A stretch of DNA of 64,000 nt from Aspidapion aeneum (Eukaryota > Arthropoda > Insecta > Coleoptera > Brentidae), in contig OY755045.1 of assembly GCA_963576565.1 (NCBI GenBank), forward strand, positions 3,595,477-3,659,476, read 5' to 3'. Under the pieces are notes generated by a model that worked only from the letters and a program-made list of their open reading frames with translations, searched no databases and was not told where the DNA came from. The position numbers and the translations under genes are program-made. Below, piece by piece: positions 1 to 64,000 of this stretch. The stretch's first letter is position 1, and every line of letters starts with the position of its first letter.

Positions 1-245
1 GTATTTCAAACAGAATACACCTCTATTTTTTTAGAAAATTTCTCCAACTGGTCCATTAATGGATAAATGACTCTATTCTATATTGTTTTATTAAGAGAGA
101 GGTCTTAATAATAGGCTGTTTAGATCGATACTTTTTTTTAAAGTAATAATATCCAAATAATATTTTTAAAATTAATTTAATTAGTTAAATATCTACTAAT
201 TTTACATTGTAGGCATTTTAAGGCCTGATACACATGTTTGCTTTT

Positions 246-834
246 TCATGCTGTGAGAAAAGAGGAAATGAAATTTCATGTGGTAAAAGCTATCAAATTT
301 TCTACAGATTTTAATTGGAAAAATTTAACAGGTAATTATTAAAAAAAGGTTCATATTTTTCATGCTGTAAGAAAAGAGGAAAAAATTGAAATTTCATGTG
401 CTCTGAGCTATCAAATTTTCTACAGATTTTAATTGGAAAAATTTAACAGGTAATTATTAAAAAAAGTTCATATAAACTTATATGTTTATTGTTTCTGAAA
501 TTCAGGTGTTAAAAATAGTTTTTTATTGATAGCTTAAAAGCCTATTAGTCGATTTTTACTAAACTTGATAGCAAGAACACTAGAATGTGTTCATCATCTC
601 GACCCAAGACTCAGCCTAGGTACCAAATTTCATTAAAATCGGCCAAGCGGTTTTTGAGTTATGCGCGTTGGTCGTTACAGACAGACAGACAGACGGCGCG
701 ACAAAAAAGTTTCAAAATCATCTGAAACGCAAAGATATATAAAAAATTTTGAGATCGGAGCAACTTTTTTTTTCTCGAAAAAATTAGGATCACCATAGCT
801 CACACTACTATAGTATAGTATATGTGTGAGCTAA
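246..834 (-). repeat. Hairpin-ended TAGCTCACAC repeat, variant copy 1
   Basis: It ends in an inverted TAGCTCACAC/GTGTGAGCTA hairpin and has a (CAGA)n tract next to a conserved block (AACTCAAAAACCGCTTGG on the opposite strand). On the left it has two 114-bp tandem repeats (246-359 and 360-474) unlike those of the other copies. Confidence 0.6.
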
Positions 835-2177
835 TAGGCAATAATCAGATAAGCTACTGCTTTTTAGAAACTGTTTTGAATTAAGCAATTTAAAACATTG
901 CTTTTTTATTTCTTGTCCATTTCCCTTACTTTTTAAGGAATAAATAATTAAAATTCGTTTAGCGGGCATCCTTGAATTAAAAAATAAATAATAAGAAACT
1001 CTAACAAACAAAACAACTTCACAATTGCAGAAATAAAAAAAAAGGCCAACCTATTTTTCTTTTAAAACCTAAATGTCGACAACGAACCTTCAAAACATAC
1101 AAGTTATATAAACATTTTATTTTATTTTTGCCACGTCTATAATAGCCTTGTTAATTTTTTCGTTTCAAATCTAAAACTGCATTGGAAAAATCTTTGAACA
1201 ATAAAAAGCAACAATGTGAATCAAGTCTATAATACTAATATAGATACAGACTATAAATCAATTAAAGACTACCAACCAACGACATAGAAAAATGCTTGTT
1301 TTTTCCAAATTCACTGGTCCAAACCAATGAAATTTTTACAATTCCATAAACAACTAAATATCGTAATCATACAAATATTTAAGAAACAACAATCGTTAAT
1401 AAGATATAACATTCGAACACAGTTTTAAAGTTTCCAATGTTTAAAATTAATATCTTATCACATCACAAAAGTTAAATTTTTGTTTCACGCTAAAAACAAA
1501 TAAAAAATCATACGTATAATACAATAGTATATAAATCTATTTACAGAAAACCTCCAAATGTCTAAACATTAAATGCAGAATATTTAAAAATAAAAAAGAA
1601 ACGCAATATTTTGACGTTTGATGCGTTTGCTCATACAGTTCTATGAAGAACAGCCAACCAACAGACTTTGAGACGAAGTTTGTTTTATTGTTAACATTTT
1701 CATATTTTAGTTAAATTTTTTCTATCAGCGTTTGATTGATTTGTCGATTTTATGATAAATTTCAACATATTAAAGTGATTTCACAAGCCAAATTAAAGAA
1801 CATACGTTTTATATTTTCATGTGACTACATTAAATATATTTTAGTTCTACATATTTTAAAAAATTGACACACACAACCATATATTAGGTATCGACCTATC
1901 TATCTATTTTATATATATTGTTATATTCACATACTGACCCTGGGTTCAAAATATTTGATTCAACAAATTAAAATTGTAAAATAAAGTACCTTCCCAGTCA
2001 ACAAAGAGCTGATTTGAGAACCGAACCAACCACCTAACACTAGAAAATCTAAGCCTACAACCAGTGTTGTATTTTTTTTTTTTTTGATTTAATAACTTTT
2101 TATTTCCCAACAAACTTAAATGTTTAATACAGGGAAATTATTTAACTAAAAAAAATATTAAAAAAGAAGTAAGAATT
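835..2177. other. AT-rich stretch without a gene
   Basis: Homopolymer A/T runs and scattered stops in all frames. I see no repeat family shared with the rest of the window and no gene. Confidence 0.6.
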
Positions 2178-2369
2178 TTATACATGAATATGTATTATAT
2201 CATGATGACTAAAATTCCCTTTCTTAACTATGGCTTGCTTTAATTTTAAGCATGCCTTATTTTTAAATTTGTTGCACCCCGCAAAAATCTCCTCTTCTTT
2301 GTTAAGATGCGGCCACCTTGTGACCCAATCAGGCAACGCCGTTGTTTCAACCAACATAATTTTTAAACT

Positions 2370-2894
2370 ATGAAAAAACAACAACAAAACCCAGTACATC
2401 TCAAAATAGTTTTGTCAAAACCCATCAACTTCCTGTGTCAAGTCGCCTTTAAAAATTTATTTAAAAAAATTAAAGTTCTTAAATTTTTGGAAGAATATTT
2501 GGAAGATGATGAAATCGAGATGGTGCTACTCGATTTTTTTGAATTTGGGTGTCCTTGTTGGTACAGTCGCGTATTTTTTCCCGGGCTGGTTTACGGTTTC
2601 CCATCCAGTCCAGGACAAAATCCGCGCACGGCCGAAAAATGTACTGCTTCTAAGGCACAGGCCAATAACACCCCTGGATATAACCAAAGGATTAAAAATT
2701 ATAATGAAATTAGGGTAAAATGTAAAGGCAGAAAGAAAAATCGTCTTGTTACTTCATGCACTGCAGATTTATTTAAATGCAAGGGTTTTCTTACCTTCTT
2801 ACCCTTATCGCTGTACCCACCAGGCTGTGAACAACAGTTAACTCAAAAATCGGATGAAAATACTGTAATAAAAATTAGATTCAACTTTATTTAA
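2370..2894 (+). other. Unrecognised 174-codon open frame
   Basis: It has an acidic stretch (EEYLEDDEIEMVLLDFFEFG) and a Lys/Cys-rich second half. I recognise no family, there is no support for splicing, and a second frame overlaps at 2506-2718. It could be a chance frame or transposon debris. Confidence 0.2.
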
Positions 2895-3837
2895 ATTATT
2901 TTTCTTCCTTACAAATCTTTTTGGTATCGATACATAGGTATATTTTTTCACAAAAACATTGTGCCAAAAAAACCAAAATCTAGCCGTTATCTTGTGAAAT
3001 AAAGTTTGTCAAAATCATTTTTATTTATTTAAAAAAAAAACATGGTTTTTACTTTATTTACTTAAAAAAGACAAAATTCACTTTAATCAAAACACTGCTC
3101 ATTTGTAGGTACTGTCAGTTGCTATGGCTATGCCAGACGGGTAACATTATGTGACCAGCATCTTATCTTTAAGCAGCTCTTAAGGAACAGTAAAGTCACG
3201 AAACAAGCTGACTTAATTTTAACAACACTAAGGAAGGAATAAGTCTGCCTTTAAGTTCGGTGCAACGAAATTTTACGAAATAAGGTATTCTTTAGGCTAA
3301 GAAACGGAAAAAAAAGTCGGTGCGATGGGCCCTAAGTTTCTGGCCTAAAATATAATTTGAAGTCTACTGAGTTCTATATACTAGATAGTATTTAAATTAT
3401 TATCTAAGTCGAAAGGTACGTGGTGCACAAGTTCTTTTTTTAACGTGTCAAAATGCATTATACAATTTTATTTAAAAAATCGTCGTAGCAAGTGAGCTGA
3501 AAAATAGATTAAAGTTTTTAAAAACACCAACAGTTTTTTTGAAAGTCAGTTTAGAATCAAATTTCCATTCAGTTTTAGGTGGTTGCCCCTATTGTACATA
3601 AGTTCCCCTAATAAAAACCGCCAAATATCAAAAGAGAAAATAGCCATAATTAAATCTAAAAAAGCATAGACATTTTTACAAATTTACTGAGAAGTACATC
3701 CACAAAGTTTTAGTTATATTTCACGGGTAAATCTCTTTTTTCAAATAATTACTATCTATTTAAAAATCGTGTGATGCCCTTTTGACAGCGATTTGACAAG
3801 GGCCTCTAAAAATAACAGCTACAAGCGTGCCGGCATG
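2895..3837. other. Stretch without recognisable features
   Basis: AT-rich, no long open frame, no inverted ends that I could match. Confidence 0.55.
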
Positions 3838-4060
3838 TTGGATTAAGGCCAACAAAAAAATATAGGCCACGACCATGAAAAAATCAGCTTTTCTTGGGGG
3901 GCTGACTTTCACATTGGGTCTTACGGGAGGTCAGACGTTTTTTTATGATATTTTAAAAATGGCACTACAGATTTCCGCGAAATTTCAGTGAAATATTCTC
4001 AGATACCATCCCGATATTCCACCAAACTTTTGTAAGGATGCAAGATGATTAAAAGATTTA
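3838..4060 (+). repeat. Inverted repeat pair, left copy
   Basis: About 220 bp (GGTCAGACGTTTTTTTATG, CTCAGATACCATCCCGATAT) repeated in inverted orientation at 4455-4672. No coding capacity. Confidence 0.75.
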
Positions 4061-4454
4061 GCCAGGGCTATCAAAACGGACGGGCCACGATCCTCCACTT
4101 TGTTGACGTCACATCCGGGGCTGATTTTTTTTTGATGGTCACGTTACGACACAGCTGATTGTGTTTAAAATATTGAAGTTGGAATGACGGTTCATGAATA
4201 TTTGATTTTTTAAAAATAAAGCCGTTTTTGAGATTGTTTTTACTTTATTCTGGCAGACTTTTTTTTTTTAATGTATAGTAATCCTTAATTTTTCATAGCC
4301 GCTTCATTAGCTCACACAAAAATTAAGTTTAAAGCAGAAGCGAATGTGACAATCACAGATGATAAAGTCAAATACATGTCAAATATAACAGTTGGCATGT
4401 GGTACATGGCGGGCAATTTGAATTCAAAATAAGGAATGCTAAATCTTGAAGATT

Positions 4455-4672
4455 TTAACCTTTTAATCATGTTGCTTCCTTACAAACCTTTGGTGAAATA
4501 TCGGGATGGTGTCTGAGAATATTTCACTAAAATTTTGCGGAAATCTGTAGTGCCATTTTGAAAATATCATAAAAAAACGTCTGACCTCCCATATGTAAAA
4601 TTCAGCCCCGGGACAACAGCTGATTTTTTCAGGGTGGTGGCCTCTATTTTTGTGTTGGCCTTGATTTAACAT
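4455..4672 (-). repeat. Inverted repeat pair, right copy
   Basis: Inverted copy of 3838-4060, inserted between the inner arms of the foldback element at 4261. It suggests a mobile element of its own. Confidence 0.7.
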
Positions 4673-4977
4673 TACTTATTCTGAATTCAAATTACCCGCC
4701 ATGTATCGCATGCAAACTGTTATATCTGACATATATTTGACTTTGTCATCTGTATTTGTCATGGCCTTTGCTTATTTGTTTGTATTGTAAAAATTTTTCG
4801 ATTTTTTAATGATTTTTTACAATAAAGTTCATTTAGAATCCAAAAATACCAGCGTTAATCTTTTTAAAACAAAATTACACTAGAAAAAAATCATTTTTTG
4901 ATGTTGTAATTTTTGGAAGGACATGTAAATAAGTATATTAAGTTTTAAAAATCTGCCGAGTGCCGAATATAAACAAC

Positions 4978-5930
4978 GACTTTCAAAAGAATTCCTGGTA
5001 ACAAAAGGCTTAAGACAGGGATGTTTTATCTCTCCAACTCTTTCTAAAATATATATCGCAGTGGCTCTAAAAAACTGGAAACGTAAAGTGCACGGCATGG
5101 AAATTACAACTTAACGACCGATTTACTATATACACACTACAGTTTGCTGACGACCAAGTAATTGTAGCTAATGATAAAGAAAGACATGGAGTATATGATG
5201 AGAAAGTTAACGGAAGAATACCAAAAATGGGAACTAACAGTGAACGTGGACAAGACACAGTACTTATGTATTGGAAACGAATTCAGTGAGTTAGAACTAT
5301 ACAATGGACAAACAATATCTCCATGCAATGAGTATGTATACTTGGGTGTCACATTTGATAAGACAGGAACAGACTGTAAAGAATTGGAAAAAAAGAATAG
5401 TAAAAGCAAAAAAGGTTATTGGATGTCTTAACAGTATTTTATGGAGCAGAGAGATAAGAAAGAATGTAAAATTTAACATATATGAAATAATGGTAAAAAG
5501 CACGCTGTTGTATGGAATAGAGACTTGTCGCGTAACAGAAAAATACAAAACAAAAATGGAAAGTGTCGAAATGGATGCAATAAGAAAATCAATGAGAATA
5601 TCTGGATTAGATCACATAAGAAATGAGATCATAAAAGAAAGAATGGGAATCAAGGGAAGCATAACGGATGACATCACTAAAAGGCAACTGTTATGGTACG
5701 GCCATGTACAACGGATGAACGACGAAAGATTACCAAAACAGGTCCTAGAATGGCAACCAGTAGGGCGCAGAAAAAGAGGACGTCCTAAACTAGAATGGCA
5801 ACAGTCAATCCAAAGATCAATGAGTCAAAAGAATCTGACAGAAGATGATTGTCAGGATCGAAGGAGGTGGAGAATAGGCGTCGGACAACGTAGAAAAACG
5901 TTCTAAACCGACATAGTAGTAGTAGATATA
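4978..5930 (+). pseudogene. RTE-like LINE 3' fragment A
   Basis: It begins in the reverse transcriptase palm (KGLRQGC motif B), passes the FADD box ([11 protein letters not shown]), and runs to the C-terminal block ([22 protein letters not shown]) and a (TAG)n tail. Frameshifts near 5100, 5180 and 5390. Known relatives are the insect endonuclease-reverse transcriptases; a TAG-type microsatellite tail fits the RTE clade. Confidence 0.85.
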
Positions 5931-6052
5931 GGTAATCGGATTACTTTCCACGCATAAACAAACACATTCGCTTCTTCTTGAAATTTAATTTAAGAGTGAG
6001 CTAATGAAGCGGCTGTGAAAAATTAAGGATTACTATACATTAAAAAAAATTG

Positions 6053-6540
6053 TTTTGCAAGAATATGGAATCATTTTCAAGATTTTACGCAGCAAAGCTT
6101 TGTACCAAAATTCAGCCTGTTACTCATCACTTAAAAAATAGACTAAAATTAAGAGCATTGCAAAAAACCTATTACCTTTTTTAGTGAAAAAATTTCTTTA
6201 TGCACACACACTACAACCTGTCAAAGTGCTGTCAAAAGGAGGTTTGGATAAAAGGTAGTTAAAACAAGATCTCTACAGCGCCAGTCAAACAAGACATATT
6301 AACAAAATATTTACAAACTCATACTCTCTGATAACACTGACTATCTTAAAAGTTAGTCTATTTAATCTACTAACTATACCCTATTCCGCACACATATTTG
6401 ATCGCCATTCAACAGAAAATTCGATAAATTTAATCAAGACCACCAAAAGTACAGGCCTTGTCCTCCAAAAATCATTTCTTTTCTCAAGAGTAAAAAATCA
6501 ATATTTTTTATTCGTTTTATTTCTGAGAAATTTCAGTAAC
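6053..6540. other. Stretch without recognisable features
   Basis: Lies between two foldback elements; no coding signal seen. Confidence 0.55.
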
Positions 6541-6707
6541 TTTTACAGATATGCAAAGAAGAAAGATGGAAAACGTGTTGTGTGTGGATCGATAAAAATC
6601 AAAATGAATTTTATACTTCACACAAAGGTATGTGTGCCTAACTTGCGAGTGTCAGAAGGAGAGGGAAGAGTTGATTTTGGTTGTTTTCCTACTTACACAA
6701 GGTTGCA

Positions 6708-6751
6708 TCTCTAGACGTACGTTTCTGTGTGTTTCACGTCATCAGTAGAGA
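6708..6751 (-). ncRNA. Hammerhead-like motif, left arm of foldback copy 1
   Basis: Minus strand: stem I TCTCTA/TAGAGA (6 bp), core CTGATGA, stem II of three pairs GTG/CAC with loop AAACA, GAAA, stem III CG/CG with a two-base loop, then GUC. The base pair next to the core in stem II is C-A instead of the usual G-C, so I call it hammerhead-like. Confidence 0.6.
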
Positions 6752-7203
6752 ACAGCAAACCCAGGTAAGCCAATTTTAACCAAAACCAACTCCTATATAT
6801 GAAATACTCGCGGCGGTGCAATGCGACTAAATTACAAGTTGTTGCGCCATCTAGCGGACTGGCTCGAGCACTCGAAAGTTTAAACACACTGGCATCGTCT
6901 TGTCTGAGACGATCCACACACAGCACGTTTTCCATCTTTCTTCTTTGCATATGCTTCGGGCAGTACGGCCTTTTAGTTGCTACGTGATTACGTGGTTTTA
7001 ATACCACATTAATGGACGAAACTTGTCATAGATGGCGCTTCGGCGTCTCAGACAAGACGATGCCAGTGTGTTTAAACTTTCTAGTGCTCGAGCCAGTCCG
7101 CTAGATGGCGCAACAACTTGTAATTTAGTCGCATTGCACCGCCGCGAGTATTTCATATATAGGAGTTGGTTTTGGTTAAAATTGGCTTACCTGGATTAGC
7201 TGT

Positions 7204-7247
7204 TCTCTCCTGATGACGTGAAACACACAGAAACGTACGTCTAGAGA
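7204..7247 (+). ncRNA. Hammerhead-like motif, right arm of foldback copy 1
   Basis: Same motif on the plus strand, with one stem I mismatch next to the core (C opposite T). Confidence 0.55.
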
Positions 7248-7368
7248 TGCAACCTTGTGTAAGTAGGAAAACAACCAAAATCAACTCTTCCCTCTCCTTC
7301 TGACACTCGCAAGTTAGGCACACATACCTTTGTGTGAAGTATAAAATTCGTTTTGATTTTTACAGATA

Positions 7369-7734
7369 GATTTGGAGATGAAGTTTCTTCAAAATGTTTA
7401 AGAAATAATTAAAATATTTATATTTGCCCACGAGTGATAGTTTTAACTAAAAAATAGCAGATTATTTCTACTGCCATTTTTCAATTTTCAAAATTAAATT
7501 AAAAAAAAAATACAAATTTGAAATTTAGCATTTTTCTTCAGATTTCTACCAAAACCTCAATTTTTTTTTGTATATCCATCACGAGAAAAAGAATACAGCT
7601 ATATAAAATCGTAGCATGTTCTTTTTGATAGCCCTGATTTAAAGTAGGTCGGTTTAAATGTCAAACCTGTCGAGCCGTCTGTCAATAGAGTTCAAATTTT
7701 CGCAAAATAGGATGTCCACGCCCAGCGTCTGTTC
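7369..7734 (-). other. TM9SF3: Probable TM9SF3 3' UTR
   Basis: Directly downstream of the stop. No canonical AATAAA on the minus strand; a weaker AATATAAA lies near 7427-7434. The end of transcription is not defined by the sequence. Confidence 0.4.
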
Positions 7735-7879
7735 TCAGTCTATCTTGACAGTGGAGTAGATTTTGCGCACGAAAAGGCTGGTGCCGAGGTACCCGACGGT
7801 GCCGCACATGATGCCTAGGCCGCCGCTGAACAGGGCCATGTAGCCAAAGTAGAAGCTGGTTTGAAACAGCCCGTACATT
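7735..7879 (-). CDS. TM9SF3: TM9SF3 exon 10: last span and stop
   Basis: 145 nt including TGA. It codes for the final spans ([21 protein letters not shown]) and ends in KIYSTVKID. The terminal Lys-Ile-Asp fits a KXD/E Golgi-retention motif. Confidence 0.95.
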
Positions 7880-10800
7880 CTGAAATAAAGATCGATTTTT
7901 CGTTTTTTAATGCAATAGGAAGTATTAGGTAGGGTGATTTTTTATAATTGCAAGATCGCTATAACTCGGTTATTATTGGGAGTAGAAAGTTCAAACAAAA
8001 ACTGTTCGGTTTGGTAAATTATGGCCAATTTAGACCCACCATTAGTATTTTTTTATAGGTTATAATATACAAGGGGCGACAATCAGATCAATTTTTTAAA
8101 AGGGAACACCCTATATATTTTTGTATTTTTAAGTTCCGCAAAAAATTAGCTTTACAGATATATGTTACACTATGGCTCTATCTTTGTTAGTTTTCGAGAT
8201 ATTGACGATTAAAATTCCGAAAATTAGCAAATTTTAAATAGGTATACGATGCGGAGTATTTAACGTATAGACTGTAAATAACAAACTGAAACAATATTGA
8301 CTGACAGTTTGATAAATATAAATAATCATCTTTGTCAATTTTCATAGAAATTTAAAATCAAAAGACGACAATTTTTTAAATGTTTTAATTGTTTTAAATC
8401 CATAAATAAATAAAAATTAACGTAACAAATGTTCAAACCTATCACCATTGACTTCAATACATTTTTGAAACCGGTCTCTTAAATTATTTATTGTTCTGGT
8501 TATTAAATTAGAAAAATTTTCATTAAGCTCATTGACAGACAGTGATATTAATTCTCTGAGCTCTCGAGTATTCCTCGCTTCTAATCTGTAAACTTTATCT
8601 TTAAGGTGACCCCATAAAAAAATGTCTAAAGGAGTTAAATCAAAACTGTTGGGTGGCCAGCGTATTGTGCCGGTTTTCCCAACCAATTCATTAAAATTAT
8701 TATTTAAGAATTCTCGAACCTCATGAACATTATGAGGAAGAGCCCCATCGTGCTGAAAAATCAATCTTCTTCTTTGATTTAGTAGCAAGTCATCCAAAAA
8801 ATTTTCTAAGTAATTTTGTCAAAAATTTTAATAAATTTGTCCCGTTAAAGAGTGCTCAAAAAAAAATGGCCCAACAATACGGTCGTTCAGTATGCCACAC
8901 CAGACATTCACGGGTTGCCTTCCCTGTCTTTTAATTTCTTTTACAAAATTAGGGTTAGTCGTGGACCATAGTCTGCTATTCTGTCTATTTGGTAGACCAC
9001 AAGTTGTAAACGTCGACTCATCCGACCACAAAATGTGATTTACAAAACGGGGTTCTGCGTTTAATCTTTCATGCATAAAGTGACAAAACTCTACCCTTTT
9101 TCTTTTTTGATCGGGTGTTAGGCCTTGAAGTTCTTGTTGTTTATATGCCCAATAAGAATTTGTTCTTAGGACACTTCTTCCTTTGGTAAAAGACGTCAAG
9201 CGTTCCTGTCGTTCTTGCCCTAATGCGGAAGATACTTTTCTTATAGAAATTTGTGGGCTTTCTTGAAAATGTAGTAAAATATTTAAATTAGCCTCTTCGT
9301 TTGGACGAACAACTCGTTTTTTTTGTACCACAGACGATGTTTCACGAAATTTTCTATATATCCTAAGAATTGTGGATATATTAGGACATTGTCGGGCTGG
9401 ATACAGTTCTCGATATTCTCTCGCAGTAGCAGTGGCATTTTTATTATTTTTCGCAAATAATAAAAGTATCTCTTGCTTTTCTGCATTGGAATAAAGCAAC
9501 ATTGTTGATAAATATTTAAAATTTGGCACTGACAATGTCATTAGGTATCCACACGTCTTAATATTGTTTGTGACTTGTCACAAGAAATACTCCGCACTGT
9601 ATTTAAAATTTGCTAATTTTCGGAATTTCAATCGTCAATATCTCGAAAACTAACAAAGATAGAGCCATAGGGTTACATATATCTGTAAAGCTAATTTTTT
9701 TCGGAACTTAAAAATACAAAAAATTATAGGATGTTCCCTTTAAAAAAATTGATCTGATTGTCGCCCCCTGTATATTATAACCTATCAAAAAATACTAATG
9801 GTGGGCCTAAAGTGCCATAATTTACCAAACCGAATAGTTTTTGCTTGAACTTTCTACTCCCAATAATAACCGAGTTATAGCGATCTTGCAATTATAAAAA
9901 ATCACCCTGTACATGGTCTTTATAAAATTTTTTAACTATAGATATGCTTCAGCCAATTAAGAAGATAAAACACCCTATAGATTTAAGGAATCGCAACATT
10001 TTTTCAAATTTTTTATCTTGGTGTAATCGTTATCTATAGAGAAACCAAAAAATAAATTTATATTAAAATCAAAATTGTGCAAAAGGCCGGGTTGACATGG
10101 AAAGCCCCATATACAGGATGTTTCAGACCACCCGCACAGGCCGATTATTTTAAAAGGGATAATTATTTTTAAACATTTTTAAATCACTATCAAGGTAGTG
10201 AAATGGGCTCTTTCTGATGATGTAGCTTTTAAGGTCCTAGCCTTACAGGAAGTATCAAAATTCCGCTCGACGTTGATTATTTTAAATGGAACAAGCTATT
10301 TCTGATTGCGGATTTCAATTCGACGCAGAAAAATTAAAACGTTTTATTCGAAAACGTTTTCTCAAAAATGCTTTTTTAAACCTCAAAACTGATATTAAAT
10401 TATTTCGCAGTTATAACCAAGAAAAAACGGAAAGTAACCAAAATATTTACTTCCCAAACTTTGTTGACACTCAATGACACATTTCCATTGAAAAGATTGT
10501 TTTTGCCTGTCTTGTGTCATTTACCCAAGTTACATTTCTTTATTTATAGCAGAAGCTAAAAGGTTGCCAGCGCCTTTCCTTAAAACCATTAGTTTCAATG
10601 TTTGATCGCTGGCACGTTCCCATTACCCTTATATACCCCTTAGACCTCCTAAATGGGACTCCCCAATTGGTGGTGGCAACCTATGTATTAAACGCACTAT
10701 AAAACCATAAGAAATAAACTCCAGCTTCGCCCTCTAGCGGTTCCACCAGTATAGAACCTTTTAGAGCCTAAAGCTATTCAGAACCGTCCTCTATCCTATT

Positions 10801-13800
10801 ATAAAACTATCCTCGCGATTCTGTTGAATACCATAATACCTTTAGAGTAAAGAAGTTTTCCTATAAAAGCTATGGCGATATTTTAGATTCACAATGGCTA
10901 TATAAAATAATTTAGGTCACAAAATTGCCAAAAATGTCAGAGTCCCAAAATTATTTTATCACATAAAAATATACCGAGTTTGTCGTTTTGTTGATGATCA
11001 AATTGCCTGCCAGATTTATTTTTCTGATAAAATCGTATCTGAAAAGCTCTCAAAACAATCGCGCCAGCTCAAGAATGCTTTTTAATAGTTTTTTGATAAC
11101 AAAATAACAAATATTTAAAATAAAATAAACATCATTTACACTATTTACGATTAAAAAAGTCTGTTTGGTTTACATAAATCAAAATTAAAGTAAAATTATT
11201 GTTAAAAAACACTGCTAAAATGACTAGATAAATATTTTCTCTTTACAATATTTTTTAAATAAATTTATATACGCCATTATGGTTTTATAGTGGTCACTTG
11301 GTTTTATTTGTTACTGTATCGCAACAAGGATTTTTGAGTGCCCTTATGAAACCAACAAAAAAGAACAATGTAAACATAGTCAACATAACCTCACTTAAAT
11401 TTTTTGTATTTGTTTTTAAAGTGTTTAAAAGCGTATAATTCAACACTTTTAAATGTTTTTTTATCGTGCAATTTCGACACAATCGAGAGGGCCAGTGCAA
11501 TGATATTCGTTGTGCCTGCAGGTTGGAGGGCAACCTCTTATATTGGCCGGCTAAATAGGCCTTATCTAGGCCTGGGTGTCGTACCCAGGAGGACGGAAAC
11601 TCAACAATAATTAATTATTGGGCTTTAAATAATCAATCTTGCAATTGGTAGGTACCAATCTGTACCTAGGTATATCTATTATTTTTACAAGAAATGCTTA
11701 AAAAAATAAAACTCGAAAGTATTTACTTACTTCTGTTAGAACCCTTAAGGAAACAAGGTTTTATATGGCCGCCTATTTAAATAATATTTAATATACAGCT
11801 ACTATAAATACAAAAGAATTAAGTTTGCCTTTAAGCCTTCCTATGAAACCTTTTTAAAATGCCTAAAAGTAATGGCAAAAACCAAAAGTCTAAAGTTTAT
11901 ATTTATCACTCTTAAAAACCTTAACTGGTAACTATAAAAACAAAAGGATATAAGATAACCTTTTAGCTCTATTATAAAACAATTTTGTAATGACCTAAAG
12001 TAATGAAAAAAAACTAAATGACCAAAGTTTATATTTATTACTTTTTAAAAACTTTAGGTAAAATGGTTTTATAAGACCATCTTTATAACTCAGAAATCAA
12101 TAAAACCAAAAGTATCTAAAAGGAACAGAAGGAATATCAGTTTTGTTATACTCCCTTTATAAATCACTTTTTGACCCTTAAACCCATAACAGCACCCTCT
12201 AAATAACCTAGGAACCAAATTAATAAAACCATGAGTGGTAATAATGTTACTTGGGTTAATTTAAACTTTGGTTACTTTCCGTTTTTGTCTTGGTTATAAC
12301 TGCGAAATAATTTAACATCAGTATTGAAGTTTAAAAAAGCATTTTTGGGAAAAAGTTTTCAAATAAAACGTTTTAATTTTTCCGCGTAGAATTGAAATCC
12401 GCAATCAGAAATAGCATGTTCCATTTAAAAAAATCAACGTCGAGCGGAATTTTGACACTTCCTGTAAGCTAGGACCTTAAAACCTACATCATCAGAAAGA
12501 GCACATCTCACTACTTTGATAGTGATTTAAAAATGTTTAAAAATAATTATCCCTTTTAAAATAATCGGCCTGTGCGGGTGGTCTGAAACACCCTGTATAT
12601 GGGGCTTTCCATGTCAACCCGGCCTTTTGCACAATTTTGATTTTAATATAAATTATTTTTTGGTTTCTCTATAGATAACGATTACACCAAGATAAAAAAT
12701 TTGAAAAAATGTTGCGATTCCTTAAATCTATAGGGTGTAAAACCGAAGACTAACCAATTTGTGGCCTATTAAAATGCGTTGTGTGACATTTGAGGCAGCT
12801 TAAACACGTTGCCGCCATTTTGTGACACTGTAATTAGAATAATAACCATTTGCCAATCTGTGACACAAAAAAACCACTGAATAATTAAACAAATATCTGG
12901 AAGCAGAACTGTATTTTCCAGCTAGGTAAAACATTGATATGCCCGGTAACTTTTATACAGTGGAGAAGGGGGGGTTCGGAAATAGGAAAATTTTAAGTGC
13001 GCCACAGTGTTTAATACCAATGTTTTACAAAGAAGATCTTAAATAAAATACAGTTCAACCCAAACGTTGTAGCCAAACAATGAAACTCTACTTACTTCCG
13101 AGGCTTCCAGAGTATGTATGTAATTAAGAATAATCAAAAAAAATTGACTAATAAACAGAATAAAATTCTAAAAGATTGAATTAAGTTGGCAAAACTAGAA
13201 GCACTTTACAGGTAGATGGACTCCTTTAACAGGTCATAGTGTACCTACATCTGAGTCAGTAGTGTGAGACTCAGTTATATGAACGACTGAAAAAGATATT
13301 CTAGGGACTGTGGTGTCTACTTACTTTGTTTTAAAGAAGAAATAATATATCGCGTAGACGTAGACGTAAGCGGCGGTGGAGCCCGCGGCCAAAAAGGAGG
13401 TCCACTGCCAACGGTAGTCCTCCGCGTTCAGCAAAAAGTAGGTACACACGATGGTCACACACACGGTCACAATGATCAGAATGATGAAGACCAACAACAT
13501 GAACCCGTAGACGTAGTAGATCTTGTAGGCCCAGAACGATGTGAAGATAAAGTACCTGAAAAAAAAAGGATAACATTACCACCAGGTTCTTAAAACTATA
13601 AGTTGATGTTCTATTTAAGTGGCACCGCGTCATAGCTATTGTAAACCAAATTCTGCGGCAAAATCTAAGTAAAGAAGCCTTAAAAAATTAGTGTTTCACT
13701 TTGTACATGCAGTGTGCCGCTCGGGGTTTAATGTTCGGAGGATAAAACACTACGACCTTTTAAAGGAGAGATCAAAGAGGTACTTACCTGATAAATAAAG

Positions 13801-16800
13801 ATCCGAAACATAAAAGAGGATCCAAAATTATATTAAAATGTGCGCAAATATTGATTTAGTTGCAAAGACGGTAATTTGTTTTGTGAAAAGCTCCGTCATA
13901 ATTTGTTTGACATGCAGTCAAAATAACAACGAATAGAAAACGTTAAAGCCCTGTTAAATCAATAATATGTTCGTAACAACCAGATAATAGTATATATGTT
14001 CCTTTCTAATGAAATCGTTTAGAAGAAGACATCAATAAAAAGCAAGTAAAATAGTAAGCTAATGACTAATTAGTGCAGTGCCTCATTTTGGGAATCAATA
14101 TCAATAAAAAAATTAAAGGAAGTGCGTGCCACTGTATGTACCCCTCTACTCCCTTCCCGCCCATCAAGGTTTTGATGACGCGGTGTCACTTTAATACAAC
14201 ATCAACTATATATTAGGTAATTTCTAGGAATAAAAACAAAAAGTAAAAAAAAAATTAAACTTTGGTTTTTTAAATAAATTAGCTTATACTACTAATATTA
14301 CTACTATGTCGGTTTAGAACGTTTTTCTACGTTGTGTGACGCCTATTCTCCACCTTCTTCGATCATCAGGTTTTTTGACTCATTGATCTTTGGATTGACT
14401 GTTGCCATTCTAGTTTAGGACGCCCTTTTTTTCTGCGCCCTATTGGTTGTCATTCTAGGACCTGCTTGGTAATATTTCGTCATTCATTCGTTGCCTATAG
14501 CCGTACCATATCAGTTGCCTTTTAGTTATGTCATCCGTTATGCTTCCCTTGATTCCAATTTTAGCTCACACTATACTATAGTAGTGTGAGCTAAGTGATC
14601 CTAATTTTTTCGAGAAAAAAAAAGTTGCTCCGATTTCAAAAATTTTTATATATCTTTGCGTTTCAGATGATTTTGAAACTTTTTTGTTGCGCCGTCTGTC
14701 TGTCTGTCTGTATGTCTGTCTGTAACGACCAACGCGCATAACTCAAAAACCGCTTGCCCGATTTTAATGAAATTTGGTACCTACGCTGGGTTTTGGGTCG
14801 AGATGGTCCCATTTAAAAATGAACAAAATCCACCAAACACAAGCCAAATAAAAGGGTGGGGGTATATTTCAAAAATTAGAGTTTATGTAAAAATATGGCG
14901 TGTGTGATATCAAACGAAAGGTAATTGCGTCTGGAGTTAAATAAAATACATTTTACTTTAAAAAAAGGGTGGGGGTAAATTAAAAAAATTAGTGTTTATG
15001 TGGAAATATGGCGTGTGTGATATCAAACGAAAGGTAATTGAGTCTGGAGTTAAACAAAATACATTTTAGTTAAAAAAAAAGGTGGGGGTAGATTTGAAAA
15101 ATTAAATTTTAAGTCAAAACATGGCTTGTGTGGTATCAAGCGAAAGGTAATTGAGTCTGGATTTCAATAAAATACATTTCAGTTTTTAGTTATATTAGCT
15201 CACACGTACACTATAACTATAGTACCTAGTGTGAGCTTAGGTGCCCATAGATTGGCAGAGTATTTTCTGTTATGATCTCATTTGTTATATTGCATCCATT
15301 TTGACACTTTCCATTTTTATTTGGTATGTTTCTGTTACGCGACAAGTCTCTATTTCATACAACAGCGTGCTTTTCCCAACAAACAATTAAAGTTGTAACG
15401 ACGAAACCCCAACTAGAAAGAATTTCTTAAAAGTAACCGCAACGTACTCCCGCTACGTCTCAGTATACCATACAGCGACGTTATAATTCCCTAAGTGGGG
15501 AACCAATTTCTGGTTATAACTACTTGGCCAAGTGTTTAAAGTCACTGTAGTAACAACTACACTACTACGTCGTAGCCAGGTATCTACTACGTCGTAGAAG
15601 CTGTTTTTTTCCGTAATGGCATAAAAGTTGCGATGTAGTTGCAAATAATATAATCGTTTCTTTTTGGTAGAATTGTTACACAATATGGTGGACACAACAG
15701 TAAACAGACTCGCTTAGTTTTTTTGTTTGGTTATGGTTATAATATGAACTATGTTATCCAAAAGTGTGAGAATTTACGAGCAGAGGATCAAAATTCGAGT
15801 GCGACGAAGTTTTTTGTATAACATGCATTATTTTGCAAAAAACCGGTGCGCCCGTAAAATTGAGCCGTTTTCTGGTAGCTGATGGAATTTTTGTGTTGTG
15901 ATTTTGGAGGTTATGTTTTCATAATCGACAGTTAACTCCAACAAATGGTGCTTAAGAAGAGCATTTTTGGTAAGCTTCAACTAATTTGTTTATAAAATAG
16001 TATGGCTCTTTAATATGAGCTCATAAATCGACAACAAAAATATTAAATTTTCTTTCTTACATAAAAACATGGCGTCCCAAACTATATTCCCTGATAGTCG
16101 AAAAGATTACTTGAAAGTAGTTGCGGCTTTAAAGTTGATCCAAAAAGTTATTTTGTCTACATTGTTACATCAGATGTTACTATGATGACACAAACTTTTG
16201 TGGTAAAAATTAAAGTTATAATGTAGTTGTCGGATACACTTGTTTGGGACTCCAATGAAGCTTAACTTTCTAGTGGTAATTAAGTAGGATATAAAAGTCA
16301 GGGCGACTACGCAATAACGACTAAAAAGAAAGTAAAACTTTAGCAACGTCCTATTGTGGTAGAGAAGACTATCAGAATCGACTATCAAGAAACAATCCTA
16401 TGAAGTAGTTTAGAGGGTCGTTTTTACGAAACATCTACTATTTCCTGATACTAAATAGTAGTTAGAACTAAAAAGTAACAAATTTTGGTTGGGATCACCA
16501 CATTTCTACTATAAGAAAGTAGCAAAACCTTTAGAACATGTAGCCGCTACTATAAATGTTAGTTGGGTTCACCATTGTTTCATATATCTTAAATTTTACA
16601 TTATTTTTTATCTTTTTGCTCCATAAAATACTGTTAAGACATCCAATAACCTTTTTTGCTTTTACTATTCTTTTCCGTTCTTTACAGTCACCCAAGTATA
16701 CATACTCATTGCATGGAGATATTATTTGTCCATTGTCTAGTTCTAACTCACTTGATTCGTTTCCAATACATAAGTACTGTGTCTTGTCCACGTTCACTGT

Positions 16801-19800
16801 TAACCCCCACTTTTAGTACTCTTCCGTTAACTTACTCATCGTATACTCCATGTCTTCTTTATCATTAGCTACAATTATTTGGTCGTCAGCAAACTGTAGT
16901 GTGTATATGGTAAATCGGTCGTTAAGTTACATTCCCATGCCGTGTACTTTATGTATCATTTTTAATAGTTTTCAGGCTGTTAATAATTTTTTCTGTGCAT
17001 TTTTTATCAATACTACTTACATTTCAATAAATATACTGGCAAATGGCAAAACTCCACCAAGCAAGATAATGACGCCGGGTTCCATGAACCACTTTTTCTC
17101 TGGAATCGGCCTGGGTACCGCGTTTATCCTGCAAGGATAGTCAGGTTGCCCTGCTAGGTTCCTGCCCAACACGGTGCCAACCAAGGTTAAAGGTAGGATG
17201 ACGAAAAAGCATAGACAAATTACTGCAATCTGTAAATAAATAGTTTTTTATTAATAATATATAATACATTTCACAACCTAATTAAATGGATCTATGATGG
17301 ATCTGATACCTTCCTAGCTAACCTATATAAGCACACTCCATGATAGACTAAATTATACGCATTTGTAATGACGTCACCACGTATGGCGTGGATATTTTTG
17401 TCAATCAATGTTTTTTGATTGACAGTGACGGATACTTCACATAACATTATATCATAGATACCCAAGTAACATTATTACCACTCAAGGTTTTATTAATTTG
17501 GTTCCTAGGTTATTTAGAGGGTGCTGTTATGGGTTTTAGGATCAATTTGGCTACATAAAGGTAATTTATATTGCCAATTACCTAAAGGGGTGTTATACAA
17601 CCAAAAAGTAATTTATAAAGGGAGTATAATAAAACTGATATTCCTTCTGTTCCTTTTAGATACTTTTGGTTTTATTGATTTCTGATTTATAAAGATGGTC
17701 TTATAAAACCATTTTATCTAAAGTTTTTAAAAAGAAATAAATATAAACTTTGGTCATTTAGTTTTTTTCATTACTTTAGGTCATCACAAAAATGTTTTAT
17801 AATAGAGCTAAAAGGTTGTCTTATAACCTTTTGTTTTTATAGTTACCAGTAGTTTAAAAGTAAATATGATTAGATAGGCGGCCATATAGAACCTAGTTTC
17901 CTTGAAGTTTTTAAGAGTGGTAAATATAAACTTTAGACTTTTGGTTTTTGCCATTACTTTCAGGCATTTTAAAAAGGTTTTTATAGGAAGGCTTAAAGGT
18001 AAACTTAATTCTTTTGTATTTATAGTTACCCATAGCTGTATATTAAATATTATTTAAATAGGCGGCCATATAAAACCTTGTTTCCTTAAGGGTTCTAACA
18101 GAAGTAAGTAAATACTTTCGTGTTTATGTTTTTAGGTATTTCTTGTAAAAATAATAGATATACCTAAGTACAGATTGGTACCTACCTATTGCAAGATTGA
18201 TTATTTAAAGCCCAATAATTAATAATTATTGAGTTTCCGTCCTCCTGGGTAGGATACCCAGGCCTAGATAGGGCCTGTTTAGACGGCCAATATAAGAGGT
18301 TGCCCTCCAACCTGCAGGCACAACGAATATCGTTGCACTGGCCCTCTCGATTGTGTCGAAATTGCACGATAAAAAACATTTAAAAGTGTTGAATTCTACG
18401 CTTTTAAACACTTTAAAAACAAATAGAAAAAATTTAAGTGAGGTTATGTTGACTATGTTTACATTATTCTTTTTTGTTGGTTTCATAAGGGCACTCAAAA
18501 ATCCTTGTTGCGATACAGTAACAAATAAAACCAAGTGACCACTATAAAACCATAATGTGTGTGTGTGAATTGAGTTTTATGGCCTGGAACTCGCCAACTG
18601 GCCAGCATCTTAAAACCATAATGGCGTATATAAATTTATTTAAAAAATATTGTAAAGAGAAAATATTTATCTAGTCGTTTTAGCATGTTTTTTAACAATA
18701 AGTTTACTTTAATTTTGATTTATGTAAACAAAACATACTTTTTTAATGGTGAATAGTGTAAATGATTTTTTTTAATTTGAAATATTTGTTATTTTGTTAT
18801 CAAAAAACTATTAAAAATAATTCTGAGCTGGCGCGCTTGTTTTTCAGATACGATTTTATCAGAAAAATAAATCTGGCAGGCAATTTGATCATCAACAAAA
18901 CGACAAACTCTGTGATAAAATAATTTTGGGACTCTGACATTTTTGGCAATTTTGTGACCTAAATTATTTTATATAGCCATTGTGAATCTAAAATATCGCA
19001 ATAAATTTTATAGGAAAACTTCTTTACTCTAAAGGTATTATGGTATTCAACAGAATCGCCAGGATACCAAAATACCAAATCTAGTTTTATAATAGGATAG
19101 AGGACGTTTCTGAGTTGCTTTTAGAACCTGGCATAATAGCTTTAGGCTCTAAAAGGTTCTATACTGGTGGAACCGCTAGAGGGCGAAGCTGGCGTTTATT
19201 TCTTATGGTTTTATAGTGAGTTTAATACATAGGTTGCCACCACCAATTGGGGAGTCCCATTTAGGAGGTCTAAGGGGTATATAAGCGTAATGGCAACGTG
19301 CTAGCGACCAAACATTGAAACTTATGGTTTTAAGGAAAGGCGCTGGCAACCTTTTAGCTTCTGCTATAAATAAACAAATGTTACTTGGGATAGACACAAC
19401 TTTTTGAAAAAAGTTTATTGTCACCGCTGTTTATAATATACTAAACAAAGATAAACAAAAATGACGTCATTACAAATGGGTATAATTTGAACTATATATC
19501 AGCCATGAAAATAGATTTTTGTAAATATCTCAGAAACGAAAGCTCCTACGAAGTTTTTGGTTATAACACAAATTATTGAAAAAAATGTGGTCTACTATAA
19601 TCCGAAAACCGCATATTGATGCAATGCTCCGTTAAAAAGTTAGCATTTAAAAAAAAAATTATTTGTCAAAAAACTGTCTTTATGAATTTTGACCAAAATT
19701 TAATTAGCTCGTTACAGTATCGAACATTATTTTACCTGAAAACTTTATGACAATTGGTTCAGCGGTTTAGGAGCTATCGTGTTACGGACAAAAATTATAC

Positions 19801-22800
19801 GCACACACACACAGACAGACATTACGAAGATAGGTCAAAATACACTTCAATAACACATTTTCGGAGTTATCTGAGAAAAAAAATTTCGTCGAAAATAATA
19901 CCTTCTCTAGCCATTGCTGTGCGGGCTAGGAATGTAAAAACTAGAGGTATATTTGAAAACTTTAACCTATTGCTCAGTTCACGAGCTATAGCGATATTTT
20001 TCACAAAATAATCTAGTGCCTTTGTGGTAGGAAAAAAAATACAAAAAAAAGTTTTTTATGTGTAGTTTTAGGCAAAAGCGACTAGTACTATTTGTAAGAG
20101 CAATAAAAGTTATATAATACCTGAAAACCAATGAAAAAAGGATGATTAGAATATATTTTTTTAAATTGGCAAGAATGATCAAAAATTGGCTGAAATCGTA
20201 AAAAATCTATATCTTGACTATCCTTTGTTCAATGGTAATAAAATGTTTATAACTTTTACTCCTCTTTCGAATAGTACTGTCGCTTTAGCCTAAAATTACA
20301 AATAAAAAAAATTGTAGCTTTTTCTACAGGGAAACCAGAAGACAACTAAGAAGTTTGATACGCACAGAAAAGTAAGTATGGAAATTCGTTTCTACAGTAA
20401 AAAACCCAACAAAAGAAAAAGTAAACATCCAGATCATCAAACCAGAACAATGGACAGAGCACTACAAGGGACTGCTGCAGGAAACGAGACCGGAATATCT
20501 GTCAGCCTCTCCGAGGAGAGACATAGAAGTACATGGAGAGGAAGTAATCATCGAAAAAGAAATGATAAAGACTAGTCTTAAAAAGCTTAAATCCTGAAAA
20601 GCTAGATATGCTGAAATGCTCAAATATGGATCAGAGAAACTACTAGAAAATCTTACATATATTATCAATCAATGCATAAACGGACATCCAGTACCTGATG
20701 ATCTCAATACATAAAAAAAGAAACAAGTTGAATTGCAACAATTACAGAGTAATTTAAGTAACTAGTACTCTAAGTAGATTGTACGTTAGGATTCTTAGAG
20801 ATCTAATAGAGAATGATTTTCATGAACAAGAAGAGGAGCAAAATGAGTTTCGTGCAGGCAGATCTTTTAGTGATAATGTTTTTTGTCTTAAACAAGTAAT
20901 TGAGAAAAGGAGCGCCAGAAATATAGAGACTTATGTTACCTTAGTTGTTGGTTGTGAAATTTGCCCAAAACCCCCCCAAAAATGACCAAGTTGGATCACG
21001 CTATATACTCACCATAGTCTCAAAAGGAATCGCCCTAGAAGCGTGGTAATACATGGCGATAAAATTGATAAAGAACGCAGTTCCACATACGAACGCGGGC
21101 AACATAAAGGCCGAAGCGACCATTTGTCTGATCCACAATTTGCCGCCCATTCTCGCATAGAGGGACCCACCAAAGTAGCCGTTGATCGGGGATGTGACGG
21201 CGTAGACGAAAATCGCAGTTGATAGAAGCATGCCTCGCCTAAAAAGAAAATAAAAAAATGTATCTTATACAGGGTGTCCCAGAACTAATGGTACATGGTT
21301 AAACTGTAGATTCCTTGGGTCAAAATATTACGATTTAGGCATACTTACCTTAGTCCAAAAGTTCGTATTAACCGAGATACAGGGTGTTAAACTTTATTTT
21401 TTCAATTCGATTTTCTTTAATAACTTTTTTACTAATTAATATTTTTGCAAAAACTAACCAGCGTGTAAGTTTTTTTTAAATTGCCAAGACGATTCCGTTG
21501 AAAAATTTGAGGTACAGTGTACAGGGTGTTCCTTGGAGCACTACCATTGCATAAAAATCAGTATATTAGCTCACACATATACTATACTATAGTAGTATGA
21601 GCTATGGTGATCCTAATTTTTTCGAGAAAAAAAAAGTTGCTCCGATTTCAAATATTTTTATATATCTTTGCGTTTCAGATGATTTTGAAACTTTTTTGTT
21701 GCGCCGTCTGTCTGTCTGTCTGTCTGTATGTCTGTCTGTCATCTGTAACGACCAACGCGCATAACTCAAAAACCGCTTGGCCGATTTTAATGAAATTTGG
21801 TACCTAGGCTGGGTTTTGGGCCGAGATGGTCCCATTTAAAAATGAACAAAATCCACCGAACACAAACCAAATAAAAGGGTGGGGGTAGATTTCAAAAATT
21901 AGAGTTTATGGGGAAATATGGCGTGTGTGATATCAAACGAAAGGTAATTGAGTCTGGAGTGAAACAAAATACATTTTAATTTATTTAAAAAAAAGGGTGG
22001 GTGTATATTTCAAAAATTGGAGTTTAAGTGAAAATATGGCGTGTGTGATATCAAACGAAAGATAATTGAGTCTGGAGTTAAAAAAAAATACATTTTTGTT
22101 TTTAAAAAAAGGGTGGGGGTAGATTTGCAAAATTAGAGTTCAAGTCAAAACATGGCTTGTGTGGTATCAAACGAAAGGTAATTGAGTCTGGAGTTCAATA
22201 AAATATACTTCAGTTTTTAGTTATATTAGCTTTCAAGTAGATACACTAAAGCTATAGTACCCAGTGTGAGCTTATGTGCCCATAGATTGGCAGAGTATTT
22301 TTTTTGTGCCTCAGTGTATACCAGTTTTTATGTAAAATAATGGTTTTCCCATCCTTTTTATTTAAAAAAGTTATACTGTCTTAAAGTCGCTCAGAGCAAC
22401 GGTTTTTGAGTTTAAATTTTTTATTGCATGTGAGTGATCTGCCTAATTTATGTATGATACTTTCTTCAATTCTTTCTACTAATTAATAATTTTGCACAAA
22501 AAATTGGGTTTGGTGATTTTAGGGCATGGACAATTTAATTTAGGTTAAAAAAATCAAAATATTATACAGGGTGTTCTCTGGCTCGGTACCGTTACATTAA
22601 AATAGGTCTAACTTTTTTATTCCTCGGTGTATACAAGATTCTATAAAAAAACATAAATTTTTTAATTTTTTTTAAGTAAAAAAGTCATGGTGTTTAGATG
22701 TCGCTTAGAGCAGCGGTTTTAAAGATATTTAAATTATAATTTTTTATTGTATGCATAAAAGATTTTTGATTAAATTATTACCTACTTCATACATATTAGC

Positions 22801-25800
22801 TATAATCAATAATTTTTTATAGCATTTTAAGATTGGATGTTTTCTTAAGAAATATTAAGTTAAAAAATATACAGGGTGGTTCTTGAATTATCATAAGTGT
22901 GTTATCATTGTTCGTTATTGCAACTGTGTAGGGCTTTGTTTTTAATGAGGAACAAAAACCTCTTCGTATTAGTTTTTTTAAAAATGGTATTTACGTATAC
23001 TTTATTAATGCAAGTATTTTTTTATTGTTTTGAAAGAAAATTTTAATTATTAATAAAATTAATATTTTATTATTTATCAGCAACAAAGTTAAAATTTTAA
23101 AATTGAGAAATAGTAAATCGAACTTAAAATTGTTTATTATGGTAGGCTTTGAAAATAAAAAAACAATAAAATCCAATAAAGTTGCTGTCTGCGTCTATTC
23201 TGTCAAACTTTCTTAAAACTACAGAACTTTTTGTAAAATTACTTAATAATTAAAATCATATTCTGTTTAAAAACCTGCTATACACCGAGGCACAAAAAAA
23301 ATAAGATGACGATGATTTTAATGCAATGGTAGTGGTCCAAAGAGCACCCTGTACATTGTACATCAACTTCTTCAACGGAATCGTCTTGCAAATTTCAGAA
23401 AAACCTACTTGCTGGTTAGTTTTTGCAAAAATATTAATTAGTAGAAAGAATTGAAGAAAGTATCATACATAAATTAGGCATTTCACTCACATGCAATAAA
23501 AATTTTAAATGCAAAAATCTCAAAAACCGTTGCTCTGAGCGAGTTTAAAACAGTATGACTTTTTTACATAAAAAGGATGGGAAAACAATTATTATATATA
23601 AAAACTGGTATACACCGAGGCACAAAAAAAATACAGTGATTTTAATGCAAGGGTAGGAACAAGGAACACCCTGTACATTGTACATCAAAATTTTCAACGG
23701 AATCATCTTGTCAGTTTCAAAAAAAATTACACACTTGTTATTTTTTGCAAAAATATTAATTAGTAAAAAAGTTATTAAAGAAAATCGAATTAAAAAAATA
23801 AAGTTTAACACCCTGTATCTCGGTTAGTACGAACTTTTGGACTAAGGTAAGTGTGGCTAAATCGTAATATTTTGACCCAGGGAATCTACAGTTTAACTAT
23901 GTACCATTAGTTCTGGGACACTCTGTATATTGCGTGGCCAGCTTTCTATCTAGGGGTAGGATTTTTGTATGGGCCATACGGATTGCATGACAAAACAGAC
24001 CAACGTCGCCAGTTTAGCGAAAATATCAGTATAAATCCGCTACTTGGTTCGCGAAGGGTCAACTTTTCAGTTTTATGTAGGTGCATTCATCAAAGAGGGT
24101 GATAAACAACCAGAATAATACCTTAAAATTCTGCTTGTTCCTAAATGTAAATAATTCACTTACTTTTACAAACAAACAGAATTTTAAAGTGTTGTTCTTG
24201 TTCTTGATTTTCGTTTCACATTCACTAAAGTCAATTTTTTTACACCACAGTTTACCAATCTATTGGTAAGCTATTATTTAATTTTAGGTTTTTTTTTTAA
24301 TGCATTTTTAGTCTAAAAGTGGGTTTACACATGCATGAATTTAGTGGCGCCAGTGTTCGCGCCAGTTCCATTTGCACGCCAGTAAAGGTTTACACTATTG
24401 TGCGAAAATTAAATGGCACGCCAGTTTCATTTTTAAAGTGTAGATGATACGCGATATGTCGGCTGAACTCTCGGAAGCTAAACTTTTATTGAAAAAAAAA
24501 TAAAAGAGATTCAGGAAAAGGAACAACGAAAAGGCCGTATCTGCATGGGTTAAAGCATGGATTGCTAGTCGATCTACTTTGGGTGCTTCCGAAAAACTTT
24601 TAGGAGAACTTGCAGCAGAAGATCCTGCGAGCTATAAAAACCATCTTCGAATCACAAAGCAACATTTTGATATTCTTCTAGAGTTTCTCTTATTTAAACA
24701 ACATTCTTTAAAATTCGGTCTGCTACTTTAAACCATGGTACTTTTGGGGTGTATTCTTCATTTGCACCGGCTCCGGAACGTTGGCTTTTTTTAATTTTTG
24801 TCAATTCCAAAGCATATGTGTTTCTTATGGATCATATTTTTGCTTTTACTTCTGCAACTTTAAAGCCTTCAATAGTCATTATTTTACAAATTTTTTGGGA
24901 AGCATTATCTCGACTATCTTTGTTTTTATACGAACTACTGTGTACATCCCATAAACAAGGAAAACATTCATAGCCTTCAAGAAACTGTATGGTCAGTTCT
25001 GCTGACCACTTTTTTTAGCCATATTAAGCTATAAAAACAAAAATAAACAAAATTTTTAAGCTCAAACACAATGAAAATAAAAAATATTGTAAAATAATGA
25101 ACTTAAAACTGGCGAGCCGACGTGCAAGCACTTGTTTACACATGAAAATTTTCCTTTTCTGCGCGCATGCGTCACCACTGGCGCCAGCAAATTCAGTCAG
25201 CTGCAGACTTTTTTGATACATGCATGCAAAAAAATAACTTGTGTGCAAGTCGGTGTTTACACTTGCAAATTTAACTTACTGGCGCGCCAGTTTTTATTGG
25301 CGCCAGCAAATCCATGCATGTGTAAACTCTCCTTAACCCTAACAAAGGTAGACCACAGTGAACGCAGCGTGGTTATAGGACGTGGGAGGGTGGTCGAGAC
25401 CTTAGGGGGGCGGCAGAGGTGGATCATAAAAGTAGTTCCGCGGAGCTCATTTAGTATTTTTTAGACGAAAACATCATAATTATGAGTATTAATGCCTTTT
25501 AAACTAAAAACGAAAATTTTCAGAAAATATTGAAGTAATAAACGTGGAATTTCGTACCCGTGAATTTAAAAATCAAACAAGTTTCGTGGCTAATCGGGAA
25601 AAAGGAGTTTTTTGTTTCCCTTATATTTTTCCGTGGGTAGCCTGAAAGCTTAACCTCACGGGGGTCCAAGATCTAATGGACACCTAATAGGTGTTGACAG
25701 TTAACCGTTTCGTCCTTATGGGACTCCTCAGAACACTGCTGGTCAATGTGACAAATCTTGCGAAGTTAATCAGACGGTTTTGTCTCTAATTAAATGTAAT

Positions 25801-28800
25801 TAGTGAGCGAACTATAGCAAGACGCGCCATCTACCGAGATACGAGAGAAACAAAAAACTAAAAGCAGGCGAAAACACTGCTGTACAATATCGATCACTGA
25901 AAAGATCGAATGCAAATAAAAGAAAACAACTATAGTCCGTGACCTACGACAGCTCTTTGTCTTTCAGGCCGGATCAACACAGATTGCATTTTTACCCGTC
26001 TTCAAGACAGTGAGCGTCAATCAACGGAATTTTTAAGCCAAATAATACTAACAAACGTGGAATTTCGTACCCGTGAATTTAAAAATCAAACAAGTTTCGT
26101 GGCTAATCGGGCAAAAAGGAGTTTTTTTGTTTCCCTTATATTTTTCCGTGGGTAGCCTGAAAGCTTAACCTCACGGGGGTCCAAGATCTAATGGACACCT
26201 AATAAGTGTTGACAGTTAACCGTTTCGTCCTTATGGGACTCCTCAGAACACTGCTGGTCAATGTGACAAATCTTGCGAAGTTAATCAGACGGTTTTGTCT
26301 CTAATTAAATGTAATTAGTGAGCGAACTATAGCAAGACATATAGAGATAGCGAGAGAAACAAAAAACTAAAAGCAGGCGAAAACACTGCTGTACAATATC
26401 GATCAATGAAAAGATCGAATGCAAATAAAAGAAAAAACAACTATAGTCCGTGACCCACGACAGCTCTTTGTCTTTCAGGCCGGATCAACACAGATTGCAT
26501 TTTTACCCGTCTTCAAGACAGTGAGCGTCAATCAACGGAATTTTTAAGCCAAATAATACTAACAAACGTGGAATTTCGTACCTGTGAATTTAAAAATCAA
26601 ACAAGTTTCGTGGCTAATCGGGCAAAAAGGAGTTTTTTTGTTTCCCTTATATTTTTCCGTGGGTAGCCTGAAAGCTTAACCTCACGGGGGTCCAAGATCT
26701 AATGGACACCTAATAAGTGTTGACAGTTAACCGTTTCGTCCTTATGGGACTCCTCAGAACACTGCTGGTCAATGTGACAAATCTTGCGAAGTTAATCAGA
26801 CGGTTTTGTTTCTAATTAAATGTAATTAGTGAGCGAACTATAGCAAGACATATAGAGATAGCAAGAGAAACAAAAAACTAAAAGCAGGCGAAAACACTGC
26901 TGTACAATATCGATCAATGAAAAGATCGAATGCAAATAAAAGAAAAAACAACTATAGTCCGTGACCTACGACAGCTCTTTGTCTTTCAGGCCGGATCAAC
27001 ACAGATTGCATTTTTACCCGTCTTCAAGACAGTGAGCGTCAATCAACGGAATTTTTAAACCAAATAATACTAACAAACGTGGAATTTCGTACCTGTGAAT
27101 TTAAAAATCAAACAAGTTTCGTGGCTAATCGGGCAAAAAGGAGTTTTTTTGTTCCCCTTATATTTTTCCGTGGGTAGCCTGAAAGCTTAACCTCACGGGG
27201 GTCCAAGATCTAATGGACACCTAATAAGTGTTGACAGTTAACCGTTTCGTCCTTATGGGACTCCTCAGAACACTGCTGGTCAATGTGAGAAATCTTGCGA
27301 AGTTAATCAGACGGTTTTGTCTCTAATTAAATGTAATTAGTGAGCGAACTATAGAAAAGACGCGCCATCTACCGAGATACGAGAGAAACAAAAAACTAAA
27401 AGCAGGCGAAAACACTGCTGTACAATATCGATCAATGAAAAGATCGAATGCAAATAAAAGAAAACAACAATAGTTCGTGACCTACGACAGCTCTTTGTCT
27501 TTTAGGCTGGATCAACACAGATTGCATTTTTACCCGTCTTCAAGACAGTGAGCGTCAATCAACGGAATTTTTAAGCCAAATAATACTAACAAACGTGGAA
27601 TTTCGTACCCGTGAATTTAAAAATCAAACAAGTTTCGTGGCTAATCGGACAAAAAGGAGTTTTTTTGTTTCCCTTATATTTTTCCGTGGGTAGCCTGAAA
27701 GCTTAACCTCACGGGGGTCCAAGATCTAATGGACACCTAATAAGTGTTGACAGTTAACCGTTTCGTCCTTATGGGACTCCTCAAAACACTGCTGGTCAAT
27801 GTGACAAATCTTGCGAAGTTAATCAGACGGTTTTGTCTCTAATTAAATGTAATTAGTAAGCGAACTATAGCAAGACGCGCCATCTACCGAGATACGAGAG
27901 AAACAAAAAACTAAAAACAGGCGAAAACAATGCTGTACAATATCGATCAATGAAAAGATCGAATGCAAATAAAAGAAAACAACTATAGTCCGTGACCTAC
28001 GACAGCTCTTTGTCTTTCAGGCCGGATCAACACAGATTGCATTTTTACCCGTCTTTAAGACAGTGAGCGTTAATCAACGGAATTTTTAAGCCAAATAATA
28101 CTAACAAACGTGGAATTTCATACCCGTGAATTTAAAAATCAAACAAGTTTCGTGGCTAATCGGGCAAAAAGGAGTTTTTTTGTTTCCCTTATATTTTTCC
28201 GTGGGTAGCCTGAAAGCTTAACCTCACGGGGGTCCAAGATCTAATGGACACCTAATAAGTGTTGACAGTTAACCGTTTCGTCCTTATGGGACTCCTCAGA
28301 ACACTGCTGGTCAATGTGACAAATCTTGCGAAGTTGATCAGACGGTTTTGTCTCTAATTAAATGTAATTAGTGAGCGAACTAACGGATCAACACAGATTG
28401 CATTTTTACCCGTCTTCAAGACAGTGAGCGTCAATCAACGGAATTTTTAAACCAAATAATACTAACAAACGTGGAATTTCGTACCTGTGAATTTAAAAAT
28501 CAAACAAGTTTCGTGGCTAATCGGGCAAAAAGGAGTTTTTTTGTTTCCCTTATATTTTTCCGTGGGTAGCCTGAAAGCTTAACCTCACGGGGGTCCAAGA
28601 TCTAATGGACACCTAATAAGTGTTGACAGTTAACCGTTTCGTCCTTATGGGACTCCTCAGAACACTGCTGGTCAATGTGAGAAATCTTGCGAAGTTAATC
28701 AGACGGTTTTGTCTCTAATTAAATGTAATTAGTGAGCGAACTATAGAAAAGACGCGCCATCTACCGAGATACGAGAGAAACAAAAAACTAAAAGCAGGCG

Positions 28801-31800
28801 AAAACACTGCTGTACAATATCGATCAATGAAAAGATCGAATGCAAATAAAAGAAAACAACAATAGTTCGTGACCTACGACAGCTCTTTGTCTTTCAGGCC
28901 GGATCAACACAGATTGCATCTTTACCCGTCTTCAAGACAGTGAGCGTCAATCAACGGAATTTTTAAGCCAAATAATACTAACAAACGTGAAATTTCGTAC
29001 CCGTGAATTTAAAAATCAAACAAGTTTCGTGGTTAATCGGGCAAAAAGGAGTTTTTTTGTTTCCCTTATATTTTTCCGTGGGTAGCCTGAAAGCTTAACC
29101 TCACGGGGGTCCAAGATCTAATGGACACCTAATAAGTGTTAACAGTTAACCGTTTCGTTCTTATGGGACTCCAGAGAACACTGCTGGTCAATGTGACAAA
29201 TCTTGCGAAGTTAATCAGACGGTTTTGTCTCTAATTAAATGTAATTAGTGAGCGAACTATAGCAAGACGCGCCATCTACCGAGATACGAGAGAAACAAAA
29301 AACTAAAAGCAGGCGAAAACACTGCTGTACAATATCGATCAATGAAAAGATCGAATGCAAATAAAAGAAAACAACTATAGTCCGTGACCTACGACAGCTC
29401 TTTGTCTTTCAGGCCGGATCAACACAGATTGCATCTTTACCCGTCTTCAAGACAGTGAGCGTCAATCAACGGAATTTTTAAGCCAAATAATACTAACAAA
29501 CGTGAAATTTCGTACCCGTGAATTTAAAAATCAAACAAGTTTCGTGGTTAATCGGGCAAAAAGGAGTTTTTTTGTTTCCCTTATATTTTTCCGTAGGTAG
29601 CCTGAAAGCTTAACCTCACGGGGGTCCAAGATCTAATGGACACCTAATAGGTGTTGACAGTTAACCGTTTCGTCCTTATGGGACTCCTCAGAACACTGCT
29701 GGTCAATGTGACAAATCTTGCGAAGTTAATCAGACGGTTTTGTCTCTAATTAAATGTAATTAGTGAGCGAACTATAGCAAGAGGCGCCATCTACCGAGAT
29801 ACGAGAGAAACAAAAAACTAAAAGCAGGCGAAAACACTGCTGTACAATATCGATCAATGAAAAGATCGAATGCAAATAAAAGAAAACAACTATAGTCCGT
29901 GACCTACGACAGCTCTTTGTCTTTCAAAAAAACTCATTTTTGCCCGATTAGCCACGAAACTTGTTTGATTATTGAAGTAATGTTTCTTTAAGTGCTCGCA
30001 GGCGACATGCGCCACAGGCAAAAATGTTTTAAATACAAAAGGAACATTTTTAAACAAAAATCGATACAAAAAAAGTTGATAGTAAAGTTGATTGTTTTAA
30101 GGTAAAATTGGTTAAATAATAATTTTAACTAACCCTTTTTTTAAAATCGTTTGAGGTGTTCTTGAGTTATCATGTATTGAGACAGACAATTTATTTTATT
30201 ATCCGATCTTGGTGTTTTAGGAACTAAATAACTCACGTTTTTAATACCTAGTCCACTTCTTGTATGGTGACAAGTCAAGTAATAATTCTCGCCCTAAAAA
30301 AATGTTTCAGATTGTGCGCCCCTTGACGAGTGCGACCGCGTGCGCCTCTAGTAATTTATCAAGGTTACTTTTGACAACGCTGCAAAGCTTCCTGCGGGAA
30401 TTGTCGCGGTCTCTTTTTAATAAATGCTATACTCTATCTGTTTTTTATCCTCTTATGGAAATTTATACCCCTAGATGTAAACTTGTTCACGCGGTATGAG
30501 ATATTTCCACGTTTACTGAAGCGTATTAAAAATATTAATAGAAAATTAGTTGGATTAAATAATTCGACGGTTTTAATAAAATTTAAAAGCGACTTTTCAA
30601 ATTACATCGACAATTTGTCAATTCGTCTGATTAACTTCGCAAGATTTGTCACATTGACCAGCAGTGTTCTGAGGAGTCCCATAAGGACGAAACGGTTAAC
30701 TGTCAACACTTATTAGGTGTCCATTAGATCTTGGACCCCTGTGAGGTTAAGCTTTCAGGCTACCCACGGAAAAATATAAGGGAAAAAAAAACTCCTTTTT
30801 GCCCGATTAGCCACGAAACTTGTTTGATATTTAAAAAATTCTTTGGATTTTGAAAGTTTTGGAACACAAAGCCATTAGGGACTTATTGCACTAAAGCCAC
30901 GTAATAATAGTGCCGGGCACTATTCTGACAGTTTTCCATTGAAAACTGACAGTTGATCTTTCAAAATTGACGTACCAAAGTCGAATTTATAAATCCAGTC
31001 GTTTATATTCCATTAATAGTGGCGGCACTATTAGTTCCGGCTCTTACAATATAAAGGCCTAATTTTGAAAGAAGACAGCTGTTCTTATGATGCGAAACTG
31101 TCACAATAGTGCCCGGCACAATTATTGCAATAAGTCCCTATTATCTTAAGTTGACGTACCCGCTTACTTGAAAATTTTTTAAACAAATTAAAAGGTATTT
31201 ATCCTAAGGTAACTGATAATGGGTGCTTTCAAGCTTAGAAAAGAGATGGCGCTGATTGTGGTTGACATTGACAGATGTCTGAATTGAATTTAAATCTAAG
31301 TAAGACTTACTCTGTGTAGAGCTCCCCGAATATGGCAAAAATAATAACGCAGAAGATCACAGTGGTAAGTTGGTGACCAGCGCCAATGAGAGCGGAAAAC
31401 AGTAAGGAATTGGAGGCTGGTCTAAATACGTCACCATGGACTTGTTTCCAGCCGTATTCATCTCCCAAGTCTCTTTCCTAAAATAAAGATAAATCATAAT
31501 TATTATAAACATTGTTTACCAGGTGGACCAAACAAAATCGGTGTACAGTAATGTATGGATAGTCCGAACCCCCCTTAATCCGAAATACTCTATAATCCGA
31601 ACGACCCAATTTCGTAAAATGATATCCATAATCTGAACACTTTGAATTCTGCAAACCAAATTACATATACATACTGTAGGTATTAGCTCACACTACTACT
31701 ATACTATAGTAGTGTGAGCTATAGTAATCCTAATTTTTTCGAGAAAAAAAAAGTTGCTCCGATTTCAAAAATTTTTATATATCTTTGCGTTTCAGATGAT

Positions 31801-34800
31801 TTTGAAACTTTTTTGTTTCGCCGTCTGTCTGTCTGTCTGTCTATCTGTCTGTGCCTGTCTGTCTGTAACGACCAACGCGCATAACTCAAAAACCGCTTGC
31901 CCGATTTTAATGAAATTTGGTACCTACGCTGGGTTTTGGGTCGAGATGGTCCCATTTAAAAATGAACAAAATCCACCAAACACAAGCCAAATAAAAGGGT
32001 GGGGGTATATTTCAAAAATTAGTTTATGTAAAAATATGGCGTGTGTGATATCAAACGAAAGGTAATTGCGTCTGGAGTTAAATAAAATACATTTTTCTTT
32101 TTAAAAAAGGGTGGGGGTAAATTAAAAAAATTAGTGTTTATGTGGAAATATGGCGTGTGTGATATCAAACGAAAGGTAATTGAGTGTGGAGTTAAACCAA
32201 ATACATTTTAGTTTAAAAAAAGGTGGGGATCGATTTGAAAAATTAAAGTTTAAGTCAAAACATGGCTTGTGTGGTATCAAACTAACGGTAATTGAGTCTG
32301 GAGTTGAATAAAATATATTTCAGTTTTTAGTTATATTAGCTCACACGTACACTATAACTATAGTACCTAGTGTGAGCTTAGGTGCCCATAGATTGGCAGA
32401 GTATTTTTCGTATGTATTTGTAATATGCCTGTACTTATTTTCTATAGTACATACATACCCATGTAAGGTGTTCCTCTTCCTTAGAAGTTTGTTTTCACTT
32501 TGAAATACATACGTTATAGTGTGTATAAATGTATGTATTTCTGTATAACATAAATAAATGTTTTTATAGCCATTGAGTACGTGAACTTTTTGTGATAAAA
32601 ATGTATTTGTACGGCTAAGAAATGTATCTATAAACTGAACGTGTTCGGATTAAACATATTATTTATTTTGAATTTTATAATCCGAAAGTTTTGATAAACC
32701 GAACGGGTTCTGCCAACTTTCTGTTCGGATTATCCATACATTACTGTATAGTGAAACCTGCTATAAGCGGACACTCACGGTTTCGTCGATTTTGTCCGCT
32801 TATTGGAGGTGTCCGCTTAAGAGAGAGAACTGCGAAATTTTAATATATATTTATGAAGAATTTTCGCTGCTAGAGTTTTTTCGATGTTAGATTTTTCAGC
32901 GATCTTTGAAGCTGATAGATGTTCGTTCTCCGAAACGTTAACAACTTCCAGTTTTTTACGTAAACTAAGAAGTTTTTTACTAGATGCCATTTCAAAGAGA
33001 TCTATTACTACCCAACTGAACAATAAAAATAAAACACAGCAGTCCCACCGAATAAAATATATTGTAAATACTACAGAAGTATTTAGTCTCAGCATTAAAG
33101 CGGAAAAAGGTAATTCCCTGGCTGCAAATTGCGTTGTTGCTAAAATACTACATAATATTTATGCCCATGTCGTGCAGCGCTTCGTCCCGTTGTCAGAGGT
33201 TCGCGTCCGGTTAAGGGAGGTTTCAGAATTTTTTAACCGCGTCCAGTTATTAGAGTGTCCGGTTATAAAAGTGTATTTTACATGTAAAGAAATAGGAAAA
33301 AGCTTGGTTCGAACAAATTTGTCCGTCTAAAGGGAGTGTCCGCTTAATAGCCCATTTATTATTTATAGCAGAAGCTAAAAGGTTGCCAGCGCCTTTCCTT
33401 AAAACCATTAGTTTCAATGTTTGGTTGCATCACGTTCCCATTACCCTTATATACCCCTTAGACCTCCTAAATGGGACTCCTTAATTGGTGGTGGCAACCT
33501 ATGTGTTACACTCACTATAAAACCATAAGAAATAAACTCCAGCTTCGCCCTCTACCGGTTCCACCAGTATAGAACCTTTTAGAGCCTAAAGCTATTATGC
33601 CAGGTTCTAAAAGCAACTCAAAAACGTCTTCTATCCTATTATAAAACTAGATTTGGTAATTTGGGATCCTGGTGATTCTGTTGAATACCATAATACCTTT
33701 AGAGTAAAGAAGTTTTCCTATAAAAGCTATGGCGATATTTTAGATTCACAATGGCTATATAAAATAATTTAGGTCACAAAATTGCCAAAAATGTCAGAGT
33801 CGCAAAATTATTTTATCACATAAAAATATACCGAGTTTGCCGTTTTGTTGATGATCAAATTGCCTGCCAGATTTATTTTTCTGATAAAATCGTATCTGAA
33901 AAGCTCTCAAAACAAGCGCGCCAGCTCAAGAATGCTTTTTAATAGTTTTTTGATAACAAAATAACAAATATTTAACATTTTTAAAAAATCATTTTCACCA
34001 TTAAAAACGTCTGTTTGGTTTACATAAATCAAAATTAAAGTAAAATTATTGTTAAAAAACACTGCTGAAAGGACTAGATAAATATTTTCTCTTTACAATA
34101 TTTTTTAAATAAATTTATATACGCCATTATGGTTTTATAGTGGTCACTTGGTTTTATTTGTTACTGTATCGCAACAAAGATTTTTGAGTGCCCTTATGAA
34201 ACCAACAAAAAAGAACAATGTAAACATAGTCAACATAACCTCACTTAAATTTTTTGTATTTATTTTTAAAGTGTTTAAAAGTGTATAATTCAACACTTCT
34301 AAATGTTTTTTATCGTGCAATTTTGACACAATCGAGAGGGCCAGTGCAATGATATTCGTTGTGCCTGCAGATCGGAGGGCAACCTCTTATATTGGCCGTC
34401 TAAACAGGCCTTATGTAGGCCTGGGTGTCCTACCCAGGAGGACGGAAACTCAACAATTATTAATTATTGGGCTTTAAATAATCAATCTTGCAATAGGTAG
34501 GTACCAATTTGTACCTAGGTATATCTATTATTTTTACAAGAAAAAGAAATACTTAAAAAAAATAAAACTCGAAAGTATTTACTTACTTCTGTTAGAACCC
34601 TTAAGGAAACAAGGTTTTATATGGCCGCCTATTTAAATAATATTTAATATACAGCTATGGGTAACTATAAATACAAAAGAATTAAGTTTACCTTTAAGCC
34701 TTGCTATAAAACCTTTTTAAAATGCCTAAAAGTAATGGCAAAAACCAAAAGTTTTTATTTAGTTTATATTTACCACTCTTAAAAACCTTAAGGAAACTAG

Positions 34801-37800
34801 GTTCTATATGGCCGCCTATCTAATCATATTTACTTTAAAACTACTGGTAACTATAAAATCAAAAGGATATAAGATAACCTTTTAGCTCTATTATAAAACA
34901 TATTTGTGATGACCTAAAGTAATGAAAAAAACTAAATGACCAAAGTTTATATTTATTTCTTTTTAAAAACTTTAGGTAAAATGGTTTTATAAGACCATCT
35001 TTATAAATCAGAAATCAATAAAACCAAAAGTATCTAAAAGGAGCAGAAGGAATATCAGTTTTATTATACTCCCTTTATAAATCACTTTTTGGTTGTATAA
35101 CACCCTTTTAGGTAATTGGCAATATAAATTACCTTTATGTAGCCAAATTGATCCTAAAACCCATAACAGCACCCTCTAAATAACCTAGGAACCAAATTAA
35201 TACAACCTTGAGTGGTAATAATGTTACTTGGGAGACGTGTTACACTGTATTTAAGGTCCAAAAACTTAAGGCAAATGCCCAAGAAAGAAACACGCTGTAT
35301 CGCTGAACTAAAATAAAAACAATTCTATATACTAGTAGCTTACCATATCGTCGATATCATCGTCCTTGCTGTACCTGGCGTAATCCTTCCTCAAGGTCCT
35401 CATCAAAATCATAGACACCAAACCCACCAAGAAGATTACCATCATGAAACTGTTGAATATGCTGAACCAGTGAATCTATAAAAAATAAACGGAACGTGGT
35501 TTAATAGATTTTCAACTAAAAAACTTGCTTTAATGAGAAAATTAATTTTTGCGTTATATAAAACTGTCTTAACTACTAAAGTTTTGACATTTCTAGATAT
35601 AATTTAAAAAATCTTGTTGTCGACTTTAAGAATAGGATATTATAAAATGAGGACTTTATTTTTCTAGAAAGTACTACATCATTACTACTTCCTGAACCTA
35701 AATATTAAGCAACAACTACTTTGCTTTGCTAATTTTGCAAAGAAACTTGGGTGAAATAATATAAAAAGTAGTAGTCTCAAACTTTTGTTTAGGCTGGTTA
35801 TACAGTTCAAGAAGATAACTTTTTTACCACTCATAATAACTAGAAGAACGTCTTTTTGATGTGGTGCATACCGCTTAATTTAATTTTGTAAATTCAACAA
35901 ATTACAGGGATTGTTTCTTTTGTCAATATATAATTTTTAATAACACACAATAACACGTGACATTTATAATTTTTTTTATTAGACACCCCCCTTGAGTGCA
36001 CTTATACATTTGCAAAGAAGAAAGATGGAAAACGTGCTGTGGTGGATCGATAAAAATCAAAACGAATTTTATACTTCACACAAAGGTATGTGGCCTGACT
36101 TGCGAGTGTCAGAAGGAGAGGGAAGAGTTGATTTTGGTTGTTTTCCTACTTACACAAGGTTGCATCTCTAGACGTACGTCTCTGTGTGTTTCACGTCATC
36201 AGTAGAGAACAGCAAACCCAGGTAAGCCAATTTTAACCAAAACCAACTCCTATATATGAAATACTCGCGGCGGTGCAATGCGAGCAAATTACAAGTTGTA
36301 GCGCCATCTAGCGGACTGGCTCGAGCACTCGAAAGTTTACAACTCTTCCCTCTCCTTCTGACACTCGCAAGTTAGGCACACATACCTTTGTGTGAAGTAT
36401 AAAATTCGTTTTGATTTTTATCGATCCACACACAGTACGTTTTCCATCTTTCTTCTTTGCATATGCTTCGGGCAGTACGGCCTTTTAGTTGCAACGTGAT
36501 TACGTGGTTTTAATACCACATTAATGGACGAAACTTGTCATAGATGGCGCTTCGGCATCTCAGACAAGACGATGCCAGTGTGTTTAAACTTTCGAGTGCT
36601 CGAGCCAGTCCGCTAGATGGCGCTACAACTTGTAATTTGCTCGCATTGCACCGCCGCGAATATTTCATATATAGGAGTTGGTTTTGGTTAAAATTGGCTT
36701 ACCTGGGTTTGCTGTTCTCTACTGATGACGTGAAACACACAGAAACGTACGTCTAGAGATGCAACCTTGTGTAAGTAGGAAAACAACCAAAATCAACTCT
36801 TCCCTCTCCTTCTGACACTCGCAAGTTAGGCACACATACCTTTGTGTGAAGTATAAAATTCGTTTTGATTGATACTTATACATTACATTTTTGAACCTTT
36901 AGTAACACCCTTAGAGTAATAATAATATAAAGAGAAGAAGTCAACCGCGGCCCCGTGTAAATTTTCCCTATTCGTGGCGGTCATTCCTGAAAACTTAGAA
37001 TTTGTCTGTCTTAGAACCACACTGGGCTGAATTTTCACAATATTTTCAGAAACATAGCACTTCTTGTTTATTTTTACGTCCAACTAAGTTCTTTTTTACA
37101 AAAATAAAACTCAGCACACAGAAAAAAACACCAAAAATTCAATATGCCGAGTCCGCCGGCCAAGACAACACTATATTTAATACAAACACATGTTACTGTC
37201 AGTGTCGACCTTAGAGCTTAGGAATATCTGGGCTAACCGTTCACGACTTGAGGACCCACCTAATTAAACTTGTTGCCATTATAAAAGTGAAAAAATAATC
37301 TTTTGTTTGAAACTCGTAGACAATGATTGAGTAGAAATAAAACTTTGGACTTCCATTGTCTTTATCTGAGGGCACGGCAGTGCCTCGCCAAGTTCGCGCT
37401 GCCGTACCATCTTTTCTTGAAACATTTCAGCCCATATTTGACCTATCCAAAACTCTACTTCGGAAAGCGCTACGAATCTCATACTTTGCACAGTCGTAGA
37501 CCTTCATAGAGTTAACAACCCTCGAAGTTTCATGGACTTTTATAAAGTAGTTACGAAATTTCAAAAAACGTCGAAATTGCCACTCACTCACTCCTCTACA
37601 ATAGGAAAAAGGATTCCTTTTTACCTGTTGATATAGTCCAAGTAGCTCAAAACGAAACCCGGCCCTGCTAACACGAAATCCGTAATATGATGTCATACAC
37701 CTGTTGCCACGTCCTGAAAAAATTGTGCGAAAAGGGGCCGTTCATAAATTATGTTATCAGATTGTAATAAGAAATACACAGCATAAAACGACGCGACGCG

Positions 37801-40800
37801 GGCTAGTAAGCGCATGACAAATTATCGCACGGTTTGAATAGCCTAACCAACTCAAAGCACTATATATTTTGGTAAGGTAAGAAGTTGAACCTTACTTATT
37901 ATTTATCAAATTTTACAGAGGCAGAGGCACAAATGAATGAATGACCGCCGAAACCGGGGCTACTACTTCTCTTTATATGTTATTACTCTGAGGTAACACC
38001 TTATAAATATTTTATGATAGTGAATTTTAAATTATGTGTTAAATCTAACGAGAAAAAAAAGATATTTGTTAATATATTTGAAAAATGGACATATTTTGTT
38101 TTCATATTATCCCCAACACTTCTTATATCAGAAAACATACAGTTATAAACTTTGAAATATACATGGTATTCAAATTAAAGTCGGTAATATGGCCAACTTC
38201 GTTATTATCAAAACTACAAGGTTGTTTAAGTACTTAGGCTGATTAAATTGGTGAAGACCAGTAGAAAATCAAACGACGCGTAGGTAAGTTATAGTAAAAA
38301 AATTTTTTACTATAAAAAAATTTATTATAAATAAAAATGTCTCATGATTTTTTATTCTTATGTAAAAAGTTATTAACGATGCAGTCATTTTAATTTTATA
38401 ACAAATATTTTTATAGGATTTGAACAATAAAAAAAACCATAAATGACTTTTTTCTGAATCTCAAATTACCGCGTAGCTTTTTCGCATCCAGATGGTATTC
38501 CCTAAGTACATGCACAAGGGAACGAATTCGTTCGGTTGTGCTTGCTATAATAAAAAAGCGGCCTTAAAAATCATAATACGTACCCTGTGTTGAAAGAAGT
38601 TATGATCCAGGTACTTGTCAAATCTGTCTTCATATTTAGTGGTGGTTGGCTTCCATATAACTTCGTAGGTGAAACTCAGTTTGGTTGTGGGCTCAAGCAA
38701 CACCTAAAAATTCAGAAGTCATATTCAGAGGCCTTTTTTGGACATTTTAGAACATTTAAAAAAAAACAAATGATATTTTTTGTATATTATATATTTGTAT
38801 AAAAGCAAAAAAGGTTATTGGATGTCATAATAGTATTTTATAGAGCAGAGAGATAAAAAGAATGTAAAATTTAACATATATGAAACAATGGTGAAAAGCA
38901 CGCTGTTGCATGGAATAGATACTTGTCGCGCAACTGAAAAATACAAAACAAAAATGGAAAGTGTCGAAATGGATGCAATAAGATAAATGAGAATAGCTAG
39001 AACAGACCAAAAGAAGCATGAGATCATAAAAAACGAATGGGATCAAGGGAAGTTTAAATCCGGAAAAGCTAGCGGACCTGGGTGAATATATGCTGAAATG
39101 CTCAAATATGGATTAGAGAAACTACTCGAAAATCTCACATATATTATTAACCAATGCATAAACGGACATCCAGTACCTAATGATTGGAAAATTGCATTCA
39201 TATCCTCAATACGTAAAAAAGGAAACAAGCTGGATTGCAACAAGTACAGAGGAATTTCAGTAACCAGTACTCTAAGTAGATTGTACAGTAGGATTCTTAG
39301 AGATCTAATAGAAAATGATTTTCATGAACAAGAAGAAGAAGAGCAAAGTGGGTTTCGCGCAGGCAGATCTTGTAGTGATAATGTTTTTTGTCTTAAACAA
39401 GTAATTGAGAAAAGGAGCGCCAGAAATATAGAGACTCATGTTACCTTTGTGGACCTACAAAAAGCATATGATACTGTTCCAGTAGAAAAATTATGGACAG
39501 TGTTAGAGCAAACTAATATTAATCATACATACTTAAAAGCGATAAAAGAACTATACAAAGGGTCAAAATCTAAAATTAAAATTGGAAATCGACTTTCAAA
39601 AGAATTCCTGGTAACAAAAGGCTTAAGACAGGGATGTTGTATCTCTCCAACTCTTTTTAAAATATATAACGCAGTAGCTCTAAAAAACTGGAAACGTAAA
39701 GTACACGGCATGGGAATACAACTTAACGACCGATTTACCATATACACACTACAGTTTGCAGACGACCAAGTAATTGTCGCTAATGATAAAGAAGACATGG
39801 AGTATATGATGAGAAAGGTAATAGAAGAATACCAAAAGTGGGGATAACAGTGAACGTGGACAAGACACAGTACTTATGTATTGGAAACGAATCCAGTGAG
39901 TTAGTACTAGAAAATGGACAAACAATATCTCCATGCAATGAGTATGTATACTTGGGTGTCACATTTGATAAGACAGGTACAGACTGTAAAGAATTGGAAA
40001 AAAGAATAGTAAAAGCAAAAAAAGTTATTGGATGTCTTAACAGTATTTTATGGAGCAGAGAGATAAAAAAGAATGTAAAATTTAACATATATGAAACAAT
40101 GGTCAAAAGCACGCTGTTGTATGGAATAGAGACTTGTCGCGTAACAGAAAAATACAAAACAAAAATGGAAAGTGTCAAAATGGATGCAATAAGAAGATCA
40201 ATGAGAATATCTAGAATAGATCACATAAGAAATGAGATCATACAAGAAAGAATGGGAATCGAGGGAAGCATAACGGATGACATCACTAGAAGGCAACTGA
40301 TATGGTATGGCCATGTACAACGGATGAACGACGAAAGATTACCAAAGCAGATCCTAGAATGGCAACCAATAGGGCGCAGAAAAAGAGGGCGTCCTAAACT
40401 AGAATGGCAACAGTCAATCCAAAGATCAATGAGTCAAAAAGACCTGACAGAGGATGATTGTCAGGATCGAAGAAGGTGGAGAATAGGCGTCGGACAACGT
40501 AGAAAAACGTTCTAAACCGAGATAGTAGTAGTAAAGACATCATACAAAAATACCAACCTTATCTTCTGAGGTGAGGTTCACATCAATAATTTGTTTGCCG
40601 TTGTACCCGATTTCAAACTTTTTATGGGTCCAAATGTAGTAGTCCTTGCCCTTTACTTCTCCCACCACACCCCATATGGGCAGATCATCAATGTACATCT
40701 GGTACCAGTAGTGGTTCTTGATTGCATAGACAAACGCTTTCTGTTTCTCCTCATCCAACTGCACTGCGCAGTACTCGCCCTTGGGCATAGCATCTAAAAT

Positions 40801-43800
40801 GGTCAAGGATTGTTTTATTATAACAAAAACTTTTCATGTAAAACAAAGTCAAGTACGCGAAAATGATATTCTGTAAAAAGAATTGAGATAAAAGTAAAGC
40901 CAAGTTCTCTAATACAAATTCCAAAATAAAAGGTTCTTACTAGTTTGGAAATGTTTTTTTAAACTTTGCTATTACAGTCAAACTTCTTTATGTTTAATTT
41001 ACCACTGTGCCTAAGGGTCATTTGCAGCCGTAACAGCATGATTTCACTCCTTTTTTAAACGAATTGAATAATGTTTTAAAGTAGTAAAATATGCGGAATA
41101 TTGTTAAAAACTTTTGCAATACCTTAATAAAAATTTTTAGGTTTTTAAATTTTTTCCTATGGTTTTATCATAGTTCCTATCAGCCTTTCGAAGCTCAGCT
41201 CTCTAGTGTTCCTGGAAGTGGACAATGTTACTTTTACATAACTTTACGTTTATGGGGGAGGGCAGTAAATTAAAACTTTTGTATTTTTAAATTTTTTCCT
41301 ATAGTTTTATCATGGTTCCTATCAGTCTTCCAATGCTCAGCTCTTTTTTTGTAAAAATGAAAATAGTTTTTTGGCGATCCTACAGTATGGATGGCTAATA
41401 ATTATTGTGATTTTCTGGATAAAATAAATGGATCCATGACGTATCTGATACGTTCCTAGCTAGCCTATTAGTAATGACATATCAGCCTTGAAAACAGTTT
41501 TTTGTAAATATCTCATAAACTAAAGCTCTTACGAAGTTTTTGTTTATAACACAAATTATTAAGCAAAATTTAGTCTACTATATGCCGAAAACCGCATATG
41601 AAAGTTAGTTAGTTATTTAATTGTCAAAAAACTGTCATTAGCATTAATGGATTTTGACCAAAATCTAATCAGCTTGTTAGAGTGTTCAACATTATTTTAC
41701 CTGAAAATTTAATAAAAATCGGTTCAGCGGTTTAGGAGTTATCGTGTTACGAACAGAAATAATATACACACACACACACAGACATCACGACGATCTTGCT
41801 AAGATAAGTCAAAATACACCCAAATAACACATTTTCGGTGTTATCTCAAAAAAATAATATTTTGTCGAAAACAATATCTTTTCTAGCCATTGCTGCGCGG
41901 GCTAGGGAGGTAAAAAACTACCAATCAGAAAAATTTTAAAATTAGAATTGTTCGTCCCTTTCCTGTTGGCAATATCATTGTGACGTCTGTCTGTATGTGT
42001 CTCCTAAACCGCTGAACCGATATTCATGAAATTTTCTGGTAAAATAGTGTACAATACTGTACAGAGCTGATTAGATTTTGGTCAAAATCCATTAATACAT
42101 ACAGTTTAAAAATTGAAAACTTCATCAATATGCTGTTTCTGAAATATAGGAGAAGACATTTTTCTCAATAATTTCTGTTATTACGAACAACTTTGTAGGA
42201 GCTTCTGTTTCTGAGATATTTATAAAAACTGTTTTCAAGGCTGATATAGCATGGAGTTCCCTTGGAGTGTGCTAATGGGCTAGGAAGGTATTAGATCTAT
42301 AGTGGATCATTTATTTTAATATACTTTTAATAATAAAAACAATTTTGTTGAGCATGTAATATATCTTGAGAACTACTCATACTATGGCAATGATTTATGA
42401 CTTACATTTAAAAGATCTATAAAATGTTTGAAAAGAAACTTTAAGTTATTAAAAAAAAAAAATTATTTATCAATATTTCAATAAAGCTTTACCAGATTTT
42501 AGTCTGAACAAATAATGGATTCAAGCATTGTAGACAATGGTTCAAGTTTTGTTTTTAACTTTTTAATGTTTTTTACAGGTTTTTATGGTTTTAGATAAGA
42601 TGATTGTGTAACAATGATTTTAAAAAAAATGTTTTGCATACATGTTATCAGTAACTACCTTTTTACATTTACCATTTTTAGAAAGGTTAAAATTTTTTGA
42701 AAGGATTACCCTTTTTTGGTTTACTTCATATTAATCTAATCCATTTAAGCAGAGAAATAGCCTGTAATCTAATATATAACTAAAAATTCAAAAAATAGTA
42801 TGATTCTACTGTTCTCAGATTCTTGGGCTTTGACATAAATTTTATTGCTTTTTGCAGGTGGTTTTTAGGACATTTTTTGCTTTTGAAGTTTAAAAAGAAT
42901 CTAGAAAATGAATTCTTGAAAACTTATATCTAAATAACTCTTGAAAACTTTCTTTTTTAATTCAATAAAATTCAAAAATAGTTCATTTTGAAGAATGCAA
43001 ATTTACATATTATACCCTAATCAGATTTGAGGTTGCTAAAGGTTCAAAAGTTCTGAAACTTGGCACAATTATAAGGTTGATGGTCCTTAATATCCCACTA
43101 AGTTTGCGACCTCAAGTGACGTCCGTTCACGCCGCCATCTTGGAAAAATGGCGCCCAAATTCAGTTTTTTTTTAAATACCTTGGTGTCTGTAGATTGTAG
43201 AAAAAAATTTTTTTAATAAAAATTGAAGACACTAAATTTTTCTACAAAAATGTTAAATAATGTTTTTCTATCAGACTAATAGTTTTCGACTTATGATATC
43301 AACCATTTGGATTTTGCCCTATTTTTTTCTTAAGTCACTTAAAAACTTTAACTTAAAAACTACCCTTTTGAGACTAATTAATGTAAGAATGTAAAATAAT
43401 ATAAATAACCTACAAAATCAGATACTACTTAGTTGCAGTATTATCCTTGCTGAGATACAAACCCTAAAGGGTTATTATTTCTACTGGATTCCTACAATAT
43501 ATGCAAAATTAACCAAAATGACTAAGTTTTATCCGATTTACTCAAAACCTAAGCATTTTTAAGAAATTGTATATTAACTTTATTATAGGAAATTAATTAT
43601 TAATCTTTCAAATGATATCTTATTTTAATAACATATTTTTGTCAAAGAATCTCAACCCTAATATATTCCTCCATCCATAATGATGATGATGATTCATATG
43701 TCAGTGGGCCTTGCAGCCCTTCCACTGCGACCACCAGTGGGTCTAAAGTGGCTCACTTTTGAGTGGTTTCTCACCACTGTATGCCTAGCCCTCCAAAAAG

Positions 43801-44477
43801 GCCGGCTATCAGTTTGGGTGAGACACTGTTGAGTCAATCTAAGGTTTACTGTTTATCCATCCATACCCCACGCCAGGATACTTCACAAAGCAGAAAAAAT
43901 ATAATACATTTCTGAAATTCAGAGTGAATTCCAGACCTAAAATTATATTTTCAAAAATGGCAGAATTTAAAGTTTTTCCTGGATAAGTTTGTAGGATTTA
44001 AATGGAAGCTTACTTTTAAAATCAATCTCAATTCCACTAAACTCCAACTCAACCCCTTGCAAAGCCTCGCTCATGGTTTCATGGTAATGGCTGATAGTTT
44101 CCTTTGAACCCACACAGAATGGCAATGAGAAGTATGAGTAGGTTTCCTGGCGGTTGTGGTAGGGACCTACTGTGTTCATCCATAGGACTACTTCTTCATT
44201 ATCTTCATACTGTAATATTTAAGAATAACTATTAGCCTCCCAAAACTAAATAAAGCTCAAACTATCGTACCAATTACCTAGGGAATTGAATGCAATGATT
44301 TATGTTTCTAATGCTACTATAAAACAAGCAGATAAACAATGAGTGGTACACTTCTAACTGACTGCCACCTGAAATCTATAAATCCACCTTAATCCTACTT
44401 ACTATATGGTTATGTTCATCACAAACTGCCAGGGCCAAAACGAGGCCCAGAAACAACGCAGCACTGAAAATGTGCAT
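7735..44477 (-). CDS. TM9SF3: TM9SF3-like nonaspanin (transmembrane 9 superfamily member 3), complete, 10 coding exons
   Basis: Nonaspanin of the Golgi/endosomal membranes: a lumenal N-terminal domain followed by nine membrane spans, with roles in sorting and retention of membrane proteins. Exons, in transcript order: 44403-44477, 44014-44209, 40558-40793, 38584-38703, 35344-35475, 31311-31477, 21013-21238, 17021-17229, 13325-13555, 7735-7879. All junctions are GT-AG and phases match; the coding total is 1737 nt (578 aa plus stop), close to the family's usual ~590. Residues 1-19 are a signal peptide ending in Val-Cys before Asp-Glu-His. [14 protein letters not shown] and YHET motifs in exon 2 and [19 protein letters not shown] in exon 3 are family hallmarks. 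Membrane spans begin in exon 5 (about residue 215). The C-terminus Val-Lys-Ile-Asp fits the KXD/E Golgi-retention signal reported for this family. Introns, up to 10 kb, are almost wholly transposon-derived. I see no disabling mutation, so the gene looks functional. Confidence 0.96.
7932..9909 (-). mobile_element. Tc1/mariner-superfamily element with ~330-bp inverted repeats
   Basis: Inverted repeats at about 7932-8262 and 9584-9909 begin with GGGTGATTTTTTATAATTGC and flank a transposase pseudogene. TA lies at both edges. It sits in TM9SF3 intron 9. Confidence 0.85.
8417..9541 (-). pseudogene. mariner-like transposase, two in-frame stops
   Basis: N-terminal helix-turn-helix domain (about residues 15-100), then LWSDEST with the first catalytic Asp, [17 protein letters not shown] with the second Asp, and [17 protein letters not shown] with the third. 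I count 40 residues between the second and third Asp (counting the Asp of TPLD), a DD40D-type spacing unlike classical DD34D mariner. TAA near 8825 and TGA near 8816 interrupt the frame between the two halves; there is no frameshift. The 3' part ends 80 bp from the right inverted repeat. Confidence 0.85.
9971..12737. mobile_element. Long-armed inverted-repeat element, interrupted by a CCCAAG element
   Basis: Arms of about 480 bp (9971-10455 and 12270-12737) begin with CACCCTATAGATTTAAGG and are inverted copies. A separate 1.7-kb element is inserted between them at 10524. Without it the element is about 1035 bp. No coding capacity. Confidence 0.75.
10524..12255. mobile_element. CCCAAGTAAC-ended DNA element, copy 1
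   Basis: 1732 bp starting CCCAAGTTACATT and ending in TGTTACTTGGG, with a 3-bp duplication TTA (10521-10523 and 12256-12258). It is homologous to 17461-19389 (inverted) and 33351-35232. It is rich in short AAAACC/GGTTTT motifs and codes for nothing recognisable; the superfamily is not assigned. Confidence 0.75.
12738..13324. other. TM9SF3 intron 9 part without repeats I recognise
   Basis: No open frame or inverted ends seen. It borders the donor of exon 9. Confidence 0.55.
13325..13555 (-). CDS. TM9SF3: TM9SF3 exon 9: late membrane spans
   Basis: 231 nt, phase 2 to 2. It contains [33 protein letters not shown] and a Tyr-rich span. The exon is more GC-rich than its surroundings, as expected for conserved coding DNA. 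Confidence 0.95.
13556..14288. other. TM9SF3 intron 8, unassigned part
   Basis: Apparently unique intronic sequence up to the TAG tail of RTE fragment B. Confidence 0.55.
14571..15260 (+). repeat. Hairpin-ended TAGCTCACAC repeat, copy 2
   Basis: It has terminal hairpins, a (GTCT)n tract, the conserved CGCATAACTCAAAAACCGCT block, and about three ~120-bp internal repeats containing TGTGATATCAAACGAAAGG. It is inserted in an RTE fragment that resumes at 15261. Confidence 0.75.
15375..16567. mobile_element. CCCAAC-ended element inserted in an RTE fragment
   Basis: 1193 bp bounded by CCCAAC and GTTGGG, with inner tips like the CCCAAGTAAC family (CCCAACTAACATT on the inverted right end). The flanking RTE reads across the insertion (…gctttt / ttcacc…), which fixes the edges. 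The interior has no recognisable gene. Confidence 0.6.
17021..17229 (-). CDS. TM9SF3: TM9SF3 exon 8: membrane spans and PRPIPEKKW loop
   Basis: 209 nt, phase 0 to 2. It holds LVGTVLGRN and the [16 protein letters not shown] loop, which is diagnostic for TM9 proteins. Donor gtaagt. Confidence 0.95.
17461..19389. mobile_element. CCCAAGTAAC-ended DNA element, copy 2 (inverted)
   Basis: 1929 bp, with a 3-bp duplication ATA at 17458-17460 and 19390-19392. It carries about 60 extra bases near 18555-18620 between two copies of a short AAAACCATAATG motif that copy 1 lacks. It lies in TM9SF3 intron 8, the intron between exons 8 and 7 (plus-strand 17230-21012). Confidence 0.75.
19478..19940 (+). repeat. 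Dispersed repeat with GTTCAGCGGTTTAGGAG block, copy 1
   Basis: AAAACCGCATA, GACCAAAAT, GGTTCAGCGGTTTAGGAG, an (AC)n-CAGA tract and a GCCATTGCTG end. Homologous to 41470-41913, and inverted at 41946-42290. Confidence 0.65.
20296..20945 (+). pseudogene. RTE-like LINE fragment C
   Basis: Part of the linker and RT fingers: [17 protein letters not shown], [16 protein letters not shown], and [21 protein letters not shown]. Several stops. It breaks off about 70 bases from TM9SF3 exon 7. Confidence 0.75.
21013..21238 (-). CDS. TM9SF3: TM9SF3 exon 7: membrane spans
   Basis: 226 nt, phase 2 to 0. [18 protein letters not shown] and [19 protein letters not shown] are family signatures. Donor gtgagt. 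A TA-flanked mobile element starts 31 nt upstream of its acceptor, at 21270. Confidence 0.95.
21270..23925. mobile_element. TA-flanked element with CAGGGTGTCCCAG ends
   Basis: Inverted repeats of about 290 bp (21270-21560 and 23630-23925) begin with CAGGGTGTCCCAGAACTAAT. TA lies at both edges. CAGGGTG(T) recurs inside at about 21373, 21521, 22567 and 22872 and inverted on the right, so it is a nest or multi-arm element of one family. It contains the hairpin-ended repeat at 21566. No transposase. Confidence 0.75.
21566..22295 (+). repeat. Hairpin-ended TAGCTCACAC repeat, copy 3
   Basis: Same organisation as copy 2: first hairpin, (GTCT)n, conserved block, three internal repeats, and a second hairpin followed by CCATAGATTGGCAGAG. 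It is inserted inside the TA-flanked element at 21270. Confidence 0.75.
24503..24710 (+). pseudogene. Harbinger transposase N-terminal fragment
   Basis: [20 protein letters not shown], then [21 protein letters not shown] matches the typical N-terminus of HARBI1-like nucleases (WVRPWxxRR, LGAxxxLLxEL, EDPxxYxNxLRM). The DDE catalytic part is missing. Confidence 0.75.
24712..25022 (-). pseudogene. Harbinger MADF/Myb-like protein fragment
   Basis: After an ATG at 25022 and one extra A in an A-run (frameshift), the frame reads [34 protein letters not shown], then [20 protein letters not shown]. These are MADF-domain features of the DNA-binding partner of Harbinger transposases. A TGA interrupts it in the third helix. 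Confidence 0.75.
25690..25737 (-). ncRNA. Hammerhead ribozyme, array unit 1
   Basis: Read on the minus strand: stem I strand AGTGTT, core CTGAGGA, stem II GTCC/GGAC with loop CATAA, GAAA, stem III CGG/CTG with loop TTAA, then TC (cleavage triplet GUC) and the second stem I strand. The outermost stem I pair is A-C here; all core bases are present. Confidence 0.82.
26205..26252 (-). ncRNA. Hammerhead ribozyme, array unit 2
   Basis: All elements are intact: 6-bp stem I (AGTGTT/AACACT), CTGAGGA, 4-bp stem II, GAAA, 3-bp stem III (one G-U pair), GUC. Predicted cleavage falls between 26211 and 26210. Confidence 0.85.
26716..26763 (-). ncRNA. Hammerhead ribozyme, array unit 3
   Basis: Identical to the consensus of unit 2; all pairings and core bases are intact. 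Confidence 0.85.
27227..27274 (-). ncRNA. Hammerhead ribozyme, array unit 4
   Basis: Identical to the consensus; all pairings and core bases are intact. Confidence 0.85.
27743..27790 (-). ncRNA. Hammerhead ribozyme, array unit 5, core mutated
   Basis: The first core base is changed (UUGAGGA instead of CUGAGGA), removing the C3 that pairs with G8 in active hammerheads. Stems are otherwise kept. Predicted to be inactive. Confidence 0.75.
28258..28305 (-). ncRNA. Hammerhead ribozyme, array unit 6
   Basis: The motif is fully intact even though the rest of this unit has lost about 154 bp further on. Confidence 0.85.
28619..28666 (-). ncRNA. Hammerhead ribozyme, array unit 7
   Basis: Identical to the consensus; all pairings and core bases are intact. 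Confidence 0.85.
29135..29182 (-). ncRNA. Hammerhead ribozyme, array unit 8, degenerate
   Basis: The core reads CUCUGGA, one stem II pair is lost, and the cleavage triplet is GUU (itself allowed). The core change should abolish activity. Confidence 0.7.
29650..29697 (-). ncRNA. Hammerhead ribozyme, array unit 9
   Basis: The core, stem II, stem III and GUC are intact; the outer stem I pair is A-C, as in unit 1. Confidence 0.82.
29982..30627. other. Unassigned sequence right of the satellite array
   Basis: Two short open frames (30260-30499 and 30483-30716) resemble nothing I know, and the second runs into the inverted satellite fragment. Taken as non-coding. Confidence 0.5.
30628..30826 (+). 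repeat. Inverted fragment of the 515-bp hammerhead unit
   Basis: This is about 200 bp of the unit in the opposite orientation to the main array, ending at the same terminal base (cacgaaacttgtttgat) as the other insertions. The left side is truncated and I could not find a target duplication. Confidence 0.85.
30663..30710 (+). ncRNA. Hammerhead ribozyme in the inverted fragment
   Basis: Consensus-identical motif on the plus strand, antisense to TM9SF3: AGTGTT/AACACT stem I, CTGAGGA, GTCC/GGAC, GAAA, CGG/CTG and GUC are all intact. Confidence 0.85.
30878..31138. mobile_element. 261-bp MITE with GGGACTTATTGC ends
   Basis: Inverted ends GGGACTTATTGCA/TGCAATAAGTCCC plus an inner inverted AATAGTGCCSGGCAC block; TA lies at both edges. 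It is close to TM9SF3 exon 6. Confidence 0.75.
31311..31477 (-). CDS. TM9SF3: TM9SF3 exon 6: [15 protein letters not shown] loop and span 2
   Basis: 167 nt, phase 0 to 2. [20 protein letters not shown] is a signature loop of the nonaspanins, followed by a hydrophobic span and Glu-Leu-Tyr-Thr-Glu. The next exon lies 10 kb away, across the ribozyme-bearing satellite array. Confidence 0.95.
31546..32746. mobile_element. pogo/Tigger-type MITE, interrupted
   Basis: Ends CAGTAATGTATGGATA and their inverse, flanked by TA (31544-31545 and 32747-32748). TCCGAAC-rich arms. The interior contains the hairpin-ended repeat copy 4. Confidence 0.75.
31683..32401 (+). repeat. Hairpin-ended TAGCTCACAC repeat, copy 4
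   Basis: Same organisation; inserted inside a pogo-type MITE (31546-32746). Confidence 0.75.
32840..32990 (-). pseudogene. pogo-like transposase N-terminus (CENP-B-type HTH)
   Basis: [18 protein letters not shown], then a second helix [20 protein letters not shown] is the CENP-B N-terminal DNA-binding domain of Tigger/pogo transposases. The frame is lost soon after, and the DDE domain is missing. Confidence 0.7.
33351..35232. mobile_element. CCCAAGTAAC-ended DNA element, copy 3
   Basis: Same orientation as copy 1; the left tip is reduced to CCCA, the right tip ends in TTACTTGGG. It is inserted into the right inverted repeat of a pogo-like element whose tip resumes at 35233. Confidence 0.7.
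35344..35475 (-). CDS. TM9SF3: TM9SF3 exon 5: first membrane span and cytosolic loop
   Basis: 44 codons, phase 0 to 0. [18 protein letters not shown] starts membrane span 1, followed by [12 protein letters not shown] and an acidic Asp run, the conserved first cytosolic loop. Confidence 0.95.
36165..36208 (-). ncRNA. Hammerhead-like motif, left arm of foldback copy 2, core mutated
   Basis: Same layout as in copy 1, but the conserved GAAA is GAGA. Predicted to be inactive. Confidence 0.5.
36716..36759 (+). ncRNA. Hammerhead-like motif, right arm of foldback copy 2
   Basis: Stem I TCTCTA/TAGAGA is a perfect 6 bp. CTGATGA, GAAA, the CG/CG stem III and GUC are all intact; it has the same C-A pair at the base of stem II. 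Confidence 0.6.
36885..38583. other. TM9SF3 intron 4, unassigned part
   Basis: Several short overlapping frames (for example 37427-37696) with no recognisable motif. No repeat boundary seen. Confidence 0.5.
38584..38703 (-). CDS. TM9SF3: TM9SF3 exon 4: end of lumenal domain
   Basis: 40 codons, phase 0 to 0. [10 protein letters not shown] and NFFQHR are the conserved stretch just before the first membrane span. Acceptor ttttag, donor gtacgt. Confidence 0.95.
38803..39050 (+). pseudogene. RTE-like LINE fragment D
   Basis: A short C-terminal fragment ([26 protein letters not shown]). It is joined directly to fragment E, which comes from further upstream in the element, so this is a rearranged tandem pair. 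Confidence 0.75.
39051..40533 (+). pseudogene. RTE-like LINE fragment E, most complete copy
   Basis: It codes for the reverse transcriptase from the fingers on: [32 protein letters not shown] (motif A), [13 protein letters not shown] (motif B), [12 protein letters not shown] (motif C), then [13 protein letters not shown] and the C-terminal [10 protein letters not shown] block, ending in (TAG)n. A 2-base deletion near 39845 shifts the frame; otherwise both halves are open (249 and 225 codons). The N-terminal endonuclease is missing. Confidence 0.88.
40558..40793 (-). CDS. TM9SF3: TM9SF3 exon 3: lumenal domain
   Basis: 236 nt, phase 1 to 0. It contains a Glu-Tyr-Cys motif, [17 protein letters not shown], and DVNLTSE near the end. 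The donor is a weaker gttggt. An RTE retrotransposon relic ends only about 25 nt below the donor. Confidence 0.95.
41470..42290. repeat. Inverted pair of the GTTCAGCGGTTTAGGAG repeat
   Basis: A plus-strand copy (41470-41913) and a minus-strand copy (about 41946-42290) form a large palindrome in TM9SF3 intron 2. Short fragments of the same family are at 50105-50185 and 17280-17345. Confidence 0.65.
42291..44013. other. TM9SF3 intron 2, unassigned part
   Basis: Low-complexity AT-rich DNA, with a more GC-rich patch at about 43690-43875 that may be a decayed repeat. No coding signal. Confidence 0.5.
44014..44209 (-). CDS. TM9SF3: TM9SF3 exon 2: N-terminal lumenal domain
   Basis: 196 nt, phase 0 to phase 1. 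It holds [19 protein letters not shown], the [15 protein letters not shown] block and [13 protein letters not shown], which are near-invariant in TM9SF3. Acceptor attacag, donor gtaagc. Confidence 0.95.
44403..44477 (-). CDS. TM9SF3: TM9SF3 exon 1: start codon and signal peptide
   Basis: 25 codons, phase 0, ending in a gtaagt donor. It codes for a short hydrophobic signal peptide ([19 protein letters not shown]) followed by Asp-Glu-His-Asn-His, the usual start of the mature protein. The ATG is the only one giving a signal peptide in frame with exon 2. Confidence 0.93.
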
Positions 44478-44949
44478 TTCGCCGAAGTCCTAACTAAATG
44501 AAGTCTCACAATTATCACTTTTCTAACGCCAAAATTCAAGCATTCAATTTAAAAACCATTGGGAATAATCCACATTCCTAACACGTATGCAAAGTGGAAC
44601 GAACATCAACAAAATCCGTCAAAAAACACAGCGCGTCAAATGTCAAAAAGTGAACAGTCCCTTTGCCGTCGTTTGTTGTGGCTTTCAAATGAAAACGGCC
44701 TTCAAACATTTTCTAGAGTTTTTGTTAAATAAAATAAAACAAAAGAAGTTGTGCTCTTTTGCAAGGACTTGCATATTTTTTTTGCGTTTCTTAACATATA
44801 TGTGTGAAAATATGTTTTTGCCTACTGGATGTGGCTTTCAGGAAATGCTGCTCCCAAACAAAACTCAGCTGTTTTTTTAGGGTTAGAATTTTTGTTGACA
44901 CGTCACAGCTGACGTATCAAAACAAACCGAAAAACATTCCAATAAAAAA
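44478..44949. promoter_or_regulatory. Divergent promoter between TM9SF3 and CLPTM1L
   Basis: 472 bases separate the two start codons. There is no TATA box at a sensible place for either gene. The stretch is the least repeat-laden in the window, as expected for a shared regulatory region of two widely expressed secretory-pathway genes. A 97-codon open frame at 44587-44880 has no recognisable protein and is best seen as chance. Confidence 0.7.
44896..44918. promoter_or_regulatory. Palindromic ACGT element (UPRE/CRE-like) upstream of CLPTM1L
   Basis: CACGTCA at 44899-44905 and TGACGT at 44910-44915 face each other around a CAGCTG E-box core. Read on the minus strand the first half is TGACGTG, the unfolded-protein-response element bound by XBP1/ATF6-type bZIP factors. 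It lies 31-55 bases above the ATG. Regulation by ER stress is an inference. Confidence 0.4.
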
Positions 44950-45200
44950 ATGCCGAAATACTTTTCCTTAACAACAATATTATCAGGGCTTTTCTTATTA
45001 TTTATTCTACGTTCAATTTACAGTTTGTATCAAATCTTCGAATCTCCAACATGTAAAGTGGGTGATGTATGTTATCATTACTATTTAAATCAGCAGCCCA
45101 AGTTGGACTTGCTGGTTTATGTGTCAGACAATTCTCGTTCTGGGGAGTTTGAACTGGTGTTGCATGAGGGCAAGTTCGAGTACAGAGAGCCCTACGAAAA
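44950..45200 (+). CDS. CLPTM1L: CLPTM1L exon 1: membrane anchor and start of lumenal domain
   Basis: ATG at 44950, 83 codons plus two bases, donor gtaagt. The N-terminal hydrophobic segment is followed by Cys-Lys-Val-Gly-Asp-Val-Cys and a QPKLDLLVYVSD strand matching the family. Confidence 0.93.
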
Positions 45201-48200
45201 GTAAGTCCATCACCAAGCCTATCACATTCCATATATAAATTAAATTATACATTATTATTTTAGTTTTACACAGGCCTAAACCCACTGTTTTTCAGTTGGT
45301 TTTGCACAGGCACATCTCTGTCCCTTTTCTTTTACAAGGGAAGAAAGTGACAGGTATGTTGTCAAAATTGAACTGAAACGTAAAAGTAGAAAATGTCTAA
45401 AAATAATTTTTTGTTTTAAGGGAAATTGAAATAGAACTATCAAGTCATGTTCGTCACAATGGCACACTTTTTATTCACACATTGCTTCTCCCCGGCAAGG
45501 GCAAGAAACATTCTGTCAATTCTATTGGGAACTTGATCAATCTGCCTGATACCACTTATGTCAAAGGACGATTAACAAAGTATGCTGTGCCTCAAAGTGA
45601 CACATTTAATTTACTGAATTCAAAGGTAAGTAAGATTTTATGCACTTTAGGAAATAAAGTTACTCTTTTAATCCCTAGGGACTAAAACTTACTTGTCAAG
45701 ACACACCCAGATTTGGAGTAAAATATCAACACTAACTATAAAATAAATTGGTAAAAAAAAATTTTTAAGGCACAAGCTTTTATAAAATGCACTGACTGAT
45801 GGAAATTTTGACGATGTTAGCATGATAAGATATCCGTATCAATTAAATATCACTATTTGCAAGAATCAATCTAGCAGAAAAATACAGAGGTACCAAACCC
45901 ACCCAACCCGACCCAAGATACCACAGCATTTCTCTGACATAGGTATGGCAATGGCATAACATTGCGACACATCAAACATATCTTTGATGACCTGCTATGT
46001 TGAATATTCTTCAAGTGTTTAGATCACAAATTTAGATTAACTTATGCTTTGATTTGGGGCCATCATTTTTATTATTATGATAATATTAGAATGTTAGAAA
46101 ATTATTTTTTAATTTTTAGTGCATTTTATAAAAGCTTGTGACTTAAAAAAAAATTTTTACCCATTTATTTTCTACTTTTTAGTCTCAGCTATATCTACTG
46201 TATCAAATGAAAATATTTGTTCAATAACAAAACAGAAGAGTTTATTCTAGATTATAATGAAATCGCTGATCGTGAGTTGTTTGGAAACTCATTTTTCTAT
46301 TGGGGGAAGGAGAGGGTGGGCATAGAGGTAGAAATAGGTGGGAGGATATTTTTTTTTATTGTTGTATTGTCATTGGACCACTGTGAATACCAAATTTCAT
46401 CTAAATCGGATAATGGGAAGTGTGTCAAAAACTCATTTTTCTATGAAAGGGGGTGGGGGTAGGAGTGGGAGAATATTTTTTTCTTAATATTGTATTGTCA
46501 TCGGATCATTATATGTATACCAAATTTTATTCAAATCGGATAATGGGAAGTGTGTCAAAAACACATTTTTCTATAGAAGGGGTGGGGGTTGGGGTGGGAG
46601 GATATTTTGGGATATAATGGGAAGTGTGTCAAAAACGCTTCACAAGATTTGATAGTTAGTTAGACAGAACATCTGAAGCTAAATAAAAGCTTGTAAAAAA
46701 ACTGTCAATCACTAGGATAACATTTTATAGAGTATTGTTAAATGGGTTAAATGCAATTATACTATGGGGTGTTGTTAAATAGTGTTGTGTTATTTTTCTT
46801 TTAAATTATTTTTCCTATAGTAAAGTGAATAAGTAACCCAGATAACATTTTGTTTCTAAAACTAAAGGGAATAAATTAGTATATTATATAAAATATGTGG
46901 CTAAAGTTTCTTTTAATCCCACAGCAAATTGTTTCAGTCTATAAACTTTTCACCTCAGGATTAAAAGTATCACTTTAGTCCCAAGGTTTGTATTCTACTA
47001 TATTATGACCTACAAACATTTTTGAATAGTAAATAGATCTCAAATCAACAAAAGGTTTGGCAGACCAACTGACCAATTTGATAATTTTTGGTGCATTAAA
47101 TTTCTGATCACAGTTTTATATTTTATAAAAAAATTGCCAATTTGGTCCAAAGTTGTACTAACAATAATTAATATATCTCGAGAACTACCTACACCAGGGT
47201 AGTGAGACAGAGCTTTCAAATAAGGTGTCACACAATATATTTTTTTTTAATAAAAACAAAATTTAAATTTTTGAAATTAAAAAAAATAAAATAAAATTTT
47301 CTTCATATTTTAAAAAAATCCTTGTTAAATTTCAGGATGTTGAAAAAAATGTTACATTAAACATACATGGAAAAATTGTAGGAAAAGTATTATTTTCTTG
47401 CTAAAATACATTTTATTTATATTTAGTATAAAAAACTAAAATACAAATATATTTACATAACTGTGTTACCTATTACTTTGATAAAAATATAAAATCATAA
47501 AAAAAATAAAATTTAGTTTTACAATTTTTTTTTTATAAAAGAAAAACATTAATTTTTTTTTATGATTTCTGCTTTTATTTAGGCTAATATGTCACAATGA
47601 TTGAAATAATTCAGTTTTCTTCCTTTGAATTGGCTGCTTTTTTTCAAGAAAATTACGATTTTCCTAAATTATTTTGTCATGTTTTTGTATTGTTATCCTT
47701 CTTGAAATTTAGTAGGATCTTGCTAAAACATTAAGGAAAAATGTATATGTATTTAATAAAAACTATTTCTAGGAATAATTTTTTTTTTGTTGCAAAAATA
47801 TCTATTTTGTTTTTTATAAAAAGTACATCATGTGATACCTTGTTTAAGTCCTTTATCACTACCCTGGTGTAAGTAGTTCTCGAGATATCTTAATTTACTT
47901 CAGTTCAAGTTGAATTGGCAGTTTTTTGGTTTTCAAAATTTAATTGAAAAAAAAACTATTGATATGAAAATTTTTAAACTTAGAATTTTTCATTCTCTTT
48001 ATTGATAAAATGACCCTACTATTTTTAAATTTTCATTTCAATATTTTGTAGAGGAATAGAGTACTATAATAGAGAATGGCTTTCTTGCCTAATTAAAAAA
48101 AATTGTAGCAGCTCTTAAGATATCTTATTTTTTTAAAAGTTTTTAATGATGATAAACCCATCATTTATCCATCTGGAAATTTGGTAAGGATCTTGCTGAA

Positions 48201-51200
48201 ATATTAGGCAAAGAAAAAAAATCATCATTATATTTCTCATTCGAAAAGTACTTGAAAGACCTTTCAAATAAGCTCCATGTTACTAATCTAGTTTAAGTAG
48301 TCTAGAGATATCTTATTTTTTTAAAATTATATGTTTTAGCTAAATTGGCAGTTTTTTTGATTTTGCAAAAATTAGTTAAAAAAACTATTTAGCTTAGTAC
48401 CTACTTAAAATTTCGGATTTTTTCATCCCCTCTATGACCCCTAACTTTTGGCAATTTGTGTTACTATCTCGAGATTCTCTAGATGAAGATACTATCCTGG
48501 CACATAGAAGAGTAAAAAACAGTGTTAGAAAAAGTATCACAGTTATAAACCCTGATAGTGATACAAGGTATTTAGTCCCAATTATAATTTAGGAACCACA
48601 AAAGCAGAAAACTTCAGCAGAAACCCGGCCAGTCACTCACTTAAGAAGCAAGTATGCAGTAAGATTGTGTACTGAAGAATTACACATTCCTCACAGAGAG
48701 GTGCCTGTAGAGGTTCTAAGGCATTTTAGGGTAAGTACTACCCATGTAACTTTCTGACAAAGCCTCATACTTGTAGTTAACGCGGCTAGTCTCAGTCAGT
48801 CCAATGTTGTCAAGTTATTGGGTTATTTTTGAGGTTTATAAAGTATAATATTTATTGTAGGATGCTTTTAAACAGATTTTATTATCAAACGTGAAATTTC
48901 GTACCCGTGAATTTAAAAATCAAACAAGTTTCATGGCTAATCGGGCAAAAAGGAGTTTTTTGTTTCCCTTATATTATTCCGTGGGTAGCTTGAAAGCCCA
49001 ACCTCACGGGGGTCTAAGATCTAATGGACACCTAATAAGTGTTGACAGTTAACCGTTTCGTCCTTATGGGACTCCTCAGAACACTGCTGGTCAAGTGACA
49101 AATCTTGCGAAGTTAATCAGACGGTTTTGTCTCTAATTAAATGTAATTAGTGAGCGAACTATAGCAAGAGGCGCCATCTACCGAGATACGAGAGAAACAA
49201 AAAACCAAAAGCAGGGAAAAACACTGCTATACAATATCGAACAATGAAAAGATCGAATGCAAATAAAAGAAAACAACTATAGTCCGTGACCTACGACAGC
49301 TCTTTGTCTTTTCAGGCCGGATCAACGCTAGTATTATCTCTCTCACTAATTACATTTAATTAGAGACAAAACCGTCTGATTAACTTCGCAAGATATGTCA
49401 CTTGACCAGCAGTGTTCTGAGGAGTCCCATAAGGACGAAACGGTTAACTGTCAACACTTATTAGGTGTCCATTAGATCTTGGACCCCCCGTGAGGTTGGG
49501 CTTTCAAGCTACCCATGGAAAAATATAAGGGAAACAAAAAACTCCTTTTTGCCCGATTAGCCATGAAACTTGTTAGATTTTATTATTTTTTTTATCTAAA
49601 AACACTGTTTTTTAGGTAACACAACCGCACACATTTCTTCCAATTATGGTGGAAGATGCCTTATCAATGAGACTGAAAGAATTAGAAATTATTAAACCTG
49701 ATAAGAGACTTATGAAATTTAAATATGTTTTTAATCCTAGTTCTTTAGGAAAACTCAGGTAAAAAAAGGTCTTTAGCTTTAGTCTTTATCCAACTGTCAA
49801 ATTAAATCTTCAATTTTTCAATTCAATTACCTCTGGAGAAAATCATGCATTTTCAATTCCATAAATCAATTTTTTTCTTGTTCTCTTTTATATTTTGGCC
49901 AATTTATTTGTTTTAGGTTCCTAGTACAAATGGAAGCATCCTTCCAAGAATTTTTAAATTTAGGATTTACTGAAAAAGATACAGATGAAGTAAAGAGTAT
50001 CTTTGCGGACACAAATGTTTATTTGTTATGCGCTACTATGGCTATAGCTAGTGTACATGTAAGTTTTTGATATGCAGGGCTTCCCTGTATATTATTACAT
50101 TTCTAGATCCTCTATTTTTGCCTTCCTAGCTCGCGCAGCAATGGCTAGAGAAGGTATTGTTTTCGATGAAAAGAAGGAAGGTAAAAATATGATAAATACA
50201 AACATTATTCCTATGAAACGTGGAATTTCGTACCCGTGAATTTAAAAATCAAACAAAAGTTTCGTGGCTAATCGGGCAAAAAGGAGTTTTTTTTTGTTTC
50301 CCTTATATTTTTCCGTGGGTAGCCTGAAAGTTAAACTCGCGGCTACAGACTAAAATGCACTCTGGCTCCTTCGATTTCGAGGTTATGTTTTAATTGTTTT
50401 GTTTTTGTTTAAATAGCCTGGAGCATGGAATAAATAAATTTCTTCGATGGTGGAAGTGTTTGAAGTCCTTTCGAGTTTTAAAAATTAGTATTAAAAATAT
50501 TTGTCGTGTCGTTAGTTCGGTCAAATTTAGTTCAAAATAGCGCTAGTAACGAAATAGGGTGTCTTTCTAACATATTTTTTCAAAAAAAAAACTTCCCTGA
50601 CTTCTTTCGCGGGATCCTAGCGGGTGTGAAACAAAACCGAACCGAACCGAACTTAACCGAATCGAATTATCGGTTTAGTTCGGTTTGGTTTCACAACCTC
50701 TGGGATGCCGGTTCAGTTCAGTTCCGTTCGGTTCGGTTCGGTTTTGTTTCACACCCGCTAGGATCCCGCGAAAGAAGCCAGGGAAGTTTTTTTTTGAAAA
50801 AATATGTTAGAAAGACACCCTATTTCGTTACTAGCGCTATTTTGAACTAAATTTGACCGAACTAACGACACGACAAATATTTTTAATACTAATTTTTAAA
50901 ACTCGAAAGGACTTCAAACACTTCCACCATCGAAGAAATTTATTTATTCCATGCTCCAGGCTATTTAAACAAAAACAAAACAATTAAAACATAACCTCGA
51001 AATCGAAGGAGCCAGAGTGCATTTTAGTCTGTAGCCGCGAGTGAAAGTTAAACCTCACGGGGGTCCAAGATCTAATGGACACCTAATAAGTGTTGACAGT
51101 TAACCTTTTCGTCCTTATGGGACTCCTCAGAACACTGCTGGTCGATGTGACAAATCTTGCGAAGTTAATCAGACGGTTTTGTCTCTAATTAAATGTAATT

Positions 51201-54200
51201 AGTGAGCGAACTATAGCAAGAGGCGCCATCTACCGAGATACGAGAGAAACAAAAAAAACCAAAAGCAGGCGAAAGAAAACACTGCTATACAATATCGATC
51301 AATGAAAATATCGAATGCAAATAAAAGAAAACAACTATAGTCCGTGACCTACGACAGCTCTTTGTCTTTCAGACCGGATCAACACAGATTGCATTTTTAC
51401 CCGTCTTCAAGACAGTGAGCGTCAATCAACGGAATTTTTAAGCCAAATAATACTAACAAACGTGGAATTTCGTACCCGTGAATTTAAAAATCAAACAAGT
51501 TTCGTGGCTAATCGGGCAAAAAGGAAAAATATAAGGGAAAAAAAACTCCTTTTTGCCCGATTAGCCACGAAACTTGTTTGATTATTCCTATGGTTTAAGT
51601 TTACCCTACTACTACTTTATTAAATTTTCTAAGGTCAAACTATAACTAGCGATAATTTTTTGATTTATGTCATACTATGAACAAAAAAAGTATTGTGTAA
51701 AATGCGAACATAACTTTTTTGCCACTAAGAATGACTTAATATTTGAATGAGTTTTTAACAAGTTAATTTTAGTTTACTTGGGTCCTTAAAATGATTTTTA
51801 AACATTATGTCTATTTGCTAGTGTTTTTTTTCCTAAATTTAAAAAAGGTTTGTTATTTTTTTTGATCAAAGTGAGTTTTTTTAATCTCAACTGCGTTTTT
51901 TTTTATTTAAATACACAATGCTTCTTTCCTTTAGTGCGCAGAACACGTTTTTCTTTATAATTTATGTTATTAGTAAAAACTTCGTAGAATCATCCGTTTC
52001 TTTAAAAACTTTCAGCATAACAAAACAAAAATATTTTAGCTGCTGTTAGACTTCCTCTCGTTCAAAAATGACGTCAGTTTTTGGAAAAACAAAAAAACAA
52101 TGGCCGGACTTTCGAGCAGGGTCCTATTATGGCGGGCCTTCTCTCAGTGCGTCATATTTTTATACTTGCTAGATGAACAGACCTCGGCTTTGATCCTCGT
52201 CCCGAGTGGAATAGCGACAGTCATAGAGGTAAGTAGAATATTGTTACGGGTTCACAACCACAAATAAAACGAACAAATTTCAAAAACGATATGTTAATTT
52301 ATTTCGACAATACAATGTACAGTCGGGGACTTTTTAAATTGCCGTTTTATTTTTTTTCTGTCAAAATTAATTAATCAATTAAAGAAATCAATTTAAAAAA
52401 AAAATATGTATGTATGGATGATTCTACCAAAAGTGGGCTATATGTGTAAGCTAAGAAATATTTATTTTACCGAATTTTAGGAATTATTGCATAAAGGGAT
52501 GAGTACCAGAGGAATGAGTTTTTAATGGTTTTCCAATTTAAATCAAAATCTATTTAGACTACTTAACTTAAGTTTTATATAAACAAAGTTCCTATACTTA
52601 TAATTTTAAAACAATCAACAAAAAAATTATACTATTGATATCAGTCGAATATTTACTTACCAGAGGAATGATAATTGAAGCGTTCCTTTTTGATTTCTCC
52701 GAAAAAAACTAATTTTCTGCCGAAAATAAAAAGATCTATAACTTAAACCAAACTAAAGATAACATTATCTGTCACAACTTGTCACCCTCACAAGTAAATT
52801 AGATATCCAGGGCCGTCTCTTTCTCTAGAAATTAACCGGTGATATTCACAAATATTGTGTTATTAAACATTTAAAATTGTAAAATTTTCCGAGAAGATGT
52901 AAAAATTGGTTTGGGACTACACGAGAGGAATGAGGTATTTGCTTTGTAATAAAAAAAATTATAAACTTGCAATTTTTTTATACATTAAACTCAAATGCTC
53001 CATAAAGAAAACATTTCGTTTTAAATCTTATAACTAAAACTATGCTTCATTTGCAGTCTGTGTTTAAAAAATATGCATTCCCACTCCACAGCACCATTTT
53101 TGTAGAATCATCCGTATACAGACTAAGGTCCAAAATTTTTTTGTTTTGGTTCAAACTATTTTTCCGAATTTCAAATAGGAATTTTTTTTTATTTTCCAGG
53201 GCGGCAATTTAAAAAGTCTCCAACTGTACAAAAACGTCACTAATAACTCACTACTCAAATCGGCTTATTACCTTCGTGTTAATATCTCGCGATTACTACA
53301 GCTCGTTATCTCTGACTGACCCCGTTACGCGATGTCCACTCGCTTATATACCCTCTGCGATCTTTCGCGAATTATCTATCCTTTTTCGGCGTCTAGAACA
53401 GTCGCGTATACAAGCGAGCGCAAGTCACAGATAACGCAACTAAAACCCAGACTAATAATACAACCATAAGATAAGTCAACCTAATGCTACACTAAACCTA
53501 AATAAAAAAAAACTATAAAATTTCTACAAACAAAACTTTATCTGGGTGTTAAGGACATTTTCTTACTTAAGAAACTACTGCGTTTTCCTAGAAAAATAAA
53601 ATTTACTAACTTGTGGTGTGGTTTTTTAGAAAAAAATAAATATTTGCCTAAAAAATTTGAAAAACTTTTATTTTAACAAAATACACTGGTGTAAAGACCC
53701 TGTATGTATGACATATTTTAAAGATAAAGAGACAAATATGTCATACATACAGGGTAGTTTCGGTTGTTCTACCATCTTCCTCAAGCTCTTTCAGTATTTG
53801 ATTTTTAAATGTTTTTTTTTATCAATAGCGTTTACTCTTTGTTTGAAATTCAAAGAGTTATAAGAAGTTTGTATTTAAGAGCCGTAAATATTTGTAGTAA
53901 TAAAGAAGAATTAACCACAGAAATTAACAACATTAAAAAAGACTTACAACAGAATGGTTATTCTGAGAAATTAATAAGCTCAATGATCTCTAAAATTAAA
54001 AACAAACCAAATGTAGCAATGGTGGGTGTGCTTTCGGGCTGTTCGGCCGTCGTCGTTGGAAATTCGTTCTCGACGTTTCGCCATCTCGAGTGGATGGCAT
54101 CTTCAGGAGATGTTGACTGTTTGTCGGCTTCTCGAAGACTGGTGGTTAGCCTGTCGCGGGCGCAGGTTATATGCGCTATGGTGGGCGGGGCGTATATCAG

Positions 54201-57200
54201 AGCTGGTCGGTGATTGGTCAAATTCCCTTGATTCAGTTTTGTTATTGTCAGCGAGCCGTTTAGTGTTTTTAAGAACCGGTAGAAGTAGAAGAATTTTAAG
54301 AGTTTCTTCAGATCTGTTGAAGTTCTGCTGGTGTTTATGAATTTCGATTGCTTCTCTATAGAGTCTTGGATAGTATGAAGAGAAGGCGCAGAGAACTTGT
54401 GTGTCTTCGAATTTTATTCGGTGGTCTTCATTGTTTAGTGTGTGGTCTGCAACTGCGGATTTTTCCGTATGTCCGAGTCGACAGTTGGCTTTGTGTTCTT
54501 TGATTCTTGTGTTTACGGACCGTTTGGTTGTTCCGATGTAGACACTTCCACAGGTACAGGGAATGCGGTATACCCCCGAAGAACTTAGTGGGTTCCTTAT
54601 ATCCTTCGCAGATCTGAGGTGGTTCTCGATCTTCTTAGATGGCTTGAAGATCGTTTTTATGTTGTGTTTTCCCAGAATACGTCCGATCCTATCTGTCACT
54701 CTAGGGATGTAGGGCAGAAAGGCTCTTGAAGAAACTTCGCGGCTGCTCAGTCCACCGCTACTGTTACTTCTAGTGCTCGGCTTTGGTCGTATACATTTAT
54801 CTATGTCGCTTTGAGTGTATCCATTTGCTACGAGGGCGTTTTTAAGATGGTTTAATTCTTTGTCTAGATGTTCTGGTTCGCAGATTCTTTTCGCCCTCTC
54901 TACCAATGTTCTTATTACCCCTTTTCGTTGGCACGGGTGGTGGTTAGATGTGTTGTTTAGGTAGCGGTCTGTGTGAGTAGATTTTCTGTATACGGTATGT
55001 CCTAGTCGTCCCTCTTTCCTCGTTACTAGTACGTCAAGGAATGCTAATTCTCTGTTGTTCTCTGTTTCCATTGTAAATTGTATACTGGGGTGTATGCTGT
55101 TAATGTGGTTGAGAAATTCATTAAGGCTGTCTCTACCACTCGAGATGGCGAAACGTCGAGAACGAATTTCCAACGACGACGGCCGAACAGCCCGAAAGCA
55201 CACCCACCATTGGACGATGGCCGCGAAAGCCTTTCACAATTTGTACAAATGTAGCAAGTTCTCAAAAAATTATAATCCGGTGGGTGGTATTAGCATTCCA
55301 TATGTTCAAGGGATTTCAGAACACATAAGACGAAAACACTATAATATAAAAACAGTATTTTCATCGGGAAATACGATAAGGAGTTTTGTAACTAAAACAA
55401 AACCAGAAAATCCCACAAATAATAAGGAATGTATTTACCAAATCCCGTGTGAGTGTGGTAAATCATATGTAGGTGAAACGAAACGCCCTCTCAGGTTAGA
55501 GTAAATGAACATCTAAAAAGTACCGAATTACACAGGATTCAGTGGTCAGAAGCTAAAGTTTTGCATACGGAGTTGCATTGGCGAAAAGGAAAGTTTACTC
55601 TATTTTAATATAAGTTTGATATAAGTTTATCAAAACAAATGATATTATTTCAAAATGTCAGTCAATATTTTGAACTATGGAAATTTAGACAGAAAAGCGG
55701 GAGTCATAAAATACAACTTATTGTTACGGGTTCACAACGACAATAATCGGTCTATTAACTTCGTGTTAATCTCACGACCACTCAGTATGTTATCTGTGAC
55801 TGACTGACTGATGCACGACGTCCGGCCTTATATATGAGGGCTGCCTACTATTCTAGGACCCTTCCATCCTTGTTCGATTCGCAATCATTCCAGCCCTTTT
55901 CTAGACTTTCGCATACCAGTTTGTCAAAGATAACGCAACTAAAACCTAGATTAAGAATACAACCATAAAATACGTCAACCTAATACTACACTAAACCTAA
56001 ATAAATTCTAACTATAAAATTTAAATACTTAAATTTGTAACATTATGAAGGTTTGGTTTAGTTTATAACATTTTTTTAGAAAATTTAATAATTGTTATGA
56101 CTAATTTAATTAATAAATTAATTAAATTTCAACAATTTCTCGCTCAAAATTTTGTTTTATTTTTTTTATTTTAGTTTTGGAAGGTCACTAAAGTATTCAA
56201 GTCGAAGTTAAAACTTACCTGGACAGGTCCAAGATTTAGAGACGACGTAGAAGAGAGCCAGGAGGAGGCAGATACTAGAAAGTATGACGCAGAGAGTATG
56301 AGATACCTTAGTTGGGTGCTGTATCCACTGTGTATCGGGGCTGCTGTATATTCTTTAATGTATCAGCCCCATAAAAGGTAAGCAAGATATAATCAATATT
56401 CATACATACAAGCGATAAAAGGACTATACAAAGGGTCAAAATCTAAAATTAAAAATCGACTTTCAAAAGAATTCCCGGTAACAAAAGGCTTAAGACAGGG
56501 ATGTTGTATGTCTCCAACTCTTTTTAAAATACATATCGCAATAGCTCTAAAAACTGGAAACGTGAAGTGCACGGCACGGGAATACAACTTAACGACCGAT
56601 TTACCCTATACACACTACAGTTTGCTGACGACCAAGTAATTGTAGCTAATGATAAAGAAGACATGGAGTATATGATGAGAAAGTTAATGGAAGAATGCCA
56701 AAAGTGGGGGATTAACAGTGAACGTGGACAAGACACAGTACAGAGTGTCCCAAATTGGGCACTTTTAGGGGGTTTAAGGTACTTCTAGGGGAGACAGAGA
56801 AAAACTGACCACGCATTGCGAGGCTCAAATTTCAAGAGAAGACTTATAGTGAAAACCGCATTTTGAAATATCGTCTCGTCTTTGAGCTACGGGGCCTTTT
56901 TGAAAAGTCTGCATTTTTGAAGGGGGTCCATAACTTCGTTATTAGTGGAAATTTTGATTTAGAGTAAATTGCAGTTTTATAGACTTTGTCACGAGAAATT
57001 TGTCCGCTAAATTATATTTTAACTGTCACTTTTAGTTTTTGAGATATGACATAAAGTTGCATTTTTTCTTATGGAATAGCCTATATTTTAATTAATTTTC
57101 GAATTTGTCATTGAATTCTTTTCAAAATGGTATATCATATGTCATAGTTTGATTGAACGGTTTAGGAGATATTCAGCTTTTTCACTTATTTCTAGTGCGC

Positions 57201-60200
57201 TATGATTTCCTGCTGAGGCAGGTAAAGGCACTCCAGTATTTTTATTATTTTACACAGTCACAAATATAGTAAGGCTGGTTTGAAAAAATTATAATTCAGC
57301 TGACGGCCCTCAAAGCCTAGTTATAAAAAGTAAAAAAAAATGATACATATTTCAAAATAAAATTAAAACGCTTTTGTGCAAAATAATTTCACATCAAAGC
57401 GTAATGTCAAATTGTTTAAACAATTGAAAACAATGACAAAACGCCAAGATGCAAGGCCAACTTGATTTGCATAGTATAAGACAACAAAACTATAGGAGCA
57501 TTGAAGTAGGATTTAACCGCAAGGCTTTTACATCAATGGCGCATGACGTCATTCAACGCACACTAGACAAAAATAAAAAACTTTAATTATCTCCGAAACC
57601 GCTCAATTAAACTATGACATATGATACATTATTTTGAAATGAATTCAATCACGAATTCGAAAATTAATTAAAATATAGGCCATGCCATAAGAAAAAATGC
57701 AACTTTATGTCATATCTCAAAAGCTAAAAGTGACAGTTAAAATTTAATTTAGCGGTTAAATTCCCCGTGACAAAGTCTATAAAATTGCAATTTATTCTAA
57801 ATCATTCCAATAATAACGAACTTATAGACCCCCCTCCAAAATGCAGACTTTTCAAAAAGCGCCCGTAGCTCAAAGACGAGACGATATTTCAAAATGCGGT
57901 TTTCACTATGTCTTCTCTTGAAATTTGAGCCTCGCAATGCGTGGTCAGTTTTTCTCTACCTTCCCTAGAAGTACCTTAAACCCCCCAAAAGTGCCCAATT
58001 TGGGACACCATGTACTTATGTATTGGAAACGAATCCAGTGAGTTAGAACTAGACAATGGACAAGTAATATCTCCATGCAATGAGTATGTATACTTGGGTG
58101 TCACATTTGATAAGACAGAAACAGGCTGTAAAGACTGGAAAAAAGAATAGTAAAAGCAAAAAAGGTTATTGGATGTCTTAACAGTATTTTATGGAGCAGA
58201 GAGATAAAAAAGAATGTAAAATTTAACATATATGAAACAATGGTGAAAAGCACGCTGTTGTATGGAATAGAGACTTCTCGCGTGACAGAAAAATACAAAA
58301 CAAAAATGGAAAGTGTCGAAATGGATGCAATAAGAAGATCAATGAGGATATCTAGAACAAATCACATAAGAAATGAGATCATAAAAGAAAGAATGGGCAT
58401 CGAGGGAAGCATAACGGATGACATCACTAAAAGGCAACTGATATGGTACGGCCATGTACAACGGATGAACGACGAAACATTACCAAAGGAAGTCCTAGAA
58501 TGGCAACCAAAAGAGCGCAGAAAAAGAGTGCGTCCTAAACTAGAATGGCAACAGTCAATTCAAAGATCAATGAGTCAAAAAAACCTGACAGAAGATGAAT
58601 GTCAGGATCGAAGGAGGTGAAGAATAGGCGTCGGACAACGTAGAAAAACGTTGTAAACCGACAAAATAGTAATAGTAAGATCTAATCAAATAAATTGGAG
58701 CATAAATATAGTGTATACCTATTCATTCTGTGGCTGTCCTGATTTTGGATCAAATGTCTTGACAATTTAAAACAAATTCAAAGTTGGCAACCCTGTTCCA
58801 CCAGAGGGAGTTTATCTACTTTTAGCCAATATCATAACGGGTGGGCCAAAAAAAACCGGACATTTTTTTTTATGCTAACTTTTGAACTATACCATCGATT
58901 TTAATGGGACAAACTGCACTTGGCAGAGAATTAATGAGAGTTATATAAATAAATTTTTTTGTCGGCCATTTCAAAATCCAAGATGGCGGACAAAATAAAA
59001 TTGTACTGTTCAAAGATGCTCGTTTATTCTTGTGTTGCGAACATGTTTTACAAAAAAATTTTAATCACTAAAAAAGCAGCATTCTTGCCACACACAACAA
59101 GGTATGAATCAGCAAAATCGGTTGGGTAGTTCTAAAAAAAAATATTTTTGTTTTAACCATTGTTTTGAATATTATACGATTGCCTTGCCAATCATGTCTG
59201 CATTTATTTCCTTATAAATTCATTACTGCTGAACCGATTTTGATGAAATAAAAAATATCCTGGTAAGAATTGGTTGCTTTTTAAATACTATTTTCTGAAA
59301 ATGTTTTAGTTTTTTCTTTAATTTATAGAAAAACACTACTTTTCCCCCGCTCAACAAGGTATAAATTAGTAAAATCGGTTTGGTGGTTCTCAAAAAATCT
59401 ATTTTTGTTTTAGCCATTGATAATATTCAAAACAATGATTGAAACAAAAATCCATTTTTTTAGAACCACGGAACCGATTTTGCTGATTCGTTCCTTGTTG
59501 TGCGTGGCAAGAATGCAGCTTTTTTATTCATTTAAAAAAATTGTTGGCAACCCTGTTCCACCAGAGGGAGTTTATCTACTTTTTGCCAATATTATAACGG
59601 GTGGGCCAAAAAAAAACTGGACAATTTTTTTTATGCTAACTTTTGAACTATACCATCGATTTTAATGGGACAAACTGCACTTGGCAGAGAATTAATGAGA
59701 GTTATATAAATAAATTTTTTTGTCGGCCATTTCAAAATCCAAGATGGCGGACAAAATAAAATTGTACTGTTCAAAGATGCTCGTTTATTCTTGTGTTGCG
59801 AACATGTTTTATAAAAAAATTTTAATCACTAAAAAAACAGCATTCTTGCCACACACAACAAGGTATGAATCAGCAAAATCGGTTGGGTAGTTCTAAAAAA
59901 AATATATTTTTGTTTTAACCATACCATACCATTTGAATATTATACGATTGCCTTGCCAATCATGTCTGCATTTATTTCCTTATAAATTCATTACTGCTGA
60001 ACCGATTTTGATGAAATAAAAAATATCCTGGTGAGAACTGGTTGCTTTTTAAATATTATTTTCTGAAAATGTTTTAGTTTTTTCTTTAATTTATAGAAAA
60101 ACACTACTTTTCCCCCGCTAAACAAGGTATAAATTAGTAAAATCGGTTTGGTGGTTCTCAAAAAATCTATTTTTGTTTTAGCCATTGACAAGGCAATCGT

Positions 60201-60806
60201 ATAATATTCAAAACAATGATTGAAACAAAAATCAATTTTTTTAGAACCACAGAACCGATTTTGCTGATTCGTTCCTTGTTGTGCGTGACAAGAAATGCAG
60301 CTTTTTTATTCATTTAAAAAAATAATTAATACATGTTCGCAACACGAGAATAAACGAGCACCTTTGAAGGGTACATTTTAATTTCGTCCGCCATCTTGGA
60401 TTTTGAGATGGTGGACAAAAAAAATTAATTCAGTCAAAACTCTGATTAATTCTTTGCTGTCCTATTAAAATCGATTGTATAGTTCAAAAGTTATAATGAA
60501 AAAAAAATTGTCCGGTGTTTTTTTGGCCCACCCGGTATATCTTTTCTTTTTTAGTTGGTACTCTTGGACGGTCAACAGCTTAGTGAATGGTGTTTACGCT
60601 TTCGGCTTCCTGTTCATGCTACCTCAGCTGTTCATAAATTATCGTCTGAAATCTGTCGCAGCCCTGCCCTGGCGCGCGTTTATGTACAGAGCGTTTAACA
60701 CGTTCATTGACGACATCTTTGCGTTCATAATCACGATGCCTATGGCTCACAGAGTGGCGTGCTTTAGGGATGACATTATATTTTTGGTTTATTTGTACCA
60801 AAGATG
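44950..60806 (+). CDS. CLPTM1L: CLPTM1L-like (cleft lip and palate transmembrane protein 1-like), 3' end outside the window
   Basis: Multi-span ER membrane protein of the CLPTM1 family; the vertebrate homologue is reported to scramble glucosaminyl-phosphatidylinositol for GPI-anchor synthesis. Exons: 44950-45200, 45421-45625, 48593-48730, 49616-49758, 49917-50058, 52040-52228, 56175-56377, 60555-60806. Phases match throughout, giving 507 complete codons plus two bases, against about 538 residues in the human protein. Residues ~7-25 form an N-terminal membrane anchor, followed by a lumenal domain in exons 1-5, then spans in exons 6-8. Signatures: FSEKD-like FTEKDTDEVKSIF, DFLSFKNDVSFWK, LLDEQTSALILVPSG, NSLVNGVYAFGFLFMLPQLF, FNTFIDDIFAFIITMP, ACFRDDI and LYQRW. 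After the exon 8 donor I find no in-window exon supplying the usual Tyr-Pro-Val-Asp-Lys tail, so it must lie beyond 64000. Confidence 0.95.
45421..45625 (+). CDS. CLPTM1L: CLPTM1L exon 2: lumenal domain
   Basis: 205 nt, phase 2 to 0. RHNGTLFIHTLLLP matches the conserved NNGTLYAYIFL strand of the human protein; TYVKGRLTKYAVP and FNLL follow. Donor gtaagt. Confidence 0.92.
46286..46645 (+). repeat. Minisatellite, 130-144-bp period, about 2.5 copies
   Basis: CTCATTTTTCTAT starts at 46286, 46431 and (variant) 46561; each copy contains AAATCGGATAATGGGAAGTG and a G-rich GGGGGTGGGGGT tract. It lies in CLPTM1L intron 2. Confidence 0.7.
46646..48592. other. CLPTM1L intron 2, AT-rich part
   Basis: Very AT-rich. 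A degenerate block with CTCGAGA(T/A)...CTAC occurs at about 47170 and, inverted, at about 47865, with weaker copies near 48115 and 48300. This suggests an old palindromic repeat. No gene. Confidence 0.45.
48593..48730 (+). CDS. CLPTM1L: CLPTM1L exon 3: lumenal domain
   Basis: 46 codons, phase 0 to 0, acceptor atttag, donor gtaagt. It is short, but Thr-Arg-Pro-Val-Thr-His and the VPVEVLRHFR end align with the human PVSHWRPRL...ADVHRYMK region. Confidence 0.88.
49038..49085 (-). ncRNA. Hammerhead ribozyme, left arm of the intron 3 insertion
   Basis: Intact consensus motif, antisense to CLPTM1L. Confidence 0.85.
49411..49458 (+). ncRNA. Hammerhead ribozyme, right arm of the intron 3 insertion
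   Basis: Intact consensus motif, in the sense direction of CLPTM1L. It would be transcribed about 160 nt upstream of the exon 4 acceptor. The antisense copy in the other arm could sequester it in a duplex. Confidence 0.85.
49616..49758 (+). CDS. CLPTM1L: CLPTM1L exon 4: lumenal domain
   Basis: 143 nt, phase 0 to 2. FLPIMVEDALSMRLKELEII and SLGKLR align with the LPILFIDQLSNRVKDL...SLGRLR region. The target duplication of a hammerhead-bearing insertion ends 29 nt before the acceptor AG. Confidence 0.93.
49917..50058 (+). CDS. CLPTM1L: CLPTM1L exon 5: FTEKDTDEVKSIFADTN region
   Basis: 142 nt, phase 2 to 0. LGFTEKDTDEVKSIFADTN is one of the best conserved blocks of the family and leads into the first internal span. 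Confidence 0.95.
50335..51042. mobile_element. Palindromic Mutator-like MITE with 9-bp target duplication
   Basis: Two nearly identical ~310-bp inverted arms start with ACTCGCGGCTAC, around a short CCGAA-rich centre. GAAAGTTAA at 50326-50334 is repeated at 51043-51051. Long inverted repeats with a 9-bp duplication are typical of Mutator-like elements. Arm identity is very high, so the insertion is young or recently converted. No transposase. Confidence 0.8.
51089..51136 (-). ncRNA. Hammerhead motif in the intron 5 insertion, stem III mutated
   Basis: The core CTGAGGA and GAAA remain, but the first stem III base is A instead of C, removing the pair next to the cleavage triplet. Activity is probably reduced or lost. 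Confidence 0.7.
52040..52228 (+). CDS. CLPTM1L: CLPTM1L exon 6: membrane spans
   Basis: 63 codons, phase 0 to 0. LLLDFLSFKNDVSFWKNKK and LLDEQTSALILVPSG are family signatures. Donor gtaagt. An LTR-like repeat starts only 13 nt after the exon. Confidence 0.95.
52242..53535. repeat. LTR-like repeat starting TGTTACGGGTTCACAAC, interrupted
   Basis: Its start matches the solo LTR at 55722, and the later part (GATAACGCAACTAAAACC, ACACTAAACCTAAATAA) matches that LTR's 3' half. It is split by a TA-flanked element at 52320-53226. It begins 13 nt after CLPTM1L exon 6. Confidence 0.65.
52320..53226. mobile_element. 907-bp TA-flanked element in the LTR-like repeat
   Basis: Ends CAGTCGGGGACTTTTTAAAT and their inverse (CAGTTGGAGAC), TA on both sides. 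An inner inverted GATGATTCTAC pair is present. No transposase; pogo/mariner type by ends. Confidence 0.7.
53697..53755. repeat. Perfect 22-bp hairpin
   Basis: Arms 53697-53718 and 53734-53755 are exact inverse copies (ACCCTGTATGTATGACATAT...), with a 15-base loop. Possibly the relic of a tiny MITE. Confidence 0.8.
53850..54012 (+). pseudogene. Second Penelope-like element, thumb fragment
   Basis: IRSLYLRAVNICSNKEEL followed by ISSMISKIKNK matches the region between RT thumb and linker in Penelope proteins. It is cut off by the minus-strand Penelope element at 54017 and continues on its other side at about 55213. Confidence 0.65.
54068..54110 (-). ncRNA. Hammerhead-like remnant at the Penelope terminus
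   Basis: Minus strand: TCTC/GAGA stem I, CTGAAGA, a 6-bp stem II (GCCATC/GATGGC) after one unpaired T, GAAA, then C, G and UC with no stem III loop. It resembles minimal Penelope hammerheads, but the missing loop and the extra T make activity doubtful as a monomer. Confidence 0.45.
54103..55139 (-). pseudogene. Penelope-like RT C-terminus and GIY-YIG endonuclease
   Basis: Open for about 345 codons. It starts in the RT thumb region (a Phe-Leu-Asp-Val motif after an EN-N-E stretch near 55050), continues through a linker, then a GIY-YIG endonuclease at about 54600-54420: Gly-Val-Tyr, two Cys, then Tyr-Ile-Gly, an Arg of TRIKEH and a downstream Glu of EAIEIH. The basic tail ends at a stop at 54103. 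Fingers and palm, including the catalytic aspartates, are absent, so it cannot prime its own movement. The open frame continues upstream into terminal-repeat sequence, which is not coding in origin. Confidence 0.82.
55213..55625 (+). pseudogene. Second Penelope-like element, GIY-YIG endonuclease fragment
   Basis: After a linker (IRRKHYNIKTVF), CIYQIPCECGKSYVGETKR is a GIY-YIG motif with its two Cys. A stop and frameshift near 55500 are followed by NEHLKS-like and WRKRK-like residues typical of the Penelope C-terminus. This is a separate lineage from the minus-strand element. Confidence 0.7.
55722..56042. repeat. Solo LTR, 321 bp
   Basis: Starts TGTTACGG, ends TAACA, with a 4-bp duplication TTAT at 55718-55721 and 56043-56046. 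TG...CA ends with a 4-bp duplication mean an LTR retrotransposon reduced to a solo LTR. It contains a TATATA-type promoter stretch near 55830. It lies 132 nt before CLPTM1L exon 7. Confidence 0.8.
56175..56377 (+). CDS. CLPTM1L: CLPTM1L exon 7: cytosolic loop and span
   Basis: 203 nt, phase 0 to 2. FWKVTKVFK, an acidic loop, then RYLSWVLYPLCIGAAVYSL. An RTE fragment starts within about 10 nt of the donor. Confidence 0.95.
56388..58675 (+). pseudogene. RTE-like LINE fragment F, interrupted
   Basis: Pieces at 56388-56740 (motif B to FADD) and 58013-58675 (C-terminal block and TAG-like tail) are split by a TA-flanked element at 56741-58012. It lies in CLPTM1L intron 7. Confidence 0.82.
56741..58012. 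mobile_element. TA-flanked MITE with ~500-bp inverted repeats
   Basis: 1272 bp with ends CAGAGTGTCCCAAATTGG and CCAATTTGGGACACCATG, long inverted arms and TA at both edges. The interrupted RTE reads across, so the edges are firm. No coding capacity; mariner-type by ends and target. Confidence 0.8.
58784..60538. mobile_element. CGGGTGGGCC-ended transposon with a 760-bp tandem duplication
   Basis: Two direct copies start at 58784 and 59544 (GGCAACCCTGTTCCACCAG, then ACGGGTGGGCC about 50 bases later). The right end (60320-60538) is an inverted arm ending in GGCCCACCCGG before TATAT. GGGTGGGCCAAAAAAA ends with TA context fit the Tc1/mariner type. No transposase. Its right edge touches the acceptor of CLPTM1L exon 8. 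Confidence 0.7.
60555..60806 (+). CDS. CLPTM1L: CLPTM1L exon 8: last spans in view
   Basis: 252 nt, phase 2 to 2. SWYSWTVNSLVNGVYAFGF, LPQLFINYRLKS, FNTFIDDIFAFIITMP and VYLYQRW. The Trp codon is split by the donor (TG at 60805-60806). The transposon ending near 60537 lies only 17 nt above the acceptor boundary. Confidence 0.95.
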
Positions 60807-61254
60807 GTAAGGAATTTTTATTTACTTAATGCCACTGTTTTTACCCAACTATAGCACGGCAAAAAGAAGGGTAATGTTTAATTCTTTCTGTATACGCTTT
60901 CAGATTTTTTTTCCAACACCATTTTACTAGTCCCTTTTTATCTCCTCTCCGCCCTCCTTATTAGTAAATAGTTGTAGCTATAACTTTCACAAATATAAAG
61001 CGATTTGAAAAGTTCTTTCAGCACACTCTTTAAGACATTTTTTCCAACATAATTTTATAAGTTTCCCCCTCCCTCTCCCTCTCTTCTGCCCTACCTCCTT
61101 ATCAGTGGCGGCTCGTGACAGTAAAGTTTGTGAGTTCTGCCGATAGGGTATAAAAAATGCTATTTTTTTTACAGTCTCCAGATCATGTGTCTATTATAAA
61201 AAGTAAAAAATTAACAAGTTTGGTTTGGCAAAAATTACAATGCCTAGGAAAATA
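60807..61254. other. CLPTM1L intron 8 start, unassigned
   Basis: Pyrimidine-rich, with two CTTTTTCCAACA(C/T) blocks. No gene. Confidence 0.5.
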
Positions 61255-61830
61255 CTCTGCCAATCTATGGGCACCTAAGCTCACACTAGGTACTATAGTT
61301 ATAGTGTGAGCTAATATAATCAAAAACTGAAATATATTTTATTTAACTCCAGACTCAATTACCTTTCGTTTGATACCACACAAGCCATGTTTTACCTTAA
61401 ACTCAAATTTTTTCAATCTACCCCCCACCCTTTAAAAAAAAACTAAAATGTATTTTGTTTAACTCCAGACTCAATTACCTTTCGTTTGATATTACACACG
61501 CCATATTTTCACTTAAACTCTAATTTTTGACATCTACCCCCACCTTTTTTTTAAAAATAAACTAAAATTCTTTTTTTTTAACTCCAGACTTAATTACCTT
61601 TCGTTTGATATCACACACGCCATATTTTCACATAAACTCTAATTTTTGGAATCTACCCCCACCCTTTTATTTGGCTTGTGTTCGGTGGATTTTGTTCATT
61701 TTTAAATGGGACCATCACGGCCCAAGACGCAACTTAGGTACCAAATTTCATTAAAATCGGACAAGCGGTTTTTGAGTTATGCGGGTTGGTCGTTACAGAC
61801 AGACATACAGACAGACATACAGACAGACAT

Positions 61831-61869
<39 letters not shown>

Positions 61870-62004
61870 GCAAAACAAAAAAGTTTCAAAATCATCTGAA
61901 ACGCAAAGATATATAAAAATTTTTGAAATCGGAGCAACTTTTTTTTTCTCGAAAAAATTACGATCACCATAGCTCACACTACTTATAGTAGTAGTGTGAG
62001 CTAA
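61255..62004 (-). repeat. Hairpin-ended TAGCTCACAC repeat, copy 5
   Basis: Inverted orientation. The 60-base (CAGA)/(CATA) tract at about 61795-61870 is the longest of the five. It lies in the last CLPTM1L intron in view. The edges are bordered by AAAATA on both sides. Confidence 0.75.
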
Positions 62005-62448
62005 AATAACGTTTTTACAAAAGATTCAATTCATATTCACTACCTTAGCATAATATGTACTCACCAATGTTTTGCCTGCACGTATTTTCTAGACATCTGA
62101 GAACTCGTACTCGTACACTTTTGGGCAGTACTCGAATAAGTTTGTATACTTAAATATATTTAAATTTAACTTCACATTTAACTCACTAATATAATTTTTA
62201 AATTTAACATAATTAAAAAATAATTATAATATTTTTTAAAAATCAAGTCAATTCTTCGCGACTCTAACCTCCCGCTCATGCGTTTGGCGTCTTCTAAATA
62301 AATAAATGCGCCCGCAAACACGCAACGCTGAGCCCGCCCGCCCGGAATTGTACTGGAACTGAAAGTTTTGCAGCTCTATTTTTGCCTAGATTTCGCTATC
62401 TAAACCCATGAGCAAGTGCGGTGCGGGGCGAAGGAAGGGGTTCCTAGC

Positions 62449-63706
62449 CGAGCACAACGATTATAAACACACAGGATTGCTTATTTCTATTTAACTCTAT
62501 GTTAGCGTCGCTCAGGCGAGAGAACAGTGCAGGCTTACGTCACCAGCGGACCAGTTGCTTTGTTTGTATTGAGAGTTCGTATGATTTTAAGGTGTTTTTG
62601 ACGTTTTTCTATAAACAAAGCACATTAATTTATTGTTGAAATAAAAGCTGTGTGTTCCCTTTTTCAGTGTAGAAATATAAATATATATACTTTTATCATG
62701 GGCGCACCCAGGGGGGTACCTTGGGGCCCGGGCCCCCCCAAGCCTTGGATTTTTTTAAATATTTTCCACATATTTCATGAAAAACACAAAAAATAGCTAA
62801 AAAATTCGACATCATGAGGCTTTGCCCCCCCCCCCCCAAGAGGCCTCGGCCCCCCCCAAGACCTATTCCTGGATGCGCCACTGCTTTTATATTATTATAT
62901 TTATATAAATGGATTTTTGGAAACGCCTTGCTCATTAAATTAATCACATTGAAGAAAATTGGTAATTATGCTGCAAACGTACTTCTTTTATTAATTAAAC
63001 TGATTTTTGGAAAGTTTATATTTTGTAGACAGTTTCTTCAAGTTTAGTTTCTGTTTTTTCTTAAGTTTTTTTTGGCGTTTTCAGAAACATGTTACAGGAG
63101 AAGGAGTGAAAACAGGCGCTGGGTGGGATAAAAACAACTCATAACACAAACAATGTAAATCATATGATTTTTTTTTTAAATCTATTGATTTAAAGCATAA
63201 GAAGTTAAAAAACACATCTTATTTGGCTGTTTTCTCCAAAAACTGACTGGTTTTTGACATAATAATATAATAAATATTGCAATTTTAGATCTGTAATATC
63301 AAATAAATACCTTTTTGTTACTACATAACAATACATTATACATCTAATGATTTAAATTGATTAAACTTTTAGAAAAAATCCTACTTCTATTCTAAAACTT
63401 TCAATTATTTAAAAAAGAAACTCCAACATATCGTCTGGGTAGGAAAATTCAGCTCTCAGAGCAAACTCTTGATTTATCAAATCATTTGTTTTAAATGAAT
63501 AAAATTATTAATTATATTTACTAACGCGAATAAAAAATTTGTTTGCAAATAAGCAAGAAAAAAACGGGAAAAACTCACGATTGCAATGTGTATTAAATGA
63601 AGCGCGCTGAGCAGAGGTCCACTAGTGACGTAAGCAAGGCGCCGCCTACCGCTGAAAGATTCGAGCTAATAGGCAATCCTGTGTGTTTATAATCGTTGAG
63701 CCGAGC
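62449..63706. repeat. Inverted-repeat element flanking the hAT-like MITE
   Basis: About 100 bases at 62449-62555 are inverted at 63606-63706 (ACACACAGGATTGC, GATTATAAACAC, GTGACGTAAGC). The outer edges are unclear. The region is more GC-rich than the rest. No gene seen. Confidence 0.55.
62697..62883. mobile_element. 187-bp hAT-like MITE
   Basis: Ends CATGGGCGCACCCAGG and, inverted, CAGTGGCGCATCCAGG; CTTTTAT is duplicated at 62690-62696 and 62884-62890 (7 of a possible 8 bp). G/C homopolymer runs inside. Confidence 0.7.
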
Positions 63707-64000
63707 ACAGATCTCGTTAGCCGCACAGCTACGTTGTGTTGCAATTTAGCAGCGCAACAGTGCCAATAACTTCATTTGACCGACTGTGAAATGCGGCCTT
63801 CGGCGACGGCGCACGGGGTCATACTCAACACACGTACGCGATTTGAAGGCCTACTATACCAACACCGGACCGAAAATATACTGCTATTCCAATAATTTTA
63901 GAAATAAAATAATTATATTAGAAAAATAGCAGCGGCTGAAAAATAGTCAAATAATGTGAAAATTTTGGGGGTTCTGCAGCTCTGCAGTCCTTATGCACTA
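63707..64000. other. Right end of window, no gene seen
   Basis: I searched for the missing CLPTM1L terminal exon (Tyr-Pro-Val-Asp-Lys codons after an acceptor starting with G) and did not find it here. Confidence 0.5.

Follow-up and report, generated by a model that had tools for sequence, protein, structure and literature searches.

Described hammerhead repeats and the Aspidapion array

Animal non-LTR retrozymes carrying hammerheads of type I have already been published (Cervera & de la Pena 2020, PMC7229834), and Penelope-like elements (PLEs) have been named as strong candidates for moving them, on the basis of shared features and co-occurrence (PMC7229834, PMC7761336). According to the experiments cited here on a purified Anolis PLE, reverse transcription starts at two adjacent internal sites, which define a "tail"; both strands are cut and extended, and insertion in vitro was independent of hammerhead cleavage (PMC11167929). 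Because type I animal non-LTR retrozymes are described in PMC7229834, the ~515-nt repeat in the window, the whole 64-kb stretch analysed here, was not new as a kind. The original prediction had judged that it looked new, which does not hold at this level, and had linked it to retrozymes and Penelope elements, which was borne out. The novelty of the retrozyme lies in its ends, namely two sites, A and B, with an inversion.

We found that the array was not a local satellite and that it represents one insertion of a dispersed, non-coding mobile family. The insertion consisted of seven full units (511-516 bp), one internally deleted unit (28106-28466) and one truncated unit (29498-29926), and it closed with an inverted 5' segment at about 29927-29969. 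The same 12 bp, TATTGAAGTAAT, were present on either flank as a target duplication (TSD), and the insertion history that had been described as visible was thus confirmed. The units ran head to tail, the GC content was 39%, and the longest stop-to-stop stretch was 70 aa, so that there was no long ORF. The insertions found in the window were as follows:

25528..25539, left TSD of insertion 1, TATTGAAGTAAT
25540..29969, minus strand (RNA sense = minus), retrozyme insertion 1 (the array)
29970..29981, right TSD of insertion 1, TATTGAAGTAAT
30624..30835, plus strand, partial copy ending at site A, without B end or TSD; intact hammerhead at 30663-30710
48886..49574, insertion 2, direct and inverted part; TSD AGATTTTATTAT at 48874-48885 and 49575-49586
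49038-49085 (minus strand) and 49411-49458 (plus strand), intact hammerheads of insertion 2
50216..51580, insertion 3, direct part and short inverted end; TSD ATTATTCCTATG at 50204-50215 and 51581-51592
50343-51041, nested palindromic element splitting insertion 3
51089-51136, hammerhead of insertion 3, broken in stem III

Hammerhead motifs of the repeat

A strict scan (CUGANGA core, stem II of at least 3 bp, GAAA, stem III of at least 3 bp, NUH and stem I of at least 4 bp) passed 10 hammerheads in the 64 kb, every one of which lay inside the ~515-nt repeat, and 60 simulated Markov-1 windows gave one match altogether. The passes comprised 7 of the 9 array sites and 3 of the 4 ribozyme sites beyond the array, the same counts of intact cores as were given originally. 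The motifs are real hammerheads of type I; they were complete in most units but not in every unit, as had been claimed, since those at 27743-27790 and 29135-29182 were broken. The array sites, all on the minus strand, were the following:

25691..25736, minus strand, intact type I hammerhead with 5-bp stem I (strict scan)
26205..26252, minus strand, intact type I hammerhead (relaxed Rfam and strict scan)
26716..26763, minus strand, intact type I hammerhead (relaxed Rfam and strict scan)
27227..27274, minus strand, intact type I hammerhead (relaxed Rfam and strict scan)
27743..27790, minus strand, broken hammerhead, core position C3 changed
28258..28305, minus strand, intact type I hammerhead in the internally deleted unit (relaxed Rfam and strict scan)
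28619..28666, minus strand, intact type I hammerhead (relaxed Rfam and strict scan)
29135..29182, minus strand, broken hammerhead; core, stem II and cleavage site changed
29651..29696, minus strand, intact type I hammerhead with 5-bp stem I (strict scan)

An Rfam search, the check put forward with the original prediction, found no hammerhead in the window at the gathering threshold and gave matches at a relaxed threshold, all of them scoring below the Rfam cut-off. RF00163 matched six array sites, five at 24.7 bits and one, a broken hammerhead site, at 20.5 bits (cut-off 34), and the sister model RF00008 matched two array sites at 24.3 bits (cut-off 48.5). Even the relaxed threshold gave no match at 29135-29182. 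Stem III contained 4 bp when A15.1-U16.1 was counted. In an 86-nt context, the hammerhead was disfavoured in silico and was not the predicted minimum (-11.0 vs -18.5 kcal/mol).

In the 1.29-Gb genome, the ribozyme 41-mer occurred in 5,161 exact copies (reversed control, 0), and the 41-mers flanking it on either side occurred in 1,985 and 1,367 copies; the ribozyme was the commonest of the three 41-nt stretches tested, at 2.6 to 3.8 times its flanks. These counts point in the opposite direction to a comparison of 49 units, a sample biased to close copies, in which the hammerhead window was not unusually conserved (rank 165/468). With 5,161 exact ribozyme copies, the repeat, originally called a satellite, is a dispersed mobile element rather than a conventional satellite.

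Insertion ends and the resident Penelope-like elements

We mapped 28 insertions, 27 of them independent (L033 and L034 share flanks). Site B was defined by a start at AAACGTGG, unit position 1, and site A lay 32 nt inside B, at unit position about 33. Starts at site B were observed in 23/28 insertions and starts at site A in 4/28, and the remaining copy was partial with an A end only. A class of 13 of the 28 (12 independent) began at B and closed with an inverted segment whose end coincided with A or lay a few bases from it; L039 was placed here by way of a short jump that was recognised by eye. Each of the 13 had shared flank strings of 10-14 bp, of which a few bases may belong to the element; such strings were found in 14/28 insertions overall, and among the other 15 insertions only 1 had a string of at least 10 bp. 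Shared strings of at least 9 bp were present in 15/28 insertions vs 10/754 cross-paired controls (control maximum, 11). Additionally, opposite-strand neighbours within 2.5 kb were head to head in 11/11 cases among the first 100 matches listed, and another 41-mer gave 14/14 among its first 100 matches, the places being partly the same. These Penelope-type dual ends are the most informative part of the repeat and were overlooked in the original prediction.

Run-off of cDNA at the ribozyme cut site was rejected as a general end, as it was seen as a single event (L033/L034) and cDNA ends did not cluster there. A recurrent end at unit positions 295-297 was observed in L031, L047 and L049.

One reading is that the repeat is satellite DNA which owes most of its spread to recombination, rolling-circle DNA or unequal crossing-over, and whose hammerhead would be useless. 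Some array units do resemble later duplications, with a 361-bp period at 28023-28743, and animal hammerhead repeats such as pDo500 have been described as satellites (PMC2837043). Since the copies were dispersed and bore TSDs, we set this reading aside as highly improbable; the two fixed ends and the head-to-head inversion of every opposite pair seen, among the matches listed, also stand against it.

The window also contained a truncated copy of a resident PLE, PLE1:

54020..55245, minus strand, truncated PLE1 copy with GIY-YIG ORF; TSD CAAATGTAGCAA at 54008-54019 and 55246-55257

PLE1 has RVT_1 and GIY-YIG domains and, by eye, carries a minimal hammerhead. The window copy had its site A on the left and an inverted tail reaching site B on the right. 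The 3' ends of PLE1 fell at site A in 11/15 cases and at site B, 33 nt further, in 4/15, and the five copies for which both ends were recovered each had one A and one B end, the strings that they shared measuring 12-13 bp. Within 7 kb, neighbours on opposite strands were head to head in 18/18 cases for PLE1 (140 matches listed) and in 19/19 for a second family, PLE2 (150 matches listed). The insertion scars of the retrozyme therefore match those of PLE1 in dual ends, head-to-head inversion and short TSDs. A sequence comparison of the two showed no similarity near the start sites (449/1000 shuffles were as good) or in the remainder of the 15 PLE1 loci (best E, 0.072).

Two further sources of these ends were weighed. 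Twin priming is able to give 5' inversions, and a LINE-like reverse transcriptase ORF (RVT_1) was also present within the window; a LINE-type retrotransposon using ordinary twin priming might have mobilised the repeat. The two ends lay at fixed positions with 32 nt between them, the junctions inspected by eye showed neither poly-A nor a 3' simple repeat, and PLE1 has the same end plan, all of which make this origin quite unlikely. The repeat might instead be a pseudo-LTR left behind by an autonomous PLE family and not a separate retrozyme, as the pseudo-LTRs of PLEs are reported to carry hammerheads and to occur in tandem (PMC3846280, PMC7761336). This reading appears unlikely, since the 4-bp stem III of the retrozyme differs from the minimal hammerhead of PLE1, the head-to-tail tandem units had no stop-free stretch above 70 aa, and the repeat was dissimilar to PLE1, the one PLE family that the comparison covers.

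Proposed cycle and comparison with known systems

We consider the repeat to be a non-autonomous, non-coding retrozyme of ~515 nt moved by a PLE, with a probability of roughly 0.8. Ribozyme motif, two end sites, inversion rule, TSDs and the same plan in the resident PLE can be read from the DNA, and they make it likely that a PLE copies the retrozyme RNA in circular or multimeric form. The repeat would be transcribed off the hammerhead strand, and the multimeric RNA would be cut by its hammerheads and the monomer closed to a circle, or the multimer would be left uncut. A PLE protein would cut AT-rich DNA, with the nicks on the two strands spaced about 12 bp from each other. Reverse transcription would be primed at site B by one of the 3' ends and at site A by the second; both cDNAs would travel along or round the template and then join head to head. 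The product would be a set of tandem units with a single inverted segment, and the TSD would measure about 12 bp. Of this cycle, the self-cleavage, the circular form of the RNA and the action of the PLE in trans are presumed.

The full units span the ribozyme cut site, and the template was therefore not a cut linear monomer. Several types of unit occur together in the window array, and a single circle could account for them only with subsequent recombination or a multimeric template. A variant of our explanation, whose odds overlap with it, keeps the same element and PLE machinery and takes an uncut multimeric array transcript as the template, the ribozyme being a passenger or serving another step. 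We regard it as a serious possibility, somewhat short of even. The several unit types, the disfavoured hammerhead fold, the lack of a cDNA-end cluster at the cut site and the reported use of unprocessed RNA by the Anolis PLE in vitro (PMC11167929) favour this variant. Against it, rare variants common to all units of one insertion numbered 14, compared with 0.45 expected by permutation, and the ribozyme 41-mer exceeded its flanks. Within-insertion similarity over 23 columns with common alleles was, in contrast, not significant (257/1000 permutations), and this tells against our main explanation, as do the dissimilarity to PLE1, the disfavoured fold, the ordinary conservation of the hammerhead window in the 49 units, the several unit types, the rarity of cDNA ends at the cut site, the scarcity of long shared strings beyond the inverted class and the independence of Anolis PLE insertion from hammerhead cleavage in vitro.

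Returning to the PLE-moved retrozyme, the matching scars point to what copies such RNAs into animal DNA, and the PLE as mover turns from a candidate into a testable claim; a fixed RNA of about 515 nt with two mapped start sites is now available for in vitro work. Reverse transcription that passed several times round a small RNA may have left a natural record in the array. More tentatively, at just under an even chance, animal retrozymes may be dedicated Penelope parasites: RNA circles with a functional dual start-site signal, reverse-transcribed from two points simultaneously by a PLE dimer after it had cleaved the target DNA on both strands, the two rolling cDNAs being welded head to head. 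If so, rolling-circle reverse transcription would generate retrozyme arrays directly, and the tail would offer a way to test genomes for PLE mobilisation in any animal with such repeats.

Compared by description, pDo500 of Dolichopoda cave crickets (PMC2837043) likewise consists of repeats of about 500 bp bearing a hammerhead of 49 bp that is often not the predicted minimum-energy fold, as here, although it was described as a satellite, unlike the dispersed retrozyme. The repeat fits the known animal non-LTR retrozymes, though it is larger. As characterised in PMC7229834, these share with it the type I hammerhead (here at 7/9 array sites, below the Rfam cut-off), tandem units from dimers to multimers without a long ORF, a GC content below 50%, TSDs longer than the 4 bp of plant LTR retrozymes, and co-existing PLEs. 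Their RNAs measure 170-400 nt (units of about 150-450 bp) against about 515 nt here, a range that reflects the sizes observed so far and is no mechanistic requirement, and we found no description of dual A/B ends with head-to-head inversion in the account cited. The retrozyme differs from PLEs in its 4-bp stem III and in having no RT or GIY-YIG endonuclease ORF, and it is thus not itself a PLE. As reported for PAc of Anolis (PMC11167929) and for A. vaga (PMC3846280), however, PLEs have a tail of 30-40 bp between two start sites (here 32 nt), and the inverted terminal segment, short TSD, AT-rich target, tandem copies and hammerhead upstream of the start sites were all found likewise in the retrozyme.

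Hammerheads of the repeat and their abundance

The tandem array on the minus strand (25540-29969) was composed of 511-516-bp units, comprising seven full units, one internally deleted unit and one truncated unit. Over the entire window, a strict hammerhead scan identified ten complete hammerheads of type I, and all ten were located within the retrozyme repeat; the same scan gave one match in total in 60 first-order Markov windows of equal length. The original prediction assigned in its heading a complete hammerhead to each unit, which does not hold for all of them; its own counts, seven of nine units in the array and three of the four copies outside the array, were correct.

Hammerhead sites outside the array and broken sites, from the strict scan
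30663-30710, complete type I hammerhead outside the array
49038-49085, complete type I hammerhead outside the array
49411-49458, complete type I hammerhead outside the array
51089-51136, broken site outside the array
27743-27790, broken site in the array
29135-29182, broken site in the array

The covariance-model check proposed with the prediction gave no Rfam match in the window at the gathering threshold, and matches were obtained in permissive mode, where RF00163 matched six array sites (five at 24.7 bits and one, a broken site, at 20.5 bits; cut-off 34) and RF00008 matched two (24.3 bits; cut-off 48.5). The type I hammerheads of the repeat are real, though not present in all units. In an energy model without tertiary contacts, the hammerhead fold of the 48-nt stretch was 0.6 kcal/mol above the minimum, and a competing hairpin beat it by 7.5 kcal/mol in an 86-nt context; the same hairpin appeared in the circular folds of three units. 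For pDo500, too, a fold other than the hammerhead often has the lowest energy (PMC2837043), and cleavage by the Anolis hammerhead is described as requiring the protein of the Penelope-like element (PLE) (PMC11167929). Self-cleavage by the predicted retrozyme hammerhead is therefore plausible.

In the genome (1.286 Gb, 149 contigs), the unit as query gave 126 matches (39 of 1,477 first-look candidates scored). The exact 41-nt ribozyme core was present in 5,161 copies (2,514 + 2,647), and its reversed-letter control was present in none genome-wide. Two unit 41-mers flanking the ribozyme, one per side, occurred in 1,985 and 1,367 copies; because they were taken from the consensus of a 49-unit sample, the contrast in copy number may be partly due to subfamilies with a common ribozyme and different sequence elsewhere. 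The 49-unit sample, which was taken from among the closest matches of the unit in the window, showed no such contrast between ribozyme and flank (conservation rank of the hammerhead window, 165 of 468). Among 74 scored of 155,298 genome candidates, the sole RF00163 match above the cut-off (40.6 bits) was at 1480-1570 of another genome locus, L001; this hammerhead differed from that of the retrozyme, and a tandem repeat around the site was not found.

Ends of the retrozyme insertions

We mapped 28 insertions, 24 at fetched loci (from approximately 36 further places among the unit matches) and four in the window, and described their ends with the ribozyme written on the minus strand. Two fetched loci, L033 and L034, represent a single event, as their flanks were 98.6% identical. 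In 23 of the 28 insertions, the start was at site B (unit position 1), with the sequence AAACGTGG or one differing from it by a single base, and in four it was at site A (unit position ~33), with ATCAAACAAG or a close variant; the other was a partial window copy with an A end only and without a TSD. In 13 insertions (12 independent), the B start was followed by an inverted segment with its outer end at or a few bases from site A, except that the segment fell short of A in L032 and L037; in L039, site A was reached via a short jump, as read by eye. The flank strings in common in these 13 insertions were 10-14 bp long (mode 12), of which a few bases may be the element's. Flanks matched over at least 9 bp in 15 of all 28 insertions, compared with 10 of 754 mismatched flank pairs (maximum 11 bp), and a string of at least 10 bp was found in one (L046) of the 15 insertions outside the inverted class. 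Direct truncation ended nine of the 23 B-start insertions (the far end of L027 being uncertain), and L048 terminated in an inverted segment halting near site B. Among the first 100 matches listed for each query, opposite-strand neighbours within 2.5 kb were arranged minus-then-plus in 11 of 11 cases for the ribozyme 41-mer and 14 of 14 for the flank 41-mer with 1,985 copies, although these counts partly cover the same places.

Three insertions (L031, L047 and L049) ended at unit position 295-297, which might be the 5' end of the transcript. In three of the four A-start insertions without inversion (L030, L038 and L046), the far end was again near A (unit positions 33, 49 and 46), as if the enzyme had halted at its own start site.

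Downstream of the predicted ribozyme cut site, site B follows after 158 nt and site A after ~126 nt, so a cut linear monomer would give a cDNA of at most 158 nt. Because full units, which exceed this maximum, are common, we infer that the template was circular or uncut RNA. In 14 cases, a rare variant was common to the units of an insertion, whereas permutation gave a mean of 0.45 and a maximum of 6; this excess is consistent with a single monomer having been copied repeatedly. Over 23 columns in which the alleles were common, within-insertion similarity did not reach significance. The unit types in the window array were mixed, as would be expected if the template was multimeric or if recombination took place later.

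A near-palindrome of ~700 bp (50343-51041; 94% identity to its own reverse complement), flanked by a repeat of GAAAGTTAAAC and nested within insertion 3 (50216-51580), has the appearance of a foldback DNA element. Insertions 2 and 3 (48886-51580) lie on either side of exon sequence from a CLPTM1-like gene (PF05602), and the predicted hammerhead at 49411-49458 could cut its pre-mRNA, being in the sense orientation relative to the gene. Four further loci resemble Helitron-type elements.

Loci with a GTCT/ACAG microsatellite and a 112-119-bp unit repeated three times in tandem
14694-15179
21706-22205
31823-32326
61322-61870

Resident Penelope-like elements and the plan in common

A GIY-YIG domain was identified in the window ORF 54103-55233 (minus strand) of the resident family PLE1. 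This family gave 140 scored matches with 94-100% protein identity (best of 12,263 first-look candidates), several copies had open frames of 880 aa, and one locus (L055) carried a 777-aa open stretch with RVT_1 and GIY-YIG; the family is large and, from these sequences, looks young. Fifteen copies were retrieved with their 3' ends, which contained GAAACGTC (15/15), CTGAAGA (14/15) and both stem II arms (13/15); we read these elements by eye as a putative minimal PLE-type hammerhead. The 3' end was at the family's own site A (...GCACACCCACC) in 11 of these copies and at its site B (...CTTTCACAATT), 33 nt beyond A, in four. Each of the five copies with both ends known, including the window copy, had one A and one B end, and their flank strings in common were 12-13 bp long, compared with at most 7 bp in 20 cross pairs. 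All 18 opposite neighbours within 7 kb among the 140 PLE1 matches listed were oriented head to head, as were all 19 among the 150 matches listed for PLE2, a second resident Penelope family; direct tandems were mostly spaced 2.55-2.6 kb apart. By eye, the window PLE1 copy (54008-55257) was nested in an older PLE2 copy (parts at ~53790-54019 and 55251-55520), and the retrozyme at L051 had inserted into a copy of PLE2 at almost this position.

Five features of the plan were common to retrozyme and PLE1: the ribozyme lies upstream of the end sites, these sites are separated by 32-33 nt, each insertion has one A and one B end, the inversion is head to head, and the TSD is ~12 bp long. No sequence similarity between the two was found as far as they were compared.

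The purified Anolis PLE protein is described as nicking and extending both DNA strands, with AT-rich sites preferred, and reverse transcription as beginning at two adjacent internal sites, which coincide with the genomic 'tail' (PMC11167929). We take this activity to predict insertions that are bounded on both sides by a start site and in which a pair of cDNAs joins mid-insert, and the inverted class of retrozyme insertions matches this expectation. PLEs have been proposed as likely retrozyme movers from common features and co-occurrence (PMC7229834, PMC7761336, PMC3846280), and no report of PLE-type ends in retrozymes was found among the titles and abstract openings of the open-licence papers listed in the searches; relative to these papers, we file the end anatomy common to retrozyme and PLE1 as a new observation. 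In the original prediction, the unit itself also looked new. Its kind is known, as animal non-LTR retrozymes, including those of insects, have been described with RNAs of 170-400 nt (PMC7229834), and the unit is a new member of these.
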